Origin: a virus
Strand: one strand, 5' to 3'
IMG/VR virus record: IMGVR_UViG_3300023184_000159
Location: 1 to 55,903 of that record
Length of the DNA: 55,903 nt
Below the pieces are notes generated by a model. It was not told the origin of the DNA and ran no database searches. It was given only the letters and a program-made list of their open reading frames with translations. Below are positions 1 through 55,903 of this stretch, piece after piece. Position 1 is the stretch's first letter. Each line of letters opens with the position of its first letter. The position numbers and the translations under genes were made by a program.

Positions 1-123
1 ACATCCTTTCGGGTAGTAGTTGAGTACTCTTATCGGCAAGAGATTTCCCTCCCTGTGATCCAAAATCCAGGTTTCCGGGCACCAGAACTTAGCAGGTGCG
101 AGCTTTATACCGATTAACTGAGC
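1..123. other. Unassigned left edge, no confident gene
   Basis: I see no gene I can support here. The segment is about 47% G+C by hand count, higher than the AT-rich genes beside it. Two frames are open to the window edge. One is on the minus strand, continuing in frame after the TAG stop of the neighbouring endonuclease gene. The other is on the plus strand and ends in TAA at 115-117. Neither has a visible start or a family I recognise. A tRNA-like D-arm stretch can be imagined on the minus strand, but there is no T-arm or valid anticodon stem. It may be the end of a feature that continues to the left of the window. Confidence 0.3.
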
Positions 124-552
124 CTAAAGTTTTTTAATTATGTGGGAGCCATGGACACGGACAGAGATTTGTCCGTTATAGTATTCGTTTGATTCTAATA
201 CTTTGCGGTCGAATTGTTCACGGGCCTCAATGTACGATGTTTCTGCTTTGCTTTTACAATAATGTAATATTTCTCTTGTGAAGTTTTCTTTACCAAATAA
301 CTCAACATCTTTGTTAAGTTCTAAGTTTGAGCCATAATAATCTTGCCAATCCGATTCAATTTTACTTCGGATCTTCTTTTTCTTTTTTGTGCCGTTCTTT
401 AACTTTACAGTCTTGTAGGTCGTTTTACTAAATTTTGCTAATTTTTTTCCAACATAGAGCCTGCCTGTGGTATTGCATGAGATAAGATAAACAAATCCCA
501 CGCAATCTTCAGGCAGTTCTGTAACTATAACACCTTTATGATACCAAGTCAT
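124..552 (-). CDS. GIY-YIG family endonuclease-like protein
   Basis: This 142-residue protein begins with a GIY-YIG nuclease module. The first strand reads GFVYLI (residues 19-24) and the second reads LYVGKK (about 32-37), where the classical tyrosines are expected. A later helix carries EAREQF, which can supply the catalytic glutamate. A lysine-rich stretch (about residues 48-64) would suit nucleic acid binding. Similar stand-alone proteins are common in T4-like phages, where relatives act as homing or DNA-processing nucleases; which applies here is not clear. No intron or interrupted gene is visible beside it, which argues weakly against active homing. It lies 3 bases downstream of the methyltransferase gene and is probably co-transcribed with it. 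Confidence 0.72.
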   Translation of the reverse strand: MTWYHKGVIVTELPEDCVGFVYLISCNTTGRLYVGKKLAKFSKTTYKTVKLKNGTKKKKKIRSKIESDWQDYYGSNLELNKDVELFGKENFTREILHYCKSKAETSYIEAREQFDRKVLESNEYYNGQISVRVHGSHIIKKL

Positions 553-555
553 TGA

Positions 556-1083
556 TTATTTTTTAACTCCGACAAAATATAAGTCGCAGTGGGCATTGGT
601 GTATTCAAATCTATATTGTTTAAAAATTTCTTCAAAATTCCATTTATCGGTGAAATCTTTAATTGATAAATTTTTATAATAATCAGTGTCGCAAGTAAAT
701 GGACTATCGGTTGGCGTGGTTCTCTTTGTACCATGTTCTCCTCGCCCAATACTTGCACTTGTAACTATAATTAGACCATTGGATGCTGTTAGATTTAACA
801 TGTTTTCAAACGTTTTATCCCATTTTGGATTATGTTCAAAACATTCTGTACTAATAGTAACTCCAAATGGTAGTTCTGATCTATAATCCTCACCAGAACA
901 TACTAAATCAACACCTGGGCCATTTCCTAAGTCAATACCAATATAAGCACAATTTTTAAAAAAATTTCGAACAGTGCCGTTGATATTTAAACTTCCTATT
1001 TCTAAAACACGTTGGCTAGCAAAGTAATTTGGAAATTGAGAAGCAACTCTCTGAATAAAGTCAACTTGTAATGTGTGTGCCAT
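556..1083 (-). CDS. Class I SAM-dependent methyltransferase
   Basis: The 175-residue protein has the glycine-rich SAM-binding motif I near its start (VLEIGSLNINGTVR, about residues 26-39). An acidic strand end follows (GIDLGNGPGVD). A post-motif helix contains STECFEH followed by a WDKTFENML helix, the arrangement of the Methyltransf_11/23 type. A final beta hairpin near DLYFVGVKK completes the Rossmann-like fold. The substrate cannot be read from sequence. No DNA methylase DPPY or NPPY motif is visible, so a small-molecule, sugar or protein substrate is as likely as DNA. It ends 3 bases before the GIY-YIG gene and starts just after the histone-like gene. Confidence 0.72.
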   Translation of the reverse strand: MAHTLQVDFIQRVASQFPNYFASQRVLEIGSLNINGTVRNFFKNCAYIGIDLGNGPGVDLVCSGEDYRSELPFGVTISTECFEHNPKWDKTFENMLNLTASNGLIIVTSASIGRGEHGTKRTTPTDSPFTCDTDYYKNLSIKDFTDKWNFEEIFKQYRFEYTNAHCDLYFVGVKK

Positions 1084-1088
1084 TATTT

Positions 1089-1286
1089 TTAGCTTTTTGT
1101 TGCCTTGGCTTCCTTGCGAGCATTCTTCTCAGCAGTGATTTCATTGCGGCGGGCTTTGACTGCTTTGGCTAGTTCGCCTAATGCTTTGCGAGCACGAGTA
1201 CCAGCAGCAGCATTACCTGCTGTAAATTTTGCGTCCTCTGATAAGAATGCTTCCATTTGATCTTTAATTTGTTGTGTTGATGACAT
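1089..1286 (-). CDS. Small histone H1-like (Hc1-type) basic protein
   Basis: I place the start at 1286, giving 65 residues from MSSTQQIK. This ATG has a good ribosome site (AAGGAAAATAAA just upstream) and follows the stop of the previous gene by one base; the longer start upstream would overlap that gene. The protein is Ala/Lys/Arg-rich and helical. Its centre (AGNAAAGTRARKALGELAK) resembles the Hc1/histone H1-like segment of chlamydial Hc1 and of small proteins in cyanomyoviruses. Such proteins bind DNA without strong sequence preference, so a role in packing or masking phage or host DNA is plausible but inferred. It is next to another small basic protein with an AT-hook-like tail. Confidence 0.62.
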   Translation of the reverse strand: MSSTQQIKDQMEAFLSEDAKFTAGNAAAGTRARKALGELAKAVKARRNEITAEKNARKEAKATKS

Positions 1287-1287
1287 T

Positions 1288-1587
1288 TTATTTTCCTTTA
1301 AGTGGTCTTCCACGTTTCTTTGGCAGAGTTTTTAAGCGAGCACGTTCTTTCTTATCTGCCATATGCCCGGCTTTTACATTTCTTTTATTTTCCGAAGATA
1401 CAGCAATTGAAATTTTTCGCATTTCTCTTTCTAATCTTATCATATGTGTAATAGCTTTGCGAACTTTTGCACCGCTTGCATACGAAGGATATTCTAGAAA
1501 CACTTGATGATAGTTATGCAAATTTACAAAGTGCAATATAAATTCTGAATGTAACTCTTTATATTTGTCTAATTTTTCAGTCGACAT
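1288..1587 (-). CDS. Conserved small basic protein with AT-hook-like tail
   Basis: This 99-residue protein is not a family I can name. The N-terminal two-thirds looks helical (an Lys/Glu/His-rich start, then VRKAITHMIRLEREMRKI). The C-terminus is strongly basic and ends KTLPKKRGRPLKGK, which contains the RGRP core of the AT-hook DNA-binding motif. That suggests binding to AT-rich DNA, but one short motif is weak evidence. Its first 11 bases overlap the 3' end of the gp46-like gene, so translation is probably coupled. Its stop is followed directly by the histone-like gene. Confidence 0.6.
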   Translation of the reverse strand: MSTEKLDKYKELHSEFILHFVNLHNYHQVFLEYPSYASGAKVRKAITHMIRLEREMRKISIAVSSENKRNVKAGHMADKKERARLKTLPKKRGRPLKGK

Positions 1588-3355
1588 AATCTACATCATT
1601 AGAATAACTGGTAAAACCGTTTTCTTTAATAACTCTAAGTACATTGTTTACCCTGCCAATTAATTCATCCTTGTGAGATATTAAAAATATATTTTTTGAG
1701 CGTTCTCTGGCCATCTTCTTTAGGACTGCTAATCCAGCTTCTACACCAGCAGCATCCATTCCGGCATCCATAAGTTCGTCTACAAATAATAAATTAATAC
1801 TTTGATACAACCCTTCCCAAACATCTCGGAAAGAGAAACTCATACTTAGAATTAATCGATTACGCTCACCTCTACTTAAATTATCAAAATCTAAATCTTG
1901 CCCAAGCTGAGTAATCTCAATACTTAGGTCGTTTTGGAATACAACTTGATGTGGTAATCCAAGTTTGTCAATATAATAACTCAAACGTTTGTTTAGATAA
2001 CTTAAATTTTGATCAATTATCTTTTTACGAATAAAACTATCTTTGTTAGTTAATAACTTATGTAAGAATTCTTGGTGATCTTTAAGTTTTGTTAAATCAT
2101 TAACTACAATCCAGTTAATTTCTTGGATAGCAGTTTTTTTAAGTTCTTGTATTTGTTCTTGATAAGGGTTTAATTCATCTGCCCGGGTAGTTAAACTTTT
2201 TTCAAGACTATCTAAGTTGTTCTTGTGACCTAATGCTTCTGCTTCAGTATCGTAAAATGTATTAGGTCTTAAAGGAATATCACCTGTACCTATTTCGTCT
2301 ATTATTTTTTCTAAATTTTGAAATACTGTATTGTAATATTTTGTTGCCTCGTTCAGATGTTGTACTGCTTCATTGGTCATTTCTTCATGTTTGTGATCAT
2401 GAAGTTCTTGTTCGCAAGCATGGCATTTTTTATTTTCTAGACTTGATAATTCTTTCTCATACTTCTTAACAGATTTTTCAGCTTGCCCAAGGGCAGCATC
2501 TAATGTTGCTCGCTGTTTATTAAGACCTTGTATTTTTGTATTATGTTCATTCCACAATTTAAGTTGAATATGTGCTGCTAGCTCTGCTTCAATATCAACT
2601 GTTTCAAGACGCATCATAGCCCTACCGATGTTTTCTACGTCATCGTTTTTCTTAGTTTCCCATGCACTACTTTTAATGCCCAAACTATCAATGCTTTTTT
2701 GTACATTTTCGTTGGCAGCTTTAATGCCTTCTATCTTAAATGTTTCTTGTTGAATACTATCTTTAGTATCTTTGATTAGTAGTTTAAGTGCTTCTGCCTT
2801 CTCACTTAGCAAAGTAATACCTAGTAATTGCTCAATAACTTCACGCTGTTCTGCAGCCTTCATTGACAAAAACGGTTCAGTATAGGTGTTTAACGCAACT
2901 AAATGCTTGAACATAGTATGGCTCATTTCTAGCATCTGTTCAATGGCCTTTTGCGTTTCTCTACTATCTCCTTGACTATCGTCTTCTGATTCTTCAGTTT
3001 TTAGCTGATTATCATTGACAAATAGCTTGAGTATATTAGGCTTACGACCCCGTTCAATACGGTATTTTACACCATGTTTTTCAAACTCAACAGTGGCTAA
3101 CATAGCTTTACCATTGGTTTTATTAATTAAATTCTCTTTTTTAATATTAGTTAGAGCTTGCCCATATAATGCATAAGATAAAGCATTAACAATGGTAGTT
3201 TTACCCGTGCCATTACGCGATCCAGTATCGTCTCCGCCTAGATCAAGATTAGATCCTAGCACCAAAGTTAGTGCTTGTTTTTCAAAGTCCACTGCTTGAG
3301 TCTGGTTGCCCACACTCATAAAATTTTTCACGGTAAGATTTTTTATTTTAAACAT
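1577..3355 (-). CDS. 46: gp46-like recombination nuclease subunit (SbcC/Rad50 type)
   Basis: At 592 residues this is close to T4 gp46 (560). It is the ATPase half of the gp46/gp47 complex that resects double-strand ends for recombination-dependent replication. An N-terminal ABC half holds a Walker A ending SRNGTGKTT (about residues 46-54), preceded by the Gly/Asp-rich insertion I associate with phage gp46. Long coiled-coil segments surround a zinc hook, CHAC (C311 and C314). The C-terminal ABC half has the signature LSRGERNRL (about 492), a Walker B LLFVDEL (about 521) and an H-loop ISHKDEL (about 558). Its ATG shares one base with the stop of gene 47 (TAATG), so the two subunits are translationally coupled. 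Confidence 0.95.
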   Translation of the reverse strand: MFKIKNLTVKNFMSVGNQTQAVDFEKQALTLVLGSNLDLGGDDTGSRNGTGKTTIVNALSYALYGQALTNIKKENLINKTNGKAMLATVEFEKHGVKYRIERGRKPNILKLFVNDNQLKTEESEDDSQGDSRETQKAIEQMLEMSHTMFKHLVALNTYTEPFLSMKAAEQREVIEQLLGITLLSEKAEALKLLIKDTKDSIQQETFKIEGIKAANENVQKSIDSLGIKSSAWETKKNDDVENIGRAMMRLETVDIEAELAAHIQLKLWNEHNTKIQGLNKQRATLDAALGQAEKSVKKYEKELSSLENKKCHACEQELHDHKHEEMTNEAVQHLNEATKYYNTVFQNLEKIIDEIGTGDIPLRPNTFYDTEAEALGHKNNLDSLEKSLTTRADELNPYQEQIQELKKTAIQEINWIVVNDLTKLKDHQEFLHKLLTNKDSFIRKKIIDQNLSYLNKRLSYYIDKLGLPHQVVFQNDLSIEITQLGQDLDFDNLSRGERNRLILSMSFSFRDVWEGLYQSINLLFVDELMDAGMDAAGVEAGLAVLKKMARERSKNIFLISHKDELIGRVNNVLRVIKENGFTSYSNDVDYVD

Positions 3356-4368
3356 TAGAGGTTGTTATAAATTTCTAATAAAGTTGTTTTGTCAAACTGT
3401 TCTGATTCAATATTAATCAATTGTTCTGTGACAATGTGATCCACGCTTTCAAAAGTACCATCTGGATTATCGTCTATGGTACCTTCTAAGTTAGTTTTAT
3501 CTTGGATAAGACTAATCTCACGTATATCATAGTCACGAATAAATGTTTCTTTGATAAAGTTTGCTTCTTCAAAACTAATATCAATGTCAAGATTCACTTT
3601 AATATGCATCTTTGACTTCATAATTGTATCAGCATTGTCAATTAAATCACTGAGTTTAACTGATCTATACTTAGGACAGTTAGGCCAGTCAATAAAATTA
3701 GGTTCGCCGCCCCATTCTAACGTCATCATACCGCGTTTATCATCTCCTGCATCTGAGAAGTTATGTGGAAACGCATTACCGATATAAATCACCTTGTTAT
3801 TTTCTTGACGTTTGTGGAAGTGTCCGCTGAATATATAGTCAGGACCATTAAAGTCTTCTGCTCTGAGCTCACCGTGATCGGGCATTTGTACCATAGCGTT
3901 CATAAAGAACTTAGGTAATTCAAAGTGACCAAATACATATTTGCTTTTAATGTTTTTCATGGTCTTCCACTCATCACCTATCAACCAAGGTACAAGTGTG
4001 ACATCATCCCGGGTCCATATACTGTCTACAACAGTGACGCCTGGAATGTGCCGACCAAAAGCACTCGAATGAATGTCACGCTTGTCTTTGTAGAACAGAT
4101 CATGATTACCCGGGAACCAATAGAACTGTTCAAATGCTGCACCAAGTTTTTCTAGGCAGCGTAAACTGCTATCTAGTGTGAATAAGTTTAGACTGTTACG
4201 GTTGTGACTCCAGTCACCCAAGAAGATTGCTGTTTCACATCCAGCAACTTTGGCTTCTTGGATAAACCAATCAACAAATTCTTCACAATCTTTTAAGTGT
4301 GATGTTGAATTGGATTTTAGACCAAAATGTATATCAGTGAAACACGCTACCTTTTTAAACAATGGCAT
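3355..4368 (-). CDS. 47: gp47-like recombination nuclease subunit (SbcD/Mre11 type)
   Basis: The 337-residue protein is the metallophosphoesterase partner of gp46. The phosphodiesterase motifs appear in order: TDIHFG (D12, H14), LGDWSHN (D52), PGNHD (N88, H89), FGHFE (mid-protein) and SGHFH, which together bind two metal ions. Length matches T4 gp47 (339). With gp46 it degrades DNA ends during T4-type recombination and host DNA breakdown. A clear ribosome site (AGGAG, 9 bases before ATG) is present. The upstream gap to the sigma-factor gene holds a strong hairpin (4381-4409) that abuts this ribosome site. Confidence 0.95.
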   Translation of the reverse strand: MPLFKKVACFTDIHFGLKSNSTSHLKDCEEFVDWFIQEAKVAGCETAIFLGDWSHNRNSLNLFTLDSSLRCLEKLGAAFEQFYWFPGNHDLFYKDKRDIHSSAFGRHIPGVTVVDSIWTRDDVTLVPWLIGDEWKTMKNIKSKYVFGHFELPKFFMNAMVQMPDHGELRAEDFNGPDYIFSGHFHKRQENNKVIYIGNAFPHNFSDAGDDKRGMMTLEWGGEPNFIDWPNCPKYRSVKLSDLIDNADTIMKSKMHIKVNLDIDISFEEANFIKETFIRDYDIREISLIQDKTNLEGTIDDNPDGTFESVDHIVTEQLINIESEQFDKTTLLEIYNNL

Positions 4369-4380
4369 TAAATATTCTCC

Positions 4381-4409
4381 TATCTACGAGTTTACATACT
4401 CTGTAGATA
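4381..4409 (-). promoter_or_regulatory. Hairpin directly upstream of the gene 47 ribosome site
   Basis: TATCTAC (4381-4387) pairs with GTAGATA (4403-4409), and GAGT (4388-4391) pairs with ACTC (4398-4401). There is a single-base bulge and a 6-base loop. In the minus-strand transcript the stem ends right before the GGAG of the gene 47 ribosome site. No U-tract follows, so it is not an obvious intrinsic terminator. It could shape translation of gene 47 or mark an RNA-processing site. Confidence 0.45.
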
Positions 4410-4413
4410 AAAG

Positions 4414-5328
4414 TCAAATCTCAGTTTGCTCATCTTCTTCGATGCTAGTTTCTTCTGATTTAGGTTGTCTAAAATGTTTATACAGTTCGGCCTGACGAGC
4501 AGTTTCTTCTGCATATTCTTGTTGATATTGTCGAGTCATACTTGGAGTTAATCCTGCTTCCTCTAGCATATCATCTCTAATGTTTTGATTTTTCTTTTCA
4601 ATATTTAGAACACGGGTAAATGAATTTGTAACTGCTGCGGTGTAGTAGGCAAATGGATTTTCTGATTTACTCTCATCAAACTGTAGTCCAATTTGACTTA
4701 GTTGTAAGATAGCCTGTCCACGCATTTCTTCATTGTAGGTATAACCACGCCAATTGCTACGTTGAGCATAACGCTCACTTAGTTTAATAAACATCTTACC
4801 TAAATTTTCAGTAATACGTCCGTGCTCTTTGCTAAACTTACCAGTATCAATTGGTCCTTTCCAGTGACTTTTACCTACACATATTAATTCATCTTGATCA
4901 TTAAACTTCCAATGTTGGAAAGGTGGAAAGTTTACTTTCTCGTGACTATCAGCAGTATTCTTTAAAGTTTTCTTACGACCCGGTGCCATTGGAACGTGTT
5001 CAAATGTCATTATACGGATAACAATATCAGTTTTAGCAATGGTTTTATAGTCTGCTGTGCATTCCGCAAGTTTAATTTTTTTATCCCCTGCAATTCTAGC
5101 CTGTCCAAATGCTAGTATCCCCTGCCGTTTTGCACGATTACGTTTAGCTTCTGCTATAGTTCTAATATTAATCTTATCTAAATTTGTTAATATAATGTCG
5201 TGTTGTTGATATTCGAGCGATGTATAGCTGCTAAATGAGCATTTACTTTTATGAATTTCTGATAATAAATCTCGATTGTTTAGGTATTTTACCTTTTTTC
5301 CAGTCAGGGATATATGTGTAGTAGTCAT
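4414..5328 (-). CDS. 55: gp55-like late-transcription sigma factor with N-terminal extension
   Basis: The segment from about residue 173 to 260 matches the T4 gp55 core, a divergent sigma region 2. It has a helix NLGKMFIKLSERY, then NWRGYTYNEEMRGQAI, then SENPFAYYT and a basic helix IEKKNQN. gp55 redirects host RNA polymerase to TATAAATA late promoters with the sliding clamp as activator. T4 gp55 is 185 residues; this one is 304. The extra N-terminal ~170 residues contain a conserved-looking basic segment (LNNRDLLSEIHKSK and KINIRTIAEAKRNRAKR) that I cannot assign. The tail is acidic, and I do not see the hydrophobic clamp-binding end known in T4. Upstream is a near-consensus host-type promoter, consistent with early or middle expression. 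Confidence 0.8.
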   Translation of the reverse strand: MTTTHISLTGKKVKYLNNRDLLSEIHKSKCSFSSYTSLEYQQHDIILTNLDKINIRTIAEAKRNRAKRQGILAFGQARIAGDKKIKLAECTADYKTIAKTDIVIRIMTFEHVPMAPGRKKTLKNTADSHEKVNFPPFQHWKFNDQDELICVGKSHWKGPIDTGKFSKEHGRITENLGKMFIKLSERYAQRSNWRGYTYNEEMRGQAILQLSQIGLQFDESKSENPFAYYTAAVTNSFTRVLNIEKKNQNIRDDMLEEAGLTPSMTRQYQQEYAEETARQAELYKHFRQPKSEETSIEEDEQTEI

Positions 5329-5356
5329 TATTATTGTTATTCTCCTTGGTTACAAC

Positions 5357-5384
5357 ATTATAACATTTATTATTCAAATGTCAA
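5357..5384 (-). promoter_or_regulatory. Consensus sigma-70-type promoter for the gp55-like gene
   Basis: On the minus strand TTGACA (5379-5384) and TATAAT (5357-5362) are both perfect, with a 16-base spacer and a TGT extended -10. It lies 28 bases before the sigma-factor ATG and points toward it. This is what an early promoter read by unmodified host RNA polymerase should look like. Confidence 0.75.
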
Positions 5385-5398
5385 CGATAATGTTATAA
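5358..5398. repeat. 10-bp inverted repeat spanning the gp55 promoter
   Basis: TTATAACATT (5358-5367) and AATGTTATAA (5389-5398) are perfect inverted copies with 21 bases between them, centre to centre about 31 bases or three helical turns. The left arm overlaps the -10 of the minus-strand promoter. The right arm lies just upstream of its -35 and by itself reads as an extended -10 for the plus strand. It could be an operator dyad or two back-to-back promoter elements. Confidence 0.5.
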
Positions 5399-5416
5399 GA
5401 GCACATTATTTATTGG

Positions 5417-5436
5417 TTAAATATACTATATAAGGA
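5417..5436 (+). promoter_or_regulatory. Possible late promoter and RBS for the virion operon
   Basis: TTAAATA (5417-5423) followed by TACTATA resembles the T4 late consensus TATAAATA-CTATT with one or two changes. AAGGA (5432-5436) is a Shine-Dalgarno site 10 bases before the ATG at 5447. Position and polarity fit the first gene of the plus-strand structural block. The promoter match is imperfect. Confidence 0.4.
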
Positions 5437-5446
5437 AATATAAATT

Positions 5447-6250
5447 ATGGCAAATCCCTTCACCGCTGTGATGTCTTCCAATGCCACCGCCGCTATTGCT
5501 GCTGCTAAAGACAGACAAGTTCCTCCTCCAGGAGAACGTCTTGTTCCTGGAGTTCCAATGGGTGCAATGCCCGCTATGCCAGACACAACATCACTTGATC
5601 GAGTAGTAGTTATTGGAAAATATGGAAATCAAGACATTCTTAAACATACTACTGAGCAACGAGTTAGAATAAAAGTTCCTCCTAAATATTTGGTAAAATA
5701 TACATCAGGAAGTGGTGCTGAGGAATTAAGCGATGACAGTGGGTTTGGTGGCATTGTATTTCCTTATACGCCGACTATTTCTTATGGTGTAAAAGCAGAC
5801 TGGTCAGAAATAAAACCACTACATTCAAATTTTAATATTCCGTTTTATCAAAGAAGTAGTGTAGGTGAAATTTCTATTAATGGACAATTCACGGTAGAAA
5901 ATAGTAAAGATGCAGCAGTCTATCTATCTACTGTACATTTATTAAGAGCATTAACAAAGATGAGATTTGGAGGAGCTACCAACGGAGATGCAGATAGCGG
6001 AGCACCTCCTCCAATTTGCCGTTTATTTGCATTTGGTACAAATATGTTATCAAATGTTCCAATAGCAATTACCGGTGTACGTATTGAGTTACCTAATAAT
6101 TGTGATTATTTTAGTTTAAATGGTACTAATAGTGTACCAACTATATCTACTTTGTCTATAACATGCATACCAGTATACAGTAGAAAAGAAATGCAAAACT
6201 TCTCTGTAACCAAATATTTAAATAGAGATTATAATGAAGGATACATTTAA
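5447..6250 (+). CDS. Baseplate/tail-tube-associated virion protein
   Basis: This 267-residue protein opens the structural block. After a Pro/Ala-rich N-terminus (about residues 1-45) it has a beta-rich body. The stretches PYTPTISY, NIPFYQRSS, LLRALTKMRFG and APPPICRLFAFG are typical of a tail protein I have seen in marine myoviruses next to gp53. That family is often thought to be tube-like or to cap the tube-baseplate junction, the place held by gp48/gp54 in T4. I cannot align it convincingly to T4 gp54, so the exact equivalent is uncertain. Its stop overlaps the ATG of the next gene (TTTAATG), implying coupled translation and stoichiometric use in the baseplate. Confidence 0.6.
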   Translation: MANPFTAVMSSNATAAIAAAKDRQVPPPGERLVPGVPMGAMPAMPDTTSLDRVVVIGKYGNQDILKHTTEQRVRIKVPPKYLVKYTSGSGAEELSDDSGFGGIVFPYTPTISYGVKADWSEIKPLHSNFNIPFYQRSSVGEISINGQFTVENSKDAAVYLSTVHLLRALTKMRFGGATNGDADSGAPPPICRLFAFGTNMLSNVPIAITGVRIELPNNCDYFSLNGTNSVPTISTLSITCIPVYSRKEMQNFSVTKYLNRDYNEGYI

Positions 6251-6543
6251 TGTACAATAAAACTAGTCCTTATTACACTACTCAGTTACTTAATGGGTAT
6301 CTTGATGTTATGTCATTTAGAGATATTCCTTATCAAACAGATGACATATTATTTGAAGTAACCAATACCTATGAAAATAGGCCAGATTTACTTGCCTATG
6401 ATTTGTATCAAGATGCTTCGCTTTGGTGGGTATTTGCCATGCGTAATAAATCAAAAATTAAAGATCCAGTGTTTGATATGGTAGCCGGTGCAAAGATATA
6501 CTTACCTAAATTATCTACACTTAATTCTGTATTAGGAATCTAA
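6250..6543 (+). CDS. 53: gp53-like baseplate wedge protein
   Basis: The 97-residue protein contains the hallmark of the gp53 / LysM-like wedge family: NRPDLLAYDLYQDASLWWVF, then a residue or two later MRNKSKIKDP and a closing IYLP strand. In T4, gp53 (196 residues) clips neighbouring wedges together around the hub; this version keeps only the core module. A Shine-Dalgarno AAGGA lies inside the end of the preceding gene. It is followed after one base by the large hub gene, the order expected of a baseplate operon. Confidence 0.8.
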   Translation: MYNKTSPYYTTQLLNGYLDVMSFRDIPYQTDDILFEVTNTYENRPDLLAYDLYQDASLWWVFAMRNKSKIKDPVFDMVAGAKIYLPKLSTLNSVLGI

Positions 6544-6544
6544 T

Positions 6545-9500
6545 ATGGCAACTGGAAATTTTATGGTTCCTGGAAGGGTAAGTCCTGCTGAACAAAAAGC
6601 AGGTGATGCTGCTGCCGCCGCAAAAAATACTCGTGGCGGATTCACTGGATCTGACAATAATGAACGTAAAACGGAGCCTGAGAAAAAAGACCCAAACAAC
6701 GATATAGTAAAAATATCAGGCGAAAGTAATATTTTCAATGGTTATAGATCTATCACATATACTTTTACATTAGCAGCCCTTGAAAAACGTCACCTTGACG
6801 ATCCCGAATCATACAGAAAAGATGATTTTAATTTACAATTAATTATTTTGAAGTCCGGCGGCAAAGGCGAGGCCCTGATGAAAAGAACTTTGTCCACCGA
6901 TGGTCCTCAATTTAATGAGTTAGCAAATAAACAAGTAGGAACTGGTAGTGAAAAAGCTCGGCGAAACCCTGGTCCTCAAACTCATAGTGCTAACTATTAT
7001 GCTGATAAATTTATGGAAGGATTTAATACAAACAGTCCTGGTAGATTTGATATGTTCATGGAAAATGTAGAAATTGAAAGTATAATGGCTCCTAGCGAAA
7101 AGACAAATTCAACTACTGCTATGAAAATTAAGTTTGATGTAATTGAACCATATAGCATCAATGGATTTATAGAAGCAATACATACTGCCGCTGTTGCTGC
7201 AGGTTTTCCTAGTTATCAAAATGCCCCATTTTTACTTAAATTAGAATTTTGGGGATATCCAGACAATGAAGATTTTCCAGATCCTGTAAAGATTCCTTAT
7301 AGTACTAGATACTATCCAATGTCAATTACAGAGTGTAACATTGAGATAACTGAAAAAGGTACTTTATATAGATGTAATGCCGTACCTTATAATGAAAGAT
7401 CATTTGGACATCCTAACATGGTTAAGAAACCTATAAAGATGCAAGGAAAAACAGTTGGAGAAATTCTAAAAAATTTATTCAAAGCACTTGATGAGACTTC
7501 TAAAGAAATTCAAGAAATTGAAAATAAAGAAGCTGGTATTACATCTAAAGAATGGGATAGATATGACATTCAGTTTCCTACCTGGAGTGATACAGCTGGG
7601 TGGGTTACTTCTAATAATAGTAAAATATCTGGCAGCAAAATGGGTAGTATTCTTACAGACCCGTTATTAGTGGGCATGAATAAGCCCGAAGACACATCAC
7701 AGTCAAATGGATATAGTGCAAATGATTCAAAAAAACCCAAAGAAGGTGATCCACCACCATCTGTTAAATTTAAACCTGGTCAATCTGTTATACAATTTGA
7801 TCAAGATACAAACATTAGCGAAATTATAACTGCTGTTGTTAGAGATAGTGAGTATGCTAAAGATCTATTAAAAGGTCTAATTGAAAAAAAACCAGGTATA
7901 CCTGATCAATATGGTTTTATAGATTATTGGATGATTAGAATAGAAACTACAAACTCTACCGAAATGAATGAGTTGGGTAAAAAACCCTTTCAAAAATTTA
8001 CATACATTGTTCAGCCATATAAAGTTCATTACACTCGAATACCAGGTTATGGAAGAGAACGTATCAATGAAAAAGACTTACAAAAAATAAGTAATCGAGA
8101 ATATAACTTTATCTATACAGGAAAAAATATCGATGTTCTTAATTTTAAATTAAATTTTAATAATTTATTCTTTGAAGCAGTTCCTGTGAATAATGGAAAC
8201 AAACCTACTGCTGGAAAAAATGGTGGGGCTGCTCCAGCTAATACTACCAAGGTTAAACTAAATTCAAAACCTTCAACTCCTTCTGGTAACAATAGAGAGC
8301 AAGGGCAGGTACCCGATCCTGCTGTTAAGATATTATCTACAAAAATACAAGCCTATGGAGGTAATGCATCACAACCCGAAGAGGATCCTTTTCAATTATT
8401 AGCTAGAACTATGCATAACTCAGTGATTAATTCTAAGGCTAGTATGTTAACAGGAGACCTTGAAATTTTAGGAGATCCGTTTTATCTTGCAGGTGCAGGT
8501 GCAGGCAATTGGAATCCTAAACCTTCTACTAGAGGAAAAACATTATCCGGTGAAATAAATCACATTTATGCAGCGGTTCTTATTACTATTAATTTTAGAA
8601 ATCCTGAAGATATTAATAGTTTTGAAGATGGCGGTATGATGAAATTTGATAGTAATCGTGTACCCTTTAGTGGTGTTTATCAAGTAACCACAGTTATCAG
8701 CACATTTAAAGACGGTATATTCAAACAAAAATTAGATGTTCTAAGAATGCCAGGTCAAGTATTAGATTCGGATCTTCGTAGCAGTGATCCGTCGGATAGA
8801 ATGTCTACCTCACCTAAACCAGGTTCTCAAGTTGTACCTGACGAAACCAGAGCACAAAGTTTTGAACAACGAGCAGATTCTAGATCAGTAGAAACAATAC
8901 TTGATAGAGGCCTGCCAGATCAAACTACAAATTTTACAGGTGCAAGTGGAGGATTAGGGGGTGCTCCGCAATTTTTACCAAGCAATGCATCGTCGGTAGC
9001 AATGCTTCCCACAGTATTAAATCAAACTCCAGGATTAACATCTTTGCCACTAAATGCATCACCAGTAATTGGAACATCATTACCTACGGATTTAACTTCT
9101 AACATAAGATTAAACACGTCAGGGCTTACTTCATTAAGTCAAAGTGCGTTAAAAGTATTAGGTGCAGCAGCATCTATATCGGCGGCTGCAAATATAGTAC
9201 AAGGTGCATTTACAAAAGACGGACTAACAGGATTAATTGGTGGATCATTAGCAGCTACCGCAATCAGTGCAGCACGTAATATTTCTAATCCTGGATCAGG
9301 AATAGGCAAGGGTGCTAGTGTTTTAATAAATCCTAGTTCTTCTTTACCATCAGCACCTACTGCCAATGATATTAAACAAGGATTAAATATTGATTCTAAT
9401 ACATTATCAGTTGGTTCTATATCTAAAACATCCGCATTTGCAACAGGTATACCCAATTCATTAACTGGTATACCCGGTGGGGCTGATAGTCTTATAAATG

Positions 9501-10159
9501 GAATTGGTAATAAAATTACTTCATTAACAGCATTATCAAATGATCCAAAAGGTATTGGTTCTCAACTAGGGTTAGATACAAACAGACTTTCCGGACTCAG
9601 TGGATCATTACAAAGTAAGTTACCCGGACAAGTTACATCTCTTATTAAAAATATACCAGCCAATGTAAATTTAAAACAAGCCGCAAATCAAGGATTGGTA
9701 TTAGATTATATACCTGCTGGTAAAATAGCAAATATACCTGCTACTCCTCCACTTAGTAAAGCACCTATTCCTAAAGCAGATCCCGGATATTCTCAAGAAG
9801 TTATTAAACGAGGGGGAATAACAGCGTTACAAAATTTATATGGTGTTAATAGTTCTGCCAAATTATCTACTAATTTGGTTCCGGCAGATTTAATTGCTTC
9901 AGCAGAACAAGCTGTATCTAACTCAAGACTTAATTCTCTCGGAAACTTAACAGGACTAACTAATGCTGTAGATATAAATGTTGCCAAAGATAAATTAGGT
10001 AGTTTTCAAAATCAATTATCTGGACTAACTGGACAAATTAAAATACCTGATGTAAATTTACCAGGTTCGGTAACATCTAAATTTTCAGCCAACTCATTAG
10101 GGTCAAGTCCCTTAACTAATTTAGTTAACAATTTAAACAAAAATACAGGAAGTACATAG
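6545..10159 (+). CDS. Large baseplate hub protein (gp27-type role likely)
   Basis: The 1204-residue protein sits between gp53 and the gp5 spike, where a central hub subunit belongs. The first ~170 residues include a charged linker. Residues ~165-310 hold a conserved module (RFDMFMENVEIESIM, then FLLKLEFWGYPD). A second module near residues 680-735 ends GVYQVTTVISTFKDGIFKQ, a pattern I associate with hub proteins of the gp27/late-control-D group. The last ~400 residues are a Leu/Ser/Gly/Ala-rich low-complexity tract with a hydrophobic centre (LTGLIGGSLAATAISA), much longer than anything in T4 gp27 (391). Hub assignment rests on position and motif style; the tail could be a tape-measure-like or membrane-active segment. 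Confidence 0.6.
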   Translation: MATGNFMVPGRVSPAEQKAGDAAAAAKNTRGGFTGSDNNERKTEPEKKDPNNDIVKISGESNIFNGYRSITYTFTLAALEKRHLDDPESYRKDDFNLQLIILKSGGKGEALMKRTLSTDGPQFNELANKQVGTGSEKARRNPGPQTHSANYYADKFMEGFNTNSPGRFDMFMENVEIESIMAPSEKTNSTTAMKIKFDVIEPYSINGFIEAIHTAAVAAGFPSYQNAPFLLKLEFWGYPDNEDFPDPVKIPYSTRYYPMSITECNIEITEKGTLYRCNAVPYNERSFGHPNMVKKPIKMQGKTVGEILKNLFKALDETSKEIQEIENKEAGITSKEWDRYDIQFPTWSDTAGWVTSNNSKISGSKMGSILTDPLLVGMNKPEDTSQSNGYSANDSKKPKEGDPPPSVKFKPGQSVIQFDQDTNISEIITAVVRDSEYAKDLLKGLIEKKPGIPDQYGFIDYWMIRIETTNSTEMNELGKKPFQKFTYIVQPYKVHYTRIPGYGRERINEKDLQKISNREYNFIYTGKNIDVLNFKLNFNNLFFEAVPVNNGNKPTAGKNGGAAPANTTKVKLNSKPSTPSGNNREQGQVPDPAVKILSTKIQAYGGNASQPEEDPFQLLARTMHNSVINSKASMLTGDLEILGDPFYLAGAGAGNWNPKPSTRGKTLSGEINHIYAAVLITINFRNPEDINSFEDGGMMKFDSNRVPFSGVYQVTTVISTFKDGIFKQKLDVLRMPGQVLDSDLRSSDPSDRMSTSPKPGSQVVPDETRAQSFEQRADSRSVETILDRGLPDQTTNFTGASGGLGGAPQFLPSNASSVAMLPTVLNQTPGLTSLPLNASPVIGTSLPTDLTSNIRLNTSGLTSLSQSALKVLGAAASISAAANIVQGAFTKDGLTGLIGGSLAATAISAARNISNPGSGIGKGASVLINPSSSLPSAPTANDIKQGLNIDSNTLSVGSISKTSAFATGIPNSLTGIPGGADSLINGIGNKITSLTALSNDPKGIGSQLGLDTNRLSGLSGSLQSKLPGQVTSLIKNIPANVNLKQAANQGLVLDYIPAGKIANIPATPPLSKAPIPKADPGYSQEVIKRGGITALQNLYGVNSSAKLSTNLVPADLIASAEQAVSNSRLNSLGNLTGLTNAVDINVAKDKLGSFQNQLSGLTGQIKIPDVNLPGSVTSKFSANSLGSSPLTNLVNNLNKNTGST

Positions 10160-10160
10160 T

Positions 10161-12461
10161 ATGGGAGAAGAAACAAGATCGCATAGTGGTGGGCCTAATT
10201 CAAAACAATCATCTCCTGGCCCGTTTCTTGCCGAGGTAACAAATCACCTTGATGGTACATATATGGGTATGTTAGAAGTTGCAATAATAGGAGGCATGCC
10301 TAACAATCCTAAAGTACAAGAAGAAACACATGTTGTTAGATATCTAAGTCCGTTTTCAGGATTTACCTCATCGAGATTTGAAGGAAACAACAGTAGTGAT
10401 TTTAATGATGTACAAAAAAGTTATGGTTTCTGGATGATACCGCCGGATGTTGGTACTAAAGTTATGGTTATCTTTGTTGATGGCGACCGTAATCAAGGAT
10501 TCTATATGGGCTGTGTGTCAGATGTATTTCAAAATCACATGATACCAGGAATAGCTGCTAGTAAGCAGGTAAAAATGACCGATGAACAACGCAGAAAATA
10601 TGGAACAGATTATTTACCCGTAGCAGAATTTCATAGAAAATCTCAAGATTTAAAAAATCCAGTACCTCAAAAATGGGCAAAACCCATTCATCCATTTGCT
10701 GATAGATTATTGCAACAGGGATTATTATTAGACACCATACGGGGAGTTACATCTAGTGGTGCTCGTAGAGAAGTTCCTAGTAGTGTATTTGGTATATCAA
10801 CACCCGGTCCATTGGACACCAGTCCGGGTGCTAAACGGGCCAATATAGGATATGATAGCGGAACTGCTGCTCCTGTAAGTAGACTTGGTGGTACAACTTT
10901 TGTTATGGATGATGGTGATATTAATGGACAAAATGAATTAGTTAGGTTGCGTACAAGAACAGGTCATCAAATCCTTATGCACAATAGTCAAGATTTAATT
11001 TATATTGCTAATAGTCAAGGTACCACATGGATTGAATTAACGTCTAATGGTAAAATTGATATATATGCTCAGGATTCTGTAAGTATACATTCCGAAAATG
11101 ATTTTAACTTTCTTGCCGATAGAGATATTAATATTGAAGCAGGCCGCAATATTCATATCAAAGCAGGTAAGAACATGGAAACAAATATTACAGGTTATAA
11201 TTATCTCACTGTAGATAAAGATCAAAAGATTGCAGTTAGAGGAACACATGACGAAACTATTGGTGACACTGTTAAAATTACAGTAGGTAATAGTTATAAT
11301 TTAAGTTCATCAAAAGATATTAAACAATCTGCAGAAGGTACAATTAATTTAAAATCAAATGGTAATATTAATTTAGGTACACAGGCACAACTAAATTTAG
11401 GAGCAGCTGGTAACATTATAGGAACTGGTGCAAACATACATTGGAACGGTCCAACGGCTGGATCACCAGCCTCTGCTGATGCTGCTGAAGTTCCCCCTGA
11501 TTTGCCGTTGTTTAGTTTACCTCAAAGATTAGTGAGTTGGGGATGGAGCAATGGGAAATTTTATAATACAGGAACAATTAAAACTATCATGCAACGTGCT
11601 CCAACACACGAACCGTGGCCTCAGCATGAGAATATAAATCCTCCGCAATTTAGCTCAGCGGCTACCGATATAACATTAGCAGATAGAACAGCATCTGGTA
11701 TTCCTCCTAATCCTGCTGCTGCCAAGCAAGAGCCTGCAAACCCACCTGATGTAACTCCAGGAACATGCACTCCTGAGTTTTCTAAAGATATTAATGCAAG
11801 TTCTTCTCAAGATGGTATTAGTGCTATTAAGGCAGCTTGTGCAAAATTCGGCCTTACTACACCAATTGCGGTAGCATCGTTATTAGGTATTGCCGGCGGC
11901 GAATGTCGTTGGAAGTTAGTTGAAGAAGGATTTAAATATTCTGCTGATAGATTGTTACAAGTATTTCCTAGTGTGTTTAAAGGTGATACAGCACTGGCAC
12001 AACAATATGCTGGCAATCCAAATAATACATTACCTGAATTCTTATATGGTTATAACACCGGTAAAGGTAAAGGTTTAGGCAATACACAAGAAGGTGACGG
12101 TGGAAAATATATAGGTAGAGGATATATTCAATTAACTGGAAGAAGCAATTATGCAAGATACGGAACAATGATCGGCCAGGATCTACTTGGAAATCCTCAA
12201 CTATTAAACACTCCGGCAATTGCTGCCGAAGTTGCCGTTAAGTATATGTTAGATAGATGTAAAGTAGCCCAATCGGATCCGGGTTATTTTGAAGCAGCAT
12301 GTAAAGCAATTGGATTTAATACACCAGATATCCATACTCGTAAGAAAGGATATTACGAATGCTTCTTAGGACAATTAAAAGGAAGTACATTAAGCTCGGG
12401 TAATAATGGTATAGTTACTGATAGCAGTGGTAAGCCAATTAAGACTGGTTCTGGTAGTTAA
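10161..12461 (+). CDS. 5: gp5-like baseplate spike with C-terminal GH19-type lysozyme domain
   Basis: This 766-residue protein combines an N-terminal OB-fold-like hub segment (about residues 15-130, FWMIPPDVGTKVMVIFVDGD), a repeat-rich beta-helix (about 277-420, with INIEAGRNIHIKAGKN repeats), a Pro/Ala linker, and a hydrolase domain (about 550-745). The hydrolase shows GH19 chitinase/lysozyme features: GGECRW (first catalytic acid, about E580), YSADRLLQVFPSVF, and EGDGGKYIGRGYIQLTGR with the second acid. In T4 gp5 the lysozyme is GH24-like and sits before the beta-helix; here it is of another fold and at the far C-terminus. Its job would be local peptidoglycan cleavage during DNA injection. 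It starts one base after the hub gene. Confidence 0.85.
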   Translation: MGEETRSHSGGPNSKQSSPGPFLAEVTNHLDGTYMGMLEVAIIGGMPNNPKVQEETHVVRYLSPFSGFTSSRFEGNNSSDFNDVQKSYGFWMIPPDVGTKVMVIFVDGDRNQGFYMGCVSDVFQNHMIPGIAASKQVKMTDEQRRKYGTDYLPVAEFHRKSQDLKNPVPQKWAKPIHPFADRLLQQGLLLDTIRGVTSSGARREVPSSVFGISTPGPLDTSPGAKRANIGYDSGTAAPVSRLGGTTFVMDDGDINGQNELVRLRTRTGHQILMHNSQDLIYIANSQGTTWIELTSNGKIDIYAQDSVSIHSENDFNFLADRDINIEAGRNIHIKAGKNMETNITGYNYLTVDKDQKIAVRGTHDETIGDTVKITVGNSYNLSSSKDIKQSAEGTINLKSNGNINLGTQAQLNLGAAGNIIGTGANIHWNGPTAGSPASADAAEVPPDLPLFSLPQRLVSWGWSNGKFYNTGTIKTIMQRAPTHEPWPQHENINPPQFSSAATDITLADRTASGIPPNPAAAKQEPANPPDVTPGTCTPEFSKDINASSSQDGISAIKAACAKFGLTTPIAVASLLGIAGGECRWKLVEEGFKYSADRLLQVFPSVFKGDTALAQQYAGNPNNTLPEFLYGYNTGKGKGLGNTQEGDGGKYIGRGYIQLTGRSNYARYGTMIGQDLLGNPQLLNTPAIAAEVAVKYMLDRCKVAQSDPGYFEAACKAIGFNTPDIHTRKKGYYECFLGQLKGSTLSSGNNGIVTDSSGKPIKTGSGS

Positions 12462-12471
12462 TAAATATAAT

Positions 12472-12909
12472 ATGCCTTACAAAAATCTTGAAATTAATCC
12501 AGCCCAATATAGTGAACAAAACACTGATAAGTTAAGTCAATACTATCGAGGATTTAGCACAGCCAATCCAATTAATCGCGGCTCTAAGCTCTACGACTTT
12601 GATTTAATTAAACAAGATATTTTAAATCAATTTAATACTCGTAAAGGTCAACGAGTAATGAATCCTAAGTTTGGATCTATTATATGGGACCTATTAATGG
12701 AACCATTAACTCCAATAATTAGTGAATTATTGCAAAAAGATATTAGTATTATATGTAATTCAGATCCTAGAGTATATCCATTACAAATGCAAGTTAGTGA
12801 ATATGAGCAAGGCTATATAATTGAAATTACATTAGCTATGAAAAATACCAACGAAACTTCTACACTAAAATTAGCATTTGATCAGAAAGTAGGAATAGTT
12901 GTACAATAA
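12472..12909 (+). CDS. 25: gp25-like baseplate wedge protein
   Basis: The start at 12472 (MPYKNLEI) gives 145 residues, near T4 gp25 (132); an upstream start would overlap the end of gp5. The GPW/gp25 core is clear: YDFDLIKQDILNQFNTRKGQ, then RVMNPKFGSIIWDLLMEPL and a C-terminal beta sheet. gp25 joins the gp6-gp7 wedge to the tube/sheath and starts sheath polymerisation. The Shine-Dalgarno site is weak, and an AATAAATA element sits immediately before the ATG, so expression may depend on readthrough from gp5 or a very short leader. Confidence 0.9.
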   Translation: MPYKNLEINPAQYSEQNTDKLSQYYRGFSTANPINRGSKLYDFDLIKQDILNQFNTRKGQRVMNPKFGSIIWDLLMEPLTPIISELLQKDISIICNSDPRVYPLQMQVSEYEQGYIIEITLAMKNTNETSTLKLAFDQKVGIVVQ

Positions 12910-12929
12910 TCTGCCCACTTAATTACTAC

Positions 12930-12937
12930 AATAAATA
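12930..12937 (+). promoter_or_regulatory. Candidate late promoter upstream of gp6
   Basis: AATAAATA differs from the T4 late box TATAAATA by its first base and is followed by CGGTATAAACTATT. It lies 14 bases before the gp6 ATG in a 42-base gap, and that gap has no Shine-Dalgarno sequence. A transcript from here would have a leader of only a few bases. Confidence 0.4.
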
Positions 12938-12951
12938 CGGTATAAACTATT

Positions 12952-15900
12952 ATGATACCATCAACAAACACAAAATTACTAGTCAGCGAAGATTGGACTA
13001 AGATTTATCAATCTTTCCGTAATGCCGACTTCAAGAGTTACGACTTTGAAACACTTCGTCGTACAATGATTTCTTATCTTCAAGAAAAATATCCTGAAGA
13101 ATTCAATGATTATATTGACAGCAGTGAATACATTGCACTTATTGATGTTATTGCGTATCTAGGGCAGAATTTAAGTTTTCGTATTGATTTAAATGCAAGA
13201 GAAAACTTTCTCGAAACAGCACAACGTAGAGATAGTATTCTACGTCTTGCCCAATTAATTAGTTATAATCCTACAAGGAATGTTCCTGCTAGTGGTTTTT
13301 TAAAACTTACTGCCGTGGCCACTACTGATAGCGTATACGATTCTAATGGAACAAATTTATCAGATATAACAATTGGATGGAATGATGCCACAAATCCAGA
13401 TTGGTATCAACAATTTATTAATATTATGAATTCTGCAATGTCTAGTAATTTTGGCACCCCTGCAGATCGTTCCACAATTGATTCTATACTTACTGAAAAA
13501 TACAGAATTAAAAGTTCTACTCAGGATGTTCCTGTTTTTAGTTTTTCTAAAAATATAAACGGAACATCAATGAGTTTTGAAGTTGTCCCTATTGCTTTTT
13601 CTGATGATAAAACTTATGTTGAAGAAGCACCACCGGAGCCAGCAGCTCTTTTTAGTCTAATATATAAAAATGACAATCAAGGAAGTAGTAGTCCTAATAC
13701 TGGTTTTTTTGCTCATTTTAAACAAGGAACAATAAATGTTTCAAACTTTGGCATTAGCAATCCTGTAATTAATGAAATTATAGGAATTAATGCTCCTAAT
13801 ATTAATGATACCGATACCTGGTTATGGCAATTAGATCAAACTGGGAAGTATTCAACTTTATGGACACACGTTTCTTCATTGGTAGGAAATAATGTAATAT
13901 ATAATAGTATTAATAAAAGTATAAGAACATTATATGCTATCGGCAGCCGTGATCAAGATCAAATTGATTTAAATTTTGCAGATGGTGTATTTGGTGATTT
14001 GCCAAAAGGAAATTTTTCTTTCTTTTACAGACAGAGCAACGGATTACAATATGTTATCAAACCCGAACAAATGAGCGGAGTTTCTGTAACAATACCTTAT
14101 AAAAATGCTTCTGGACAAAATCATTCATTAACAATGACGTTGAGTCTGCAATATGCAGTTACAAATAGTGCAGGTGCAGAATCTAATTTAAGTATACAAA
14201 CTAAAGCCCCGCAACTTTATTATACACAGAATAGAATGATTACGGGAGAAGACTATAATATTGCTCCATTAAAAGCTGGTGCTGACATTCTTAAAATTAA
14301 AAGTGTTAATCGTGTATCAAGTGGACTTAGCAAATATATTGATTTATCAGATGTTACAGGAAAGTATAGTCATACTAATATATTTGCCAATGATGGAATA
14401 TTGTATAAAGAAGAATATACAAACATATTTGAATTTGAATTTACTAATAGAAATCAAGTATTATCTGTTTTAAAAAATAAAATAGCACCTATAATTGCTT
14501 CACCTGACTTACGGTCATTTTATATAGATAACTATTATAGAATTAATTTATTGTCATTAAAATGGAAAGAGATTAATTCCCTGCCTAATGAAAGTAGAGG
14601 ATATTTATATAATGGATCAACTGCGTATTCAGTTGGTGGATCAGGTATATTAGGATATGTTACAATTGGTGCAATGATTAAATTTGTACCACCTGACAAC
14701 TACTATTTTGATCAAAAAAATTCTCTAAAAATTATTCCAAGTTTGGGTACTCCTAACGGCGGCCGTCCTTATATTTGGGCCACTGTTAAGAAAATTGTAG
14801 GCGACGGTGCAAACTACGGCCTAGGAACATTATCCGATGGCACCGGTCCTATAATTTTTTCAACTAAAGTACCTGATGGATGTACACCAAGTGAAATTAT
14901 TCCTAAATTTAATAGAATATTGAGTTATTCTATTGAAAATGAAATTGCAAATATTGCTATCACCAAGAAAAACTTTGGTCTTACTATTGATACTACTACT
15001 AGAGAATGGAATATAATAGTTAATTCTAATTTAGATATTGTTAATACATTTAGTTTGGCCAATCAAAATAATATAGAAAATCAAGGGTTTGATGCAAGCT
15101 GGTTAATTTCTTTTGTATGGACAGGTAAAAATTACAAAGTAACTTACAGATCATTAAATTATATATTTGAAAGTCAATTAGAAACAGCATTTTTTATTGA
15201 TGATTCTACTATTAATTACGATTTTACTACAAACACAGTTATTAAAGATAAAATAACTGTTCTCTCTATAAATGCTACTCCTGCAATAACATCTGTACCA
15301 TGGTTAGGCCACGATCATCTATGGCAAATTGATAGTGCGTTTGTAGAACCCGATGGATACGTTGAACCTAAAAAAGTAAAAGTTAGTTTTTATGATTATA
15401 ATAATTTAGGTCAATTATTTGATCCAGATTCTTTTAATACAATTGTGGGTAATGATAAGTTTATATATTTCAAAAAAAATAACGACGGCACACGATATGT
15501 TTTAACTGATGATATTATTATGCCTTTTAATACCGAGGCTGATTTCTTTTCATATAAGAATGCACATACAGTTATGGATGGTGATTTATTTTATTTCTAT
15601 AATACCTCGTTAAATTTAGTAAAGTATTGGTCTTCGGTATATCAACGATTAATTTATACCGATCAATATTTTGGTAGAAGAGGCCGTGCCGATATAAAAT
15701 TTCATTATCAACATAATAGTGGAAATGAAAGAAGAATTGATCCTAGCAAATCAAATATTATTGATATCTATGTATTAACCACAACATATAATAATGATAT
15801 TAGAAGTTGGTTGTTGGGAAATATATCTTCCAAACCACCTGCACCTACTAGTCAAAGTTTAGAACAAAATTATATAGAATCATTATCTCCTATCAAGGCA

Positions 15901-16332
15901 ATCAGCGATGAAATAGTATTTCATTCTGTAGTCTATAAAATATTATTTGGGTCTGATGCTGTATCTAATTTGCAGGCAAAATTTAAAGCAGTTAAAAATC
16001 CCAATAATACCACAACTGACAATGATTTAAAAACTAGAATACTATCTGCTATTAATGATTTCTTTTCTTTAGAAAATTGGGAATTTGGACAAAGTTTTCA
16101 CTTTGGAGAGCTATCAACTTATGTAATGAATTTGCTTACGCCCGACATTACAAATTTTGTTATTGTTCCAATTACTAGTAATAGTGCATTTGGAAGTTTA
16201 TACGAAGTAACATGTTTATCAAACGAATTGTTTATTAGTGGTGCAAAAATTAATGATATTGAAATTATTGATGCCATTACGGCCTCACAATTAAAATCGT
16301 CCTCATCAATAGTAACAACCAGCGGAACATAA
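12952..16332 (+). CDS. 6: gp6-like baseplate wedge protein
   Basis: The first ~110 residues match the gp6/baseplate-J family: FETLRRTMISYLQEKYPEEF, then SSEYIALIDVIAYLGQNLSF and NARENFLETAQRRDSI with LISYNPTRNVPASG. gp6 dimers form the inner iris of the contractile baseplate that opens on infection. The protein has 1126 residues against 660 in T4, and the extra length is in the middle and C-terminal beta-rich parts. A C-terminal helical segment (NDFFSLENWEFGQSFHFGEL) resembles the J-type closing domain. It is followed after one base by the gp7-like giant, the same gene order as in T4-like phages. Confidence 0.9.
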   Translation: MIPSTNTKLLVSEDWTKIYQSFRNADFKSYDFETLRRTMISYLQEKYPEEFNDYIDSSEYIALIDVIAYLGQNLSFRIDLNARENFLETAQRRDSILRLAQLISYNPTRNVPASGFLKLTAVATTDSVYDSNGTNLSDITIGWNDATNPDWYQQFINIMNSAMSSNFGTPADRSTIDSILTEKYRIKSSTQDVPVFSFSKNINGTSMSFEVVPIAFSDDKTYVEEAPPEPAALFSLIYKNDNQGSSSPNTGFFAHFKQGTINVSNFGISNPVINEIIGINAPNINDTDTWLWQLDQTGKYSTLWTHVSSLVGNNVIYNSINKSIRTLYAIGSRDQDQIDLNFADGVFGDLPKGNFSFFYRQSNGLQYVIKPEQMSGVSVTIPYKNASGQNHSLTMTLSLQYAVTNSAGAESNLSIQTKAPQLYYTQNRMITGEDYNIAPLKAGADILKIKSVNRVSSGLSKYIDLSDVTGKYSHTNIFANDGILYKEEYTNIFEFEFTNRNQVLSVLKNKIAPIIASPDLRSFYIDNYYRINLLSLKWKEINSLPNESRGYLYNGSTAYSVGGSGILGYVTIGAMIKFVPPDNYYFDQKNSLKIIPSLGTPNGGRPYIWATVKKIVGDGANYGLGTLSDGTGPIIFSTKVPDGCTPSEIIPKFNRILSYSIENEIANIAITKKNFGLTIDTTTREWNIIVNSNLDIVNTFSLANQNNIENQGFDASWLISFVWTGKNYKVTYRSLNYIFESQLETAFFIDDSTINYDFTTNTVIKDKITVLSINATPAITSVPWLGHDHLWQIDSAFVEPDGYVEPKKVKVSFYDYNNLGQLFDPDSFNTIVGNDKFIYFKKNNDGTRYVLTDDIIMPFNTEADFFSYKNAHTVMDGDLFYFYNTSLNLVKYWSSVYQRLIYTDQYFGRRGRADIKFHYQHNSGNERRIDPSKSNIIDIYVLTTTYNNDIRSWLLGNISSKPPAPTSQSLEQNYIESLSPIKAISDEIVFHSVVYKILFGSDAVSNLQAKFKAVKNPNNTTTDNDLKTRILSAINDFFSLENWEFGQSFHFGELSTYVMNLLTPDITNFVIVPITSNSAFGSLYEVTCLSNELFISGAKINDIEIIDAITASQLKSSSSIVTTSGT

Positions 16333-16333
16333 A

Positions 16334-19300
16334 ATGGCGACTAACAAAAAATCAGTTAATTTCTTACCAGACTATTTAAAGTCAGATAAAAATTCTAAAT
16401 TTTTAGCCGGAACAATAGATCCATTAATTCAATCTCCTGAATTAGAACGAATTGATGGATTTGTTGGATCAATAATAACTCCAAATTTTAATCCTATTAC
16501 GGATTCTTATATTAAAGAAGATTCGGAGTTAAGATCAAACTATTCTCTCGAACCTGCCTTAGTTTTTAGAGACAAATCTTCCAATATTACCGATGTAGTT
16601 GCATTTGACGACATCATTAATGAAATTGGAATTCAGGGAGGTAAAGTTGATAATCTTGATAGATTATTTAGATCTAAATTTTATTCATATGATCCTTATA
16701 TTGATTGGGATAAGTTAGTAAATTATTCACAATACTATTGGTTATCTACCGGGCCTGATTCTATATTAATTGATGGTGATATTAATATTAATGACAGCAT
16801 TATTGGAAACTCTTCATATGTAATGCCCAATGGGTATGCTTTATCAAATGGTATGAAATTAAAATTTTCAACAACCGTATTACCTGAATTATATAGAGAT
16901 AAAGAATTTTATGTTGAGGGGGTTGGTAACAGTATTAAATTAATTGACATAAAATTATTAGATGTAAATGAACTATCAAATATAGTATATAACGAAACAT
17001 TTGATAGTGATAAATTTGATACATTTCCATTTGATGGTGATAAAAAATTACCATTAATTCCTGAATATGTTACAATTAATAGAGCCAGCTTAGATTTAAA
17101 TCCATGGACAAGATACAATCGTTGGTTTCATTCAGAAATAATTCGTATAACAGCAGAAATTAATAATCAACCATTTTTATTACCTTTAGAAGCTAGAGCA
17201 TTAAGACCTATTATTGAATTTAAACCTAACATACAATTATACAACTTTGGAAATAAAGGAATTGGTAGAATTTCTGTAATTGATACAGATACAACAGATG
17301 CATTTTCATCTGTAGATGGTACAATAGGATATTATGTTGACGGTGTATTGCTAGAAGAAGGCACCACTGTTATATTCAATGCCGATGTCCATGATAATGT
17401 TCGAGGAAAAATTTATACCGTAGAATATGATACATCTACAAAACCTTATATTCTTAGATTAATAGAATCAGTTACGCCTAATCTTTTAGAATCTATTGCT
17501 ATTAATTATGGTACATCTTATCAAGGAACCACCTGGCATTATAGCAGTTATGTTAATAACAATGGTGAAATTAAGAACCTATGGGTTAAATCTCAAGAAC
17601 ATAAAAAAATAAACCAATCACCTTTATTTGATTTATTTGATCATGATAACATTAGTTATACTGATAAAAATTCTAATTTTGTAGGATCTAAAATCTTTGG
17701 ATATGATATTGGGACAGGAACATCTGATAACATTTTAGGATTTCCTTTAAAATATAAAAACAGTGTAGGAGTTGGTAGTTATCTTTTCAAGAATTATTTC
17801 ATGACAGATACTATTGAGGTTATTACAGACGGTGTAAGTTCAATTATTTCTACTGGAGTTACATATTTTAAATTATTTAATACCTTAACATTAACCAATG
17901 TATGGAGTCTATTAACGGATTATCAAATTCCAATAATAGAAACACAAACAATATTAACAGCCACAAATACTGCATCTATATTATCAATTACATCAACCTC
18001 TGATATTTCTGTAATTGCATCAATTAATTCTGTTTTAACAACTGCTACATTATCAACTTCTACTCTAACACTTACATTTAATAAAACTCTCAATGTCAAC
18101 GATGTGCTATTGTTAAAGATCACATCTGATCAAATACCTAACAGTAATGGACATTACGATACTCCAATTAGCCTTACAAATAATCCATTAAATGGAAATA
18201 TATCTACTTTTACATTAAGTGAACTTAGCGATCATTTGTATACTATGATTAGCCGTATTAACACTTTTTCAGGATCTTTTCCTGGATTAAGTAATTTAAG
18301 AGATGTAAATGATTATTCAAAGTATGGAACCAGATTAATTATTAATGCTAACCCTATTGTTTTTGCACAAATATTTCTTGGCAAAAAAAATCATAATGTA
18401 GTTGATGCTATAAGACATGTTGGCGATCAATACAATCAATTCAAAATGAATTTGTTAACAGCTATGGACTTAGTTGATAGTCAATTATCGCCCGCCGACG
18501 CACTTGATAAAATTTTAATAGATATTAACAGTAATAAAGAATTGCATTCTTCATATTACAGATCTGATATGTTAGGATATGGATCTAATAAAATTAAAAG
18601 AACATATACAGTATCTAATCCTAACAATACACATTATCCAATTGGATTAGATTTTGATTTAACAACATTAAGTTTTAAATCTGTATTAATATATGTTAAT
18701 GATATACAACTAGTTAACGGAATAGATTATAGTTTTTTAATTGACGAGGTAATAATTTCTAAATTATTATCAGTTGGTGATATTATAGAAATATATTATT
18801 ATCCAGATACAATTGGTTCATTTGTACCGTCCACTCCAAGCAAGTTAGGGTTATATCCTGCATATCCTCCTAGTATATATAATGATGATTCATATTTAAG
18901 TTCTAATGTTGTAGTTATAAGAGGGCATGACGGCAGTATTATGCAATCATACGGAGACTATAGAGATGACATTGTACTTGAATACGAAAAAAGAATTTTT
19001 AATAATATAAAAGTTAAATATGATCCAACAATATTTGATATTAATTCTACAATTCCTGGAGTGTTCAGTAAAAACTCATATTTGTTATCAGATGTAAATG
19101 ATATATTAATAAAAGATTTTACCAAATGGGCCGGTGTATATAATATAGATACAACTATTAATAATATATATGATGCAGGAAATCCTTTTACATGGAACTA
19201 TACAACTGGTATCAATACTGTAACCAATACTGCTGTGCCTGGTTATTGGAGAGGTATTTACAAACAGTTTTATGATACAGACAAACCAGATACTAATCCA

Positions 19301-22300
19301 TGGGAAATGTTAGGATATATTTCTAAACCAAACTGGTGGGATACATATTACAGTTGGATTGATACAATTAAACGTAGTGCATTAATTTTAGCAATTACAA
19401 ACGGTTATACAGATGAGCCACCTTCAACAGTTGTAAATTCTAAGTATGCTCGACCTCAATTTTCTTCTATCATTCCAGTTAATAGTTTAGGCGAGTTATT
19501 AGCACCTTCTGAATTTTTAGTAAATGACGTAGGATATTATAATAAAATATCTGATTGGAAATTTGGAGATCATGGCCCAGCAGAGACTGCATGGAGAAGA
19601 AGTAGTTATTGGCCATTTGCATTAAATGCTGCTGCTGCATTACTTTATCCTTGTACATACACAACATCTATGTATGATACAAGTAGAATATCATCAAATA
19701 ATAACACAGGACAATTAACTTATTTAGAAGATGATTTATATTTAAATCCTAAAAAACTTTTAGTAGAAGGTTATAATAATGCACAAACAGCAGGATTTGG
19801 AGTCTATGTTGTTGAAAAAGGTATACAACGAAATTTAAATTATCTTGATATTTTAAAACAAGATTTAAACTATATTAATTTTAATTTATTTCATAAGATG
19901 GGTGGATTTGCTAGTAAAGATAAATTGCAGGTTGTTATTGACTCTATTGATCCGTTGTCACAAAGTCCTGGAGCAATCTTACCTCCAGAAAATTATAATT
20001 TATTATTGAATATAAGCAATCCGATTAAATCATCTAGCATTTCTGGTGTTATAATTCAAAAATTAAATAATAAATTCATCATAAAAGGATATGATGCACT
20101 TAATCCTTATTTTAATATAGTCTCACCTATTAAATTAAATTCGTCAGGTGCATTAACAATAGGAGGAAAGTCTGAAAAGTTTACAGAATGGTCTGGTGCA
20201 ATAACATCAACTGGACTAGGGGCAGTTGATATAACTGATCCAACAAATGTTACTTCACGTTATTATAAGCAAGGTCAGATTGTAAGATATAATAATAGAT
20301 ATTATCGTGTAAAAGTTGGACATGCCACACAATCTACATTTGATGTAACATTATTTTATCCGTTACCAGAGTTACCAATGGTAGGAGGAGCAACAGTACA
20401 ACTATCATCAAAATTTAATAATACAGTCATACAAATTCCATATGGTTCGCAATATTCTACAGTACAAGAAATTTACGATATATTAATAGGCTATGGTGCA
20501 TATCTTGAAAACCAGGGATTTATATTTGACGAATTTAATACTGAGCTTGATGAAGTAATGGATTGGAAATATACAGGCAAAGAATTTTTATACTGGACTA
20601 CACAAAACTGGGCAGATGGTAACTTAATTACATTAAGTCCGTTTGCAGATTATTTAAAATATTCATATAAGGATTCTATTGTTGATAATGTTTCAACAGG
20701 TGAGTATGAATATAGTTTATTAAAAGCTGACGGACAATCATTTCCTATTAATAATTTTAGACTAAGTCGAGAAGATGGCTTTTGTATCATTAATACCATA
20801 GATACATCAGAAGGTATATTTTTTGCTACTTTAAATTCTGTGCAAAAAGAGCACGGTATGTTTATTGATAACACTACAATTTTTAATGATACAATCTATG
20901 ACATTGAAACTGGATATAAGCAAAGAAGAATTAAAATAACAGGATTTAGAACAGCTGGATGGAATGGTGATTTATTAAGTCCTGGTTTTGTATATGATAA
21001 TGTTAAAATAATTGATTGGGTAGAATATGGTTCATATTTGCCAGGCACCGTTGTAATATATAATGGTACATATTATCAATCAAATGTAAAAATTCTTAAT
21101 GATAAAACTTTTGATTTTACCAAATGGAACAAATTAAATGGTAAACCTGAATCTAATTTATTACCTAACTTTGATTATAAAATAAATCAATTTGAAGATT
21201 TTTATAGTTTAGATATTGATAATTTTGATGTAGCTCAACAAAAATTAGCACAACATCTTACTGGATATACTCCACGGCAGTATCTTAATAGTATTATTAC
21301 AGATCCAATTTCACAGTATAAATTTTATCAAGGATTTATTAGAGAAAAAGGTACTAAAAATGCTATAGATAAATTATCCAAAGTTGGTAAATTTACTCGT
21401 CAGGGTGATATATCATTTGAAGAAGAGTGGGCATTTAGAGTTGGTGAGTATGGCGGTTTTTCAACTTATAATGAAATTGAATTTACTTTACAGGAAGAAT
21501 CAGAATTAGAAAATCCTTACCTTGTTAAATTTGTAAATAGTATTCCTTTGAATACAACTCCTTTAACAAATTATAAATTACCTTCTGATTTATTAATCAC
21601 CCCTAACGACTACGTATCATCATTAACATTTAATACCTATCCAAGTACATTTTCAGACACTAATTTTGAATTAACAACTGCTGGATATGTACGAGCAGAC
21701 GATGTTACTATTACTGCATACAATAAAAATAGTTTATTAGATATTGCTAATAATTCATTAATCCAAGAAGGCAACACTGTTTGGTTAGGATTTTTAGAAA
21801 ATGGAAGTTGGGACGTTTATAGATATACCAACGTATCTTCTAAGATTGCAGGAGTATATGTAAGTTCTCCAGGAGTGGATATCACATTCACAACAGACAT
21901 AAATCATAATTTATCAATAGGTGATATTGTATCTGTTGTAAGATTTAATGAGCAAGTAGACGGAATACATATTATTACAGACATTCCTAGATTAGATCAA
22001 TTTACAGTTTCATCAATATTAACTACAATTTCTAATTCTGACTTATTAAGTAATGGAATGTTATTTAAATTTGAAAAAGCTAGGTACAATGATGTTCAAG
22101 ATTTTATTAATAGCAATAATGCATCAAAGTTAAACTCTGGTGAAAAAATATGGATAGATAAAGGCACTAATGATAAATGGCAGGTATACGAAAAAATAGA
22201 AAATTATGATATTGGATATATCAATACTGCATCTATCACGACATTTGATCAACAATTTGGATATTCTATATATAGCCAAGAAAATAATAAAATATTGCTA

Positions 22301-25300
22301 ATGGCTGCTATAGGGCAATATAGTTCTACCAGATATGGAAATGTATCAGTTTATTTTAAAATTAAAAATGCATTAAGTAAAAGATTTGAATTTACTCTAA
22401 ATAGTAACAATCTCGGTTATTGTAATAATCAACTAAGCAATGAGTTTGGATATTCGTTATCGCATGACACTAATAAAGGATTATTTTTTGTCGGAGCACC
22501 CGCCGCATCAAATGTTAAACCACAATCTTTAACAAGTGGATCAGTTGTAATAGCAGATTCCAATTCTACTCCTAAAACATATATTAATGAAGGATTGGTA
22601 AAGATTAGTAGTTACGATAATGCAATTTCTGGAGAAAAAACTGAGAAAGTATTGGTAAATCCATATGGTACTGTTGGTAGTATTGCATCTCATGCAAGAT
22701 TTGGTCATTCTATATATACAAATAATGTTGATGTTAATACTAATACTACACTATTAGTTGGTGCACCTGGGGATAGTGTTAATACCTATACTGGAAAAGT
22801 TTACGCTTATAGTGTATCTAGAACAAATTATTACAAGGCTACAAAAGCCCAAGTGATATATGCTTACGCAAGTAATACGTTGGCAGAATTGTATCCATCG
22901 GAAGATACTTTATTATATTGGATGGTTACTGGATTAGAAACATTTAACCAAAAAATAATTAGTGACAGAATTGCTAATCCTTCATTAGCAGAAACTATCG
23001 ATATGGCAAGAGCAGCAGATGCAGTTGGTATTGCAGAAACTAGAGGTAATGTGGTTGCAGCATTCCAAAATCAAACCAATCCAGCTGCCCCATTATATCC
23101 TAGTGAATTGAAAATTAGATATTGGATGATTAACGGACTTGGACCAGATAATAGTACTTTTATTGCAGTAAATAATCAAGAGAGAAATTCAATAGCAGGA
23201 TATGGCGGTGATATTGATGCAGAACGTAAATTGGCAACAACAACATCTACTGTATCAGTTATTATTCATTCGTCTGGTCTTAATTTATATTCACCTAATA
23301 TTTTAAATACTGGTAGTCAGTTTGGAGATAAGATTGTAGGAAATATTACAGGTTCCTTAGTTGCAATTACTGCACCATATCATTATAGTACTATTACTAA
23401 TACTACAGGTATGGTACAATTGTTTGATATGACAAAGAGAATACCATACATTGATAATAGTGTAATAGTATCACCATTTGGAACAAACGATGTATTCGGA
23501 GATGATATTGCAATGTCGTCCAACGGAACATATATGATTGTATCGTCAATTAATGCTAGTAATTCAAATAAATCTTTTGGTAAAGTTGCAGTATATAAAT
23601 TTAAGGGTACTACTGCCACCGTACATCAAATTATAAATAACCCATTACCTCGTAGTGGAATGAAATTTGGTGTATCTATATCTATTAGTAATGATAATAA
23701 TATATTAACAATAAGTGCATTAGGTACTAATAATACAGAAACGTTAACATTTGATAAAACTTCTAAAAACGGAGAAACTGTATTTGATGGAGGAGTAACT
23801 AACTTTATCTCAAATATATCTAATTCTGGAGTTGTATATGTATATAGTAATTTAAATGATTATTTTATTCTTGCAGAAAAACTTTCAGACCCAGCAGCAA
23901 TAGCAGGAAACGGATTTGGATATTCTGTATTAGCCACAAATAATGATATATTTGTAGGTTCACCATCTATTACGACTATTTCAAGATTATTTGAATTTTA
24001 TAAAACGGATGAATCTGTTAATGGATTAAAATTACTTAGAGAACAACAAGATCTTGTTGATGTTTCAGGTATCAATAGAATAGCATTAATAGATTCATTT
24101 AAAGAAGAATTAGTTGAATACTTAGATGTAGTAGATCCATTAAAGGGAAAAATTGCAGGAATTGCCGAGCAAGAATTAAAATATAAAGCAGCATTTGACC
24201 CAGCAATATATTCAATTGGTACAGATCTATCAACAGTTGATACTGAATTAAGTTGGATTGACGATCATATTGGAGAATTATGGTGGGATTTAAGTACCGT
24301 AAAATACCAATGGTATGAGCAAGGTGATGAGATATTTAGAAAAAATAACTGGGGCAAGTTATTTCCTGGATCGACTATTGACATTTATGAATGGGTAAAA
24401 TCTGATCTACTACCGAGTGAGTGGGCTGCTCAAGCAGACACCAACGAAGGATTAACTAAAGGAATAAGTGGACAACCTAAATATCCTGATAATAGTGTTG
24501 TTTCTGTTAAACAGTTATTCAACAATGTAACAGGATCATTTGAGAATTTATATTTCTTTTGGGTAAAAAATAAAGTAACTGTTCCTAATGTTAAAAATAG
24601 AAGAATTAGTAGTTATCAAGTAGCTAGTATTATTTCTGATCCAGTTGCAAACGGTTTAAAATTTATTGAAATATTATCAGCAGATTCTTTAGCATTTGCT
24701 AATGTTCAGCCCATATTAGTTGGTAATAGAATAAATGCAAATATTGCTACTAATTTAAACAAAAATGAAATTCCTAAACATACCGAATGGATGCTAATAG
24801 CAGAAGGCAATAATAATCAAATGCCAGCACCGTTATTAGAGAAAAAATTAATTGACAGTTTATTAGGACACGATGCATTTGGTAGTGTTGTTCCTAGTAA
24901 TTTGCTAACTTATAGAAATAGATACGGAATAGGAATACGTCCTCAACAAACTTTATTTAAAGATAGAATAGAAGCATTAAGAAATCAAATTACATTTGTT
25001 AATTCTATTTTAATCAACGAAAGAATAACAGGAAATTATAATTTTAATAATCTAAATAGTTATGATCCCCAACCAGACGAATTATCTAGAGAATACGATA
25101 TAGTAGTTGGTGATTTTAATGAAATTAATAATATTATTACCTTACAGTTTGAACAAGCTTCAGTAACGTGTACTATTAATAATGGTAAAATAATATCAGT
25201 TGAAGTATCGGCATCAGGATACGGTTATAAATTTCCACCGTTGGTAACTATTATTTCAGACTCTGGTAAAGATGCTATTGTGTTAACCGAGATTGATAAT

Positions 25301-28300
25301 AAAGGACAAGTTATAAATGCAACAATATCAAATGCTGGAACTGGATATGTTGATGTTCCGTCATTAATAGTACGGCCACATACTGTTCTTGTTACTCATG
25401 ATTCAAGATATAATAATCGATGGACATCTCATCAATATAATTATAACTCTCGCAATACTACTCGTGATCCATGGATAATGTTTAAAAATCAGAAATACGA
25501 TACTCGTTCATATTGGAATAAAGTTGATTGGGTAGGTAAAAATTATAATTCTTTTAAAGATTACAAATACGTTATTGAAGGAACATATGGACTTTCTACA
25601 TTAGAAAACATTAAGGTTGGAGATTATGTAAAAGTTAATAACGTCGGTGATGGTAGATATATTATACTTGAAAAATTAGACGACTCTGTTATTGGAAATT
25701 TTTCTCCACAATATAATGTTGTTTATAGCCAAAACGGAACAATTCAAATATCTGAATCTTTATGGAAATTTTCTAATAAACATGTTGCCTATGATGACGC
25801 TACATTAGAAGAAACTTTATATGATCAAATACCTGATATAGAATTATATCGTATATTATTAGCATTAAAAGATGATATATTTGTTGGTAATCTTAAAGTT
25901 TATTGGAATAAATTCTTTTTTGCCGCAGTAAAATATGCATTAACTGAACAAAAATTATTAGACTGGGCATTTAAAACATCATTTATTAGTGTTAAAAATA
26001 CAATTGGTGAATTAGATCAAAGACCAGTATATAAATTAGATAATGAAAAATATTTTGAAGAATATGTTAAAGAGGTCAAACCATATCATACAAATATTAG
26101 AAATTATATATCAAAATATACATCATTTGAAGAAAATTCTACTTTATCATTTAGTGATTTTGATTCACCTTCTTATTATAATACTGTTACTGATAAATTT
26201 GAAGTTGTTACGCTTGCAAATACTACCTTAACAAATCAGCAACCATGGAAATCATGGGCAGACAATTATACATATTGTGTAGGTTTAATTTTTATAGCTA
26301 ATAATGGAGTTGGTTATACTCAAATACCAACAGTTACTATATCAGGTGGAGGTACAACTGTTACTTCAATTGCAACTGCCCAAGCCTATTTAAGAAATGG
26401 AAAAATTTATCAGATATTGGTAACTAATCCCGGTGCTGGATACACAAAAAATCCTGTAATTAACATATCCGGTGGAGGCCCAAATGTAACAGTAAACGCA
26501 ACGGCCTCTGCATCATTATTAAATTTGACCACTAGAAAAAATATCATAGGTTTAAGATTTGATAGAGTTTCTGCATATCCTGAAATTGGTAATATCAATG
26601 TCAATGACACTTTTATATGTTCAGGCAAACAGGATAAGTTTACATTATCCATATTGGCAGATAGAAGCAAATTAGATATTTTTCCTACTCTTGATGGAAA
26701 ATTAATATTATCAAATGATTACACAATTCAATATTATCGTGATGAAAACAAAGAATTATATTCTAGATTTGTATTTTTAAATTATATACCTATTAAAGAT
26801 CAAATATTTAAAATCTCTTATAAGAAAAGTATTGATTTATATACCGCGGCTGATAGAATAACAAAATTTAATACTTCTACTGATGCTATGTCATCATTTA
26901 TGTCAGGAGTAGAATATCCTAATAATATTATACAAGGCTTGCCATTTGAATACTCTGCATCTTGGGATAATGTTCAAAATAATGCAAAATATGATGTATC
27001 AGCATGGAGCGATATTGTAGGTTATTATGCTTCTGCAAAATTAATAAGAAACGTTCAAATAGGAACATCAACCTTATATCTTAGTACTACCACTGATATA
27101 TATCTAGGGCAAGTAATTAATATTTTAAATTCTACAACTAACCGTATACGACCAGATACCGTAGTTGTTGATATTAATACTACAGCAAGTACAATTACAA
27201 TTAGTCAACCATATTACATAATTAAAACAGTTAAATCAACTGCTACTAGTATAGGGTCAAATATTGTCATGACAACATCTAAACCATTTAATGGTGATAT
27301 TGTTTTAGGAGACACGGTAACTATAGCTGGAATAGATTATAGTCAATTTAATGGCCAGTACACTATTTCTTCTATATTAGATAATGATAAGTTTATTGTA
27401 AATGCTAAAGCTGTATTACCTACAACTGCTACAATACGTACATTTGATAATGCTAATGTTACCGTATCAACAATACCAGTAGCTATTAACACAGCATCTG
27501 TATTACTAAGTTATAGTAAAGATACATATTCAAAATCATTGGAAAACACCATAGTGGTCAATTTAATGATACCAGTTAACGAAATTGCAAGAATTAAAAT
27601 ATTTAAAGATAATGAAGCAGTAGAAATGCCTACAGGTATTCCTATCACAGGTCCTTATCCTAATAGCGAATATTATTACTTAACAGTAGATCCTATAACA
27701 AAGAATCAGATAGCAAATTTCTATCAAATGGGACATACAACGTATAAGTTGGAATTTTATGTTTACGGAAATACTAAAATTGAATTTTGGAAAACTGATA
27801 TAAATCAAGGCAATTTAGATTCAACTTTATCAGGAGGATCATGGGCATGGAATAATTCTATCGGAGGGCAAGGTGTTACCTTTACTTCAACTTCTGTTAT
27901 TTCTGGTAATACACCTATTATTATTGATGGAGATCAATTTGTAAATGAAAGATCTAGTTATTCACCAGAAGAATGTGTGAATGGACATGTATTAGATAGT
28001 TTAGGTGTTAATGTATATACCAAAGCAGAGACTTCATATCCAACAGTACTATCAGGCTCGTTTCCAGTGACCGCAGGAGTTTATACTTCTGCAACCTTAA
28101 GTGTTCCGGCAACACAATATGCAGGTATGATAGTTCATTTTAACGGAAAAATGTTTGATAGGGTAGATATTGTTGATTATGTATCTAGTTCTACACAATA
28201 TTACATGATTGGAAATACAATTTATATTAGACCACAAACGGTATCTGGTCGTATTGGCTATACAATGATAACCATAGGTGGTGATTATTCAGTACTTGAT

Positions 28301-30097
28301 AGTAATTTAATTACAGTAAAAAATGTTAATAGTGCTACAGTCATAAGTTTATTATCAAACATAATTGATGTTCATGGAGCATATGTTTTAGTCAATGGAA
28401 TACCAGTAGAAGAAATAACTCAGGAAGAAGCTGATGCAAATACTTATGGATATGTAATAGGTCCTTATAGTGATGTTAATAACAGGGCAAGCGTAACAGT
28501 TTATAATTTACCTGGATCAGCAACATATACTGTTCAAGCATGGTTCTTACAATCAAAGTATACAAACTTCAATAGAGTAAATGAAGAGATAATTACTGCA
28601 GGAACTAATCAAACAATTTTTGAACTTGCATATATTCCAGGCAATATTGAGCCAGTAAGTGCAGAAGTAATTGTTGAGATAGTTAGTAGTACAACTGGAA
28701 GAAAAAGATTGTTACCACCTTGGGTAAGTTATTATCAAGTTATCAATGGTCAATTAACATTTGCTGTGGATAATAAACATAACAGATCTCCAAGCACATA
28801 TTCACCTAATACAGTATCAGTCTATGCAAATGGTGTTAAATTACGTCCCGGTTTTGATTATACATTAGATGTGATAAACAATACCGTTACCATTGTTCAA
28901 GGACTATTAAACAACGGAGATGCTGTCGCGGTTGTTGGACTTATAGATTATGAGTATAATATAGATGGAAATCTATTAACATTAACAACTCCTGTATCTG
29001 ATGTTGATATAAAAATTACATCTTTCACAGATCACGATAATATGTTAATTAAAACTGAAAGATTTGACGGTTCATTAACTCGTCGTTTTACATTATCTTT
29101 CCCTCCATTATCAGATGATTACGTTTGGGTTTATGTTAACGGGGTTGCATTAACCGCTAGAAATGAATTTAATATATTAGATGATTCACGTACTATCGAA
29201 GTAAGTGATTTAATATCAGTTACTACAGCATCATCAATCACTATTACTACTATTAATCCTCCAGCTTTTGGTAATTATATACTCGGTTATAGAGTATTCA
29301 ATGATATGTTTAATAGAAGTCATTTTAAACGATTGTCAGCATTTCATAGTACAACATTATTAAAACCGTTAAAACACACAGATAGTGAAATTTATTTAAC
29401 AGACGGCAATGGAATAATTCCTCCTAATCCATTAATTAATAAACCGGGTATTGTTATAATCGATGGTGAACGTATTGAATTCAGTGATAAAGACGGCAAT
29501 GTATTAAGACAATTACGAAGAAGTACACTAGGAACAGGCCCTGCAACTTTTTCAAATATTGGAACCCAAGTTTTTGATCAAAGTGCTCAGCAAACAATAC
29601 CTTATACTGAAACAACATTAATACAAACAACATCTACTACTGCTACTATATATATTATTAATACTTTAACTACAACTGCAACAGGTGCTGGAATTGTGTT
29701 AAATCCATACATAGATGCAGTTAATCAAGTTACTGTATATTATGGTGGCCGTCAATTACGTAAAACATCTTTATCAGTTGCTCTTAATAAATTCTCTAAT
29801 CCAACAATTAAAATATTTGATCCAGAATTTACTATAAACACAGCTACCAACACATTAAGGTTAAATATTTCTGACTCTAATGGAATAGACACAGATATTA
29901 CTATTGTACAAAGAAAAGGATATGTATGGACTGGAACTGAATCATTATTGACCAGCAGTGTTATACAAGCACAATTCTTACGCAAGAGAAAATCAATATT
30001 ACCTGATACATATTATTATGGTGAGGATCCAGTACTCATAGATAATAATAATGAAATTATTACTGATAACAATAACACCCCTTTAGAAGGATATTAA
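16334..30097 (+). CDS. 7: Giant gp7-like baseplate wedge/virion protein (4587 aa)
   Basis: The start (KKSVNFLPDYLKSDKN, later YIDWDKLVNYSQYYW) matches the N-terminus of the very large virion proteins that follow gp6 in cyanomyoviruses, the position of T4 gp7 (1032 residues). At 4587 residues it takes a quarter of the window. The N-terminal ~1900 residues are mixed beta domains. Seven FG-GAP-type repeats lie at about 1971-2550, broken after the third by an insertion with a duplicated LYPSE/YWM/GL unit. Two blocks of GxGY/PTVTISGGG repeats lie at about 2957-3017 and 3319-3396, then further beta domains, and an Asn/Asp-rich end. It probably forms the peripheral baseplate and may contact the host surface. 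A gp7 role is inferred from order and N-terminus only. Confidence 0.75.
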   Translation: MATNKKSVNFLPDYLKSDKNSKFLAGTIDPLIQSPELERIDGFVGSIITPNFNPITDSYIKEDSELRSNYSLEPALVFRDKSSNITDVVAFDDIINEIGIQGGKVDNLDRLFRSKFYSYDPYIDWDKLVNYSQYYWLSTGPDSILIDGDININDSIIGNSSYVMPNGYALSNGMKLKFSTTVLPELYRDKEFYVEGVGNSIKLIDIKLLDVNELSNIVYNETFDSDKFDTFPFDGDKKLPLIPEYVTINRASLDLNPWTRYNRWFHSEIIRITAEINNQPFLLPLEARALRPIIEFKPNIQLYNFGNKGIGRISVIDTDTTDAFSSVDGTIGYYVDGVLLEEGTTVIFNADVHDNVRGKIYTVEYDTSTKPYILRLIESVTPNLLESIAINYGTSYQGTTWHYSSYVNNNGEIKNLWVKSQEHKKINQSPLFDLFDHDNISYTDKNSNFVGSKIFGYDIGTGTSDNILGFPLKYKNSVGVGSYLFKNYFMTDTIEVITDGVSSIISTGVTYFKLFNTLTLTNVWSLLTDYQIPIIETQTILTATNTASILSITSTSDISVIASINSVLTTATLSTSTLTLTFNKTLNVNDVLLLKITSDQIPNSNGHYDTPISLTNNPLNGNISTFTLSELSDHLYTMISRINTFSGSFPGLSNLRDVNDYSKYGTRLIINANPIVFAQIFLGKKNHNVVDAIRHVGDQYNQFKMNLLTAMDLVDSQLSPADALDKILIDINSNKELHSSYYRSDMLGYGSNKIKRTYTVSNPNNTHYPIGLDFDLTTLSFKSVLIYVNDIQLVNGIDYSFLIDEVIISKLLSVGDIIEIYYYPDTIGSFVPSTPSKLGLYPAYPPSIYNDDSYLSSNVVVIRGHDGSIMQSYGDYRDDIVLEYEKRIFNNIKVKYDPTIFDINSTIPGVFSKNSYLLSDVNDILIKDFTKWAGVYNIDTTINNIYDAGNPFTWNYTTGINTVTNTAVPGYWRGIYKQFYDTDKPDTNPWEMLGYISKPNWWDTYYSWIDTIKRSALILAITNGYTDEPPSTVVNSKYARPQFSSIIPVNSLGELLAPSEFLVNDVGYYNKISDWKFGDHGPAETAWRRSSYWPFALNAAAALLYPCTYTTSMYDTSRISSNNNTGQLTYLEDDLYLNPKKLLVEGYNNAQTAGFGVYVVEKGIQRNLNYLDILKQDLNYINFNLFHKMGGFASKDKLQVVIDSIDPLSQSPGAILPPENYNLLLNISNPIKSSSISGVIIQKLNNKFIIKGYDALNPYFNIVSPIKLNSSGALTIGGKSEKFTEWSGAITSTGLGAVDITDPTNVTSRYYKQGQIVRYNNRYYRVKVGHATQSTFDVTLFYPLPELPMVGGATVQLSSKFNNTVIQIPYGSQYSTVQEIYDILIGYGAYLENQGFIFDEFNTELDEVMDWKYTGKEFLYWTTQNWADGNLITLSPFADYLKYSYKDSIVDNVSTGEYEYSLLKADGQSFPINNFRLSREDGFCIINTIDTSEGIFFATLNSVQKEHGMFIDNTTIFNDTIYDIETGYKQRRIKITGFRTAGWNGDLLSPGFVYDNVKIIDWVEYGSYLPGTVVIYNGTYYQSNVKILNDKTFDFTKWNKLNGKPESNLLPNFDYKINQFEDFYSLDIDNFDVAQQKLAQHLTGYTPRQYLNSIITDPISQYKFYQGFIREKGTKNAIDKLSKVGKFTRQGDISFEEEWAFRVGEYGGFSTYNEIEFTLQEESELENPYLVKFVNSIPLNTTPLTNYKLPSDLLITPNDYVSSLTFNTYPSTFSDTNFELTTAGYVRADDVTITAYNKNSLLDIANNSLIQEGNTVWLGFLENGSWDVYRYTNVSSKIAGVYVSSPGVDITFTTDINHNLSIGDIVSVVRFNEQVDGIHIITDIPRLDQFTVSSILTTISNSDLLSNGMLFKFEKARYNDVQDFINSNNASKLNSGEKIWIDKGTNDKWQVYEKIENYDIGYINTASITTFDQQFGYSIYSQENNKILLMAAIGQYSSTRYGNVSVYFKIKNALSKRFEFTLNSNNLGYCNNQLSNEFGYSLSHDTNKGLFFVGAPAASNVKPQSLTSGSVVIADSNSTPKTYINEGLVKISSYDNAISGEKTEKVLVNPYGTVGSIASHARFGHSIYTNNVDVNTNTTLLVGAPGDSVNTYTGKVYAYSVSRTNYYKATKAQVIYAYASNTLAELYPSEDTLLYWMVTGLETFNQKIISDRIANPSLAETIDMARAADAVGIAETRGNVVAAFQNQTNPAAPLYPSELKIRYWMINGLGPDNSTFIAVNNQERNSIAGYGGDIDAERKLATTTSTVSVIIHSSGLNLYSPNILNTGSQFGDKIVGNITGSLVAITAPYHYSTITNTTGMVQLFDMTKRIPYIDNSVIVSPFGTNDVFGDDIAMSSNGTYMIVSSINASNSNKSFGKVAVYKFKGTTATVHQIINNPLPRSGMKFGVSISISNDNNILTISALGTNNTETLTFDKTSKNGETVFDGGVTNFISNISNSGVVYVYSNLNDYFILAEKLSDPAAIAGNGFGYSVLATNNDIFVGSPSITTISRLFEFYKTDESVNGLKLLREQQDLVDVSGINRIALIDSFKEELVEYLDVVDPLKGKIAGIAEQELKYKAAFDPAIYSIGTDLSTVDTELSWIDDHIGELWWDLSTVKYQWYEQGDEIFRKNNWGKLFPGSTIDIYEWVKSDLLPSEWAAQADTNEGLTKGISGQPKYPDNSVVSVKQLFNNVTGSFENLYFFWVKNKVTVPNVKNRRISSYQVASIISDPVANGLKFIEILSADSLAFANVQPILVGNRINANIATNLNKNEIPKHTEWMLIAEGNNNQMPAPLLEKKLIDSLLGHDAFGSVVPSNLLTYRNRYGIGIRPQQTLFKDRIEALRNQITFVNSILINERITGNYNFNNLNSYDPQPDELSREYDIVVGDFNEINNIITLQFEQASVTCTINNGKIISVEVSASGYGYKFPPLVTIISDSGKDAIVLTEIDNKGQVINATISNAGTGYVDVPSLIVRPHTVLVTHDSRYNNRWTSHQYNYNSRNTTRDPWIMFKNQKYDTRSYWNKVDWVGKNYNSFKDYKYVIEGTYGLSTLENIKVGDYVKVNNVGDGRYIILEKLDDSVIGNFSPQYNVVYSQNGTIQISESLWKFSNKHVAYDDATLEETLYDQIPDIELYRILLALKDDIFVGNLKVYWNKFFFAAVKYALTEQKLLDWAFKTSFISVKNTIGELDQRPVYKLDNEKYFEEYVKEVKPYHTNIRNYISKYTSFEENSTLSFSDFDSPSYYNTVTDKFEVVTLANTTLTNQQPWKSWADNYTYCVGLIFIANNGVGYTQIPTVTISGGGTTVTSIATAQAYLRNGKIYQILVTNPGAGYTKNPVINISGGGPNVTVNATASASLLNLTTRKNIIGLRFDRVSAYPEIGNINVNDTFICSGKQDKFTLSILADRSKLDIFPTLDGKLILSNDYTIQYYRDENKELYSRFVFLNYIPIKDQIFKISYKKSIDLYTAADRITKFNTSTDAMSSFMSGVEYPNNIIQGLPFEYSASWDNVQNNAKYDVSAWSDIVGYYASAKLIRNVQIGTSTLYLSTTTDIYLGQVINILNSTTNRIRPDTVVVDINTTASTITISQPYYIIKTVKSTATSIGSNIVMTTSKPFNGDIVLGDTVTIAGIDYSQFNGQYTISSILDNDKFIVNAKAVLPTTATIRTFDNANVTVSTIPVAINTASVLLSYSKDTYSKSLENTIVVNLMIPVNEIARIKIFKDNEAVEMPTGIPITGPYPNSEYYYLTVDPITKNQIANFYQMGHTTYKLEFYVYGNTKIEFWKTDINQGNLDSTLSGGSWAWNNSIGGQGVTFTSTSVISGNTPIIIDGDQFVNERSSYSPEECVNGHVLDSLGVNVYTKAETSYPTVLSGSFPVTAGVYTSATLSVPATQYAGMIVHFNGKMFDRVDIVDYVSSSTQYYMIGNTIYIRPQTVSGRIGYTMITIGGDYSVLDSNLITVKNVNSATVISLLSNIIDVHGAYVLVNGIPVEEITQEEADANTYGYVIGPYSDVNNRASVTVYNLPGSATYTVQAWFLQSKYTNFNRVNEEIITAGTNQTIFELAYIPGNIEPVSAEVIVEIVSSTTGRKRLLPPWVSYYQVINGQLTFAVDNKHNRSPSTYSPNTVSVYANGVKLRPGFDYTLDVINNTVTIVQGLLNNGDAVAVVGLIDYEYNIDGNLLTLTTPVSDVDIKITSFTDHDNMLIKTERFDGSLTRRFTLSFPPLSDDYVWVYVNGVALTARNEFNILDDSRTIEVSDLISVTTASSITITTINPPAFGNYILGYRVFNDMFNRSHFKRLSAFHSTTLLKPLKHTDSEIYLTDGNGIIPPNPLINKPGIVIIDGERIEFSDKDGNVLRQLRRSTLGTGPATFSNIGTQVFDQSAQQTIPYTETTLIQTTSTTATIYIINTLTTTATGAGIVLNPYIDAVNQVTVYYGGRQLRKTSLSVALNKFSNPTIKIFDPEFTINTATNTLRLNISDSNGIDTDITIVQRKGYVWTGTESLLTSSVIQAQFLRKRKSILPDTYYYGEDPVLIDNNNEIITDNNNTPLEGY
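22243..23984 (+). repeat. Seven FG-GAP-type repeats (integrin-like beta-propeller) in the gp7-like protein
   Basis: Repeats of the form FG-(D/Y)-S/I followed by a hydrophobic strand and a GAP-like turn begin near residues 1971, 2036, 2121, 2328, 2386, 2443 and 2526. Examples are FGYSLSHDTNKGLFFVGAP, FGHSIYTN with LLVGAPGDS, FGDDIAMSSNGTYMIVSS and FGYSVLATNNDIFVGSPS. Seven is the number of blades in integrin-alpha propellers. Blades are 58-85 residues apart apart from one ~207-residue gap, which holds an insertion. Confidence 0.7.
25201..26520 (+). repeat. Two blocks of GxGY / PTVTISGGG beta repeats in the gp7-like protein
   Basis: The first block covers about residues 2957-3017 (SGYGYKFPPLVTI, then NAGTGYVDVPSLIV). 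The second covers about 3319-3396 (GVGYTQIPTVTISGGG, then GAGYTKNPVINISGGG). Each block has two copies about 40-45 residues apart with a G-(K/Q)-(I/V) strand between. This short repeat recurs in marine phage virion proteins. I take it as a structural spacer; a carbohydrate-binding role is possible but unsupported. Confidence 0.6.
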
Positions 30098-30098
30098 A

Positions 30099-31382
30099 AT
30101 GACAAAAATTACACAAGCCCCCTTTATTACAGCAGGACCTGGTACTGGGTTTGTTGTAACGGATTCTTTAGCAGTATCAAGAGTACGTTATACAGATTTA
30201 TTAACAGCATTATCAACTGATCTTCAAGGAGTACAAGGTGTACAGGGCAGTAATACAGGTGTTCAAGGGGTAATTGGTGTACAAGGAATACAGGGATTTA
30301 GAGGAACACAAGGAACAACTGGTCGAGCAATTCAAGGCAGTCAGGGAATATCTGGAAGTGCTGTTGCACAAGGTGCTCAAGGTCGTCAAGGTACACAGGC
30401 AAGTCAAGGTGCTCAGGGACAAGCTATTCAAGGTGCTCAAGGCCTTGCTATTCAGGGTAGAGATGGATCCGCCGTTGCACAAGGTACTAATGGTGCTCAA
30501 GGAGTAACAGGCCCTGCAACTATATCTGAAGATACGCAAATTATATATAACGACGGTGGTACAGTTAGAGGTGATGCGGCATTTACCTGGAATAAAATTT
30601 CTAAAACCATAACTGTAGGACAAAGTAGTACCGCCGGCACCACGTTAATTAAAGGATATTATAGTAATGGTACATTAACTGTATTTGGTACTGAATATTC
30701 AAGTGGAGGTCCTATGTTAGGATATGCAGTAACTCCAAGTACCGGTGCAACCGATGCTTTTTTAAGTGCAACTAACAGTGGCCCTTTATCACGTGGTGCA
30801 TATATAATTGCTGGGATGACACATAAATGGTATAGCACATCCAGTCAAACCGTTGTGTCTGGAAATGCAGTTATCTTAAAAAACATGATGTCTCTTGATA
30901 ACACCGGGTTAACCATTAATGGAAATTTAACTCTTAATGGTGGTACATTTGCAAATGCAATACCTAGTGGTGGCATTATTATGTGGTCAGGCGGTGCTGT
31001 TCCAAGTGGGTGGTATCTGTGTAATGGTTCAAATGGAACTCCTGATTTACGCGATCGATTTATTATTGGAGCAGGGACGACCTATACAGGCGGAGATACA
31101 GGTGGCACTAAAGATGCTATAGTTGTTAGTCACACACACGGTACTACTGAATCTACACACAGACATTTAACCGGCGTCGGCGGCGAAGGTGGATTGAACA
31201 ATGCATATGGAGACAATGGTAGTCAGGCAACCGGGTGGCGAATCGATAACACAGGCGGGACTGGTCTGGATTCTTATACAAACGCAGTTACAACAGGAGT
31301 TACCATTAACTCGGCAGGCGAATCGGGCACCAACAAGAATTTGCCACCATATTATGCCCTAGCATTTATTATGAAAACATAA
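30099..31382 (+). CDS. Collagen-like tail fibre with C-terminal collar domain
   Basis: The 427-residue protein has a short N-terminal attachment domain (about 1-42), a collagen-like Gly-X-Gln tract (43-139), a beta-rich shaft, and a C-terminal phage tail-collar domain (about 290-427). The collar has IIMWSGGAVPSGWYLCNG, PDLRDRFIIGAG, His-rich SHTHGTTESTHRH and NLPPYYALAFIMKT. This collar family is found in T4 gp12-type short fibres, where paired histidines can bind metal along the trimer axis. The likely role is a trimeric short tail fibre or receptor-binding protein. A good ribosome site (AAGGA) lies at the end of the giant gene. It resembles fibre genes of cyanomyoviruses. Confidence 0.82.
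   Translation: MTKITQAPFITAGPGTGFVVTDSLAVSRVRYTDLLTALSTDLQGVQGVQGSNTGVQGVIGVQGIQGFRGTQGTTGRAIQGSQGISGSAVAQGAQGRQGTQASQGAQGQAIQGAQGLAIQGRDGSAVAQGTNGAQGVTGPATISEDTQIIYNDGGTVRGDAAFTWNKISKTITVGQSSTAGTTLIKGYYSNGTLTVFGTEYSSGGPMLGYAVTPSTGATDAFLSATNSGPLSRGAYIIAGMTHKWYSTSSQTVVSGNAVILKNMMSLDNTGLTINGNLTLNGGTFANAIPSGGIIMWSGGAVPSGWYLCNGSNGTPDLRDRFIIGAGTTYTGGDTGGTKDAIVVSHTHGTTESTHRHLTGVGGEGGLNNAYGDNGSQATGWRIDNTGGTGLDSYTNAVTTGVTINSAGESGTNKNLPPYYALAFIMKT
30225..30515 (+). repeat. Collagen-like Gly-X-Gln repeat tract
   Basis: About 97 residues of mostly G-X-Y triplets, with Gln in the third position in most of them (GVQGVQG, GAQGRQGTQ, GAQGLAIQG), broken by short RAI and SAV interruptions. Proline is almost absent, so triple-helix stability without hydroxyproline would rest on Gln and charged residues. 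At DNA level the tract is a degenerate GGT-GTA-CAA repeat. Confidence 0.8.
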
Positions 31383-31414
31383 TATTTAAATAAGAAATAC
31401 AACGAGAATATGGA

Positions 31415-31422
31415 TATAAATA
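31415..31422 (+). promoter_or_regulatory. T4-type late promoter TATAAATA
   Basis: An exact TATAAATA followed by CACTATC, very close to the T4 late consensus TATAAATACTATT. It is in the 61-base gap before the gene at 31444, points along the plus strand, and is 21 bases from the ATG. There is no Shine-Dalgarno sequence in the short leader it would make. Confidence 0.65.
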
Positions 31423-31443
31423 CACTATCAACTTATATAAATT

Positions 31444-32088
31444 ATGACAATTCCAACAAATAATCAACCCACTGCTCCACAGTCAAAACCCAACGAATCG
31501 GGTGCTGTAAGCATTCAAGGTCATATTAAAATCTTTGATCCTGTTACCAAAGAAGTACTTATTGATAAAAGAAATGCTATTCATTATGAGAATTTCTCTA
31601 TTGCATTAGCACAAAGTTTATCAAATAATGAAGGACCAATTGGAGAAATGGTGTTTGGCAATGGCGGATCTCGAGTAGACCCAACCGGAATTATTACCTA
31701 TTTAACACCAAACAATGTAGGCGGTAATGCTGCATTATATAATCAAACATATTATAAAACTGTTGATGCAAAACGTCCTTATTCGTTGGATCCTGCAAGA
31801 AACTTCATGGAAACCAGACATATTATAGGAACAGCATATTCAGATGTTCTTGTAAGTTGTTTATTAGACTTTGGTGAACCAAATGATCAATCTGCATTTG
31901 ATACAGGTACATCTAGCACCACTGATTATATATTTGATGAATTAGGTTTAAAATCTTATGCTGTTGCAGGACCCAACGAAGGCATGTTGTTAACTCATGT
32001 AATATTCCACCCTGTACAAAAATCTTTAAACAGGATGATTCAGGTTGACTATACTATAAGAATTCAAAGTATAAGTAGTGGAATTTAA
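31444..32088 (+). CDS. Conserved virion/baseplate structural protein
   Basis: This 214-residue protein resembles a conserved structural protein of marine T4-like phages found beside the baseplate and fibre genes. A Pro/Gln-rich N-terminus is followed by beta strands (VSIQGHIKIFDPVTKEVLID), a helix around YENFSIALAQSLS, and a loop GEMVFGNGGSRVDPTG. I have no confident T4 counterpart; gp8 or gp9 is possible by position only. An exact TATAAATA late promoter precedes it, so it heads its own late transcript including the three fibre paralogues that follow. It lacks a recognisable ribosome site. Confidence 0.6.
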   Translation: MTIPTNNQPTAPQSKPNESGAVSIQGHIKIFDPVTKEVLIDKRNAIHYENFSIALAQSLSNNEGPIGEMVFGNGGSRVDPTGIITYLTPNNVGGNAALYNQTYYKTVDAKRPYSLDPARNFMETRHIIGTAYSDVLVSCLLDFGEPNDQSAFDTGTSSTTDYIFDELGLKSYAVAGPNEGMLLTHVIFHPVQKSLNRMIQVDYTIRIQSISSGI

Positions 32089-32090
32089 TC

Positions 32091-33827
32091 ATGGCATATA
32101 CATTATCTTTTTCAGATCCAAACACCACAACAACAATTACGGTGCTTTCAAAAACTGAAGGTACAGGTATTAATATTGATTCCACAAGTTTAACACTAGT
32201 AGGTTCTGGATATCAAAACTATGGTCTCCCTGTAGCACAAAACTTTTTAAAATTATTAGAAAATTTTGCCAGCCCTTCAGAACCTATACATGCAATCAAG
32301 GGACAACTTTGGTATGACACAAGTAATGTATCAAAACCAATATTAAGAATTAACAACGGTACAGGTACATCTGGAAGATGGCCATCTGCGAATGGTATAT
32401 ATCAACAAATAGTTGATCCTACCATTCGTTATACTAGTATAGCCGATGGTGATATTTGGGTAGACACAGCAAATAATCAATTAAAAATTAGATATAGCAA
32501 TCAATGGACAATAGTAGGACCAAATGTACTAAATGGAGAAAATAAAACTGGAAACGAAACAATACTTATTCAGGCCACAGATGGAAATAGCTATCCAATT
32601 GTAAAAAATTGGGTAAACGGTTATGTGGTTGAAATTGTTTCTTATAATGCATTTACTCCAAGAACAGTTATAGATGGATTTTCTACAATAAAAATTGGTA
32701 CTAATATTACAACTAAAGTTTTAGCAAAATATAATGGATTGGCAGAAAAAGCATCGGCACTTGAATCAGAGTATGGTGCTGTGGTTACTTCTTCTGATTT
32801 ATTAAAAAATAGAGCAACATCACAAATACATACTGGAACTTTTTATATAGAATCTTCTAATGGATTATATATACGCCCAACTTCAAACGGCAATTTGCTT
32901 AGATTATATAGCGATACGACAAATAATGGTGTTGTTAATTATGAAGGTTCAATATTAAAAGTAGGAACTCAAAATTCTTATTTAAAATTTAATTCTATAT
33001 ATGCCAACATTGGTATAAACACTAGTACTTCGTCTACAAGTCCTACATTGGATGTTGCAGGCGGAGCAAGATTAACTGGTGCTGTAAGTATTACATCAGC
33101 AGCTTCGGCTGCATTATCAGTAACAGGCGGCGGAACATTTAATGGGTCGTTGTCATCAAAAGGATTAACTGTTACAGGAAATACAACATCAACAGGTAAA
33201 ATAATTGTATCACCTACTATAGATGCAATTGCAATCCAACCAGGAACACACGATTCGTTTGATATTGGATCTACTCTGAAAAAATTTAGATCAATTTACG
33301 TTAGTAATATATATGGAGTAGATTTGTTTGCCGGTAGTATAACTGGTTCAGCATCGTCCTTGACAAATTCTAAAAAGTTTATTATACAAGGCCCTATCAC
33401 TGCCACATCTTCAGTATCATTTAATGGAACAGCAGATGTAACATTAGTAACAACTGTTACACGATCATTAATAAATGATCAAACTACATCAAATACAACA
33501 ACTGCTACTCAAACATTATTAATTTTAAATACGTCTACAACAACATCTAATTTAGAAAAAATATCTAAATCATCTTTTCTATCTGATGTTTATCCTGTAT
33601 TGATTCAACCAGGAATGATTATTCCATTTAGCACATCTACTAGTATACCATCTGGATTCTTAGTGTGTAATGGTCAGTCAACAAGCACATCTCTATATCC
33701 TTTGTTGTATGCTGTTATTGGGACATCATACGGTACTGCTGGTGCTGGAACGTTTAGAGTTCCGAATATGTCAACTACTACTTTAATTTCAGGTAGTACC
33801 TATTTAACATATCTTATAAAAACATAA
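32091..33827 (+). CDS. Fibre-like virion protein with C-terminal collar domain
   Basis: The 578-residue protein has an N-terminal module (about 28-150) shared with the next two genes: a strand ending LVGSGYQNYG, then NFLKLLENFASPSEP, GQLWYDTSN and a second DGDIWVDTANNQLKI. A central shaft is Ser/Thr-rich, with a repeat-like segment (LDVAGGARLTGAVSITSAAS). The end (about 505-578) is a phage collar domain: IIPFSTSTSIPSGFLVCNG, then GTFRVPNMS and a hydrophobic strand. It is probably a trimeric fibre of the baseplate edge. The relation to its two downstream neighbours points to tandem duplication. Confidence 0.72.
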   Translation: MAYTLSFSDPNTTTTITVLSKTEGTGINIDSTSLTLVGSGYQNYGLPVAQNFLKLLENFASPSEPIHAIKGQLWYDTSNVSKPILRINNGTGTSGRWPSANGIYQQIVDPTIRYTSIADGDIWVDTANNQLKIRYSNQWTIVGPNVLNGENKTGNETILIQATDGNSYPIVKNWVNGYVVEIVSYNAFTPRTVIDGFSTIKIGTNITTKVLAKYNGLAEKASALESEYGAVVTSSDLLKNRATSQIHTGTFYIESSNGLYIRPTSNGNLLRLYSDTTNNGVVNYEGSILKVGTQNSYLKFNSIYANIGINTSTSSTSPTLDVAGGARLTGAVSITSAASAALSVTGGGTFNGSLSSKGLTVTGNTTSTGKIIVSPTIDAIAIQPGTHDSFDIGSTLKKFRSIYVSNIYGVDLFAGSITGSASSLTNSKKFIIQGPITATSSVSFNGTADVTLVTTVTRSLINDQTTSNTTTATQTLLILNTSTTTSNLEKISKSSFLSDVYPVLIQPGMIIPFSTSTSIPSGFLVCNGQSTSTSLYPLLYAVIGTSYGTAGAGTFRVPNMSTTTLISGSTYLTYLIKT

Positions 33828-33829
33828 TT

Positions 33830-34858
33830 ATGGCCTACATTATATATAACAACGACGGTTCTGTTCTAGCAAGTATTGCCACTGGAGTAGTTGATAGTGT
33901 ATCTACCAGCTTAGATCTTGTTGGTAAAAATGTTGACAACTATGGACAATATATTAATAACAATTTAGCCAAGTTACTAACAAGTTTTTCCAATCAAAAT
34001 GCACCTCCAAATCCACAACCTGGACAACTATGGTTTAATACTTATACAAAAAAATTAAATGTTTTTGATGGAACTTCTTTTAAACCCACATATGGTGCAA
34101 CAGTAAACGGCACCCCTGCTAGTACAACTAGTACAGGAGATTTATGGTATGATAGTGCTAATAGTCAATTAAAAATATGGAATGGATATAATTATAAATT
34201 AGTCGGCCCAGCTGTATCTGGAATATTAGGAAAATTTGGAATTGAACCTCCTCCAACCACTATAAGAGAAGATGATACCAATGTACCTCAAAAAGTTGGT
34301 TTAATATATTCTTACGGTACTACTATTGGATTAATTACTACAAGTTCATTTAGTATGAAAGGTACAGATTCGGCTACATACCTTGGTGTAGGGTCTGTTA
34401 CATCTATAGTAAATGGTACAACTTTTCTTCGTGATGTAGATGTAAAAGGTGATTTATATATTACGGGTAATTATTATATAGATAACGTTAAACAATTTCC
34501 AAACGGTCAAACACTAACTGCTACATTTGACATTACACCCTACGGTGATCCTAATCCAGCAATATCAGGTGTTGCTACTGCAAAAACAAATATAGAGACA
34601 GGAAATATTGCTATAAAGAATTTCTTACCTTTACTATTTTCTACAGCCACTAACGTAACAAATGATGAGCTTGGTTATCCAATAAATTCAAATGCCAAAG
34701 TAATTTGTTCGTTTAATAACGGAGTATCAATTGATGTATCTGTTAGAAGATTTAAACTAATTGATGACCCATTACATCCAGGAATTAATATATGGAAATG
34801 GTATGATATATATGATACTCCATCTCTTAGTACAGTGACTAACATTGTAAAAATTTAA
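33830..34858 (+). CDS. Fibre-like virion protein, paralogue without collar
   Basis: The 342-residue protein repeats the N-terminal module of its neighbours: DLVGKNVDNYGQYINNNLAK, LLTSFSNQNAP, GQLWFNTYTKKLNVFDG, then GDLWYDSANSQLKIWNG. The C-terminal half is a different beta-rich domain with no collar or His-rich tip. It could be a shaft or adaptor segment that pairs with the collar-bearing fibre. There is no clear ribosome site, and it begins 2 bases after the previous stop, so its translation probably relies on coupling. Confidence 0.65.
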   Translation: MAYIIYNNDGSVLASIATGVVDSVSTSLDLVGKNVDNYGQYINNNLAKLLTSFSNQNAPPNPQPGQLWFNTYTKKLNVFDGTSFKPTYGATVNGTPASTTSTGDLWYDSANSQLKIWNGYNYKLVGPAVSGILGKFGIEPPPTTIREDDTNVPQKVGLIYSYGTTIGLITTSSFSMKGTDSATYLGVGSVTSIVNGTTFLRDVDVKGDLYITGNYYIDNVKQFPNGQTLTATFDITPYGDPNPAISGVATAKTNIETGNIAIKNFLPLLFSTATNVTNDELGYPINSNAKVICSFNNGVSIDVSVRRFKLIDDPLHPGINIWKWYDIYDTPSLSTVTNIVKI

Positions 34859-34870
34859 AGGTTTAATTCA

Positions 34871-36118
34871 ATGTCATATATTTTAAATAAAACTAACGGT
34901 TCGATTATTGCAACAGTACAAGATGCAACAACAGACATCACAAGTGACTTAACTTTTGTAGGTAGAAACTATGCAGGTTATGGAGAAATTCAAAATGAAA
35001 ATTTTCTAAAGTTATTAGAAAATTTTTCTAATTCGTCTGCACCATTAAAACCTATTGAAGGACAACTTTGGTATGATTCAAATAGTAAACATATTAATGT
35101 TTATGATTCTACCAATTGGAAAAGTATTGCCACACTTGAAATAAATTCTACCAATCCTATTAATATAGTAGTTCCTACTACCGGTGACTTATGGTATAAT
35201 GTTTCAGAACAACAATTACATGTTTTTAATGGAACTTCGTATACATTAGTTGGTCCACCAATTGGTGCAGATTCAAATGCAGGGTGGAGAGGAGATTTTG
35301 AATCCACTGACGGTCAAAATAAAATTTATAATACCAAAGCAGTTATCAGTGGCGATGTTGTTGCAACTATATCAAATCAAGATTATACATTAAATGGTGG
35401 ATTATCTGGACAGTACACAATTAATCGTTCAGCCGGTGCCAGGTTACATAAAGGAATAAATTTAAATGGAGCAAATCCTTCTACAGGAAATTCTGAAGAG
35501 TCTGGCAATTATTTTTGGGGAACTGCTGCACATGCATTGAATGCAAACACTGCTACATATGCTTCGGGATTTTCAACCACAATTGATGCTACCAACAAAT
35601 ATAATCCTGTAGCCTTTATCAATACAGGTTCTTCTTTTACAAACGGAAGTGTTTCTATAGATTATTCATTCACGTATAATCCGTCAACTCATTTTGTTAA
35701 AGCAACAAGATTTGAAGGTGTTGCTACAAGTGCTTTTTATGCCGATCTAGCAGAAAGATATGAAGCAGATGCAATTTACGAACCTGGAACTGTTTTAGTT
35801 TTAGGTGGTGAAAAAGAAGTCACTATTTCAACATCTTATGGTGATACAAGGGTAGCGGGCATAGTAAGTACAAACCCGGCATATATGATGAATTCCGAGG
35901 CAGGATCTGACGAAACTCACCCTTATATTGCCTTAAAAGGCCGGGTTCCATGCCGAGTTGAAGGCGTTATTAACAGGGGAGACTTACTAGTAACAAGTAC
36001 ACACCCTGGATATGCTTCTGCGTGGTTAGGAGGTTCAGCCCCAGATGGAACAGTAATAGCAAAAGCCCTAGGAACTCAATCCGAGGGCTTTGGAATTATG
36101 GAAGTATTAGTAATTTAA
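34871..36118 (+). CDS. Fibre-like virion protein, paralogue with distinct C-terminal domain
   Basis: The 415-residue protein has the same N-terminal module (LTFVGRNYAGYG, NENFLKLLENFSNSSAP, GQLWYDSNSKHINVYDS, then a second GDLWYN). The C-terminal ~140 residues form a different domain (DLAERYEADAIYEPGTVLVL, then RVAGIVSTNPAYMMN, YIALKGRVPCRVEG and RGDLLVTSTHPGYA), a module common at the ends of phage and prophage fibre proteins. Its last 4 bases overlap the last codons of the convergent thymidylate synthase gene through a palindromic TTTAAA. It closes the plus-strand late block; I see no terminator there. Confidence 0.7.
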   Translation: MSYILNKTNGSIIATVQDATTDITSDLTFVGRNYAGYGEIQNENFLKLLENFSNSSAPLKPIEGQLWYDSNSKHINVYDSTNWKSIATLEINSTNPINIVVPTTGDLWYNVSEQQLHVFNGTSYTLVGPPIGADSNAGWRGDFESTDGQNKIYNTKAVISGDVVATISNQDYTLNGGLSGQYTINRSAGARLHKGINLNGANPSTGNSEESGNYFWGTAAHALNANTATYASGFSTTIDATNKYNPVAFINTGSSFTNGSVSIDYSFTYNPSTHFVKATRFEGVATSAFYADLAERYEADAIYEPGTVLVLGGEKEVTISTSYGDTRVAGIVSTNPAYMMNSEAGSDETHPYIALKGRVPCRVEGVINRGDLLVTSTHPGYASAWLGGSAPDGTVIAKALGTQSEGFGIMEVLVI

Positions 36119-36996
36119 ACTGCCATTGGTGCTTTAATGGTAGCATAACAAGTATAATCAACTAATTTAATATCTTGCATAGTAAATTTAGTTATATCGT
36201 TAATATCTTTATTAATTTCCAATGTAGGCAATGTTAACGGTACTCTACTTAATTGTTCTCTTACTTGCTCTAAGTGATTGTCATAGATATGTGCATCACC
36301 GAATGAAATAATTAATTCTCCTACTGATAGTTCACATACCTGTGCAATCATATGAGTGAATAATGCGTAACTTGCTATGTTAAACGGCACTCCAAGAAAC
36401 ATATCTGCACTACGCTGATACATATGGCAACTTAATTTATCGCTGCTACTTACATAAAATTGTGCCATCATGTGGCAAGGAGGTAATGCCATTAGATCAA
36501 GTTCACCAGGATTCCAAGCACTAATAATATGTCTACGTCCATATGGATCTTTCTTAATACCATTAATTAATAGTTGAAGTTGATCAATATGTTTAACTGC
36601 CATACGGTTAGCACCAAACACTGGAGCACGCCATGTACGCCATTGTACTCCATACACTCTACCAAGATCACCTTTGAATCTAGCTTTTGGCCGCCAGTAT
36701 GATGCATTGGCATTTTCAGACCAAATAGTATTTTCTGTACTGTTACGACTACCGTGAAGTATTTCTTTTAAACGATTTTCATCACCACTACCTTCAATAA
36801 ACCATAGTAGTTCGCTAACAACAGATTTCCAAGCTAAACGTTTTGTGGTAATAGCTGGAAATCCTTCTTGCAGATCAAACTTTAACTGTAGTCCAAACTT
36901 ACTGATAGTACCTACGCCTGTTCTATCGGGTCGATGCTCTCCAGTATTTAAAATATCTGAAAGAGCATCGCGATAGGTGTGTTCAGAATCTGACAT
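36115..36996 (-). CDS. td: Thymidylate synthase (ThyA type)
   Basis: The 293-residue enzyme makes dTMP from dUMP using methylene-tetrahydrofolate. Visible motifs are RPDRTGVGT near the N-terminus (phosphate-binding Arg), WFIEGS, the active-site loop LPPCHMM with catalytic C174, YQRSADMFLGVPFNIASYA (substrate recognition), and FGDAHIYDNH. Length is near T4 td (286). No intron interrupts it, unlike T4 td. It is the last gene of the minus-strand cluster that includes the VWA protein, and its ATG shares a base with the stop of the preceding gene. A phage copy raises the dTTP supply for replication. Confidence 0.96.
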   Translation of the reverse strand: MSDSEHTYRDALSDILNTGEHRPDRTGVGTISKFGLQLKFDLQEGFPAITTKRLAWKSVVSELLWFIEGSGDENRLKEILHGSRNSTENTIWSENANASYWRPKARFKGDLGRVYGVQWRTWRAPVFGANRMAVKHIDQLQLLINGIKKDPYGRRHIISAWNPGELDLMALPPCHMMAQFYVSSSDKLSCHMYQRSADMFLGVPFNIASYALFTHMIAQVCELSVGELIISFGDAHIYDNHLEQVREQLSRVPLTLPTLEINKDINDITKFTMQDIKLVDYTCYATIKAPMAV

Positions 36997-37640
36997 TAAG
37001 CCGCGACAGTTTTCTTGGCTTTAGACTCTTTAGCCTTTGGTGGATCAATAGCGTCTGCCATTCTACGGAAATTAGCAGCATCCTTGGCTAACTTATCAGC
37101 CTTAGAACGATATTGTTTTGCAATTAGTACTGGATCAGAAATTTCTTCAGTGGATTCAACCACTACAGATTTTTTAGTCTCCGGCACCACAACGTCCGAA
37201 ATAACAATTTCTTCTTTAACAGAAGTTTTAATTTCTTCTTTAGGAGTACCATCTGTTACTGCTAGTTCTTCTAATGTAACTCCCTTTTGTTCTGCAATTA
37301 TTCTATTAAGTTCATCCAATGGTGTAGTTGATTGACTATTTGCAGTCATTAATACAAGATTGGTAGGAACTTTTTTAAGGTGTCCATTGGCATGCAAATA
37401 TTGTAGCATGACAGTACCATCAGGGAATCGACGTACAGCAAGAACATCTGCAAGTTCGTTAGCTTGCTGTCCGGCATCACTGTCAATTAGACTCATTAAT
37501 GAGTCATGATAGGCGTCGGTGAGACCATTGGTTCCTACGACTAATGCACTATTAGCATCACCAGGAATTGTTCTATAGACCACTGCTATACGAGCAGAAT
37601 TATTTTTCATCTTACCTACATGTTTGGTAAATTTAGCCAT
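36996..37640 (-). CDS. Conserved T4-like phage protein with acidic/basic tail
   Basis: The 214-residue protein resembles a conserved cyanomyovirus hypothetical. The N-terminal ~110 residues form a compact domain (MAKFTKHVGKMKNNSARIAV, then DSLMSLIDSDAGQQANELADVL, and RRFPDGTVMLQYLHANGHL). The middle is Glu/Lys/Val-rich, and the C-terminus has a Lys/Ala-rich helix with KAKESKAKKT. I do not know its function. The conserved domain looks like a small nucleic-acid or protein-binding fold, but this is a guess. A clear ribosome site (AAGGAG) precedes the ATG, and the stop overlaps the thymidylate synthase start. Confidence 0.62.
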   Translation of the reverse strand: MAKFTKHVGKMKNNSARIAVVYRTIPGDANSALVVGTNGLTDAYHDSLMSLIDSDAGQQANELADVLAVRRFPDGTVMLQYLHANGHLKKVPTNLVLMTANSQSTTPLDELNRIIAEQKGVTLEELAVTDGTPKEEIKTSVKEEIVISDVVVPETKKSVVVESTEEISDPVLIAKQYRSKADKLAKDAANFRRMADAIDPPKAKESKAKKTVAA

Positions 37641-37655
37641 GCTACTCTCCTTGTA

Positions 37656-37883
37656 TTATTCTGCGGCTGCAGGCTTTTCTTCAGTTTGTGGTGGTGCTAC
37701 TGCATTTAAAAATGCATTTAGCTTGTCATAAGTTGAACCGACTGCAGAAATTTCATTAGCAGCAAATACTCCACGGCGTACGGCAACATCTACAATTGAC
37801 CGTAGATTTGTTAGGTCTGTAATTGTAAGCTCGGGTGTTTGTGGTGCTGCTGCCTCAGCTCCTTGTGTTTGATTTTCTTCCAT
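37656..37883 (-). CDS. Conserved small phage protein
   Basis: The 75-residue protein has Ala/Glu/Gln/Pro-rich ends and a conserved helical core (LTITDLTNLRSIVDVAVRRG, then VGSTYDKLNAFLNAV). I recognise this core as a small protein recurring in marine T4-like phages, of unknown function. It has a clear ribosome site (AAGGA, 8 bases before the ATG). It lies between two other small conserved genes in one operon that ends with thymidylate synthase. Confidence 0.6.
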   Translation of the reverse strand: MEENQTQGAEAAAPQTPELTITDLTNLRSIVDVAVRRGVFAANEISAVGSTYDKLNAFLNAVAPPQTEEKPAAAE

Positions 37884-37894
37884 TTTAAATATCC

Positions 37895-38176
37895 TTATTT
37901 TTTATGTAAATGTTGGCATCCTATTGCCAGCATGGTTAGCTCTTTTGGATCTTCCATTCCTATTTCTGTAAAAGCAACGATTTTCCTATCATGATCTAAA
38001 CCATATCCGTCTTTGATAGCATATCTGCCATCTAAGTTATATTCAATCCAATGCTCGATGTCCTTAACACTGAATCGATGCTCTATCGAAAGTTTAGTAA
38101 AATGCTCTGGAATAAAGGATAGTTTCCTTAGTCCTAATACTGACAAAGCATTTACGTTTCCTCTATTTAGAGACAT
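37895..38176 (-). CDS. Conserved small phage protein
   Basis: The 93-residue protein is not assigned to a named family. It has a basic N-terminal half (ALSVLGLRKLSFIPEHFTKL), a central acidic helix (VKDIEHWIEYNL) and a C-terminus ending MLAIGCQHLHKK with one Cys and several His. It may be one of the small conserved genes of cyanomyovirus-like phages. A TATAAATA element on the minus strand lies 13-20 bases upstream, at the end of the VWA gene, so it may be transcribed late as well as by readthrough. Confidence 0.5.
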   Translation of the reverse strand: MSLNRGNVNALSVLGLRKLSFIPEHFTKLSIEHRFSVKDIEHWIEYNLDGRYAIKDGYGLDHDRKIVAFTEIGMEDPKELTMLAIGCQHLHKK

Positions 38177-38188
38177 TATATACCTACT

Positions 38189-39442
38189 TTATTTATAATA
38201 AGCAGTCTGGCCGAAGGGTGCAATTATGGTATCGTTGCCGTGAATAACAAACAAACTTTCGCAATAATCCTCATCTCCCCAGCTACCGCACGGATATCCA
38301 TCTGTAAACATAATAAAACGTTTTGGATTAATATCTTCACGTTTCATAAATTCATAGTTTGCATCAAAGTCTGTACCACCACCACCTTTAACCTCGTAAC
38401 TCATAATATCATCTGCATTGTCTCCAGAAAAACGAGCATAGTTATATACCTCGGTGTCAAAGCACCACAGATCCAATTTAAAGTCTCTGTACTCATCCAT
38501 GATACCTTTAACTTCACTAATGAAGTCTTTGGCCATTACATCAGAAATACTTCCGCTCATATCAATTGCTACAGATACATCAATAGTTTCTTCATTCATC
38601 ATTCCGGGCAGGATAGCACCGCAATGTTGGCTCTTACGATTTGGTCGAGCAAAGCTAAAATTGCTTTTGAAGATACTTTGGATATTCATACGCAGGAGTT
38701 GACGCCAATCCATTTTAGGCTCAGTAAAGTCACTGATCATACGACGTATACCTGCAGGTACTCGTCCAGCACCTGCAGATTGAGCAGCAGCCATTACAGC
38801 TTCTTTGATCTCGTCACGGATCTGTTTCTTTTCTTCAGCGGTTAATTTTGGACGACCTTTACCTTTGCCTTTGTTATCACCCTCTTCGCCTTCTCCGTCC
38901 TCACCATCTAAATGGTCGTCAAGCAATTCGCCAAGTGAACTGACATCAATTTTTTCTGCTTTCTCGTAGAGTTCGGAATAGATTTCTTCATAGCTCTTAC
39001 CACGATATTTGTCGTCTTGGAAGATTTTAATGAAGCTTGGCACTACACCGATACGTTCATCTTTTAGAATTTGATTAGCGGCATAGTCTGCGGCAATATT
39101 TGATAGTGTAGGATCTCGTCCGTCACGACGTCCCATGTGATCAAACACATTATGTAGAACTTCGTGTGCAAAGCCAAACTCTGCTTCTTTAGGATTTAGT
39201 TTATGAACAAAGCCATTATTGTAATAGAAGGTGCGTCCGTCTGTAGCCAATGTATTACACCACTCGCTAGCATCAACCATTTTCATACGTGTAGCAAGAT
39301 TGCCAAAGAACGGATGCTTCAATAGCAAGCCAACACGGGCTGTAATAAGTTTCTCAAGAATTTTATTTTTTTCAGACGGAGTAAACTCTTTATCTGCCCA
39401 GTCTTGCTTTTTAGTTTTTTCGGCCTTCATTACTTTAGACAT
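38189..39442 (-). CDS. VWA-domain protein with HExxH metallopeptidase-like region
   Basis: The 417-residue protein has two halves. The N-terminal half holds FAHEVLHNVFDHMG (H93, E94, H97), an HExxH zinc motif of the DUF2201/metallopeptidase-like type. An acidic Gly/Glu/Asp tract (about 170-185) and a Lys/Glu helix follow. The C-terminal half is a von Willebrand A domain with the MIDAS motif DMSGS (about residue 292) and a conserved FTDGYPCG. Such proteins are the partners of MoxR-type AAA+ ATPases, and the ATPase gene is immediately upstream in transcription. Together they may remodel a target protein, with possible proteolysis. A ribosome site (AAGGA) and a TATAAT box (39471-39476) precede it. 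Confidence 0.82.
   Translation of the reverse strand: MSKVMKAEKTKKQDWADKEFTPSEKNKILEKLITARVGLLLKHPFFGNLATRMKMVDASEWCNTLATDGRTFYYNNGFVHKLNPKEAEFGFAHEVLHNVFDHMGRRDGRDPTLSNIAADYAANQILKDERIGVVPSFIKIFQDDKYRGKSYEEIYSELYEKAEKIDVSSLGELLDDHLDGEDGEGEEGDNKGKGKGRPKLTAEEKKQIRDEIKEAVMAAAQSAGAGRVPAGIRRMISDFTEPKMDWRQLLRMNIQSIFKSNFSFARPNRKSQHCGAILPGMMNEETIDVSVAIDMSGSISDVMAKDFISEVKGIMDEYRDFKLDLWCFDTEVYNYARFSGDNADDIMSYEVKGGGGTDFDANYEFMKREDINPKRFIMFTDGYPCGSWGDEDYCESLFVIHGNDTIIAPFGQTAYYK
38190..38197 (-). promoter_or_regulatory. Possible late promoter TATAAATA
   Basis: The minus strand reads TATAAATA here, overlapping the end of the VWA gene and 14 bases before the ATG of the small gene ending at 37895. The match to the late box is exact, but the bases after it (AAGTAGG) are not the CTATT of T4. 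It would allow late expression of the small genes and thymidylate synthase. Confidence 0.35.
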
Positions 39443-39501
39443 AGCGTATCCTTTTAGTGTTTAAGCATATATTATACATTAAATTTATCAAAAGAGCAAG
39501 T

Positions 39502-39526
39502 AAAAAAAGCCCTTGCGGGCTTTTTT
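39502..39526 (-). terminator. Intrinsic terminator after the MoxR-type ATPase gene
   Basis: GCCC (39509-39512) pairs with GGGC (39517-39520) around a TTGC loop. The stem is extended by A/T pairing and is followed on the minus strand by a run of seven T. The hairpin includes the TAA stop of the ATPase gene. Because the A- and T-runs are symmetrical it could act in both directions. It separates the ATPase transcript from the VWA gene. Confidence 0.8.
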
Positions 39527-40607
39527 AGCTCTCCATTGCAACCAAAATGTACTTACCGTACTTGTCATGGAAGCGATCAAAGTTCTTCAACTTACTAGCA
39601 TCAAACGGAAGATTGTAGCTAGTCAACGCAACCTTAGCAGCCATAACAGTTAGCTCAGTTGGAAAGTTATCCATAATAAACAAGAAGAAACGATCTGCCT
39701 GTGCATCCCAATCTTTAGCCTTCTTATTAAAAGAATCTTGTAGTTCATAGCAAAGGCTAATGCTCAAAGAGTACATTGCTGAGATTTCTTTGATATTGCA
39801 CTTCTCTACTTTACCAGACAGGATGTCAGTTGGGTTAGGCATCTGTTTAGCAACACGACGGTGTGCCATAAACTTAACAGCAAGTCCTTCACCAATTGCA
39901 CCAGCAACCAAATCGGTTAATGTACGCTCGTCCAAATCGTCATCTTTAAGCAAATCGCTAACAAAGGACCAAGAACGTGGAGTTGCAAAGGCACGGCTTG
40001 AAGATTTTGGATCAAAATCGTACAAATCTTGTTTGGCAAAACCAATGTAACCAACAACTTGCTCATGCACCTTGTTGTTAACAGCCCACTCTTGCCAGTC
40101 TTCAAAGTCAGATTTCAATTCAATGTGAACAAAACGGTTAGCTAACGGAGCAGGCATACGATAAGTAACACCTTTGTCAGTTTCACGGTTACCTGCGGCA
40201 ACAATGCTAACACCTTTTGGCAGTTGATAAGTACCAACACGACGGTTAAGTACTAATTGGAAAGCCGCTGCCTGTGTAGCAGGAGCCGCAGAGTTTAACT
40301 CATCCAAGAATAGGATAGCAGTCGATTCTGGATCAGTGGGTAATTCCGAAGGAGGAGCCCATGTCATAGTGTTTTCGTTACTATTGTAATATGGAATACC
40401 TTTAATATCAGTAGGTTCCCAGAGGCTTAAACGGACATCGATAACTTCACGTCCTTGTTCGTCGCCAATTTGTTTAACGATATCGGATTTGCCAATACCC
40501 GGAGGGCCCCACATGAACACAGGACGCTGGATCTTCACACATTTACGGATACTACGCTTTGCCTCGTTAGGAGTAACGGTGCGATTTGCGCTCATTGCTT
40601 CTGCCAT
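39525..40607 (-). CDS. MoxR-type AAA+ ATPase
   Basis: The 360-residue protein has a Walker A GPPGIGKS (residues 34-41), an insert WEPTDIKGIPYY typical of MoxR/AAA_5 ATPases, a Walker B ILFLDELN (98-105), a sensor-1 region IVAAGNRE and an arginine-finger-like LANRFVHIEL. The C-terminal ~130 residues are helical. MoxR ATPases work with VWA-domain partners to remodel or activate proteins; the VWA/peptidase gene follows directly. It is driven by a fully consensus sigma-70-type promoter (40669-40697), has a 5' hairpin leader and ends in an intrinsic terminator, so it is a well-defined early unit. The target is unknown. Confidence 0.88.
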   Translation of the reverse strand: MAEAMSANRTVTPNEAKRSIRKCVKIQRPVFMWGPPGIGKSDIVKQIGDEQGREVIDVRLSLWEPTDIKGIPYYNSNENTMTWAPPSELPTDPESTAILFLDELNSAAPATQAAAFQLVLNRRVGTYQLPKGVSIVAAGNRETDKGVTYRMPAPLANRFVHIELKSDFEDWQEWAVNNKVHEQVVGYIGFAKQDLYDFDPKSSSRAFATPRSWSFVSDLLKDDDLDERTLTDLVAGAIGEGLAVKFMAHRRVAKQMPNPTDILSGKVEKCNIKEISAMYSLSISLCYELQDSFNKKAKDWDAQADRFFLFIMDNFPTELTVMAAKVALTSYNLPFDASKLKNFDRFHDKYGKYILVAMES

Positions 40608-40636
40608 AGTGTTATCTTTCTAAAAAAGTTAAATTA

Positions 40637-40664
40637 GTATTGCGGCGATTATTTGCTGCAATAC
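40637..40664 (-). promoter_or_regulatory. 5'-end hairpin in the MoxR gene leader
   Basis: GTATTGC (40637-40643) and GCAATAC (40658-40664) form a perfect 7-bp stem with a 14-base loop. It lies 5 bases downstream of the -10 of the consensus promoter, so it would fold at or very near the 5' end of the transcript. Such 5' hairpins can protect mRNA from decay. Confidence 0.5.
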
Positions 40665-40668
40665 GTTA

Positions 40669-40697
40669 ATTATACATACATTTACTCACTTTGTCAA
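40669..40697 (-). promoter_or_regulatory. Perfect sigma-70-type promoter
   Basis: On the minus strand TTGACA (40692-40697) and TATAAT (40669-40674) are separated by exactly 17 bases. The -35 overlaps the stop codon of the upstream gene (40694-40696). It points at the MoxR ATPase gene, 62 bases before its ATG. Confidence 0.85.
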
Positions 40698-41074
40698 GTG
40701 ATTTCTGCATATCGTTTCTGTGCTCTTTGTAGTTTTTGGATATTTCCAGAAAATAAAATAAGCTGAATTGCCATTTTTTCTCCAAAAAGATAAATTTCTT
40801 TATGGGTTAAGTAAAACGGACAGTCAACATTGTTGTCAATCCACAATAATAACGAATTAGTTAAGAACATCGGCTCTTCAAATGCTACCCTGTGATGTTT
40901 GATTTCGGCATTACAGAAACTTTCAAATCCTTTTTCAGTTAATCCAAGTCCACCTTTTTTCTTAAGTCTTGGATTACTCCACAATACCTGACGTAGTGTA
41001 TCAATAGATTTATCGTCGGTGGCTAGCCCTAATTGTTCGGCCACCAGTTTAGTGATTTTAAGTTTTTGGTTCAT
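40694..41074 (-). CDS. Conserved T4-like phage protein of unknown function
   Basis: I choose the ATG at 41074 (MNQKLKITKLVAE, 126 residues); an in-frame GTG 15 bases upstream is possible. The ATG has GGTGAG as a ribosome site. The protein resembles a conserved cyanomyovirus hypothetical. Recognisable parts are GLATDDKSIDTLRQVLWSNP, KKKGGLGLTEKGFESFCN and WIDNNVDCPFYLTHKEIYLF, followed by GEKMAIQLILFSGN. The fold looks like mixed helix and strand with a winged-helix-like centre, which would suit DNA binding, but that is inference. It overlaps the preceding gene by 17 bases. Confidence 0.65.
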   Translation of the reverse strand: MNQKLKITKLVAEQLGLATDDKSIDTLRQVLWSNPRLKKKGGLGLTEKGFESFCNAEIKHHRVAFEEPMFLTNSLLLWIDNNVDCPFYLTHKEIYLFGEKMAIQLILFSGNIQKLQRAQKRYAEIT

Positions 41075-41357
41075 CGGTGATTTTCTCACCAGAAGTTAGT
41101 TTATAAACGGAAAACTCTGTTGTGTTAAACATTTTGTTTAATTTTTCCGCTAAATTAAAAGCATGACCACTATTTGCAAAAGATACTTTCTTATATTTTG
41201 GTCCTACTTCTTGTGCAACCACACTACTGGTCTTTAAATTAATAGGTTTATCTTGATAAAATACAGACCAAACAGCGTCAGACTCTAAAACTTGATCTGT
41301 TTTATACGATTTTTTATTTGTTATCTCTAATAAGACTTTCGGTTTAGGTCTACTCAT
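41058..41357 (-). CDS. Conserved T4-like phage protein of unknown function
   Basis: The 99-residue protein has a basic start (MSRPKPKVLLEITNKKSYK), a core LESDAVWSVFYQDKPINLK, and a terminal helix HAFNLAEKLNKMFNT after GPKYKKVSFANSG. It resembles a conserved small protein of cyanomyoviruses found beside RNase H. Function is unknown. Its ribosome site (GGAG) is inside a 6-bp hairpin (41361-41381), which may restrain translation. It is the first of a short overlapping pair with the gene ending at 40694. Confidence 0.63.
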   Translation of the reverse strand: MSRPKPKVLLEITNKKSYKTDQVLESDAVWSVFYQDKPINLKTSSVVAQEVGPKYKKVSFANSGHAFNLAEKLNKMFNTTEFSVYKLTSGEKITDEPKT

Positions 41358-41360
41358 TAC

Positions 41361-41381
41361 ATACGCTCCAAATGTGCGTAT
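41361..41381 (-). promoter_or_regulatory. Hairpin sequestering a ribosome binding site
   Basis: ATACGC (41361-41366) pairs with GCGTAT (41376-41381) around a 9-base loop. In the minus-strand transcript the Shine-Dalgarno bases GGAG straddle the loop and stem, and the ATG follows 3 bases after the hairpin. The gene downstream would need the hairpin opened to be translated well. Confidence 0.5.
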
Positions 41382-41397
41382 ATATTTACCTGTTTTT

Positions 41398-41604
41398 CTA
41401 AAATCTACCGCCGTCCATTTTAACTTGTATTGTAGGAATATCCGGTGAAGACTGTCCTGCTAATCGTGTCATTACTGCTGCTAGACTATTTTGCAAGTCT
41501 GTAGCTTCTTTTATACTTAACGTTACCACTTTTTGATTAGTTTTTATGGCAATTTTAGTCTTATCTAAGAAGTCTTCAATAGGTAATGTGTTTAATTGCT
41601 TCAT
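41398..41604 (-). CDS. Conserved small phage protein
   Basis: The 68-residue protein has a core KTNQKVVTLSIKEATDLQNS followed by LAAVMTRLAGQ and ends IQVKMDGGRF. I recognise this pattern as a small protein conserved in cyanomyoviruses; the closing MDGG(R/T)F is characteristic. It is probably a helical, dimer-forming accessory protein, but its function is not known. Its ATG overlaps the stop of the previous gene by 4 bases (ATGA type), so it is coupled to it. Confidence 0.6.
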   Translation of the reverse strand: MKQLNTLPIEDFLDKTKIAIKTNQKVVTLSIKEATDLQNSLAAVMTRLAGQSSPDIPTIQVKMDGGRF

Positions 41605-42071
41605 ATCTTATTTAAACTATTTAATACAACCTTCATTTCTTGTGAAGTTTTAAACGGTCCATGATATGGATTCCGTTCAAGTGTAATTAATTTTGGACAA
41701 TAGCTTCGTAGCCAACCTTTCTGAAATTGTATGACATAGTAGCCAGCACAATATCTACTCTTACTTTTTAAGTTTTTTGTATATAGAGGTAATTTAGATT
41801 GTACATTATATACAGGATTATATGGTTTGGTTCGACAAGGATAGTTATAAATTGTATGGGTAAGTGGTTCTATTTCAAACTTGTTAGTTTTTTTATCAAC
41901 AGTTGCTAGTTGATCAACAATTTCTTTGAAACTTTTAATTTCTACCATTTTACCTTTACGTAAGAATATGTATCCTTTTTTATTTTTAGCAATAGATCCA
42001 ATCTTCTTACCATTGCCTTCGATAATCCATTCTTTATTTGGGATCAATACTTTTGAAATTACTGCATTCAT
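41601..42071 (-). CDS. Conserved T4-like phage protein of unknown function
   Basis: The 156-residue protein resembles a conserved cyanomyovirus hypothetical. Its centre has YNYPCRTKPYNPVYNVQSKL and YCAGYYVIQFQKGW, followed by RSYCPKLITLERNPYHGPF. Three Cys and many Tyr/Pro are regularly placed, suggesting a compact beta fold, possibly metal-stabilised. The N-terminal ~70 residues are basic beta strands (GNGKKIGSIAKNKKGYIFLR). The position next to RNase H and the conserved neighbours suggest a DNA-metabolism accessory role, which is inferred. It overlaps the RNase H gene by 4 bases. Confidence 0.6.
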   Translation of the reverse strand: MNAVISKVLIPNKEWIIEGNGKKIGSIAKNKKGYIFLRKGKMVEIKSFKEIVDQLATVDKKTNKFEIEPLTHTIYNYPCRTKPYNPVYNVQSKLPLYTKNLKSKSRYCAGYYVIQFQKGWLRSYCPKLITLERNPYHGPFKTSQEMKVVLNSLNKI

Positions 42072-43060
42072 GCTATATACCTCGCATTTAGTGGTTCTGC
42101 ATAACTTTGCACCTGTTCGCTGATCTTGTTTAGATCATATTCAGAGCATAGTTTGAGCAATCTTACTCCAACTTGTGGAATATTTTTTTCTGCTTGTGTA
42201 GCAGTATCTATTGTTTCTTTAATTAACTCTTTAATGTTATCTGGTTGTGCTGTTAAATCGCACAGTTGTACATTACGAGTGTAATCATCTAACACACGAT
42301 GTTCAATACCTTCGTGGTCAGACCAACGTTGCAACATGAGATTGTTCCAAGAATATCCTTTGCTTACTCTGTCAGCAAAGGCCTCACGGAGACCAACTTT
42401 ATTCTTTGTTCCTTTCTCACGTACTCCCGGATAAGCAGAGAAGATGTTGTCAGAGGTGTCTCCACGCATACACTTCTCAAAGAGTAACCATGCTGGGTCC
42501 GGTGCGCCTTTTGGCAAATTAGTTTTTTTATCTTTAACAGGCTTACCTTTTTCATCAAAGTATCCCTCGTGTGTAGTTGTAATCTGCATTACACCATTAT
42601 ATTGGCGAACATTGGGTGCAATAAGTTGTGCAAAATCCCCATCGGTTGAAACTACAATATGATTATCAGAAGGATGACTTTGTATCCAACCTGCAATTAA
42701 ATCATCTGCTTCAAGTTGTGGATGTTGCAATACGGTACAATTAGTTTTATTTGTAATATAATCTTTAAACTGATCAAACGTTTCCCAAAACACACGATCT
42801 TCTTCTGCTTCTCTTGGACTCTGAGCAGCACGGGCTTCTGTACGTTGCCGTTTGTAAGGAGCATATACATCTTTACGCCAGCTTCTACCTTCCAAAAAGA
42901 AGATAACATGATCGCCTTTAAAGTCACGCCATGCTTTGCGAACACTGCCTAATACAGTAGCAAGACTCATTCCAATCTTATCATTTAGATCACCACGAGT
43001 GGCGTGTCTTGCACGGAAGAATGTGTTTGCTGTATCTACAAGAATGTATGTTTTGTTCAT
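42068..43060 (-). CDS. rnh: RNase H / 5'-3' exonuclease (FEN-1 family)
   Basis: The 330-residue protein matches T4 RNase H (305), which removes RNA primers from lagging-strand fragments. It has the metal-binding acids of the FEN/PIN fold: ILVDTANTFFRA (D9), the helical-arch basic segment RKDVYAPYKRQR, LEADDLIAGW (two acids), STDGDFAQLI and GDTSDNI. A helix-hairpin-helix DNA-binding part follows (YPGVREKGTKNKVGL). Both ends overlap neighbouring genes by 1-4 bases. With gp43, the clamp and gp46/47 it forms the replication and repair set of this window. Confidence 0.93.
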   Translation of the reverse strand: MNKTYILVDTANTFFRARHATRGDLNDKIGMSLATVLGSVRKAWRDFKGDHVIFFLEGRSWRKDVYAPYKRQRTEARAAQSPREAEEDRVFWETFDQFKDYITNKTNCTVLQHPQLEADDLIAGWIQSHPSDNHIVVSTDGDFAQLIAPNVRQYNGVMQITTTHEGYFDEKGKPVKDKKTNLPKGAPDPAWLLFEKCMRGDTSDNIFSAYPGVREKGTKNKVGLREAFADRVSKGYSWNNLMLQRWSDHEGIEHRVLDDYTRNVQLCDLTAQPDNIKELIKETIDTATQAEKNIPQVGVRLLKLCSEYDLNKISEQVQSYAEPLNARYIA

Positions 43061-43473
43061 TAAGAAATTTCCGATCTACCGTCACCTAAATTATTAACAT
43101 TAATATAACCGCTGCCTCGACGATCCATATTTACACCTGACTCACTTCCAATATTTCGGCACAAGTCTTGAAACCAAAGATCAACTACTGATTCGTCTGT
43201 CTCGCCCTGATATCCTTCAGTTCTTAATTTTAACACAAAATATTCATTCCAGTCAAGTTCAAAGAAGCCATTGCGAATATTATCCTTATTAACATGAGTA
43301 TCCATAACTGCTACCCACGGTTCTTTTTTTTCTGTAGCAATTTCTTTTGCTGTTTTTTGTTTCTTTGCTCGTGGAACTTTGGGTAAAATAACTGGCTCGT
43401 TCTTAACTTCGGGTGTTTCTATAACTACTGGTTTGTCTACAATGCCTAATAAATTTTTAATAAACGTTTTCAT
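43060..43473 (-). CDS. Conserved T4-like phage protein of unknown function
   Basis: The 137-residue protein has a Val/Pro/Lys-rich linker (residues ~12-50) and a conserved core: EPWVAVMDTHVNKDNIRNGF, then ELDWNEYFVLKLRTEGY, ESVVDLWFQDLCRN and GSGYINVNNLGDGR. I recognise the core as a conserved cyanomyovirus hypothetical that sits next to RNase H. The many acidic and aromatic residues suggest protein-protein contacts. Function is unknown. Its stop shares a base with the RNase H ATG, so translation is coupled. Confidence 0.63.
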   Translation of the reverse strand: MKTFIKNLLGIVDKPVVIETPEVKNEPVILPKVPRAKKQKTAKEIATEKKEPWVAVMDTHVNKDNIRNGFFELDWNEYFVLKLRTEGYQGETDESVVDLWFQDLCRNIGSESGVNMDRRGSGYINVNNLGDGRSEIS

Positions 43474-43501
43474 TTTTTTCTCTTTAGATTATGTATAAAA
43501 G

Positions 43502-43672
43502 CTACCTAAATATTGCGTAAATAATGGTTACTATTATTATACAAACAATTATAAGTATTTCGGTTTCTGTTTTAAATATAGGAGTAGTAGGTTGATAATA
43601 TGATGTACAATGAGGACATCTTGTTGCAAGATAATCCATTTGATTCAAACAACTTGGACATGTTTTAGACAT
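43502..43672 (-). CDS. 56-residue zinc-ribbon protein with one membrane helix
   Basis: This short gene fills most of the gap between the QueE-like gene and the gene ending at 43060. The ATG at 43672 follows 13 bases after the QueE stop. The N-terminus has two Cys pairs, CPSC and CPHC (C5, C8, C19, C22), spaced as in a zinc ribbon. After a polar linker comes one hydrophobic helix (about residues 39-54, ILIIVCIIIVTIIYAIF) and the chain ends in Arg. The likely form is a membrane-anchored cytoplasmic zinc ribbon. Similar ribbon-plus-helix microproteins occur in bacteria, but I know no function for this one. Confidence 0.7.
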   Translation of the reverse strand: MSKTCPSCLNQMDYLATRCPHCTSYYQPTTPIFKTETEILIIVCIIIVTIIYAIFR

Positions 43673-43685
43673 ATATATTCTTTAA

Positions 43686-44549
43686 TTAAGTTCCCCACTC
43701 GTTTTTAAAGAGTGGTACCTGCAATCTATCACTATATCTCAATCCATGTTTCATTGCTAACAATGCTACATTCTTATTATTCATTGCATACACACTTTCA
43801 ATACCACCCACTGGCATTAGATATATGTGTCCTAAAAATCCTGCTGTTCGATATGCAGCAATAGCACATTCAGCATCTGCAAAGTCTTGCTCTGTAGCAA
43901 TAACAAACTTCAAATATGCTGTACCATATTCTTCATACTCACAAACACGTTCTGGTTTAATAGCATCATTCCATGGCTCACCACTGCAAGGCAATTTAGC
44001 ACTGACACTAAATGTAACTTCTCTATAGAAATCAACATCATCATGATATTTCCAGGTATGTAAGTATTGTTTGAATTCTTTTGTTAAATTCATTGTGCCA
44101 TTAGTTTCAAATGTGATTTCTTTAAGATTTTTCATCTTAGGATGTTTCAACAAATCTGGATATTGTTTTTGCCAACCCAACAACGGCTCGCCACCAGTGA
44201 TAACAAGATGCTCATCACGCCACTCACCATGCGGAAGTATTTCCATAATGCGTTCTACAATTGCATCTGTGGTTAGTAGTGGGCTGTAGTCTTTAAAACG
44301 TGGATCCCAACTTGCGTAACTATCACAACCTGTGCTTACTAATGGTAAATCTTTATATGCACCAAAAGGCATTTGTGCATCTTGTATTGCAATTGTCTCA
44401 ACCTCTGTGCTTAGTTCGCCACGCGGCATACCAAAGCCAGCACAGCGGAAATTACAGCCGAAAGTTCTAAGGAACACACTGGGCACTCCCATATAACGTC
44501 CTTCACCTTGGATACTATAAAATAATTCTGCTATTTTAATCTTTGACAT
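43686..44549 (-). CDS. queE: QueE-like 7-carboxy-7-deazaguanine synthase (radical SAM)
   Basis: The start at 44549 gives 287 residues and has AAAGG 5 bases upstream. The enzyme converts carboxy-tetrahydropterin to 7-carboxy-7-deazaguanine. Visible features are IAELFYSIQGEGRYMG at the N-terminus, diagnostic for QueE, the start of an iron-sulfur motif GCNFRC (C32, C36), and a third Cys in STGC (C75). Also present are GGEPLLGW (119-126) and FETNGTM. The cluster-binding cysteines are spaced C-x3-C-x38-C, with a ~38-residue insertion where bacterial QueE has only a few residues. Its first 14 bases overlap the GalE-like gene. With the DpdA-like and T-fold genes nearby it probably feeds DNA modification. 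Confidence 0.88.
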   Translation of the reverse strand: MSKIKIAELFYSIQGEGRYMGVPSVFLRTFGCNFRCAGFGMPRGELSTEVETIAIQDAQMPFGAYKDLPLVSTGCDSYASWDPRFKDYSPLLTTDAIVERIMEILPHGEWRDEHLVITGGEPLLGWQKQYPDLLKHPKMKNLKEITFETNGTMNLTKEFKQYLHTWKYHDDVDFYREVTFSVSAKLPCSGEPWNDAIKPERVCEYEEYGTAYLKFVIATEQDFADAECAIAAYRTAGFLGHIYLMPVGGIESVYAMNNKNVALLAMKHGLRYSDRLQVPLFKNEWGT

Positions 44550-45552
44550 TTTCAACCTTTATAATTTTAAGATTAGTTTTTTCCATCCACTCAAGAGTAG
44601 TTGATACAATGGTTTCTAATTGACTATATTTAGGCCGCCATTGAGTATGTGACATAAATTTATTTGGATCTGCAATCAATTCATCCGGATCGCCAAATCT
44701 TCTTGGACCTAATTCATAATCAACATCTAGTCCAGTGGCAGCTTCTACTGCTTTGACTATTTCTAGATTACTAATACCTTGACCTGTTCCTAGATTATAC
44801 GCTTTAAATGTACCACGGTCAAGTGTTTCAGCAAGATCTACTGCTTGTACGTGAGCACTAGCAATATCCGATACATGCAAATAATCTCTCACGCATGTTC
44901 CGTCTATTGTAGAAAAATCATTACCGTTTATAGTAAGTGTTCTTCTCTCTAAAACACTTTGTACAACTCTAGGAACTAAATGAGTATCGTCCCAATTGTT
45001 ACCTAGATCGCTATCTGGGTCGCATCCACAAGCATTAAAATATCTTAGTGCAATACCTTTAAATCTGTGTGCATGTGCGTGACTTTCAATTACATATTCA
45101 CACATTTTCTTACTATGGCCATATGGACTTACAGGTATACCTTGTGCAGATTCAGTGATAGGAACAAGGCAGTCGTTGCCATAAGTTGCTGCACTACTAC
45201 TAAAGATGATTGTACCTTTCCATCCTAGTGTAGCTAACTCATCTAACATACGATTAGTTTTTGCAACATTATTATCGTAATATTCACCGGGATTGGCAAT
45301 GCTTGGTCCAACTAAACTAGTACCAGCAATATGTATGATTGTGTCTACTTTGTTTATATTAGCAGCCGTTGCAGTGATGTTTACAAAGTCGTCAATTATC
45401 AATTCATTAACAAACATAGAAGCATCTGGAATAGTCCATGTACGGTCAATGCCGATTACATAATAGCCAGCTTGCTGAAAGGCCTTAGCGGTATGACTAC
45501 CAATAAAGCCCATCGCACCTGTTATAATTACTCGTTTAGTATTTTGATTCAC
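44536..45552 (-). CDS. galE: NAD-dependent sugar epimerase, GalE-like
   Basis: The 338-residue protein has a Rossmann NAD site TGAMGFIGSH (residues 11-20), Ser-rich SSSAATYG (118-125), the catalytic pair in YGHSK (Y144, K148), and later motifs RYFNACG, RDYLHVSDIA and YNLGTG. These match UDP-glucose 4-epimerases, which interconvert UDP-glucose and UDP-galactose; related sugar substrates are possible. The start is GTG, with AGGAAA upstream. It overlaps the glycosyltransferase gene by 17 bases and the QueE gene by 14, a tight coupling of a sugar-nucleotide enzyme to the transferase and the base-modification enzyme. Confidence 0.9.
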   Translation of the reverse strand: MNQNTKRVIITGAMGFIGSHTAKAFQQAGYYVIGIDRTWTIPDASMFVNELIIDDFVNITATAANINKVDTIIHIAGTSLVGPSIANPGEYYDNNVAKTNRMLDELATLGWKGTIIFSSSAATYGNDCLVPITESAQGIPVSPYGHSKKMCEYVIESHAHAHRFKGIALRYFNACGCDPDSDLGNNWDDTHLVPRVVQSVLERRTLTINGNDFSTIDGTCVRDYLHVSDIASAHVQAVDLAETLDRGTFKAYNLGTGQGISNLEIVKAVEAATGLDVDYELGPRRFGDPDELIADPNKFMSHTQWRPKYSQLETIVSTTLEWMEKTNLKIIKVENVKD

Positions 45553-46711
45553 GAGTATATTTCCTGTAATCAGTACTCATACGCAACCATTCTTCGCCTT
45601 GCCCTTCTAGAATATTGCAAATACGATCAATAGTGCCATCATTGTAATCGCTTATTCTTCCTATGTTTTTATGCGGCTCTTGTAGTAATCTACGCAACTT
45701 ACCAATAGCATTATCAATAGACCAAGGGATATACAAACGGTCAGGATCGTTAGCGAAAGTTTCAGGAAAACTACGATATGCAGGATACAACACATTGCAG
45801 CCAAGAGCATCTGCTTCACTGACCGTATTCGAAACCCAATCTTGTAAAGCGCAATTGAACACAACACGAGATTTATTAACAATATTATAATAATCATTCT
45901 TTTCTAAATCCTCATAGATTTTCAACAACCCACGTGATTGCATGTCACGAGTTCGTTGCATATAACTGTCGCTATTGGATTTTAATTTGCCGCCACTACA
46001 TACACAGAATTCAACATCTGTATCTGGATTCTCTTTAAACCATTGTTCAATGAGGTCCATATAGAAATCAGGTTGTTTCTCCTGATCCCAACGTGCAGAA
46101 AATACCACACGATTCTTGCGTTCATTGAATGGCTTAATGCTTGTAACACGACCTTGTACTTCACTCTTGCCGAATGCTAATCCACTGATATTGTAGATTG
46201 GAGCCCGCCAACCTGCAATCTTCATATGCATTACCATTTCTTCGTTAGTTGCTAGTACACCATCTACGAACGAATCAACCATCTTTTCATAATGACCCAT
46301 GAACTCTTGCATATTCCACACATGAACAAAATCGTCAGGATCAATAGACTGGGCAAGACAGCGAACAAAAATACGAGGCCGGTGGCTGCTATCGATTTGC
46401 TTGAGGATATAAGGTAAGCTCTCGATACCGGGTTGAAACATGTCCTCAAAGTAGACAACATCTTCATTGTTTAATTCTCCTGCTTTCATCATACGTATCA
46501 AGTTCATAAGTTGGCTCATACCAAAGTATGTGCGTCCATGTGCATCTAGTACCTGACCGGTTACAATTGCTTGATCATTGCTGAGTGTTTCGCCAGGCAC
46601 AACAACATAGTTAATACCACGACGATCAAATACAGCAGTATTCCAATCTTGCAATTGATATGTATATCGGGCGACATATTTTTCTAGCCCCATATAGTAT
46701 AATTTACGCAT
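45536..46711 (-). CDS. GT-B-fold glycosyltransferase
   Basis: The 391-residue protein has the two-domain layout of GT-B enzymes. The C-terminal domain begins NRVVFSARWDQEKQPDF, a nucleotide-sugar-binding start, and ends with NKSRVVFNCALQDWVSNTVS, then EADALGCNVLYPAYRSFPE. The Glu in SEADALG is the conserved acid that holds the sugar nucleotide in GT4-like enzymes. Similar glycosyltransferases occur in cyanomyoviruses, with unknown acceptors. The overlap with GalE, and the place inside the deazaguanine cluster, make a modified DNA base or a virion protein candidate acceptors. No signal peptide or membrane helix is seen. Confidence 0.8.
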   Translation of the reverse strand: MRKLYYMGLEKYVARYTYQLQDWNTAVFDRRGINYVVVPGETLSNDQAIVTGQVLDAHGRTYFGMSQLMNLIRMMKAGELNNEDVVYFEDMFQPGIESLPYILKQIDSSHRPRIFVRCLAQSIDPDDFVHVWNMQEFMGHYEKMVDSFVDGVLATNEEMVMHMKIAGWRAPIYNISGLAFGKSEVQGRVTSIKPFNERKNRVVFSARWDQEKQPDFYMDLIEQWFKENPDTDVEFCVCSGGKLKSNSDSYMQRTRDMQSRGLLKIYEDLEKNDYYNIVNKSRVVFNCALQDWVSNTVSEADALGCNVLYPAYRSFPETFANDPDRLYIPWSIDNAIGKLRRLLQEPHKNIGRISDYNDGTIDRICNILEGQGEEWLRMSTDYRKYTRESKY

Positions 46712-46947
46712 TATTGTTCCTGATATTCACGACTAGGCTTGTTTGATGCCTCGCGACGTGCCTTACGTTGCAAATACTCTTGCTCTTGTTGGAACCTGCG
46801 ATAGTCATTAGAACGATAAAGATCTTTCTCGCTGTATGGAAGAAGATTAAATCTGCAATGATCTAACCAAGCATCAAGATCATCAAAGATCCGAGATACT
46901 TCGGGTTTCATTTTAAGAGTTTTTTGAATATAATTTGGCTGTGCCAT
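46711..46947 (-). CDS. Conserved small charged phage protein
   Basis: The 78-residue protein is highly charged and probably all helical. It has an N-terminal IQKTLKMKPEVSRIFDDLDA, a middle WLDHCRFNLLPY, and a C-terminal Arg/Gln/Glu helix (SNDYRRFQQEQEYLQRKARR). I recognise it loosely as a conserved small gene of cyanomyovirus-like phages. Function is unknown. Its stop shares a base with the glycosyltransferase ATG, so the two are made together; a helper role for the transferase is possible but not shown. Confidence 0.55.
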   Translation of the reverse strand: MAQPNYIQKTLKMKPEVSRIFDDLDAWLDHCRFNLLPYSEKDLYRSNDYRRFQQEQEYLQRKARREASNKPSREYQEQ

Positions 46948-46963
46948 TTAAGTTTTCCTATTA

Positions 46964-47347
46964 TTAGGGTTGATTAAAAAAAGTAAGTGTAGCACCATTC
47001 TCGCCGTCTTCACTTACGTCTATGATGGTCTGACGACCAGGATACCTTGCAGTGATTGTCGTGTTAAGTTCACGAGCAATCATTTCACAAGATTTGTGGT
47101 TGAGTTCAAGAATGCCATCATTGTAGCACTTCTCAAGCCAACGCTTAAACTGAATAAATTCAATATCGCGGTCATCTTGGAAGACCTGGATAAAAACTTT
47201 AAAGTGGAAAATATGTCGATGTGGTGTTCCAAGGAAACTAACATCATATTCATCGCCTGTGGCTAACTTAGGATCAGTTGCGGCTGCGGGATACATGTGG
47301 ATACCTTCTTTACGGAAGGTAACCCAGATCATTGATAATTCTTTCAT
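46964..47347 (-). CDS. Probable T-fold protein, QueD/6-pyruvoyl-tetrahydropterin-synthase-like
   Basis: The 127-residue protein is a conserved cyanomyovirus-type hypothetical whose motif order matches the QueD/PTPS T-fold. There is a His near the N-terminus (H17), a His pair PHRHIFHFKVFIQV (H43, H45) at the place of HGHxY, DDRDIEFIQFKRWLE at the place of MVxDFxxLK, LNHKSCEMIARELN at the place of LNxxxPTxEN, and VSEDGENGATL at the place of the VxExxxxxA strand. The three His could bind zinc. QueD makes carboxy-tetrahydropterin, the substrate of QueE, which is encoded nearby. The match is by pattern and needs a profile or structure test. It overlaps the next gene by 4 bases. Confidence 0.55.
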   Translation of the reverse strand: MKELSMIWVTFRKEGIHMYPAAATDPKLATGDEYDVSFLGTPHRHIFHFKVFIQVFQDDRDIEFIQFKRWLEKCYNDGILELNHKSCEMIARELNTTITARYPGRQTIIDVSEDGENGATLTFFNQP

Positions 47348-47853
47348 GTAATTACTTCGTCTTTGGTATATTGAGACCAGTCTGTAAAGGTCTCACGAGT
47401 TAATAAATTGTGTAGGCTGTGACACCACACACCGGGGTTAGTTGACTTGAAGTCTTTGTCATCTATTTTAATTATAGCATTATAACCTAGTTGTTGTAAA
47501 TAGGGCAGTTTCACCGAAATCATTGGAATAAAATTATGATACTCAGTGAATCCACCTTCTAACATGCCTTCAACGCATTTAACATCTATGTCCAATGTAC
47601 ATTGATAATCTCTTAGAAGGAAATATTTTAACATTTTTTCCCACGGCATCCACCCATCGGCATCGTTTATGTCTAGATTAGGGAAACTTTGATTAGCACC
47701 AAAATAGATATGCTCGCAGCCTTGTAAATTGGCAGCAATATCATCTACACTTTGTACACCTACAACAAATAAAGTTTTCTTACCATATGCAGGAGTATGT
47801 TCTACTTCTGTACCATGAAAGAAATTAATATTATCGTGTCCGTCTCTAATCAT
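47344..47853 (-). CDS. Conserved protein between DpdA-like and T-fold genes
   Basis: The 169-residue protein resembles a conserved cyanomyovirus hypothetical. Its parts are an N-terminal FFHGTEVEHTPAYGKKTLFV, a Rossmann-like strand-turn-helix VVGVQSVDDIAAN, IYFGANQSFPN, an acidic WMPWEKMLKYFLLRDYQCTL, and a C-terminal IIKIDDKDFKSTNPGVW with SLHNLLTRETFTDW. The IDDKDF segment could bind metal. It starts one base after the DpdA-like stop and overlaps the T-fold gene by 4 bases, so it is bound into the modification cluster. Function is unknown; an accessory or partner for DpdA is one possibility. Confidence 0.6.
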   Translation of the reverse strand: MIRDGHDNINFFHGTEVEHTPAYGKKTLFVVGVQSVDDIAANLQGCEHIYFGANQSFPNLDINDADGWMPWEKMLKYFLLRDYQCTLDIDVKCVEGMLEGGFTEYHNFIPMISVKLPYLQQLGYNAIIKIDDKDFKSTNPGVWCHSLHNLLTRETFTDWSQYTKDEVIT

Positions 47854-47854
47854 A

Positions 47855-49411
47855 TTATTCTCCTAGATCATCACTTAATTTTTGCAATGCAGCATCGTTA
47901 GCATCTGAAAGATCAATCTCATCTGCACGAGTAACTTCTTCTACATCAAACAAACCGCCAAACAGATTATCATTCTGTCCGTTAGTTGTATTACGAGCAC
48001 CCGCAATACTGATTAAGAATGCTTTAGCAGTTGGATGCTCTAACATCTCCATGGCCTCTGTTAATGTTTTAGTATTAAATAATTCTTCAACAAAGCGATC
48101 GAAATACAATACATTACGTGGAACCCATTCGCTGAACTGATCGCTGGCAAGTTCTTTAGAGTTAAGTTTTTTCCATGAACGCCAGTCAGGTTTAAATCTT
48201 GCACTTTCGATATCGGCATAATGATTAGCACGTTGTACTGCTTCAATATGACATTGTACATTATGTGCCATATACAATGAATAAGCAAAACTATCCCAAG
48301 AAGTTTTACCTTCTTTCTTAATTTTGTTCAACATACCCGGAGCATAATGACAAATGTCGCCCATTACAAGTCTGCGGCCGATCTCCGATTCGAATGGGAA
48401 TGGGATATCGCTTCCTGCAAGTGCTTTGTTGTCTGGGGCTTTTTCCATAACAACACTGAACTTTTTCGAAGTGTGGATTGCGTTTGTGTAAACGAGTCCG
48501 TGTGCTGTTGCGACAAACGGTGAGGCGCAGTCAAAAGATATGGTAATTTCTTCATTAATATGTTTCCTGAGTTGTCGTTGAATTGAAGTTAGATAGCAAG
48601 CCCAATCTAACTGTGCTGTACCCAAGAAGTGGATCCAGTTCTTGCCTGTGAGCATGCCTTCCTCTCGCATGATCATCAAACGCTTTAAAGTAATGTCCAT
48701 CTTACTCATATTGACACCACCCATTGCCCAACCCTCTGCTGCTTTATCTCCCCATACAGCAGGGTCACTATATTCTTTAACACCTTCATACCAAGACTGT
48801 GCGCTATGCCAATCACTGCCTTGTAAAACATTTAACCATTTAGTCTTACCTAACCGATTCTTTAAAAAGTAATCGTTATTGAACCGAGTCTTTTGTAAAC
48901 AATCTTCTGGGCTTGTTAAACCAGTACGAGGTTGATTGTTCTTATCACAGGCCCAGATAGGAACGTCCAACATCATTGACCAATCAGCGGTTAGTTCTAA
49001 CCAAGCAATAATGTCATCACGAGTTTTGTTAGCTGCTTTACCTTCAAAGTCCAACCAATCAAACTTTAGAATACCTTTACCAATTTGGTATCCGCCTGAG
49101 TCACCTAAGATCATAGTGTTAGCATGATCACGATCTTGGATCATACTTTCTTGTACCAAACTTTTTTGAATATCTAATTGTGCGTGACCTGCTGAATATA
49201 GACCATACTTGTAAGTAAAGTATCCTTGCTCAGCATTAAGAAAGTTCATACCTTCAATACCGCGATCAAATCCTTTAGGAATACGACCCTTAGGTACAAA
49301 GTCACCTAATCGTTGTTTGGCAACATAGGTGCTGTAAAAACTGCTGATTGCTGGCAAATATACAGCATAATCTCTTTGGAATGGTGATAGGTTAACTGGT
49401 GAATTACTCAT
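47855..49411 (-). CDS. dpdA: DpdA-like TGT-family DNA deazaguanine transglycosylase
   Basis: The 518-residue protein has the tRNA-guanine transglycosylase signature in altered form: LGDSGGYQ (D104) for the DSGGFQ that holds the base, WAMGGVNMSK at the place of the GG substrate loop, HFLGTAQ for the LMGVGT strand, and ISFDCASPF with D294 in the position of the catalytic Asp of TGT. I do not see the CxCxxC zinc motif of bacterial TGT. Phage DpdA enzymes of this type exchange guanine in DNA for 7-deazaguanines and protect it from restriction. The nearby QueE and T-fold genes fit that role. The C-terminal ~150 residues are helical and specific to this group. Confidence 0.75.
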   Translation of the reverse strand: MSNSPVNLSPFQRDYAVYLPAISSFYSTYVAKQRLGDFVPKGRIPKGFDRGIEGMNFLNAEQGYFTYKYGLYSAGHAQLDIQKSLVQESMIQDRDHANTMILGDSGGYQIGKGILKFDWLDFEGKAANKTRDDIIAWLELTADWSMMLDVPIWACDKNNQPRTGLTSPEDCLQKTRFNNDYFLKNRLGKTKWLNVLQGSDWHSAQSWYEGVKEYSDPAVWGDKAAEGWAMGGVNMSKMDITLKRLMIMREEGMLTGKNWIHFLGTAQLDWACYLTSIQRQLRKHINEEITISFDCASPFVATAHGLVYTNAIHTSKKFSVVMEKAPDNKALAGSDIPFPFESEIGRRLVMGDICHYAPGMLNKIKKEGKTSWDSFAYSLYMAHNVQCHIEAVQRANHYADIESARFKPDWRSWKKLNSKELASDQFSEWVPRNVLYFDRFVEELFNTKTLTEAMEMLEHPTAKAFLISIAGARNTTNGQNDNLFGGLFDVEEVTRADEIDLSDANDAALQKLSDDLGE

Positions 49412-49778
49412 CTTGACTTAATATCTCTGTTATTTTTAATTGTTCTTCTGCTCGAGCAAGTTCTTTTTTAGCACGATTTACATTTTGTCTAGCAATTTTA
49501 ACAGCAGGATTATCGTTAGGCAATGATAAAAGAACTTCTTCTTCCATCTTTTTCTTTCTTGCCCACTCTAATAATTCTAAAGTATATCCGTCTAATGTAG
49601 CAGTTGCATAACTAGACGGCACTTTCATCCAACCAGTACCACCAAACACTTGTAAATCTGTACCCCATACACGAATCATACCTTGCATGGGAATTTCCGT
49701 ATTCATATTAATGTAAGGTACACTGGTGTCCCCACCTGTTATCTTAATACCTACACCGCCTGCTAGACCTTTTATCAT
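49404..49778 (-). CDS. Conserved T4-like phage protein of unknown function
   Basis: The 124-residue protein has a beta-rich first half (GGVGIKITGGDTSVPYINMN, then NTEIPMQGMIRVWGTDLQVF and WMKVPSSYATATLDG) and a second half that is one long charged helix with a coiled-coil look (LELLEWARKKKMEEEVLL to KKELARAEEQLK). I recognise it as a conserved cyanomyovirus hypothetical next to DNA polymerase. The beta half resembles small virion-like domains, but its location among replication genes is against a structural role. It overlaps the clamp-like gene by 4 bases and the DpdA-like gene by 8. Confidence 0.58.
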   Translation of the reverse strand: MIKGLAGGVGIKITGGDTSVPYINMNTEIPMQGMIRVWGTDLQVFGGTGWMKVPSSYATATLDGYTLELLEWARKKKMEEEVLLSLPNDNPAVKIARQNVNRAKKELARAEEQLKITEILSQDE

Positions 49779-50509
49779 GCCTGTGCTGGGATAATATATT
49801 TGTAAGTAGCAATGCCGCTGTCTAAGGTGATCTGCATAGCACCTTCATCACTAAACCCAATCTTAGCATTGTTAGCATCAGCAATTTTCAAAATGCTTAA
49901 TACGCTGTTTACTGGCCAGGTCCAACCTTTAGTAAGAGTACCAACAACGTCTGTGGCAAAAATAAATTCACCACCGTGGCTGCTAACATCGCCAAATGTA
50001 AACTTTAAATTACCACCATCTGTTTTTGCCAAGAAAGTTGTATGTTCTGTGTTAGCACCTGCTTGGAATTGAAAACGTTGAATAGCACTCACAGTGGGCT
50101 CAACTTCAACATGCCATTTAACTCCGCGGAATTTAACAGTTTTCAATTTTTCATTGATAATGTCTTGATTCATAAAGCGATAGTCGTTCTTAAAGTCGCC
50201 GTCTTTGTTTTCAAAGTGTAGACCAACTGGAATAGTTTCGCCATTGCGTTCGGCAGTAACTACCTCAATTTTAGCACCGTCTTGATATTCTTTACCATCT
50301 AATAGATAGCGTAGTTTTTCAAGTTGTGGCATACCATATGTGCCAATCATGTCCGGATGTGGATTAGCAGTTTCGGCATACATAATAACACTACGGTCAT
50401 CTGCCATAGAGTCGATTAGAGTTTTTTGTTCTGTGCCTGTTACTTTAACAATATTTAGAAAGCCTAATTTGTTTGTATGTGCAACGATGTCTTGAAGAAT
50501 AGATTTCAT
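49775..50509 (-). CDS. 45: Probable sliding clamp (gp45-like)
   Basis: The 244-residue protein lies just downstream of DNA polymerase and is close in length to T4 gp45 (228). Its order of beta strands and helices looks clamp-like: an N-terminal helix, a strand with YGMPQLEKLRYLLDG resembling the gp45 YDLxxFL segment, a central interdomain region with DYRFMNQ, and C-terminal strands ending TLDSGIATYKYIIPA. T4-like clamps are trimers that hold gp43 on DNA and also activate late promoters with gp55. Sequence identity to T4 gp45 is low, so the call depends on position and pattern. A weak promoter (TTGACT-17-TAAACT) and AAGGA lie upstream. Confidence 0.6.
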   Translation of the reverse strand: MKSILQDIVAHTNKLGFLNIVKVTGTEQKTLIDSMADDRSVIMYAETANPHPDMIGTYGMPQLEKLRYLLDGKEYQDGAKIEVVTAERNGETIPVGLHFENKDGDFKNDYRFMNQDIINEKLKTVKFRGVKWHVEVEPTVSAIQRFQFQAGANTEHTTFLAKTDGGNLKFTFGDVSSHGGEFIFATDVVGTLTKGWTWPVNSVLSILKIADANNAKIGFSDEGAMQITLDSGIATYKYIIPAQA

Positions 50510-50527
50510 ATTAATTTCCTTTTAGTT

Positions 50528-50556
50528 AGTTTATTTAGATTTAGTAAAAAAGTCAA
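50528..50556 (-). promoter_or_regulatory. Candidate promoter for the clamp-like gene
   Basis: TTGACT (50551-50556) and TAAACT (50528-50533) on the minus strand, spaced by 17 bases, in the 55-base gap between DNA polymerase and the clamp-like gene. The -10 matches only four of six consensus bases, so this is weaker than the promoters at 5357, 40669 and 53886. Confidence 0.4.
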
Positions 50557-50564
50557 CAAATATT

Positions 50565-53237
50565 TTACTCAAAGTCAAACAGTGACCCAAAATTATTTGT
50601 TTGTGTAGTAGATTCTAGATCCCACTCTAGAACACCAATGAGGTTATCGAGTTTGTTATTGATAATAACAGTTTCCATATCAGCATGATCAAATGGCAAT
50701 TCTTGGAACCACTTAGGCAAACGTAGTTCGTCAACTGGATATGCTACGCTGGTATACCCGAGCGGATTGTCTTTTAATTTACAAACAATAACTTTCATAC
50801 CGTCTACAATGTTGGTACTATATTTGTCACCGTTCATACGCTTTAAAGTATTCCAGTTAATACTAGCACGTACATGTCCTGGCATATTTGCCTTACCTGC
50901 CTTACGTTCTTTTTCTTGATATTCGGCAATATTGTTAGCACGTTTAGGACTGCCTTTTTCCCATCCGGGTCGTGCTTTAAACTCAGTTCTAAATTCATTA
51001 ATCATATCAAGAATTTCTTCTTCCTGACTACCATTTAGAACTTTAGTTAGTACTTCTTCAAGAAACTTCTGCATGAATTCTGGAGTATCGCTACGTTTCA
51101 AATCTAAGCCCATGGCTTTAATTTTGCCAGGTTTGGTCTCACTGTCATATCTCTTGCCATCTTTATCATAGTACAATACAGCATAACGCTTCTTAGTAAT
51201 AAACAATCCTTTGATAGCAACAATTTCACGTCCTGCTTTAATAACTTCGCCACGTGACTTTGGACAGTGGAAAGTGTCTAACATGAATTGCGGAAATGTA
51301 GCATTAACATTATCTGCAATTGTGTTGTATAGTTGGATAGCAATATCTTTATCCCAAGGAATTAATTTCTTTTGGATATCAATCTTTAATGCATTGTATG
51401 CAGAAAAATAACAACTGTCTGTGTCACCATAGATAATACTTTTACCAACGTGATCAAACTCACCTGTGATAACTTCATTAACCTTGCCTGCCATATGACG
51501 AGCAATAGCACGACCAGTTAGTGTGGTACTTTGTCCAATACGCTTATCAAAGAATCTGCAACCCGGATTAAGAATAGCACCATACAAACTATTCAAGTTA
51601 ATTTTCTTAACTAGTTGTCGTTTGTCCCAATATTCTTCTTCAATCTTATTGCCAGCATCCATGGCTACTTTAAGTTTTTTCTGCATATCCTTACGCTCAC
51701 TATACCAGCGAGCCAATAGTCCGGGAATAATACCTTCCTGTTCATAGGTAAAGATTGTACCATTAGCACTGAGCATCCACGGTTGATTACTTTCGTAAAT
51801 TAGTCGATACGCCTCGGCTCCGCTCAATACGTCATGTTCACCATTTTCCCAATCTATAGTAAGTTCGTATGCACGATCCTGTCGCATTACTGCTTCAAAT
51901 TCTAAACTACCAAACATACCTTCCCATGCAGCCGCAAAGGATTTTTTATCCAATGTTGTTTGTTTATGAATAAATTCGTCAGTATTGGTCTGACGTATTT
52001 GTCCAACAATGGTTTCTGGACCCATATTCAATGCACGAATTACACTTGGATATAGACTGTTAATGTCCATACTTCCAATGTAATCATGTAATCCTTTTTT
52101 AGGATATGCTACATAAGCACCTGCTGCTTGATTGTTTTCAGTTTCATCACGCTTGGCACGGCTTGGGACAATTAGCCCTCTGTGATGTGCTTCATTAACA
52201 ATTGCCTGTTCTGTTACAGCTACAGCACCCATTGTGGTCTGTAGTAATACTGTACATTCATGTGCCAGTGTATTGGCAAGATCCAAGAACTTTAATTTCT
52301 TATCTAACTTGTCAAGTAGTGCAGTATCTTGTCTATTATATTCAATAAATTTACGGAAGTCATTGTTATATAGTTGATCCAATGTGCCTTCGTAGACAGT
52401 CTTACTTTCACCTACCTCCATTTCTCCAATGGCATCGAGCCGGTAGGTGTGGCGTTCTTCATAGGTATATTTCCTGTACAGTTCGAGACTGTCCAAATGA
52501 ACGCGACCAATAAGATCATAAGTAACAGCCTGTTTCCCATATTTCTCATATTCTCTTTTCTTTGGAAATTGATCCCACAAACAGAATCTGCGAGTGTCTT
52601 CTTTACTTAGTACTTTTGTAACTCTATTTACAGTGTAAGGAATATCAAAACCTTCACTGTTCCATCCACTTAATACATCAGCGTCTTCGATTAGATTTAG
52701 AAATGCATCTAACATTTCTGCTTCTGTTTCAAACAACATGGTATTAGGAAAGTCTTTAACTTGTTCCTGTGCCTGTTCCATGGTTAATGTTTTGGGAGGA
52801 ACAGCAAAACAAACTAATGTTTCTAACCATTGTAGATGAATTGCAATACTGGTAATTGGCATAAAAGCATCTTCAGGAGTGCTATAGCCACGTTCTGGAT
52901 CAAAGTCTACCTCAATGTCAAAAAATGCTACATGAAGTTTTGGAGGTTCTGCTCCAAGATAATGATCTTCCAAACATCTAAATGCTGGTTTAATATCACT
53001 TTCATAGAGTCTACGTTCGCCGTGGATACGTAGTTCTTTTTGGAAGTCCTTGTTATTTCTACAAGATACTTTACTTAGATTCTCACCGTAGATTGATTTG
53101 TACTTACCCTTTTGATCAGGATAATAAAAGATGAATTTGGCAGGATATTCTTGATAGATTCTGCCTTTCTTTGGATCACGTTCAACGACTTTGATAACAT
53201 CTTTGTCGCGATCCCACATTGCGTCAACATATGACAT
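50565..53237 (-). CDS. 43: Family B DNA polymerase (gp43-like)
   Basis: The 890-residue protein is nearly the length of T4 gp43 (898). The 3'-5' exonuclease has FFDIEVDFD (D107, E109), SGWNSEGFDIPY and YNRQDTALL. The polymerase domain has motif A SMDINSLYPSVI, motif B KKINLNSLYGAILNPGCRFF and motif C IIYGDTDSCYF (Y603 to S608, with D605 and D607), then the KKRYA motif. The C-terminus ends GSLFDFE, a short hydrophobic tail well placed to bind the sliding clamp. It has a strong ribosome site (GAGGAGG). It lies between a membrane protein and the clamp-like gene in one minus-strand transcript. Confidence 0.97.
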   Translation of the reverse strand: MSYVDAMWDRDKDVIKVVERDPKKGRIYQEYPAKFIFYYPDQKGKYKSIYGENLSKVSCRNNKDFQKELRIHGERRLYESDIKPAFRCLEDHYLGAEPPKLHVAFFDIEVDFDPERGYSTPEDAFMPITSIAIHLQWLETLVCFAVPPKTLTMEQAQEQVKDFPNTMLFETEAEMLDAFLNLIEDADVLSGWNSEGFDIPYTVNRVTKVLSKEDTRRFCLWDQFPKKREYEKYGKQAVTYDLIGRVHLDSLELYRKYTYEERHTYRLDAIGEMEVGESKTVYEGTLDQLYNNDFRKFIEYNRQDTALLDKLDKKLKFLDLANTLAHECTVLLQTTMGAVAVTEQAIVNEAHHRGLIVPSRAKRDETENNQAAGAYVAYPKKGLHDYIGSMDINSLYPSVIRALNMGPETIVGQIRQTNTDEFIHKQTTLDKKSFAAAWEGMFGSLEFEAVMRQDRAYELTIDWENGEHDVLSGAEAYRLIYESNQPWMLSANGTIFTYEQEGIIPGLLARWYSERKDMQKKLKVAMDAGNKIEEEYWDKRQLVKKINLNSLYGAILNPGCRFFDKRIGQSTTLTGRAIARHMAGKVNEVITGEFDHVGKSIIYGDTDSCYFSAYNALKIDIQKKLIPWDKDIAIQLYNTIADNVNATFPQFMLDTFHCPKSRGEVIKAGREIVAIKGLFITKKRYAVLYYDKDGKRYDSETKPGKIKAMGLDLKRSDTPEFMQKFLEEVLTKVLNGSQEEEILDMINEFRTEFKARPGWEKGSPKRANNIAEYQEKERKAGKANMPGHVRASINWNTLKRMNGDKYSTNIVDGMKVIVCKLKDNPLGYTSVAYPVDELRLPKWFQELPFDHADMETVIINNKLDNLIGVLEWDLESTTQTNNFGSLFDFE

Positions 53238-53306
53238 ATTTTTCCTCCTCGTGATTTAATGGCTCACTGACCGTCTTATAATCAATTATGGCTGATTCAA
53301 CCTTAC

Positions 53307-53600
53307 TCATAAATTATTTAGCATCCTGAATAGGCCGATGCTATCTATAGTGACTAACAATACGTAGTTTGCAAGCAGGCCAAAAGATTTACGGCTATAA
53401 CAAGCCCACCCATACAAAATACACTGGCCAATAAAAATAGGATAAAGAATGATAAGAGGCGGATTTGGAACTGTGAACGCCATAGTAATGCTACATCCGA
53501 TTGAAGTTGCCCAAGCCGTAATCTCAACGATAAAACGTAGAGGGTAAGTTTTATAGTCATCCTTGATCCATTTAATGACATTAGTTAAAATTTCACTCAT
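53307..53600 (-). CDS. Small three-helix membrane protein
   Basis: I choose the ATG at 53600 (MSEILTNVIKWI, 97 residues), which overlaps the end of the DsbA-like gene by 8 bases (ATGAGTGA). The protein has three predicted membrane helices: about residues 22-44, 46-66 and 72-92. Arg/Lys-rich loops and WACYSRKSFGLL lie before the last helix. A GxxxxxGW pattern in helix 2 and an Asn in helix 3 loosely recall small transporters such as PnuC or SWEET-like halves, but the protein is far shorter. A conserved small membrane protein of this sort occurs near polymerase in cyanomyovirus-like phages. Function unknown. Confidence 0.6.
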   Translation of the reverse strand: MSEILTNVIKWIKDDYKTYPLRFIVEITAWATSIGCSITMAFTVPNPPLIILYPIFIGQCILYGWACYSRKSFGLLANYVLLVTIDSIGLFRMLNNL

Positions 53601-53865
53601 CAGTACGACGATGTGAATGACCACTGATATCTACAATAGTTTCCAAGTCGTCAAACTCTTTCCAAACACTGTCCCATTGATCTTTTTGTGCAATTCGGAT
53701 TGCCTTTTTAATCACACTGGGCTTAACCTCGAGTTCCTCCGCCACTGCTTTAATGGTATCGTTAAGTCCTTCGGTGAGGTCTTGAATCTCCTGCATAACG
53801 GTCATGCCCTCTGCAACGATCTGTTTAATTTTGGCCTGTTCAGGCGCTCCAAATGCTTTACCCAT
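53593..53865 (-). CDS. dsbA: DsbA-like double-strand DNA-binding protein
   Basis: The start at 53865 (MGKAFGAPEQAK, 90 residues) has AAGGAG 7 bases upstream; a longer start at 53901 would begin 15 bases inside the promoter elements. The size equals T4 DsbA (89). The chain is helical with a likely helix-turn-helix: IKAVAEELEVKPSVIKKAIR, and a C-terminal acidic EFDDLETIV. DsbA binds double-strand DNA near late promoters and helps late transcription in T4. The similarity to cyanomyovirus versions is good by eye, moderate to T4. A fully consensus -35 with a TATACT -10 precedes it. Confidence 0.65.
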   Translation of the reverse strand: MGKAFGAPEQAKIKQIVAEGMTVMQEIQDLTEGLNDTIKAVAEELEVKPSVIKKAIRIAQKDQWDSVWKEFDDLETIVDISGHSHRRTDE

Positions 53866-53885
53866 AAAAAATCTCCTTGTAAGTA

Positions 53886-53914
53886 AGTATATACTCAACA
53901 AGGAGAAATGTCAA
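53886..53914 (-). promoter_or_regulatory. Near-consensus sigma-70-type promoter
   Basis: TTGACA (53909-53914) and TATACT (53886-53891) on the minus strand with a 17-base spacer. It lies between superoxide dismutase and the DsbA-like gene, 20 bases before the DsbA-like ATG, and the transcript would run on through the membrane protein, gp43 and clamp genes. Confidence 0.75.
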
Positions 53915-53922
53915 GGTTTATT

Positions 53923-54465
53923 TTATAAACGAGCGTCTATAATGTTCCAATTAATAATTTTCCAATGGTTAGTCAAGTAACTCTTTTTATCTGCTTGATA
54001 ATCTAATGACCAAGCATGTTCCCAAGCATCGATTAAAACGATAATATCTTTCTTTATAGAATGATTGGGAATTATTTTTATATCACCATTGCTTGATAGA
54101 TAGCACCAGCCACTTCCTTGAATGGACATAAACAATTTGGTAAATTCTTCTTTGAAGTTCTCAAATGATTTAAAGTGTTTATCAATAAACTCTTTGGATG
54201 CACCAATTGGTGTGTTGGCTTCATCTGGAATTTGTAGTTGTGGAAAGTACATACTATGCAAGTAAGCACCTGCTTCGTTAAAGTCTGGATCACCTTCACC
54301 GCTATTGTAGCGATTTACATACGTTCTGTATAGTTTGCCATAATGATAATCTATAGCATCCTCGCTTAACACAGGTTCGAGAGCATCGCGGGCATAGGAT
54401 AATTTCACTTGTTCAAGTGTTTTAATCTCTTTGCCCTCTACCACATATTTTATAAAATTAAACAT
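53923..54465 (-). CDS. sod: Fe/Mn superoxide dismutase
   Basis: The 180-residue enzyme disproportionates superoxide. The four metal ligands are in place: H41 (YHYGK), H70 (GAYLHSMYF), D146 and H150 (LIDAWEHAW), and GSGWCYL (117-123) is the conserved second-domain loop. Two differences from textbook enzymes are visible. The KHHxxYV block is KLYRTYV, and the usual second-sphere Gln before the last ligands seems to be His (PNHS, H135), a change I associate with some Fe or cambialistic archaeal-type enzymes. No signal peptide, so cytoplasmic. Phage SODs are known in cyanophages. Its ATG overlaps the stop of the upstream gene by one base. Confidence 0.9.
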   Translation of the reverse strand: MFNFIKYVVEGKEIKTLEQVKLSYARDALEPVLSEDAIDYHYGKLYRTYVNRYNSGEGDPDFNEAGAYLHSMYFPQLQIPDEANTPIGASKEFIDKHFKSFENFKEEFTKLFMSIQGSGWCYLSSNGDIKIIPNHSIKKDIIVLIDAWEHAWSLDYQADKKSYLTNHWKIINWNIIDARL

Positions 54466-55154
54466 TATTTGTTTTTACCAGATCTCATATTAGCCATCCA
54501 ATGTGCAAGTTGTCCTTTACGACCGCCTTGATGTGCTATCTTACGTAATGTACTTATCTTTCCTTTGGTAGGAACATGATAACGCTTTGAGTCACCCTTA
54601 TCTTCAGGATGCCGACCGTCAGCAAAGTTTTCTTTTTGTGTAGGAATATGATTTGGACCGTAACTTATCCTACTGCCTACAATTTGTTCTAATCCAACAT
54701 GTAATGCAGGTCCTGATAAATGTTTTCGTAACCATTTTTCTGCTAGATTGTTTATAATTTTTTCGTTAGCATGAACAACCCCACCTTGACTTTTACTATG
54801 AACATATGCATGATATGCTTCGTGTGCCGCCTGTGCTACATCTTTTGCTGCTTTGCTGTCTAAGTTTGGTAAGTTGATACTGCCCACTCCGTCACCTGTA
54901 TCTCTAAACATAGGAGGCCCGCTGCTTTGATAAACATAATACATTCCTGGTCCTAATTCTTCATCGTCGTCAGTTACTCGATCTTTTCCTAAGATATTTC
55001 GAATTACATCATATGCTGTCCATAGAGTAGGAGCAGGTGCGCCACCAACATGTGTTGTTGGAAGCATAGGTTTGTCTTCTGGATCAAAATCACCGTAACG
55101 TGCTTTTAAATCTGCATCACTTGCAAGAGCCTCAAGTAATTCATTGATACGCAT
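54465..55154 (-). CDS. Conserved protein with HExxH metalloprotease-like motif
   Basis: The 229-residue protein has AAHEAYHAYVH (H111, E112, H115), an HExxH zinc motif, followed 16 residues later by E131 in a helix (ANEKIINNLAEKWL) that could be the third ligand as in gluzincins. The first ~100 residues are acidic and Pro-rich; the C-terminal ~60 are very basic (KGKISTLRKIAHQGGRKG). The N-terminus MRINELLEAL is like the short starts of several marine-phage proteins. It may be a phage peptidase or a structural protein with a dead or zinc-bound fold. It lies between the DUF6321-like gene and superoxide dismutase, overlapping the latter by one base. Confidence 0.55.
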   Translation of the reverse strand: MRINELLEALASDADLKARYGDFDPEDKPMLPTTHVGGAPAPTLWTAYDVIRNILGKDRVTDDDEELGPGMYYVYQSSGPPMFRDTGDGVGSINLPNLDSKAAKDVAQAAHEAYHAYVHSKSQGGVVHANEKIINNLAEKWLRKHLSGPALHVGLEQIVGSRISYGPNHIPTQKENFADGRHPEDKGDSKRYHVPTKGKISTLRKIAHQGGRKGQLAHWMANMRSGKNK

Positions 55155-55445
55155 TTAGCAATTCCATTTTCTCAATGATAATGCTTTGCGTGTAGGTTCG
55201 CCATTGGGCTTTTTCATAGGACCATCAACACCTGACATTCTGGCACAGAATGATTTACGACGTTTAGCAGCCTTACTACCGGCTTTTAGTTTGCTAGGTT
55301 TGGTAGTTACTGCTTTTTGTAAATGACTACCAGGATGTTCTCTACGATAACTAGCAATGCCTTTGTCGTTCAATCCACCATTCTTATTCTTGCCGGCCTT
55401 ACGATGCCAAGCGGCAGATTCATTTATAAACTCGTATGCTCTCAT
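55155..55445 (-). CDS. Conserved basic phage protein (DUF6321-like)
   Basis: The 96-residue protein has a conserved strongly basic body: AAWHRKAGKNKNGGLNDKGI, SYRREHPGSHLQKAVTT, KPSKLKAGSKAAKRRKSFCA and a fixed ending SLRKWNC. I recognise this layout as the small DUF6321-type protein found in many T4-like and giant phages. It is probably a nucleic-acid-binding protein, from the charge. The N-terminus MRAYEFINE is shared in style with the neighbouring HExxH protein. A 17-codon reading frame just upstream is joined to it by an ATGA overlap. Confidence 0.7.
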   Translation of the reverse strand: MRAYEFINESAAWHRKAGKNKNGGLNDKGIASYRREHPGSHLQKAVTTKPSKLKAGSKAAKRRKSFCARMSGVDGPMKKPNGEPTRKALSLRKWNC

Positions 55446-55495
55446 TTCTTTTTCACCTTTGGCTGACGGGCTTTATACAAGGCCGCTGTGGCCAT
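55442..55495 (-). CDS. Possible 17-residue coupled mini-gene
   Basis: The frame MATAALYKARQPKVKKK starts at 55495 in TAATG, sharing its A with the stop of the upstream gene, and ends in ATGA with the start of the DUF6321-like gene. It may be a short basic peptide, or just a ribosome relay that keeps translation going to the next gene. There is no other evidence that it is a gene. Confidence 0.3.
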   Translation of the reverse strand: MATAALYKARQPKVKKK

Positions 55496-55903
55496 TACTT
55501 TTTTTTTTCTGGGGTCTTATTTTTAAATTGGTGATACTTATTTGGATCAGCATTTTGGAAATTATCAACCCAAGCGTCTAAATCCATAGTAGGTTCCAAT
55601 TGTCTTTCTAACATAGAGTTCAATGATTCAAAGTATGTATCTACACTTTCATTCTTAGGATGTTTGATATGTGCCCAGGCAATGCTTTCTGCATCTTTCT
55701 TACTCTTACCTTTTTTCATCATGCTGGCAGTGATATGCTTGGCTTGACGATCTACTTTGGCACCTTCCGTCATACCTTGCTCTACTGGTTCCCAATCTAA
55801 TTTTTTACCGTTGGGTAAAATTGCAAAACACGGTCCGTCGATCATTTTAGATTGTCTAATTTTTGCATCTGGAAAATTAGATTTAACTAATTGAAACCAT
55901 TGC
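55495..55903 (-). CDS. Conserved phage protein, 5' end beyond the window
   Basis: The frame stays open past the ATG at 55845 to the window edge (residues WFQLVKSNFPDAKIRQSK before that Met), so the gene is truncated by the window and the internal ATG is probably not its start. The visible ~135 residues include IDGPCFAILPNGKKLDWEPV, then AKVDRQAKHITASMMKKGKS and KKDAESIAWAHIKHP, a helical motif (KDAExIAWAxxxK) that recurs in T4-like phage proteins. The C-terminus is Asp/Gln/Lys-rich. Function unknown. It would be the first gene of this operon inside the window. Confidence 0.55.
   Translation of the reverse strand, partial: QWFQLVKSNFPDAKIRQSKMIDGPCFAILPNGKKLDWEPVEQGMTEGAKVDRQAKHITASMMKKGKSKKDAESIAWAHIKHPKNESVDTYFESLNSMLERQLEPTMDLDAWVDNFQNADPNKYHQFKNKTPEKKK

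Follow-up and report, generated by a model that had tools for sequence, protein, structure and literature searches.

An earlier reading of sequence alone placed an integrin-like beta-propeller in a phage baseplate protein, which raises the question of whether such a domain is present, where it occurs among related phages and what it does. The window, meaning the whole stretch of DNA analysed, is a 55,903-base IMG/VR virus record, and the genes that bear on this question are all on its + strand:

10161-12461, + strand: gp5-like hub, in tail gene order
12952..16332, + strand: gp6-like baseplate wedge gene (phrog_10646, E 3e-287), immediately 5′ of the giant gene
16334..30097, + strand: giant virion structural protein of 4587 aa (phrog_10938, E=0, 1024 bits), which carries the propeller
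24026..24913, + strand: conserved module directly 3′ of the propeller, common to propeller-less isolates and the basis of the tree
30099-36118, + strand: collar/fibre genes, downstream of the giant gene

This is the T4-type order gp5 - gp6 - gp7, with a gp5-like gene, a gp6-like gene and the giant gene followed by fibres. The giant protein was placed in phrog_10938 by a profile match of 1024 bits over the scaffold together with the gp6-like wedge gene directly upstream, and giant virion proteins of this family (121Q gp582, RaK2 ORF070, PA5oct gp355, Atu_ph07 gp180) have the same scaffold in the same gene order. The closest isolates by wedge protein are the jumbo myophages Atu_ph07, Phosso, SCTP-2, 121Q, RaK2 and their relatives, and some IMG/VR relatives lie on contigs of more than 200 kb (e.g. 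L064, 221 kb). Searches of the PDB with the N-terminal scaffold and the post-propeller module found no relative beyond chance or weak chitin-binding-like matches. The PA5oct record flags its homologue of the giant protein as seen in mass spectrometry. Virion mass spectrometry of phAPEC6 detected a 382-kDa protein, gp245, listed beside the 131-kDa baseplate wedge gp244 (PMC7247149); the phAPEC6 genome falls within the 121Q group found in this analysis, and gp245 is presumably the 3323-aa 121Q homologue because the size fits. Because of the gene order, and because related giant proteins have been detected in virions by mass spectrometry, we read the giant protein as a baseplate protein. The original prediction had called it a giant gp7-like baseplate protein, of which the baseplate assignment is supported; a profile of its N-terminal 1740 residues did not match T4 gp7 (hhalign probability 0.9%), homology of this N-terminal scaffold to gp7 was rejected, and the protein is gp7-like by position and gene order only.

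The repeats themselves were traced across 59 relatives. FG-type glycines occur at residues 1976, 2039, 2124, 2331, 2389, 2446 and 2529 of the giant protein, and at each of these seven sites the glycine is kept in 57-59 of the 59 relatives, preceded almost always by F, Y, W or L. The "GAP" turn, noted earlier for the repeats generally, is found family-wide in blades 2, 3, 4 and 7, is mixed in blade 5 and has drifted in blades 1 and 6. Pfam PF14312 (FG-GAP_2) matched the window at E 2e-8 (34.7 bits against a curated cut-off of 23) and matched 54 of the 59 relatives. In a leave-one-blade-out test, in which each blade in turn was omitted from the profile and 200 shuffles of the whole protein served as the control, all seven omitted blades scored above the shuffles (6.6-27.6 bits versus a shuffle best of 3.9-6.5), the smallest margins being those of blade 7 (6.6 versus 4.5 bits) and blade 4 (8.0 versus 5.4), and the scan found no comparable repeat elsewhere in the 4587-aa protein. 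When the 59-sequence family profile was searched against the PDB, all 43 matches were integrin alpha chains, the best being integrin alpha-4 (E 4e-13); the same search with the single propeller sequence gave no match, so that integrins were reached only by the 59-sequence profile. The claim of seven FG-GAP repeats in a row is thus borne out by PF14312, glycine conservation and the leave-one-blade-out test, and the profile search proposed as a check on it gave the same answer. The range proposed was 22243-23984; the domain, at ~22199-24013, is slightly longer at both ends, and the strand at residues 1958-1965 that closes blade 7 falls outside the proposed range.

Structure prediction, the other check proposed, gave a model with the propeller. 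An AlphaFold2 run with the 59-sequence alignment reached pLDDT 89.6 and pTM 0.86, superseding a run with 6 sequences that reached a pLDDT of only 69.6, and the model has four strands per blade. The best 50 Foldseek matches listed from the PDB were all integrin alpha heads (top E 3e-12). Residues ~1956-2560 are therefore predicted, with a firm fold, to form a closed seven-bladed FG-GAP propeller; model, fold matches, profile and leave-one-out test strongly support both the integrin-like propeller and the blade count of seven. From the blade topology in the DSSP string, the fourth strand of blade 7 is probably supplied by an N-terminal strand, as in integrins. This strand and the helical insert in blade 3 had both escaped the first reading. 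The predicted parts of the domain are as follows:

22199..24013, + strand: seven-bladed FG-GAP beta-propeller including the helical insert, residues ~1956-2560 (FG-GAP_2, AlphaFold2, PDB fold, profile)
22205..22228, + strand: closing strand, blade 7 strand 4 from the N-terminus, residues 1958-1965 (DSSP of the model)
22241..22393, + strand: blade 1, FG glycine at residue 1976 (model, leave-one-out)
22430..22657, + strand: blade 2, FG 2039, GAP 2054-2056 (model, leave-one-out, conservation)
22685..22825, + strand: blade 3 strands 1-3, FG 2124, GAP 2143-2145 (model, leave-one-out, conservation)
22820..23233, + strand: helical insert of 137 residues, residues ~2163-2300, with eight predicted helices, in the strand 3-4 hairpin of blade 3
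22841..23014, + strand: helical repeat copy 1 (TKAQVIYAYASNTLAELYPSEDTLLYWMVTGL...), 88.3 bits to the repeat profile
23039..23227, + strand: helical repeat copy 2 (TRGNVVAAFQNQTNPAAPLYPSELKIRYWMINGL...), 67.4 bits to the repeat profile
23249..23266, + strand: blade 3 strand 4, residues 2306-2311, after the insert (model)
23306..23470, + strand: blade 4, FG 2331 (model, leave-one-out)
23480..23638, + strand: blade 5, FG 2389, 3-4 hairpin at residue 2425 (model, leave-one-out)
23651..23887, + strand: blade 6, FG 2446 (model, leave-one-out)
23900..24004, + strand: blade 7 strands 1-3, FG 2529, GSP 2542-2544 (model, leave-one-out, conservation)

Integrin alpha heads (PDB 3v4p, alpha-4; 8xek, alpha-V) share with this domain the seven four-stranded blades, the FG...GAP pattern and the N-terminal closing strand, whereas identity to them is ~10% and the phage domain is embedded in a tail protein; identity at this level indicates a shared repeat family and fold with integrins and no close kinship. 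No DxDxDG Ca2+ loop is present in any blade loop, motif-like matches being confined to the C-terminal linker, and the strand 1-2 loops are ~4 residues long and of nearly constant length. The phage propeller thus differs from integrins in lacking these Ca2+ loops and in carrying its inserts mainly in the strand 3-4 hairpins, and since the loops are absent, there is no ground for assuming that it depends on metal ions in the way integrins do. The full-length giant protein had no Pfam match to the integrin leg families, and it is not classed as an integrin alpha subunit.

Other viral propellers provide further points of comparison. PF14312 proteins of giant algal and amoebal viruses, and of some phages in BFVD, belong to the same repeat family, and similar folds in BFVD include a separate Atu_ph07 "hemagglutinin" protein and S-TIM5 H6WG31; what sets the window's propeller apart from these is that it forms part of a conserved giant protein of the baseplate region, and does so throughout the clade. 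The phiKZ protein gp131C (PDB 4GBF), which lies at the baseplate periphery of a jumbo phage, likewise has a seven-bladed propeller, for which receptor binding has been proposed and is unproven (PMC4901313); it was not among the sequence matches or the best 50 listed fold matches. The receptor-binding protein Gp45 of phi11 has a baseplate-attached propeller whose cavity could hold host GlcNAc (PMC4901313), and it differs in having five blades and in being a separate trimeric protein of a staphylococcal siphophage. Among the papers covered by our literature search, none linked FG-GAP with a phage baseplate or with a jumbo phage. FG-GAP propellers are already known from integrins, giant viruses and separate phage proteins, and what is new is a clade-wide propeller inside a giant baseplate-region protein, with plug-in modules.

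Comparison with the isolates located the site at which the propeller is inserted. Isolate homologues align to residue ~1736-1870 and then again from ~2568, and between these flanks the segment is short in PA5oct, 121Q and RaK2 and holds unrelated content in Atu_ph07, Phosso and SCTP-2; 121Q gp582, RaK2 ORF070, PA5oct gp355 and Atu_ph07 gp180 are all without a propeller at this position. Other lineages have GxGYxxxP-type beta repeats at the same site, and by eye a LamG-like domain, without a Pfam match, lies there in SCTP-2/L193. IMG/VR scans seeded on the post-propeller conserved module yielded at least 182 distinct loci, a count that takes in the window and the isolates, of which at least 136 have the propeller by profile; the best 80 loci per query were taken, favouring relatives, and these proportions are not abundances. 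In a quick, unrooted tree of the post-propeller module with 129 rows, which does not distinguish one gain from one loss, the propeller side comprised 98 rows, separated by a branch with SH-aLRT 97. Ninety-seven of these have the propeller by profile, and the remaining one, L161, carries a diverged form that still passes the FG-GAP_2 cut-off. The propeller was absent from all 31 tree rows outside the clade, including every isolate (121Q, RaK2, PA5oct, Atu_ph07, SCTP-2). At the DNA level it was not found in 50,697 annotated phage records, and protein searches of annotated phage records gave either no matches or matches confined to the module downstream of the propeller. We call the clade uncultured in the sense that it is absent from the phage collection searched, and it is known here only from environmental DNA and metagenomes. 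The propeller sits in a loop, a surface hairpin of the giant protein, where an otherwise conserved scaffold is variable; it is found there throughout the clade, and it bears insertions of its own in its blade hairpins.

These further inserts cluster, among the relatives, in the strand 3-4 hairpins of blades 3, 4 and 5, with additional sites in loops preceding blade 7 or inside it, and the hairpin inserts reach 432 residues, a size that suggests free propeller edges. In the window, the blade 3 insert consists of two copies of a ~60-residue repeat, which had no significant match in Pfam, PHROGs, the PDB or annotated phage records; a likeness by eye to DUF4214 was not significant in hhalign and was rejected. 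Loci L005, L006, L022, L040 and L048 carry two to six helical repeats in the blade 5 hairpin, which accepts other inserts in other relatives, and L092 carries a CBM_5_12 module in blade 2 (E 5e-8). The hairpin inserts are interchangeable among relatives, that is, modules are swapped. By eye, other inserts look Ig-like, dockerin-like or PA14-like, without Pfam matches.

The propeller has also diverged quickly. When the window was compared with its nearest relatives, dN/dS was 0.30-0.38 for the propeller versus 0.11-0.12 for the adjoining modules and 0.17-0.19 for the N-terminal scaffold, and it was 0.22-0.32 over residues 2861-4587. Median identity to 45 relatives was 0.42-0.43 in the propeller versus 0.56-0.68 in the flanking modules, with residues 3301-4587 nearly as variable (0.44-0.45), so the propeller is not alone in diverging fast, and the C-terminal part of the giant protein nearly equals it. 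Selection was purifying throughout, with dN/dS below 0.4.

Given these results, we lean, at slightly better than even confidence, towards the propeller being a host-surface adhesion platform on the baseplate of this uncultured jumbo myovirus clade. Host-surface binding would agree with the faster divergence, with the swapping of inserts and with the precedents among phage propellers. In this picture, a disc would project from the copies arranged around the baseplate, and its outer loops and small hairpin modules would make contact with glycans or proteins on the host surface while the phage adsorbs, in addition to the tail fibres; that the propeller is exposed on the virion, in how many copies, what type of ligand it binds and what part it plays in adsorption are all presumed in this outline. 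Counted against adhesion are the purifying selection, the nearly equal divergence of the C-terminal part of the giant protein, and the downstream collar/fibre genes, which are more conventional receptor-binding candidates; nor was a ligand-binding motif identified in the propeller. Propellers also commonly act as plain protein-protein platforms. The main rival is an architectural docking platform that would bind and orient tail-fibre or other baseplate proteins without host contact. An almost invariant FG core and the presence of the propeller in every sampled clade member suit such a structural role. We nevertheless consider docking rather unlikely, since the propeller has changed faster than the scaffold on either side of it, the hairpin inserts of up to 432 residues point to free edges, and the baseplate is built without a propeller in all isolates.

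Another suggestion is that the propeller serves as a passive spacer or as decoration, giving bulk to a giant tail protein with no specific interaction. Giant phage tail proteins do gather beta-rich modules, and the GxGYxxxP-type repeats occupy the same site in other lineages, but all 98 clade rows have kept the propeller, its core hardly varies and selection on it is purifying, which favours a selected function and makes a spacer improbable. Still less probable, to the point of being hardly credible, is that the propeller or its inserts act on host polysaccharide as a tail lyase or hydrolase: no catalytic family was matched in Pfam, NCBIfam or PHROGs, and the best PDB matches listed were all integrins and none enzymes, against the fact that some propellers degrade glycans and that the structural matches of the phi11 propeller are mostly such enzymes (PMC4901313).

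Returning to adhesion, we tentatively suggest, at somewhat below even confidence, that the propeller in its baseplate scaffold may be a pegboard for exchangeable adhesion modules, among them an undescribed four-helix repeat in two to eight copies, and that this may be a distinct host-recognition architecture of a large clade known here only from metagenomes. The integrin-head fold in the baseplate scaffold is one of the features that set the clade apart from its cultured relatives, so that its role could be tested once isolates with a propeller are available for comparison with the cultured phages that have none. Should the propeller bind hosts, this would account for the way in which a widespread uncultured jumbo-phage clade adsorbs, and host range might then be predicted from the hairpin inserts, as candidates for that purpose.

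At the site of the FG-GAP propeller of the giant baseplate-region protein P0001, the related loci L011 (the isolate SCTP-2) and L193 carry, in place of the propeller, what by eye looks like a lectin domain of the LamG/jelly-roll type, for which a Pfam search in these two loci returned no match. In other lineages the site is occupied by GxGYxxxP repeats. These beta-rich repeats also recur within P0001 itself, at residues ~2940-3040 and ~3440-3500, and are present in the related loci L126, L207, L180, L241, L008, and L014.

The hairpins of the propeller were observed to hold an inserted, undescribed four-helix repeat of ~60 amino acids with the consensus TRAxVIxAYAxNxxAPLYPxExxIxYWMxxGL. It occurs in two copies in the window (22820-23233, plus strand) and in eight in L005/L006, with further occurrences in L022, L040, and L048, and searches of Pfam, PHROGs, PDB, and phage records gave no significant match to it. 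Further along P0001, residues 3252-3383 (26087-26482) matched phrog_460, 'head closure Hc2' (E = 3e-13), which is unexpected in a baseplate-region protein.

Outside P0001, the following features were annotated in the window:

10161-12461, plus strand, gp5-like hub protein whose C-terminal domain is GH19 chitinase/lysozyme-like
38189-39442, minus strand, DUF2201 putative metallopeptidase with a VWA-like domain
43686-46711, minus strand, gene cluster: radical SAM-like, NAD-dependent epimerase/GDP-mannose dehydratase, glycosyltransferase-like
47855-49411, minus strand, 518-aa protein that by eye looks like a tRNA-guanine transglycosylase/DpdA-type protein

The 518-aa protein had no match in Pfam or NCBIfam and only a non-significant one in PHROGs. 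The cluster at 43686-46711 makes up a putative small sugar-modification cassette.
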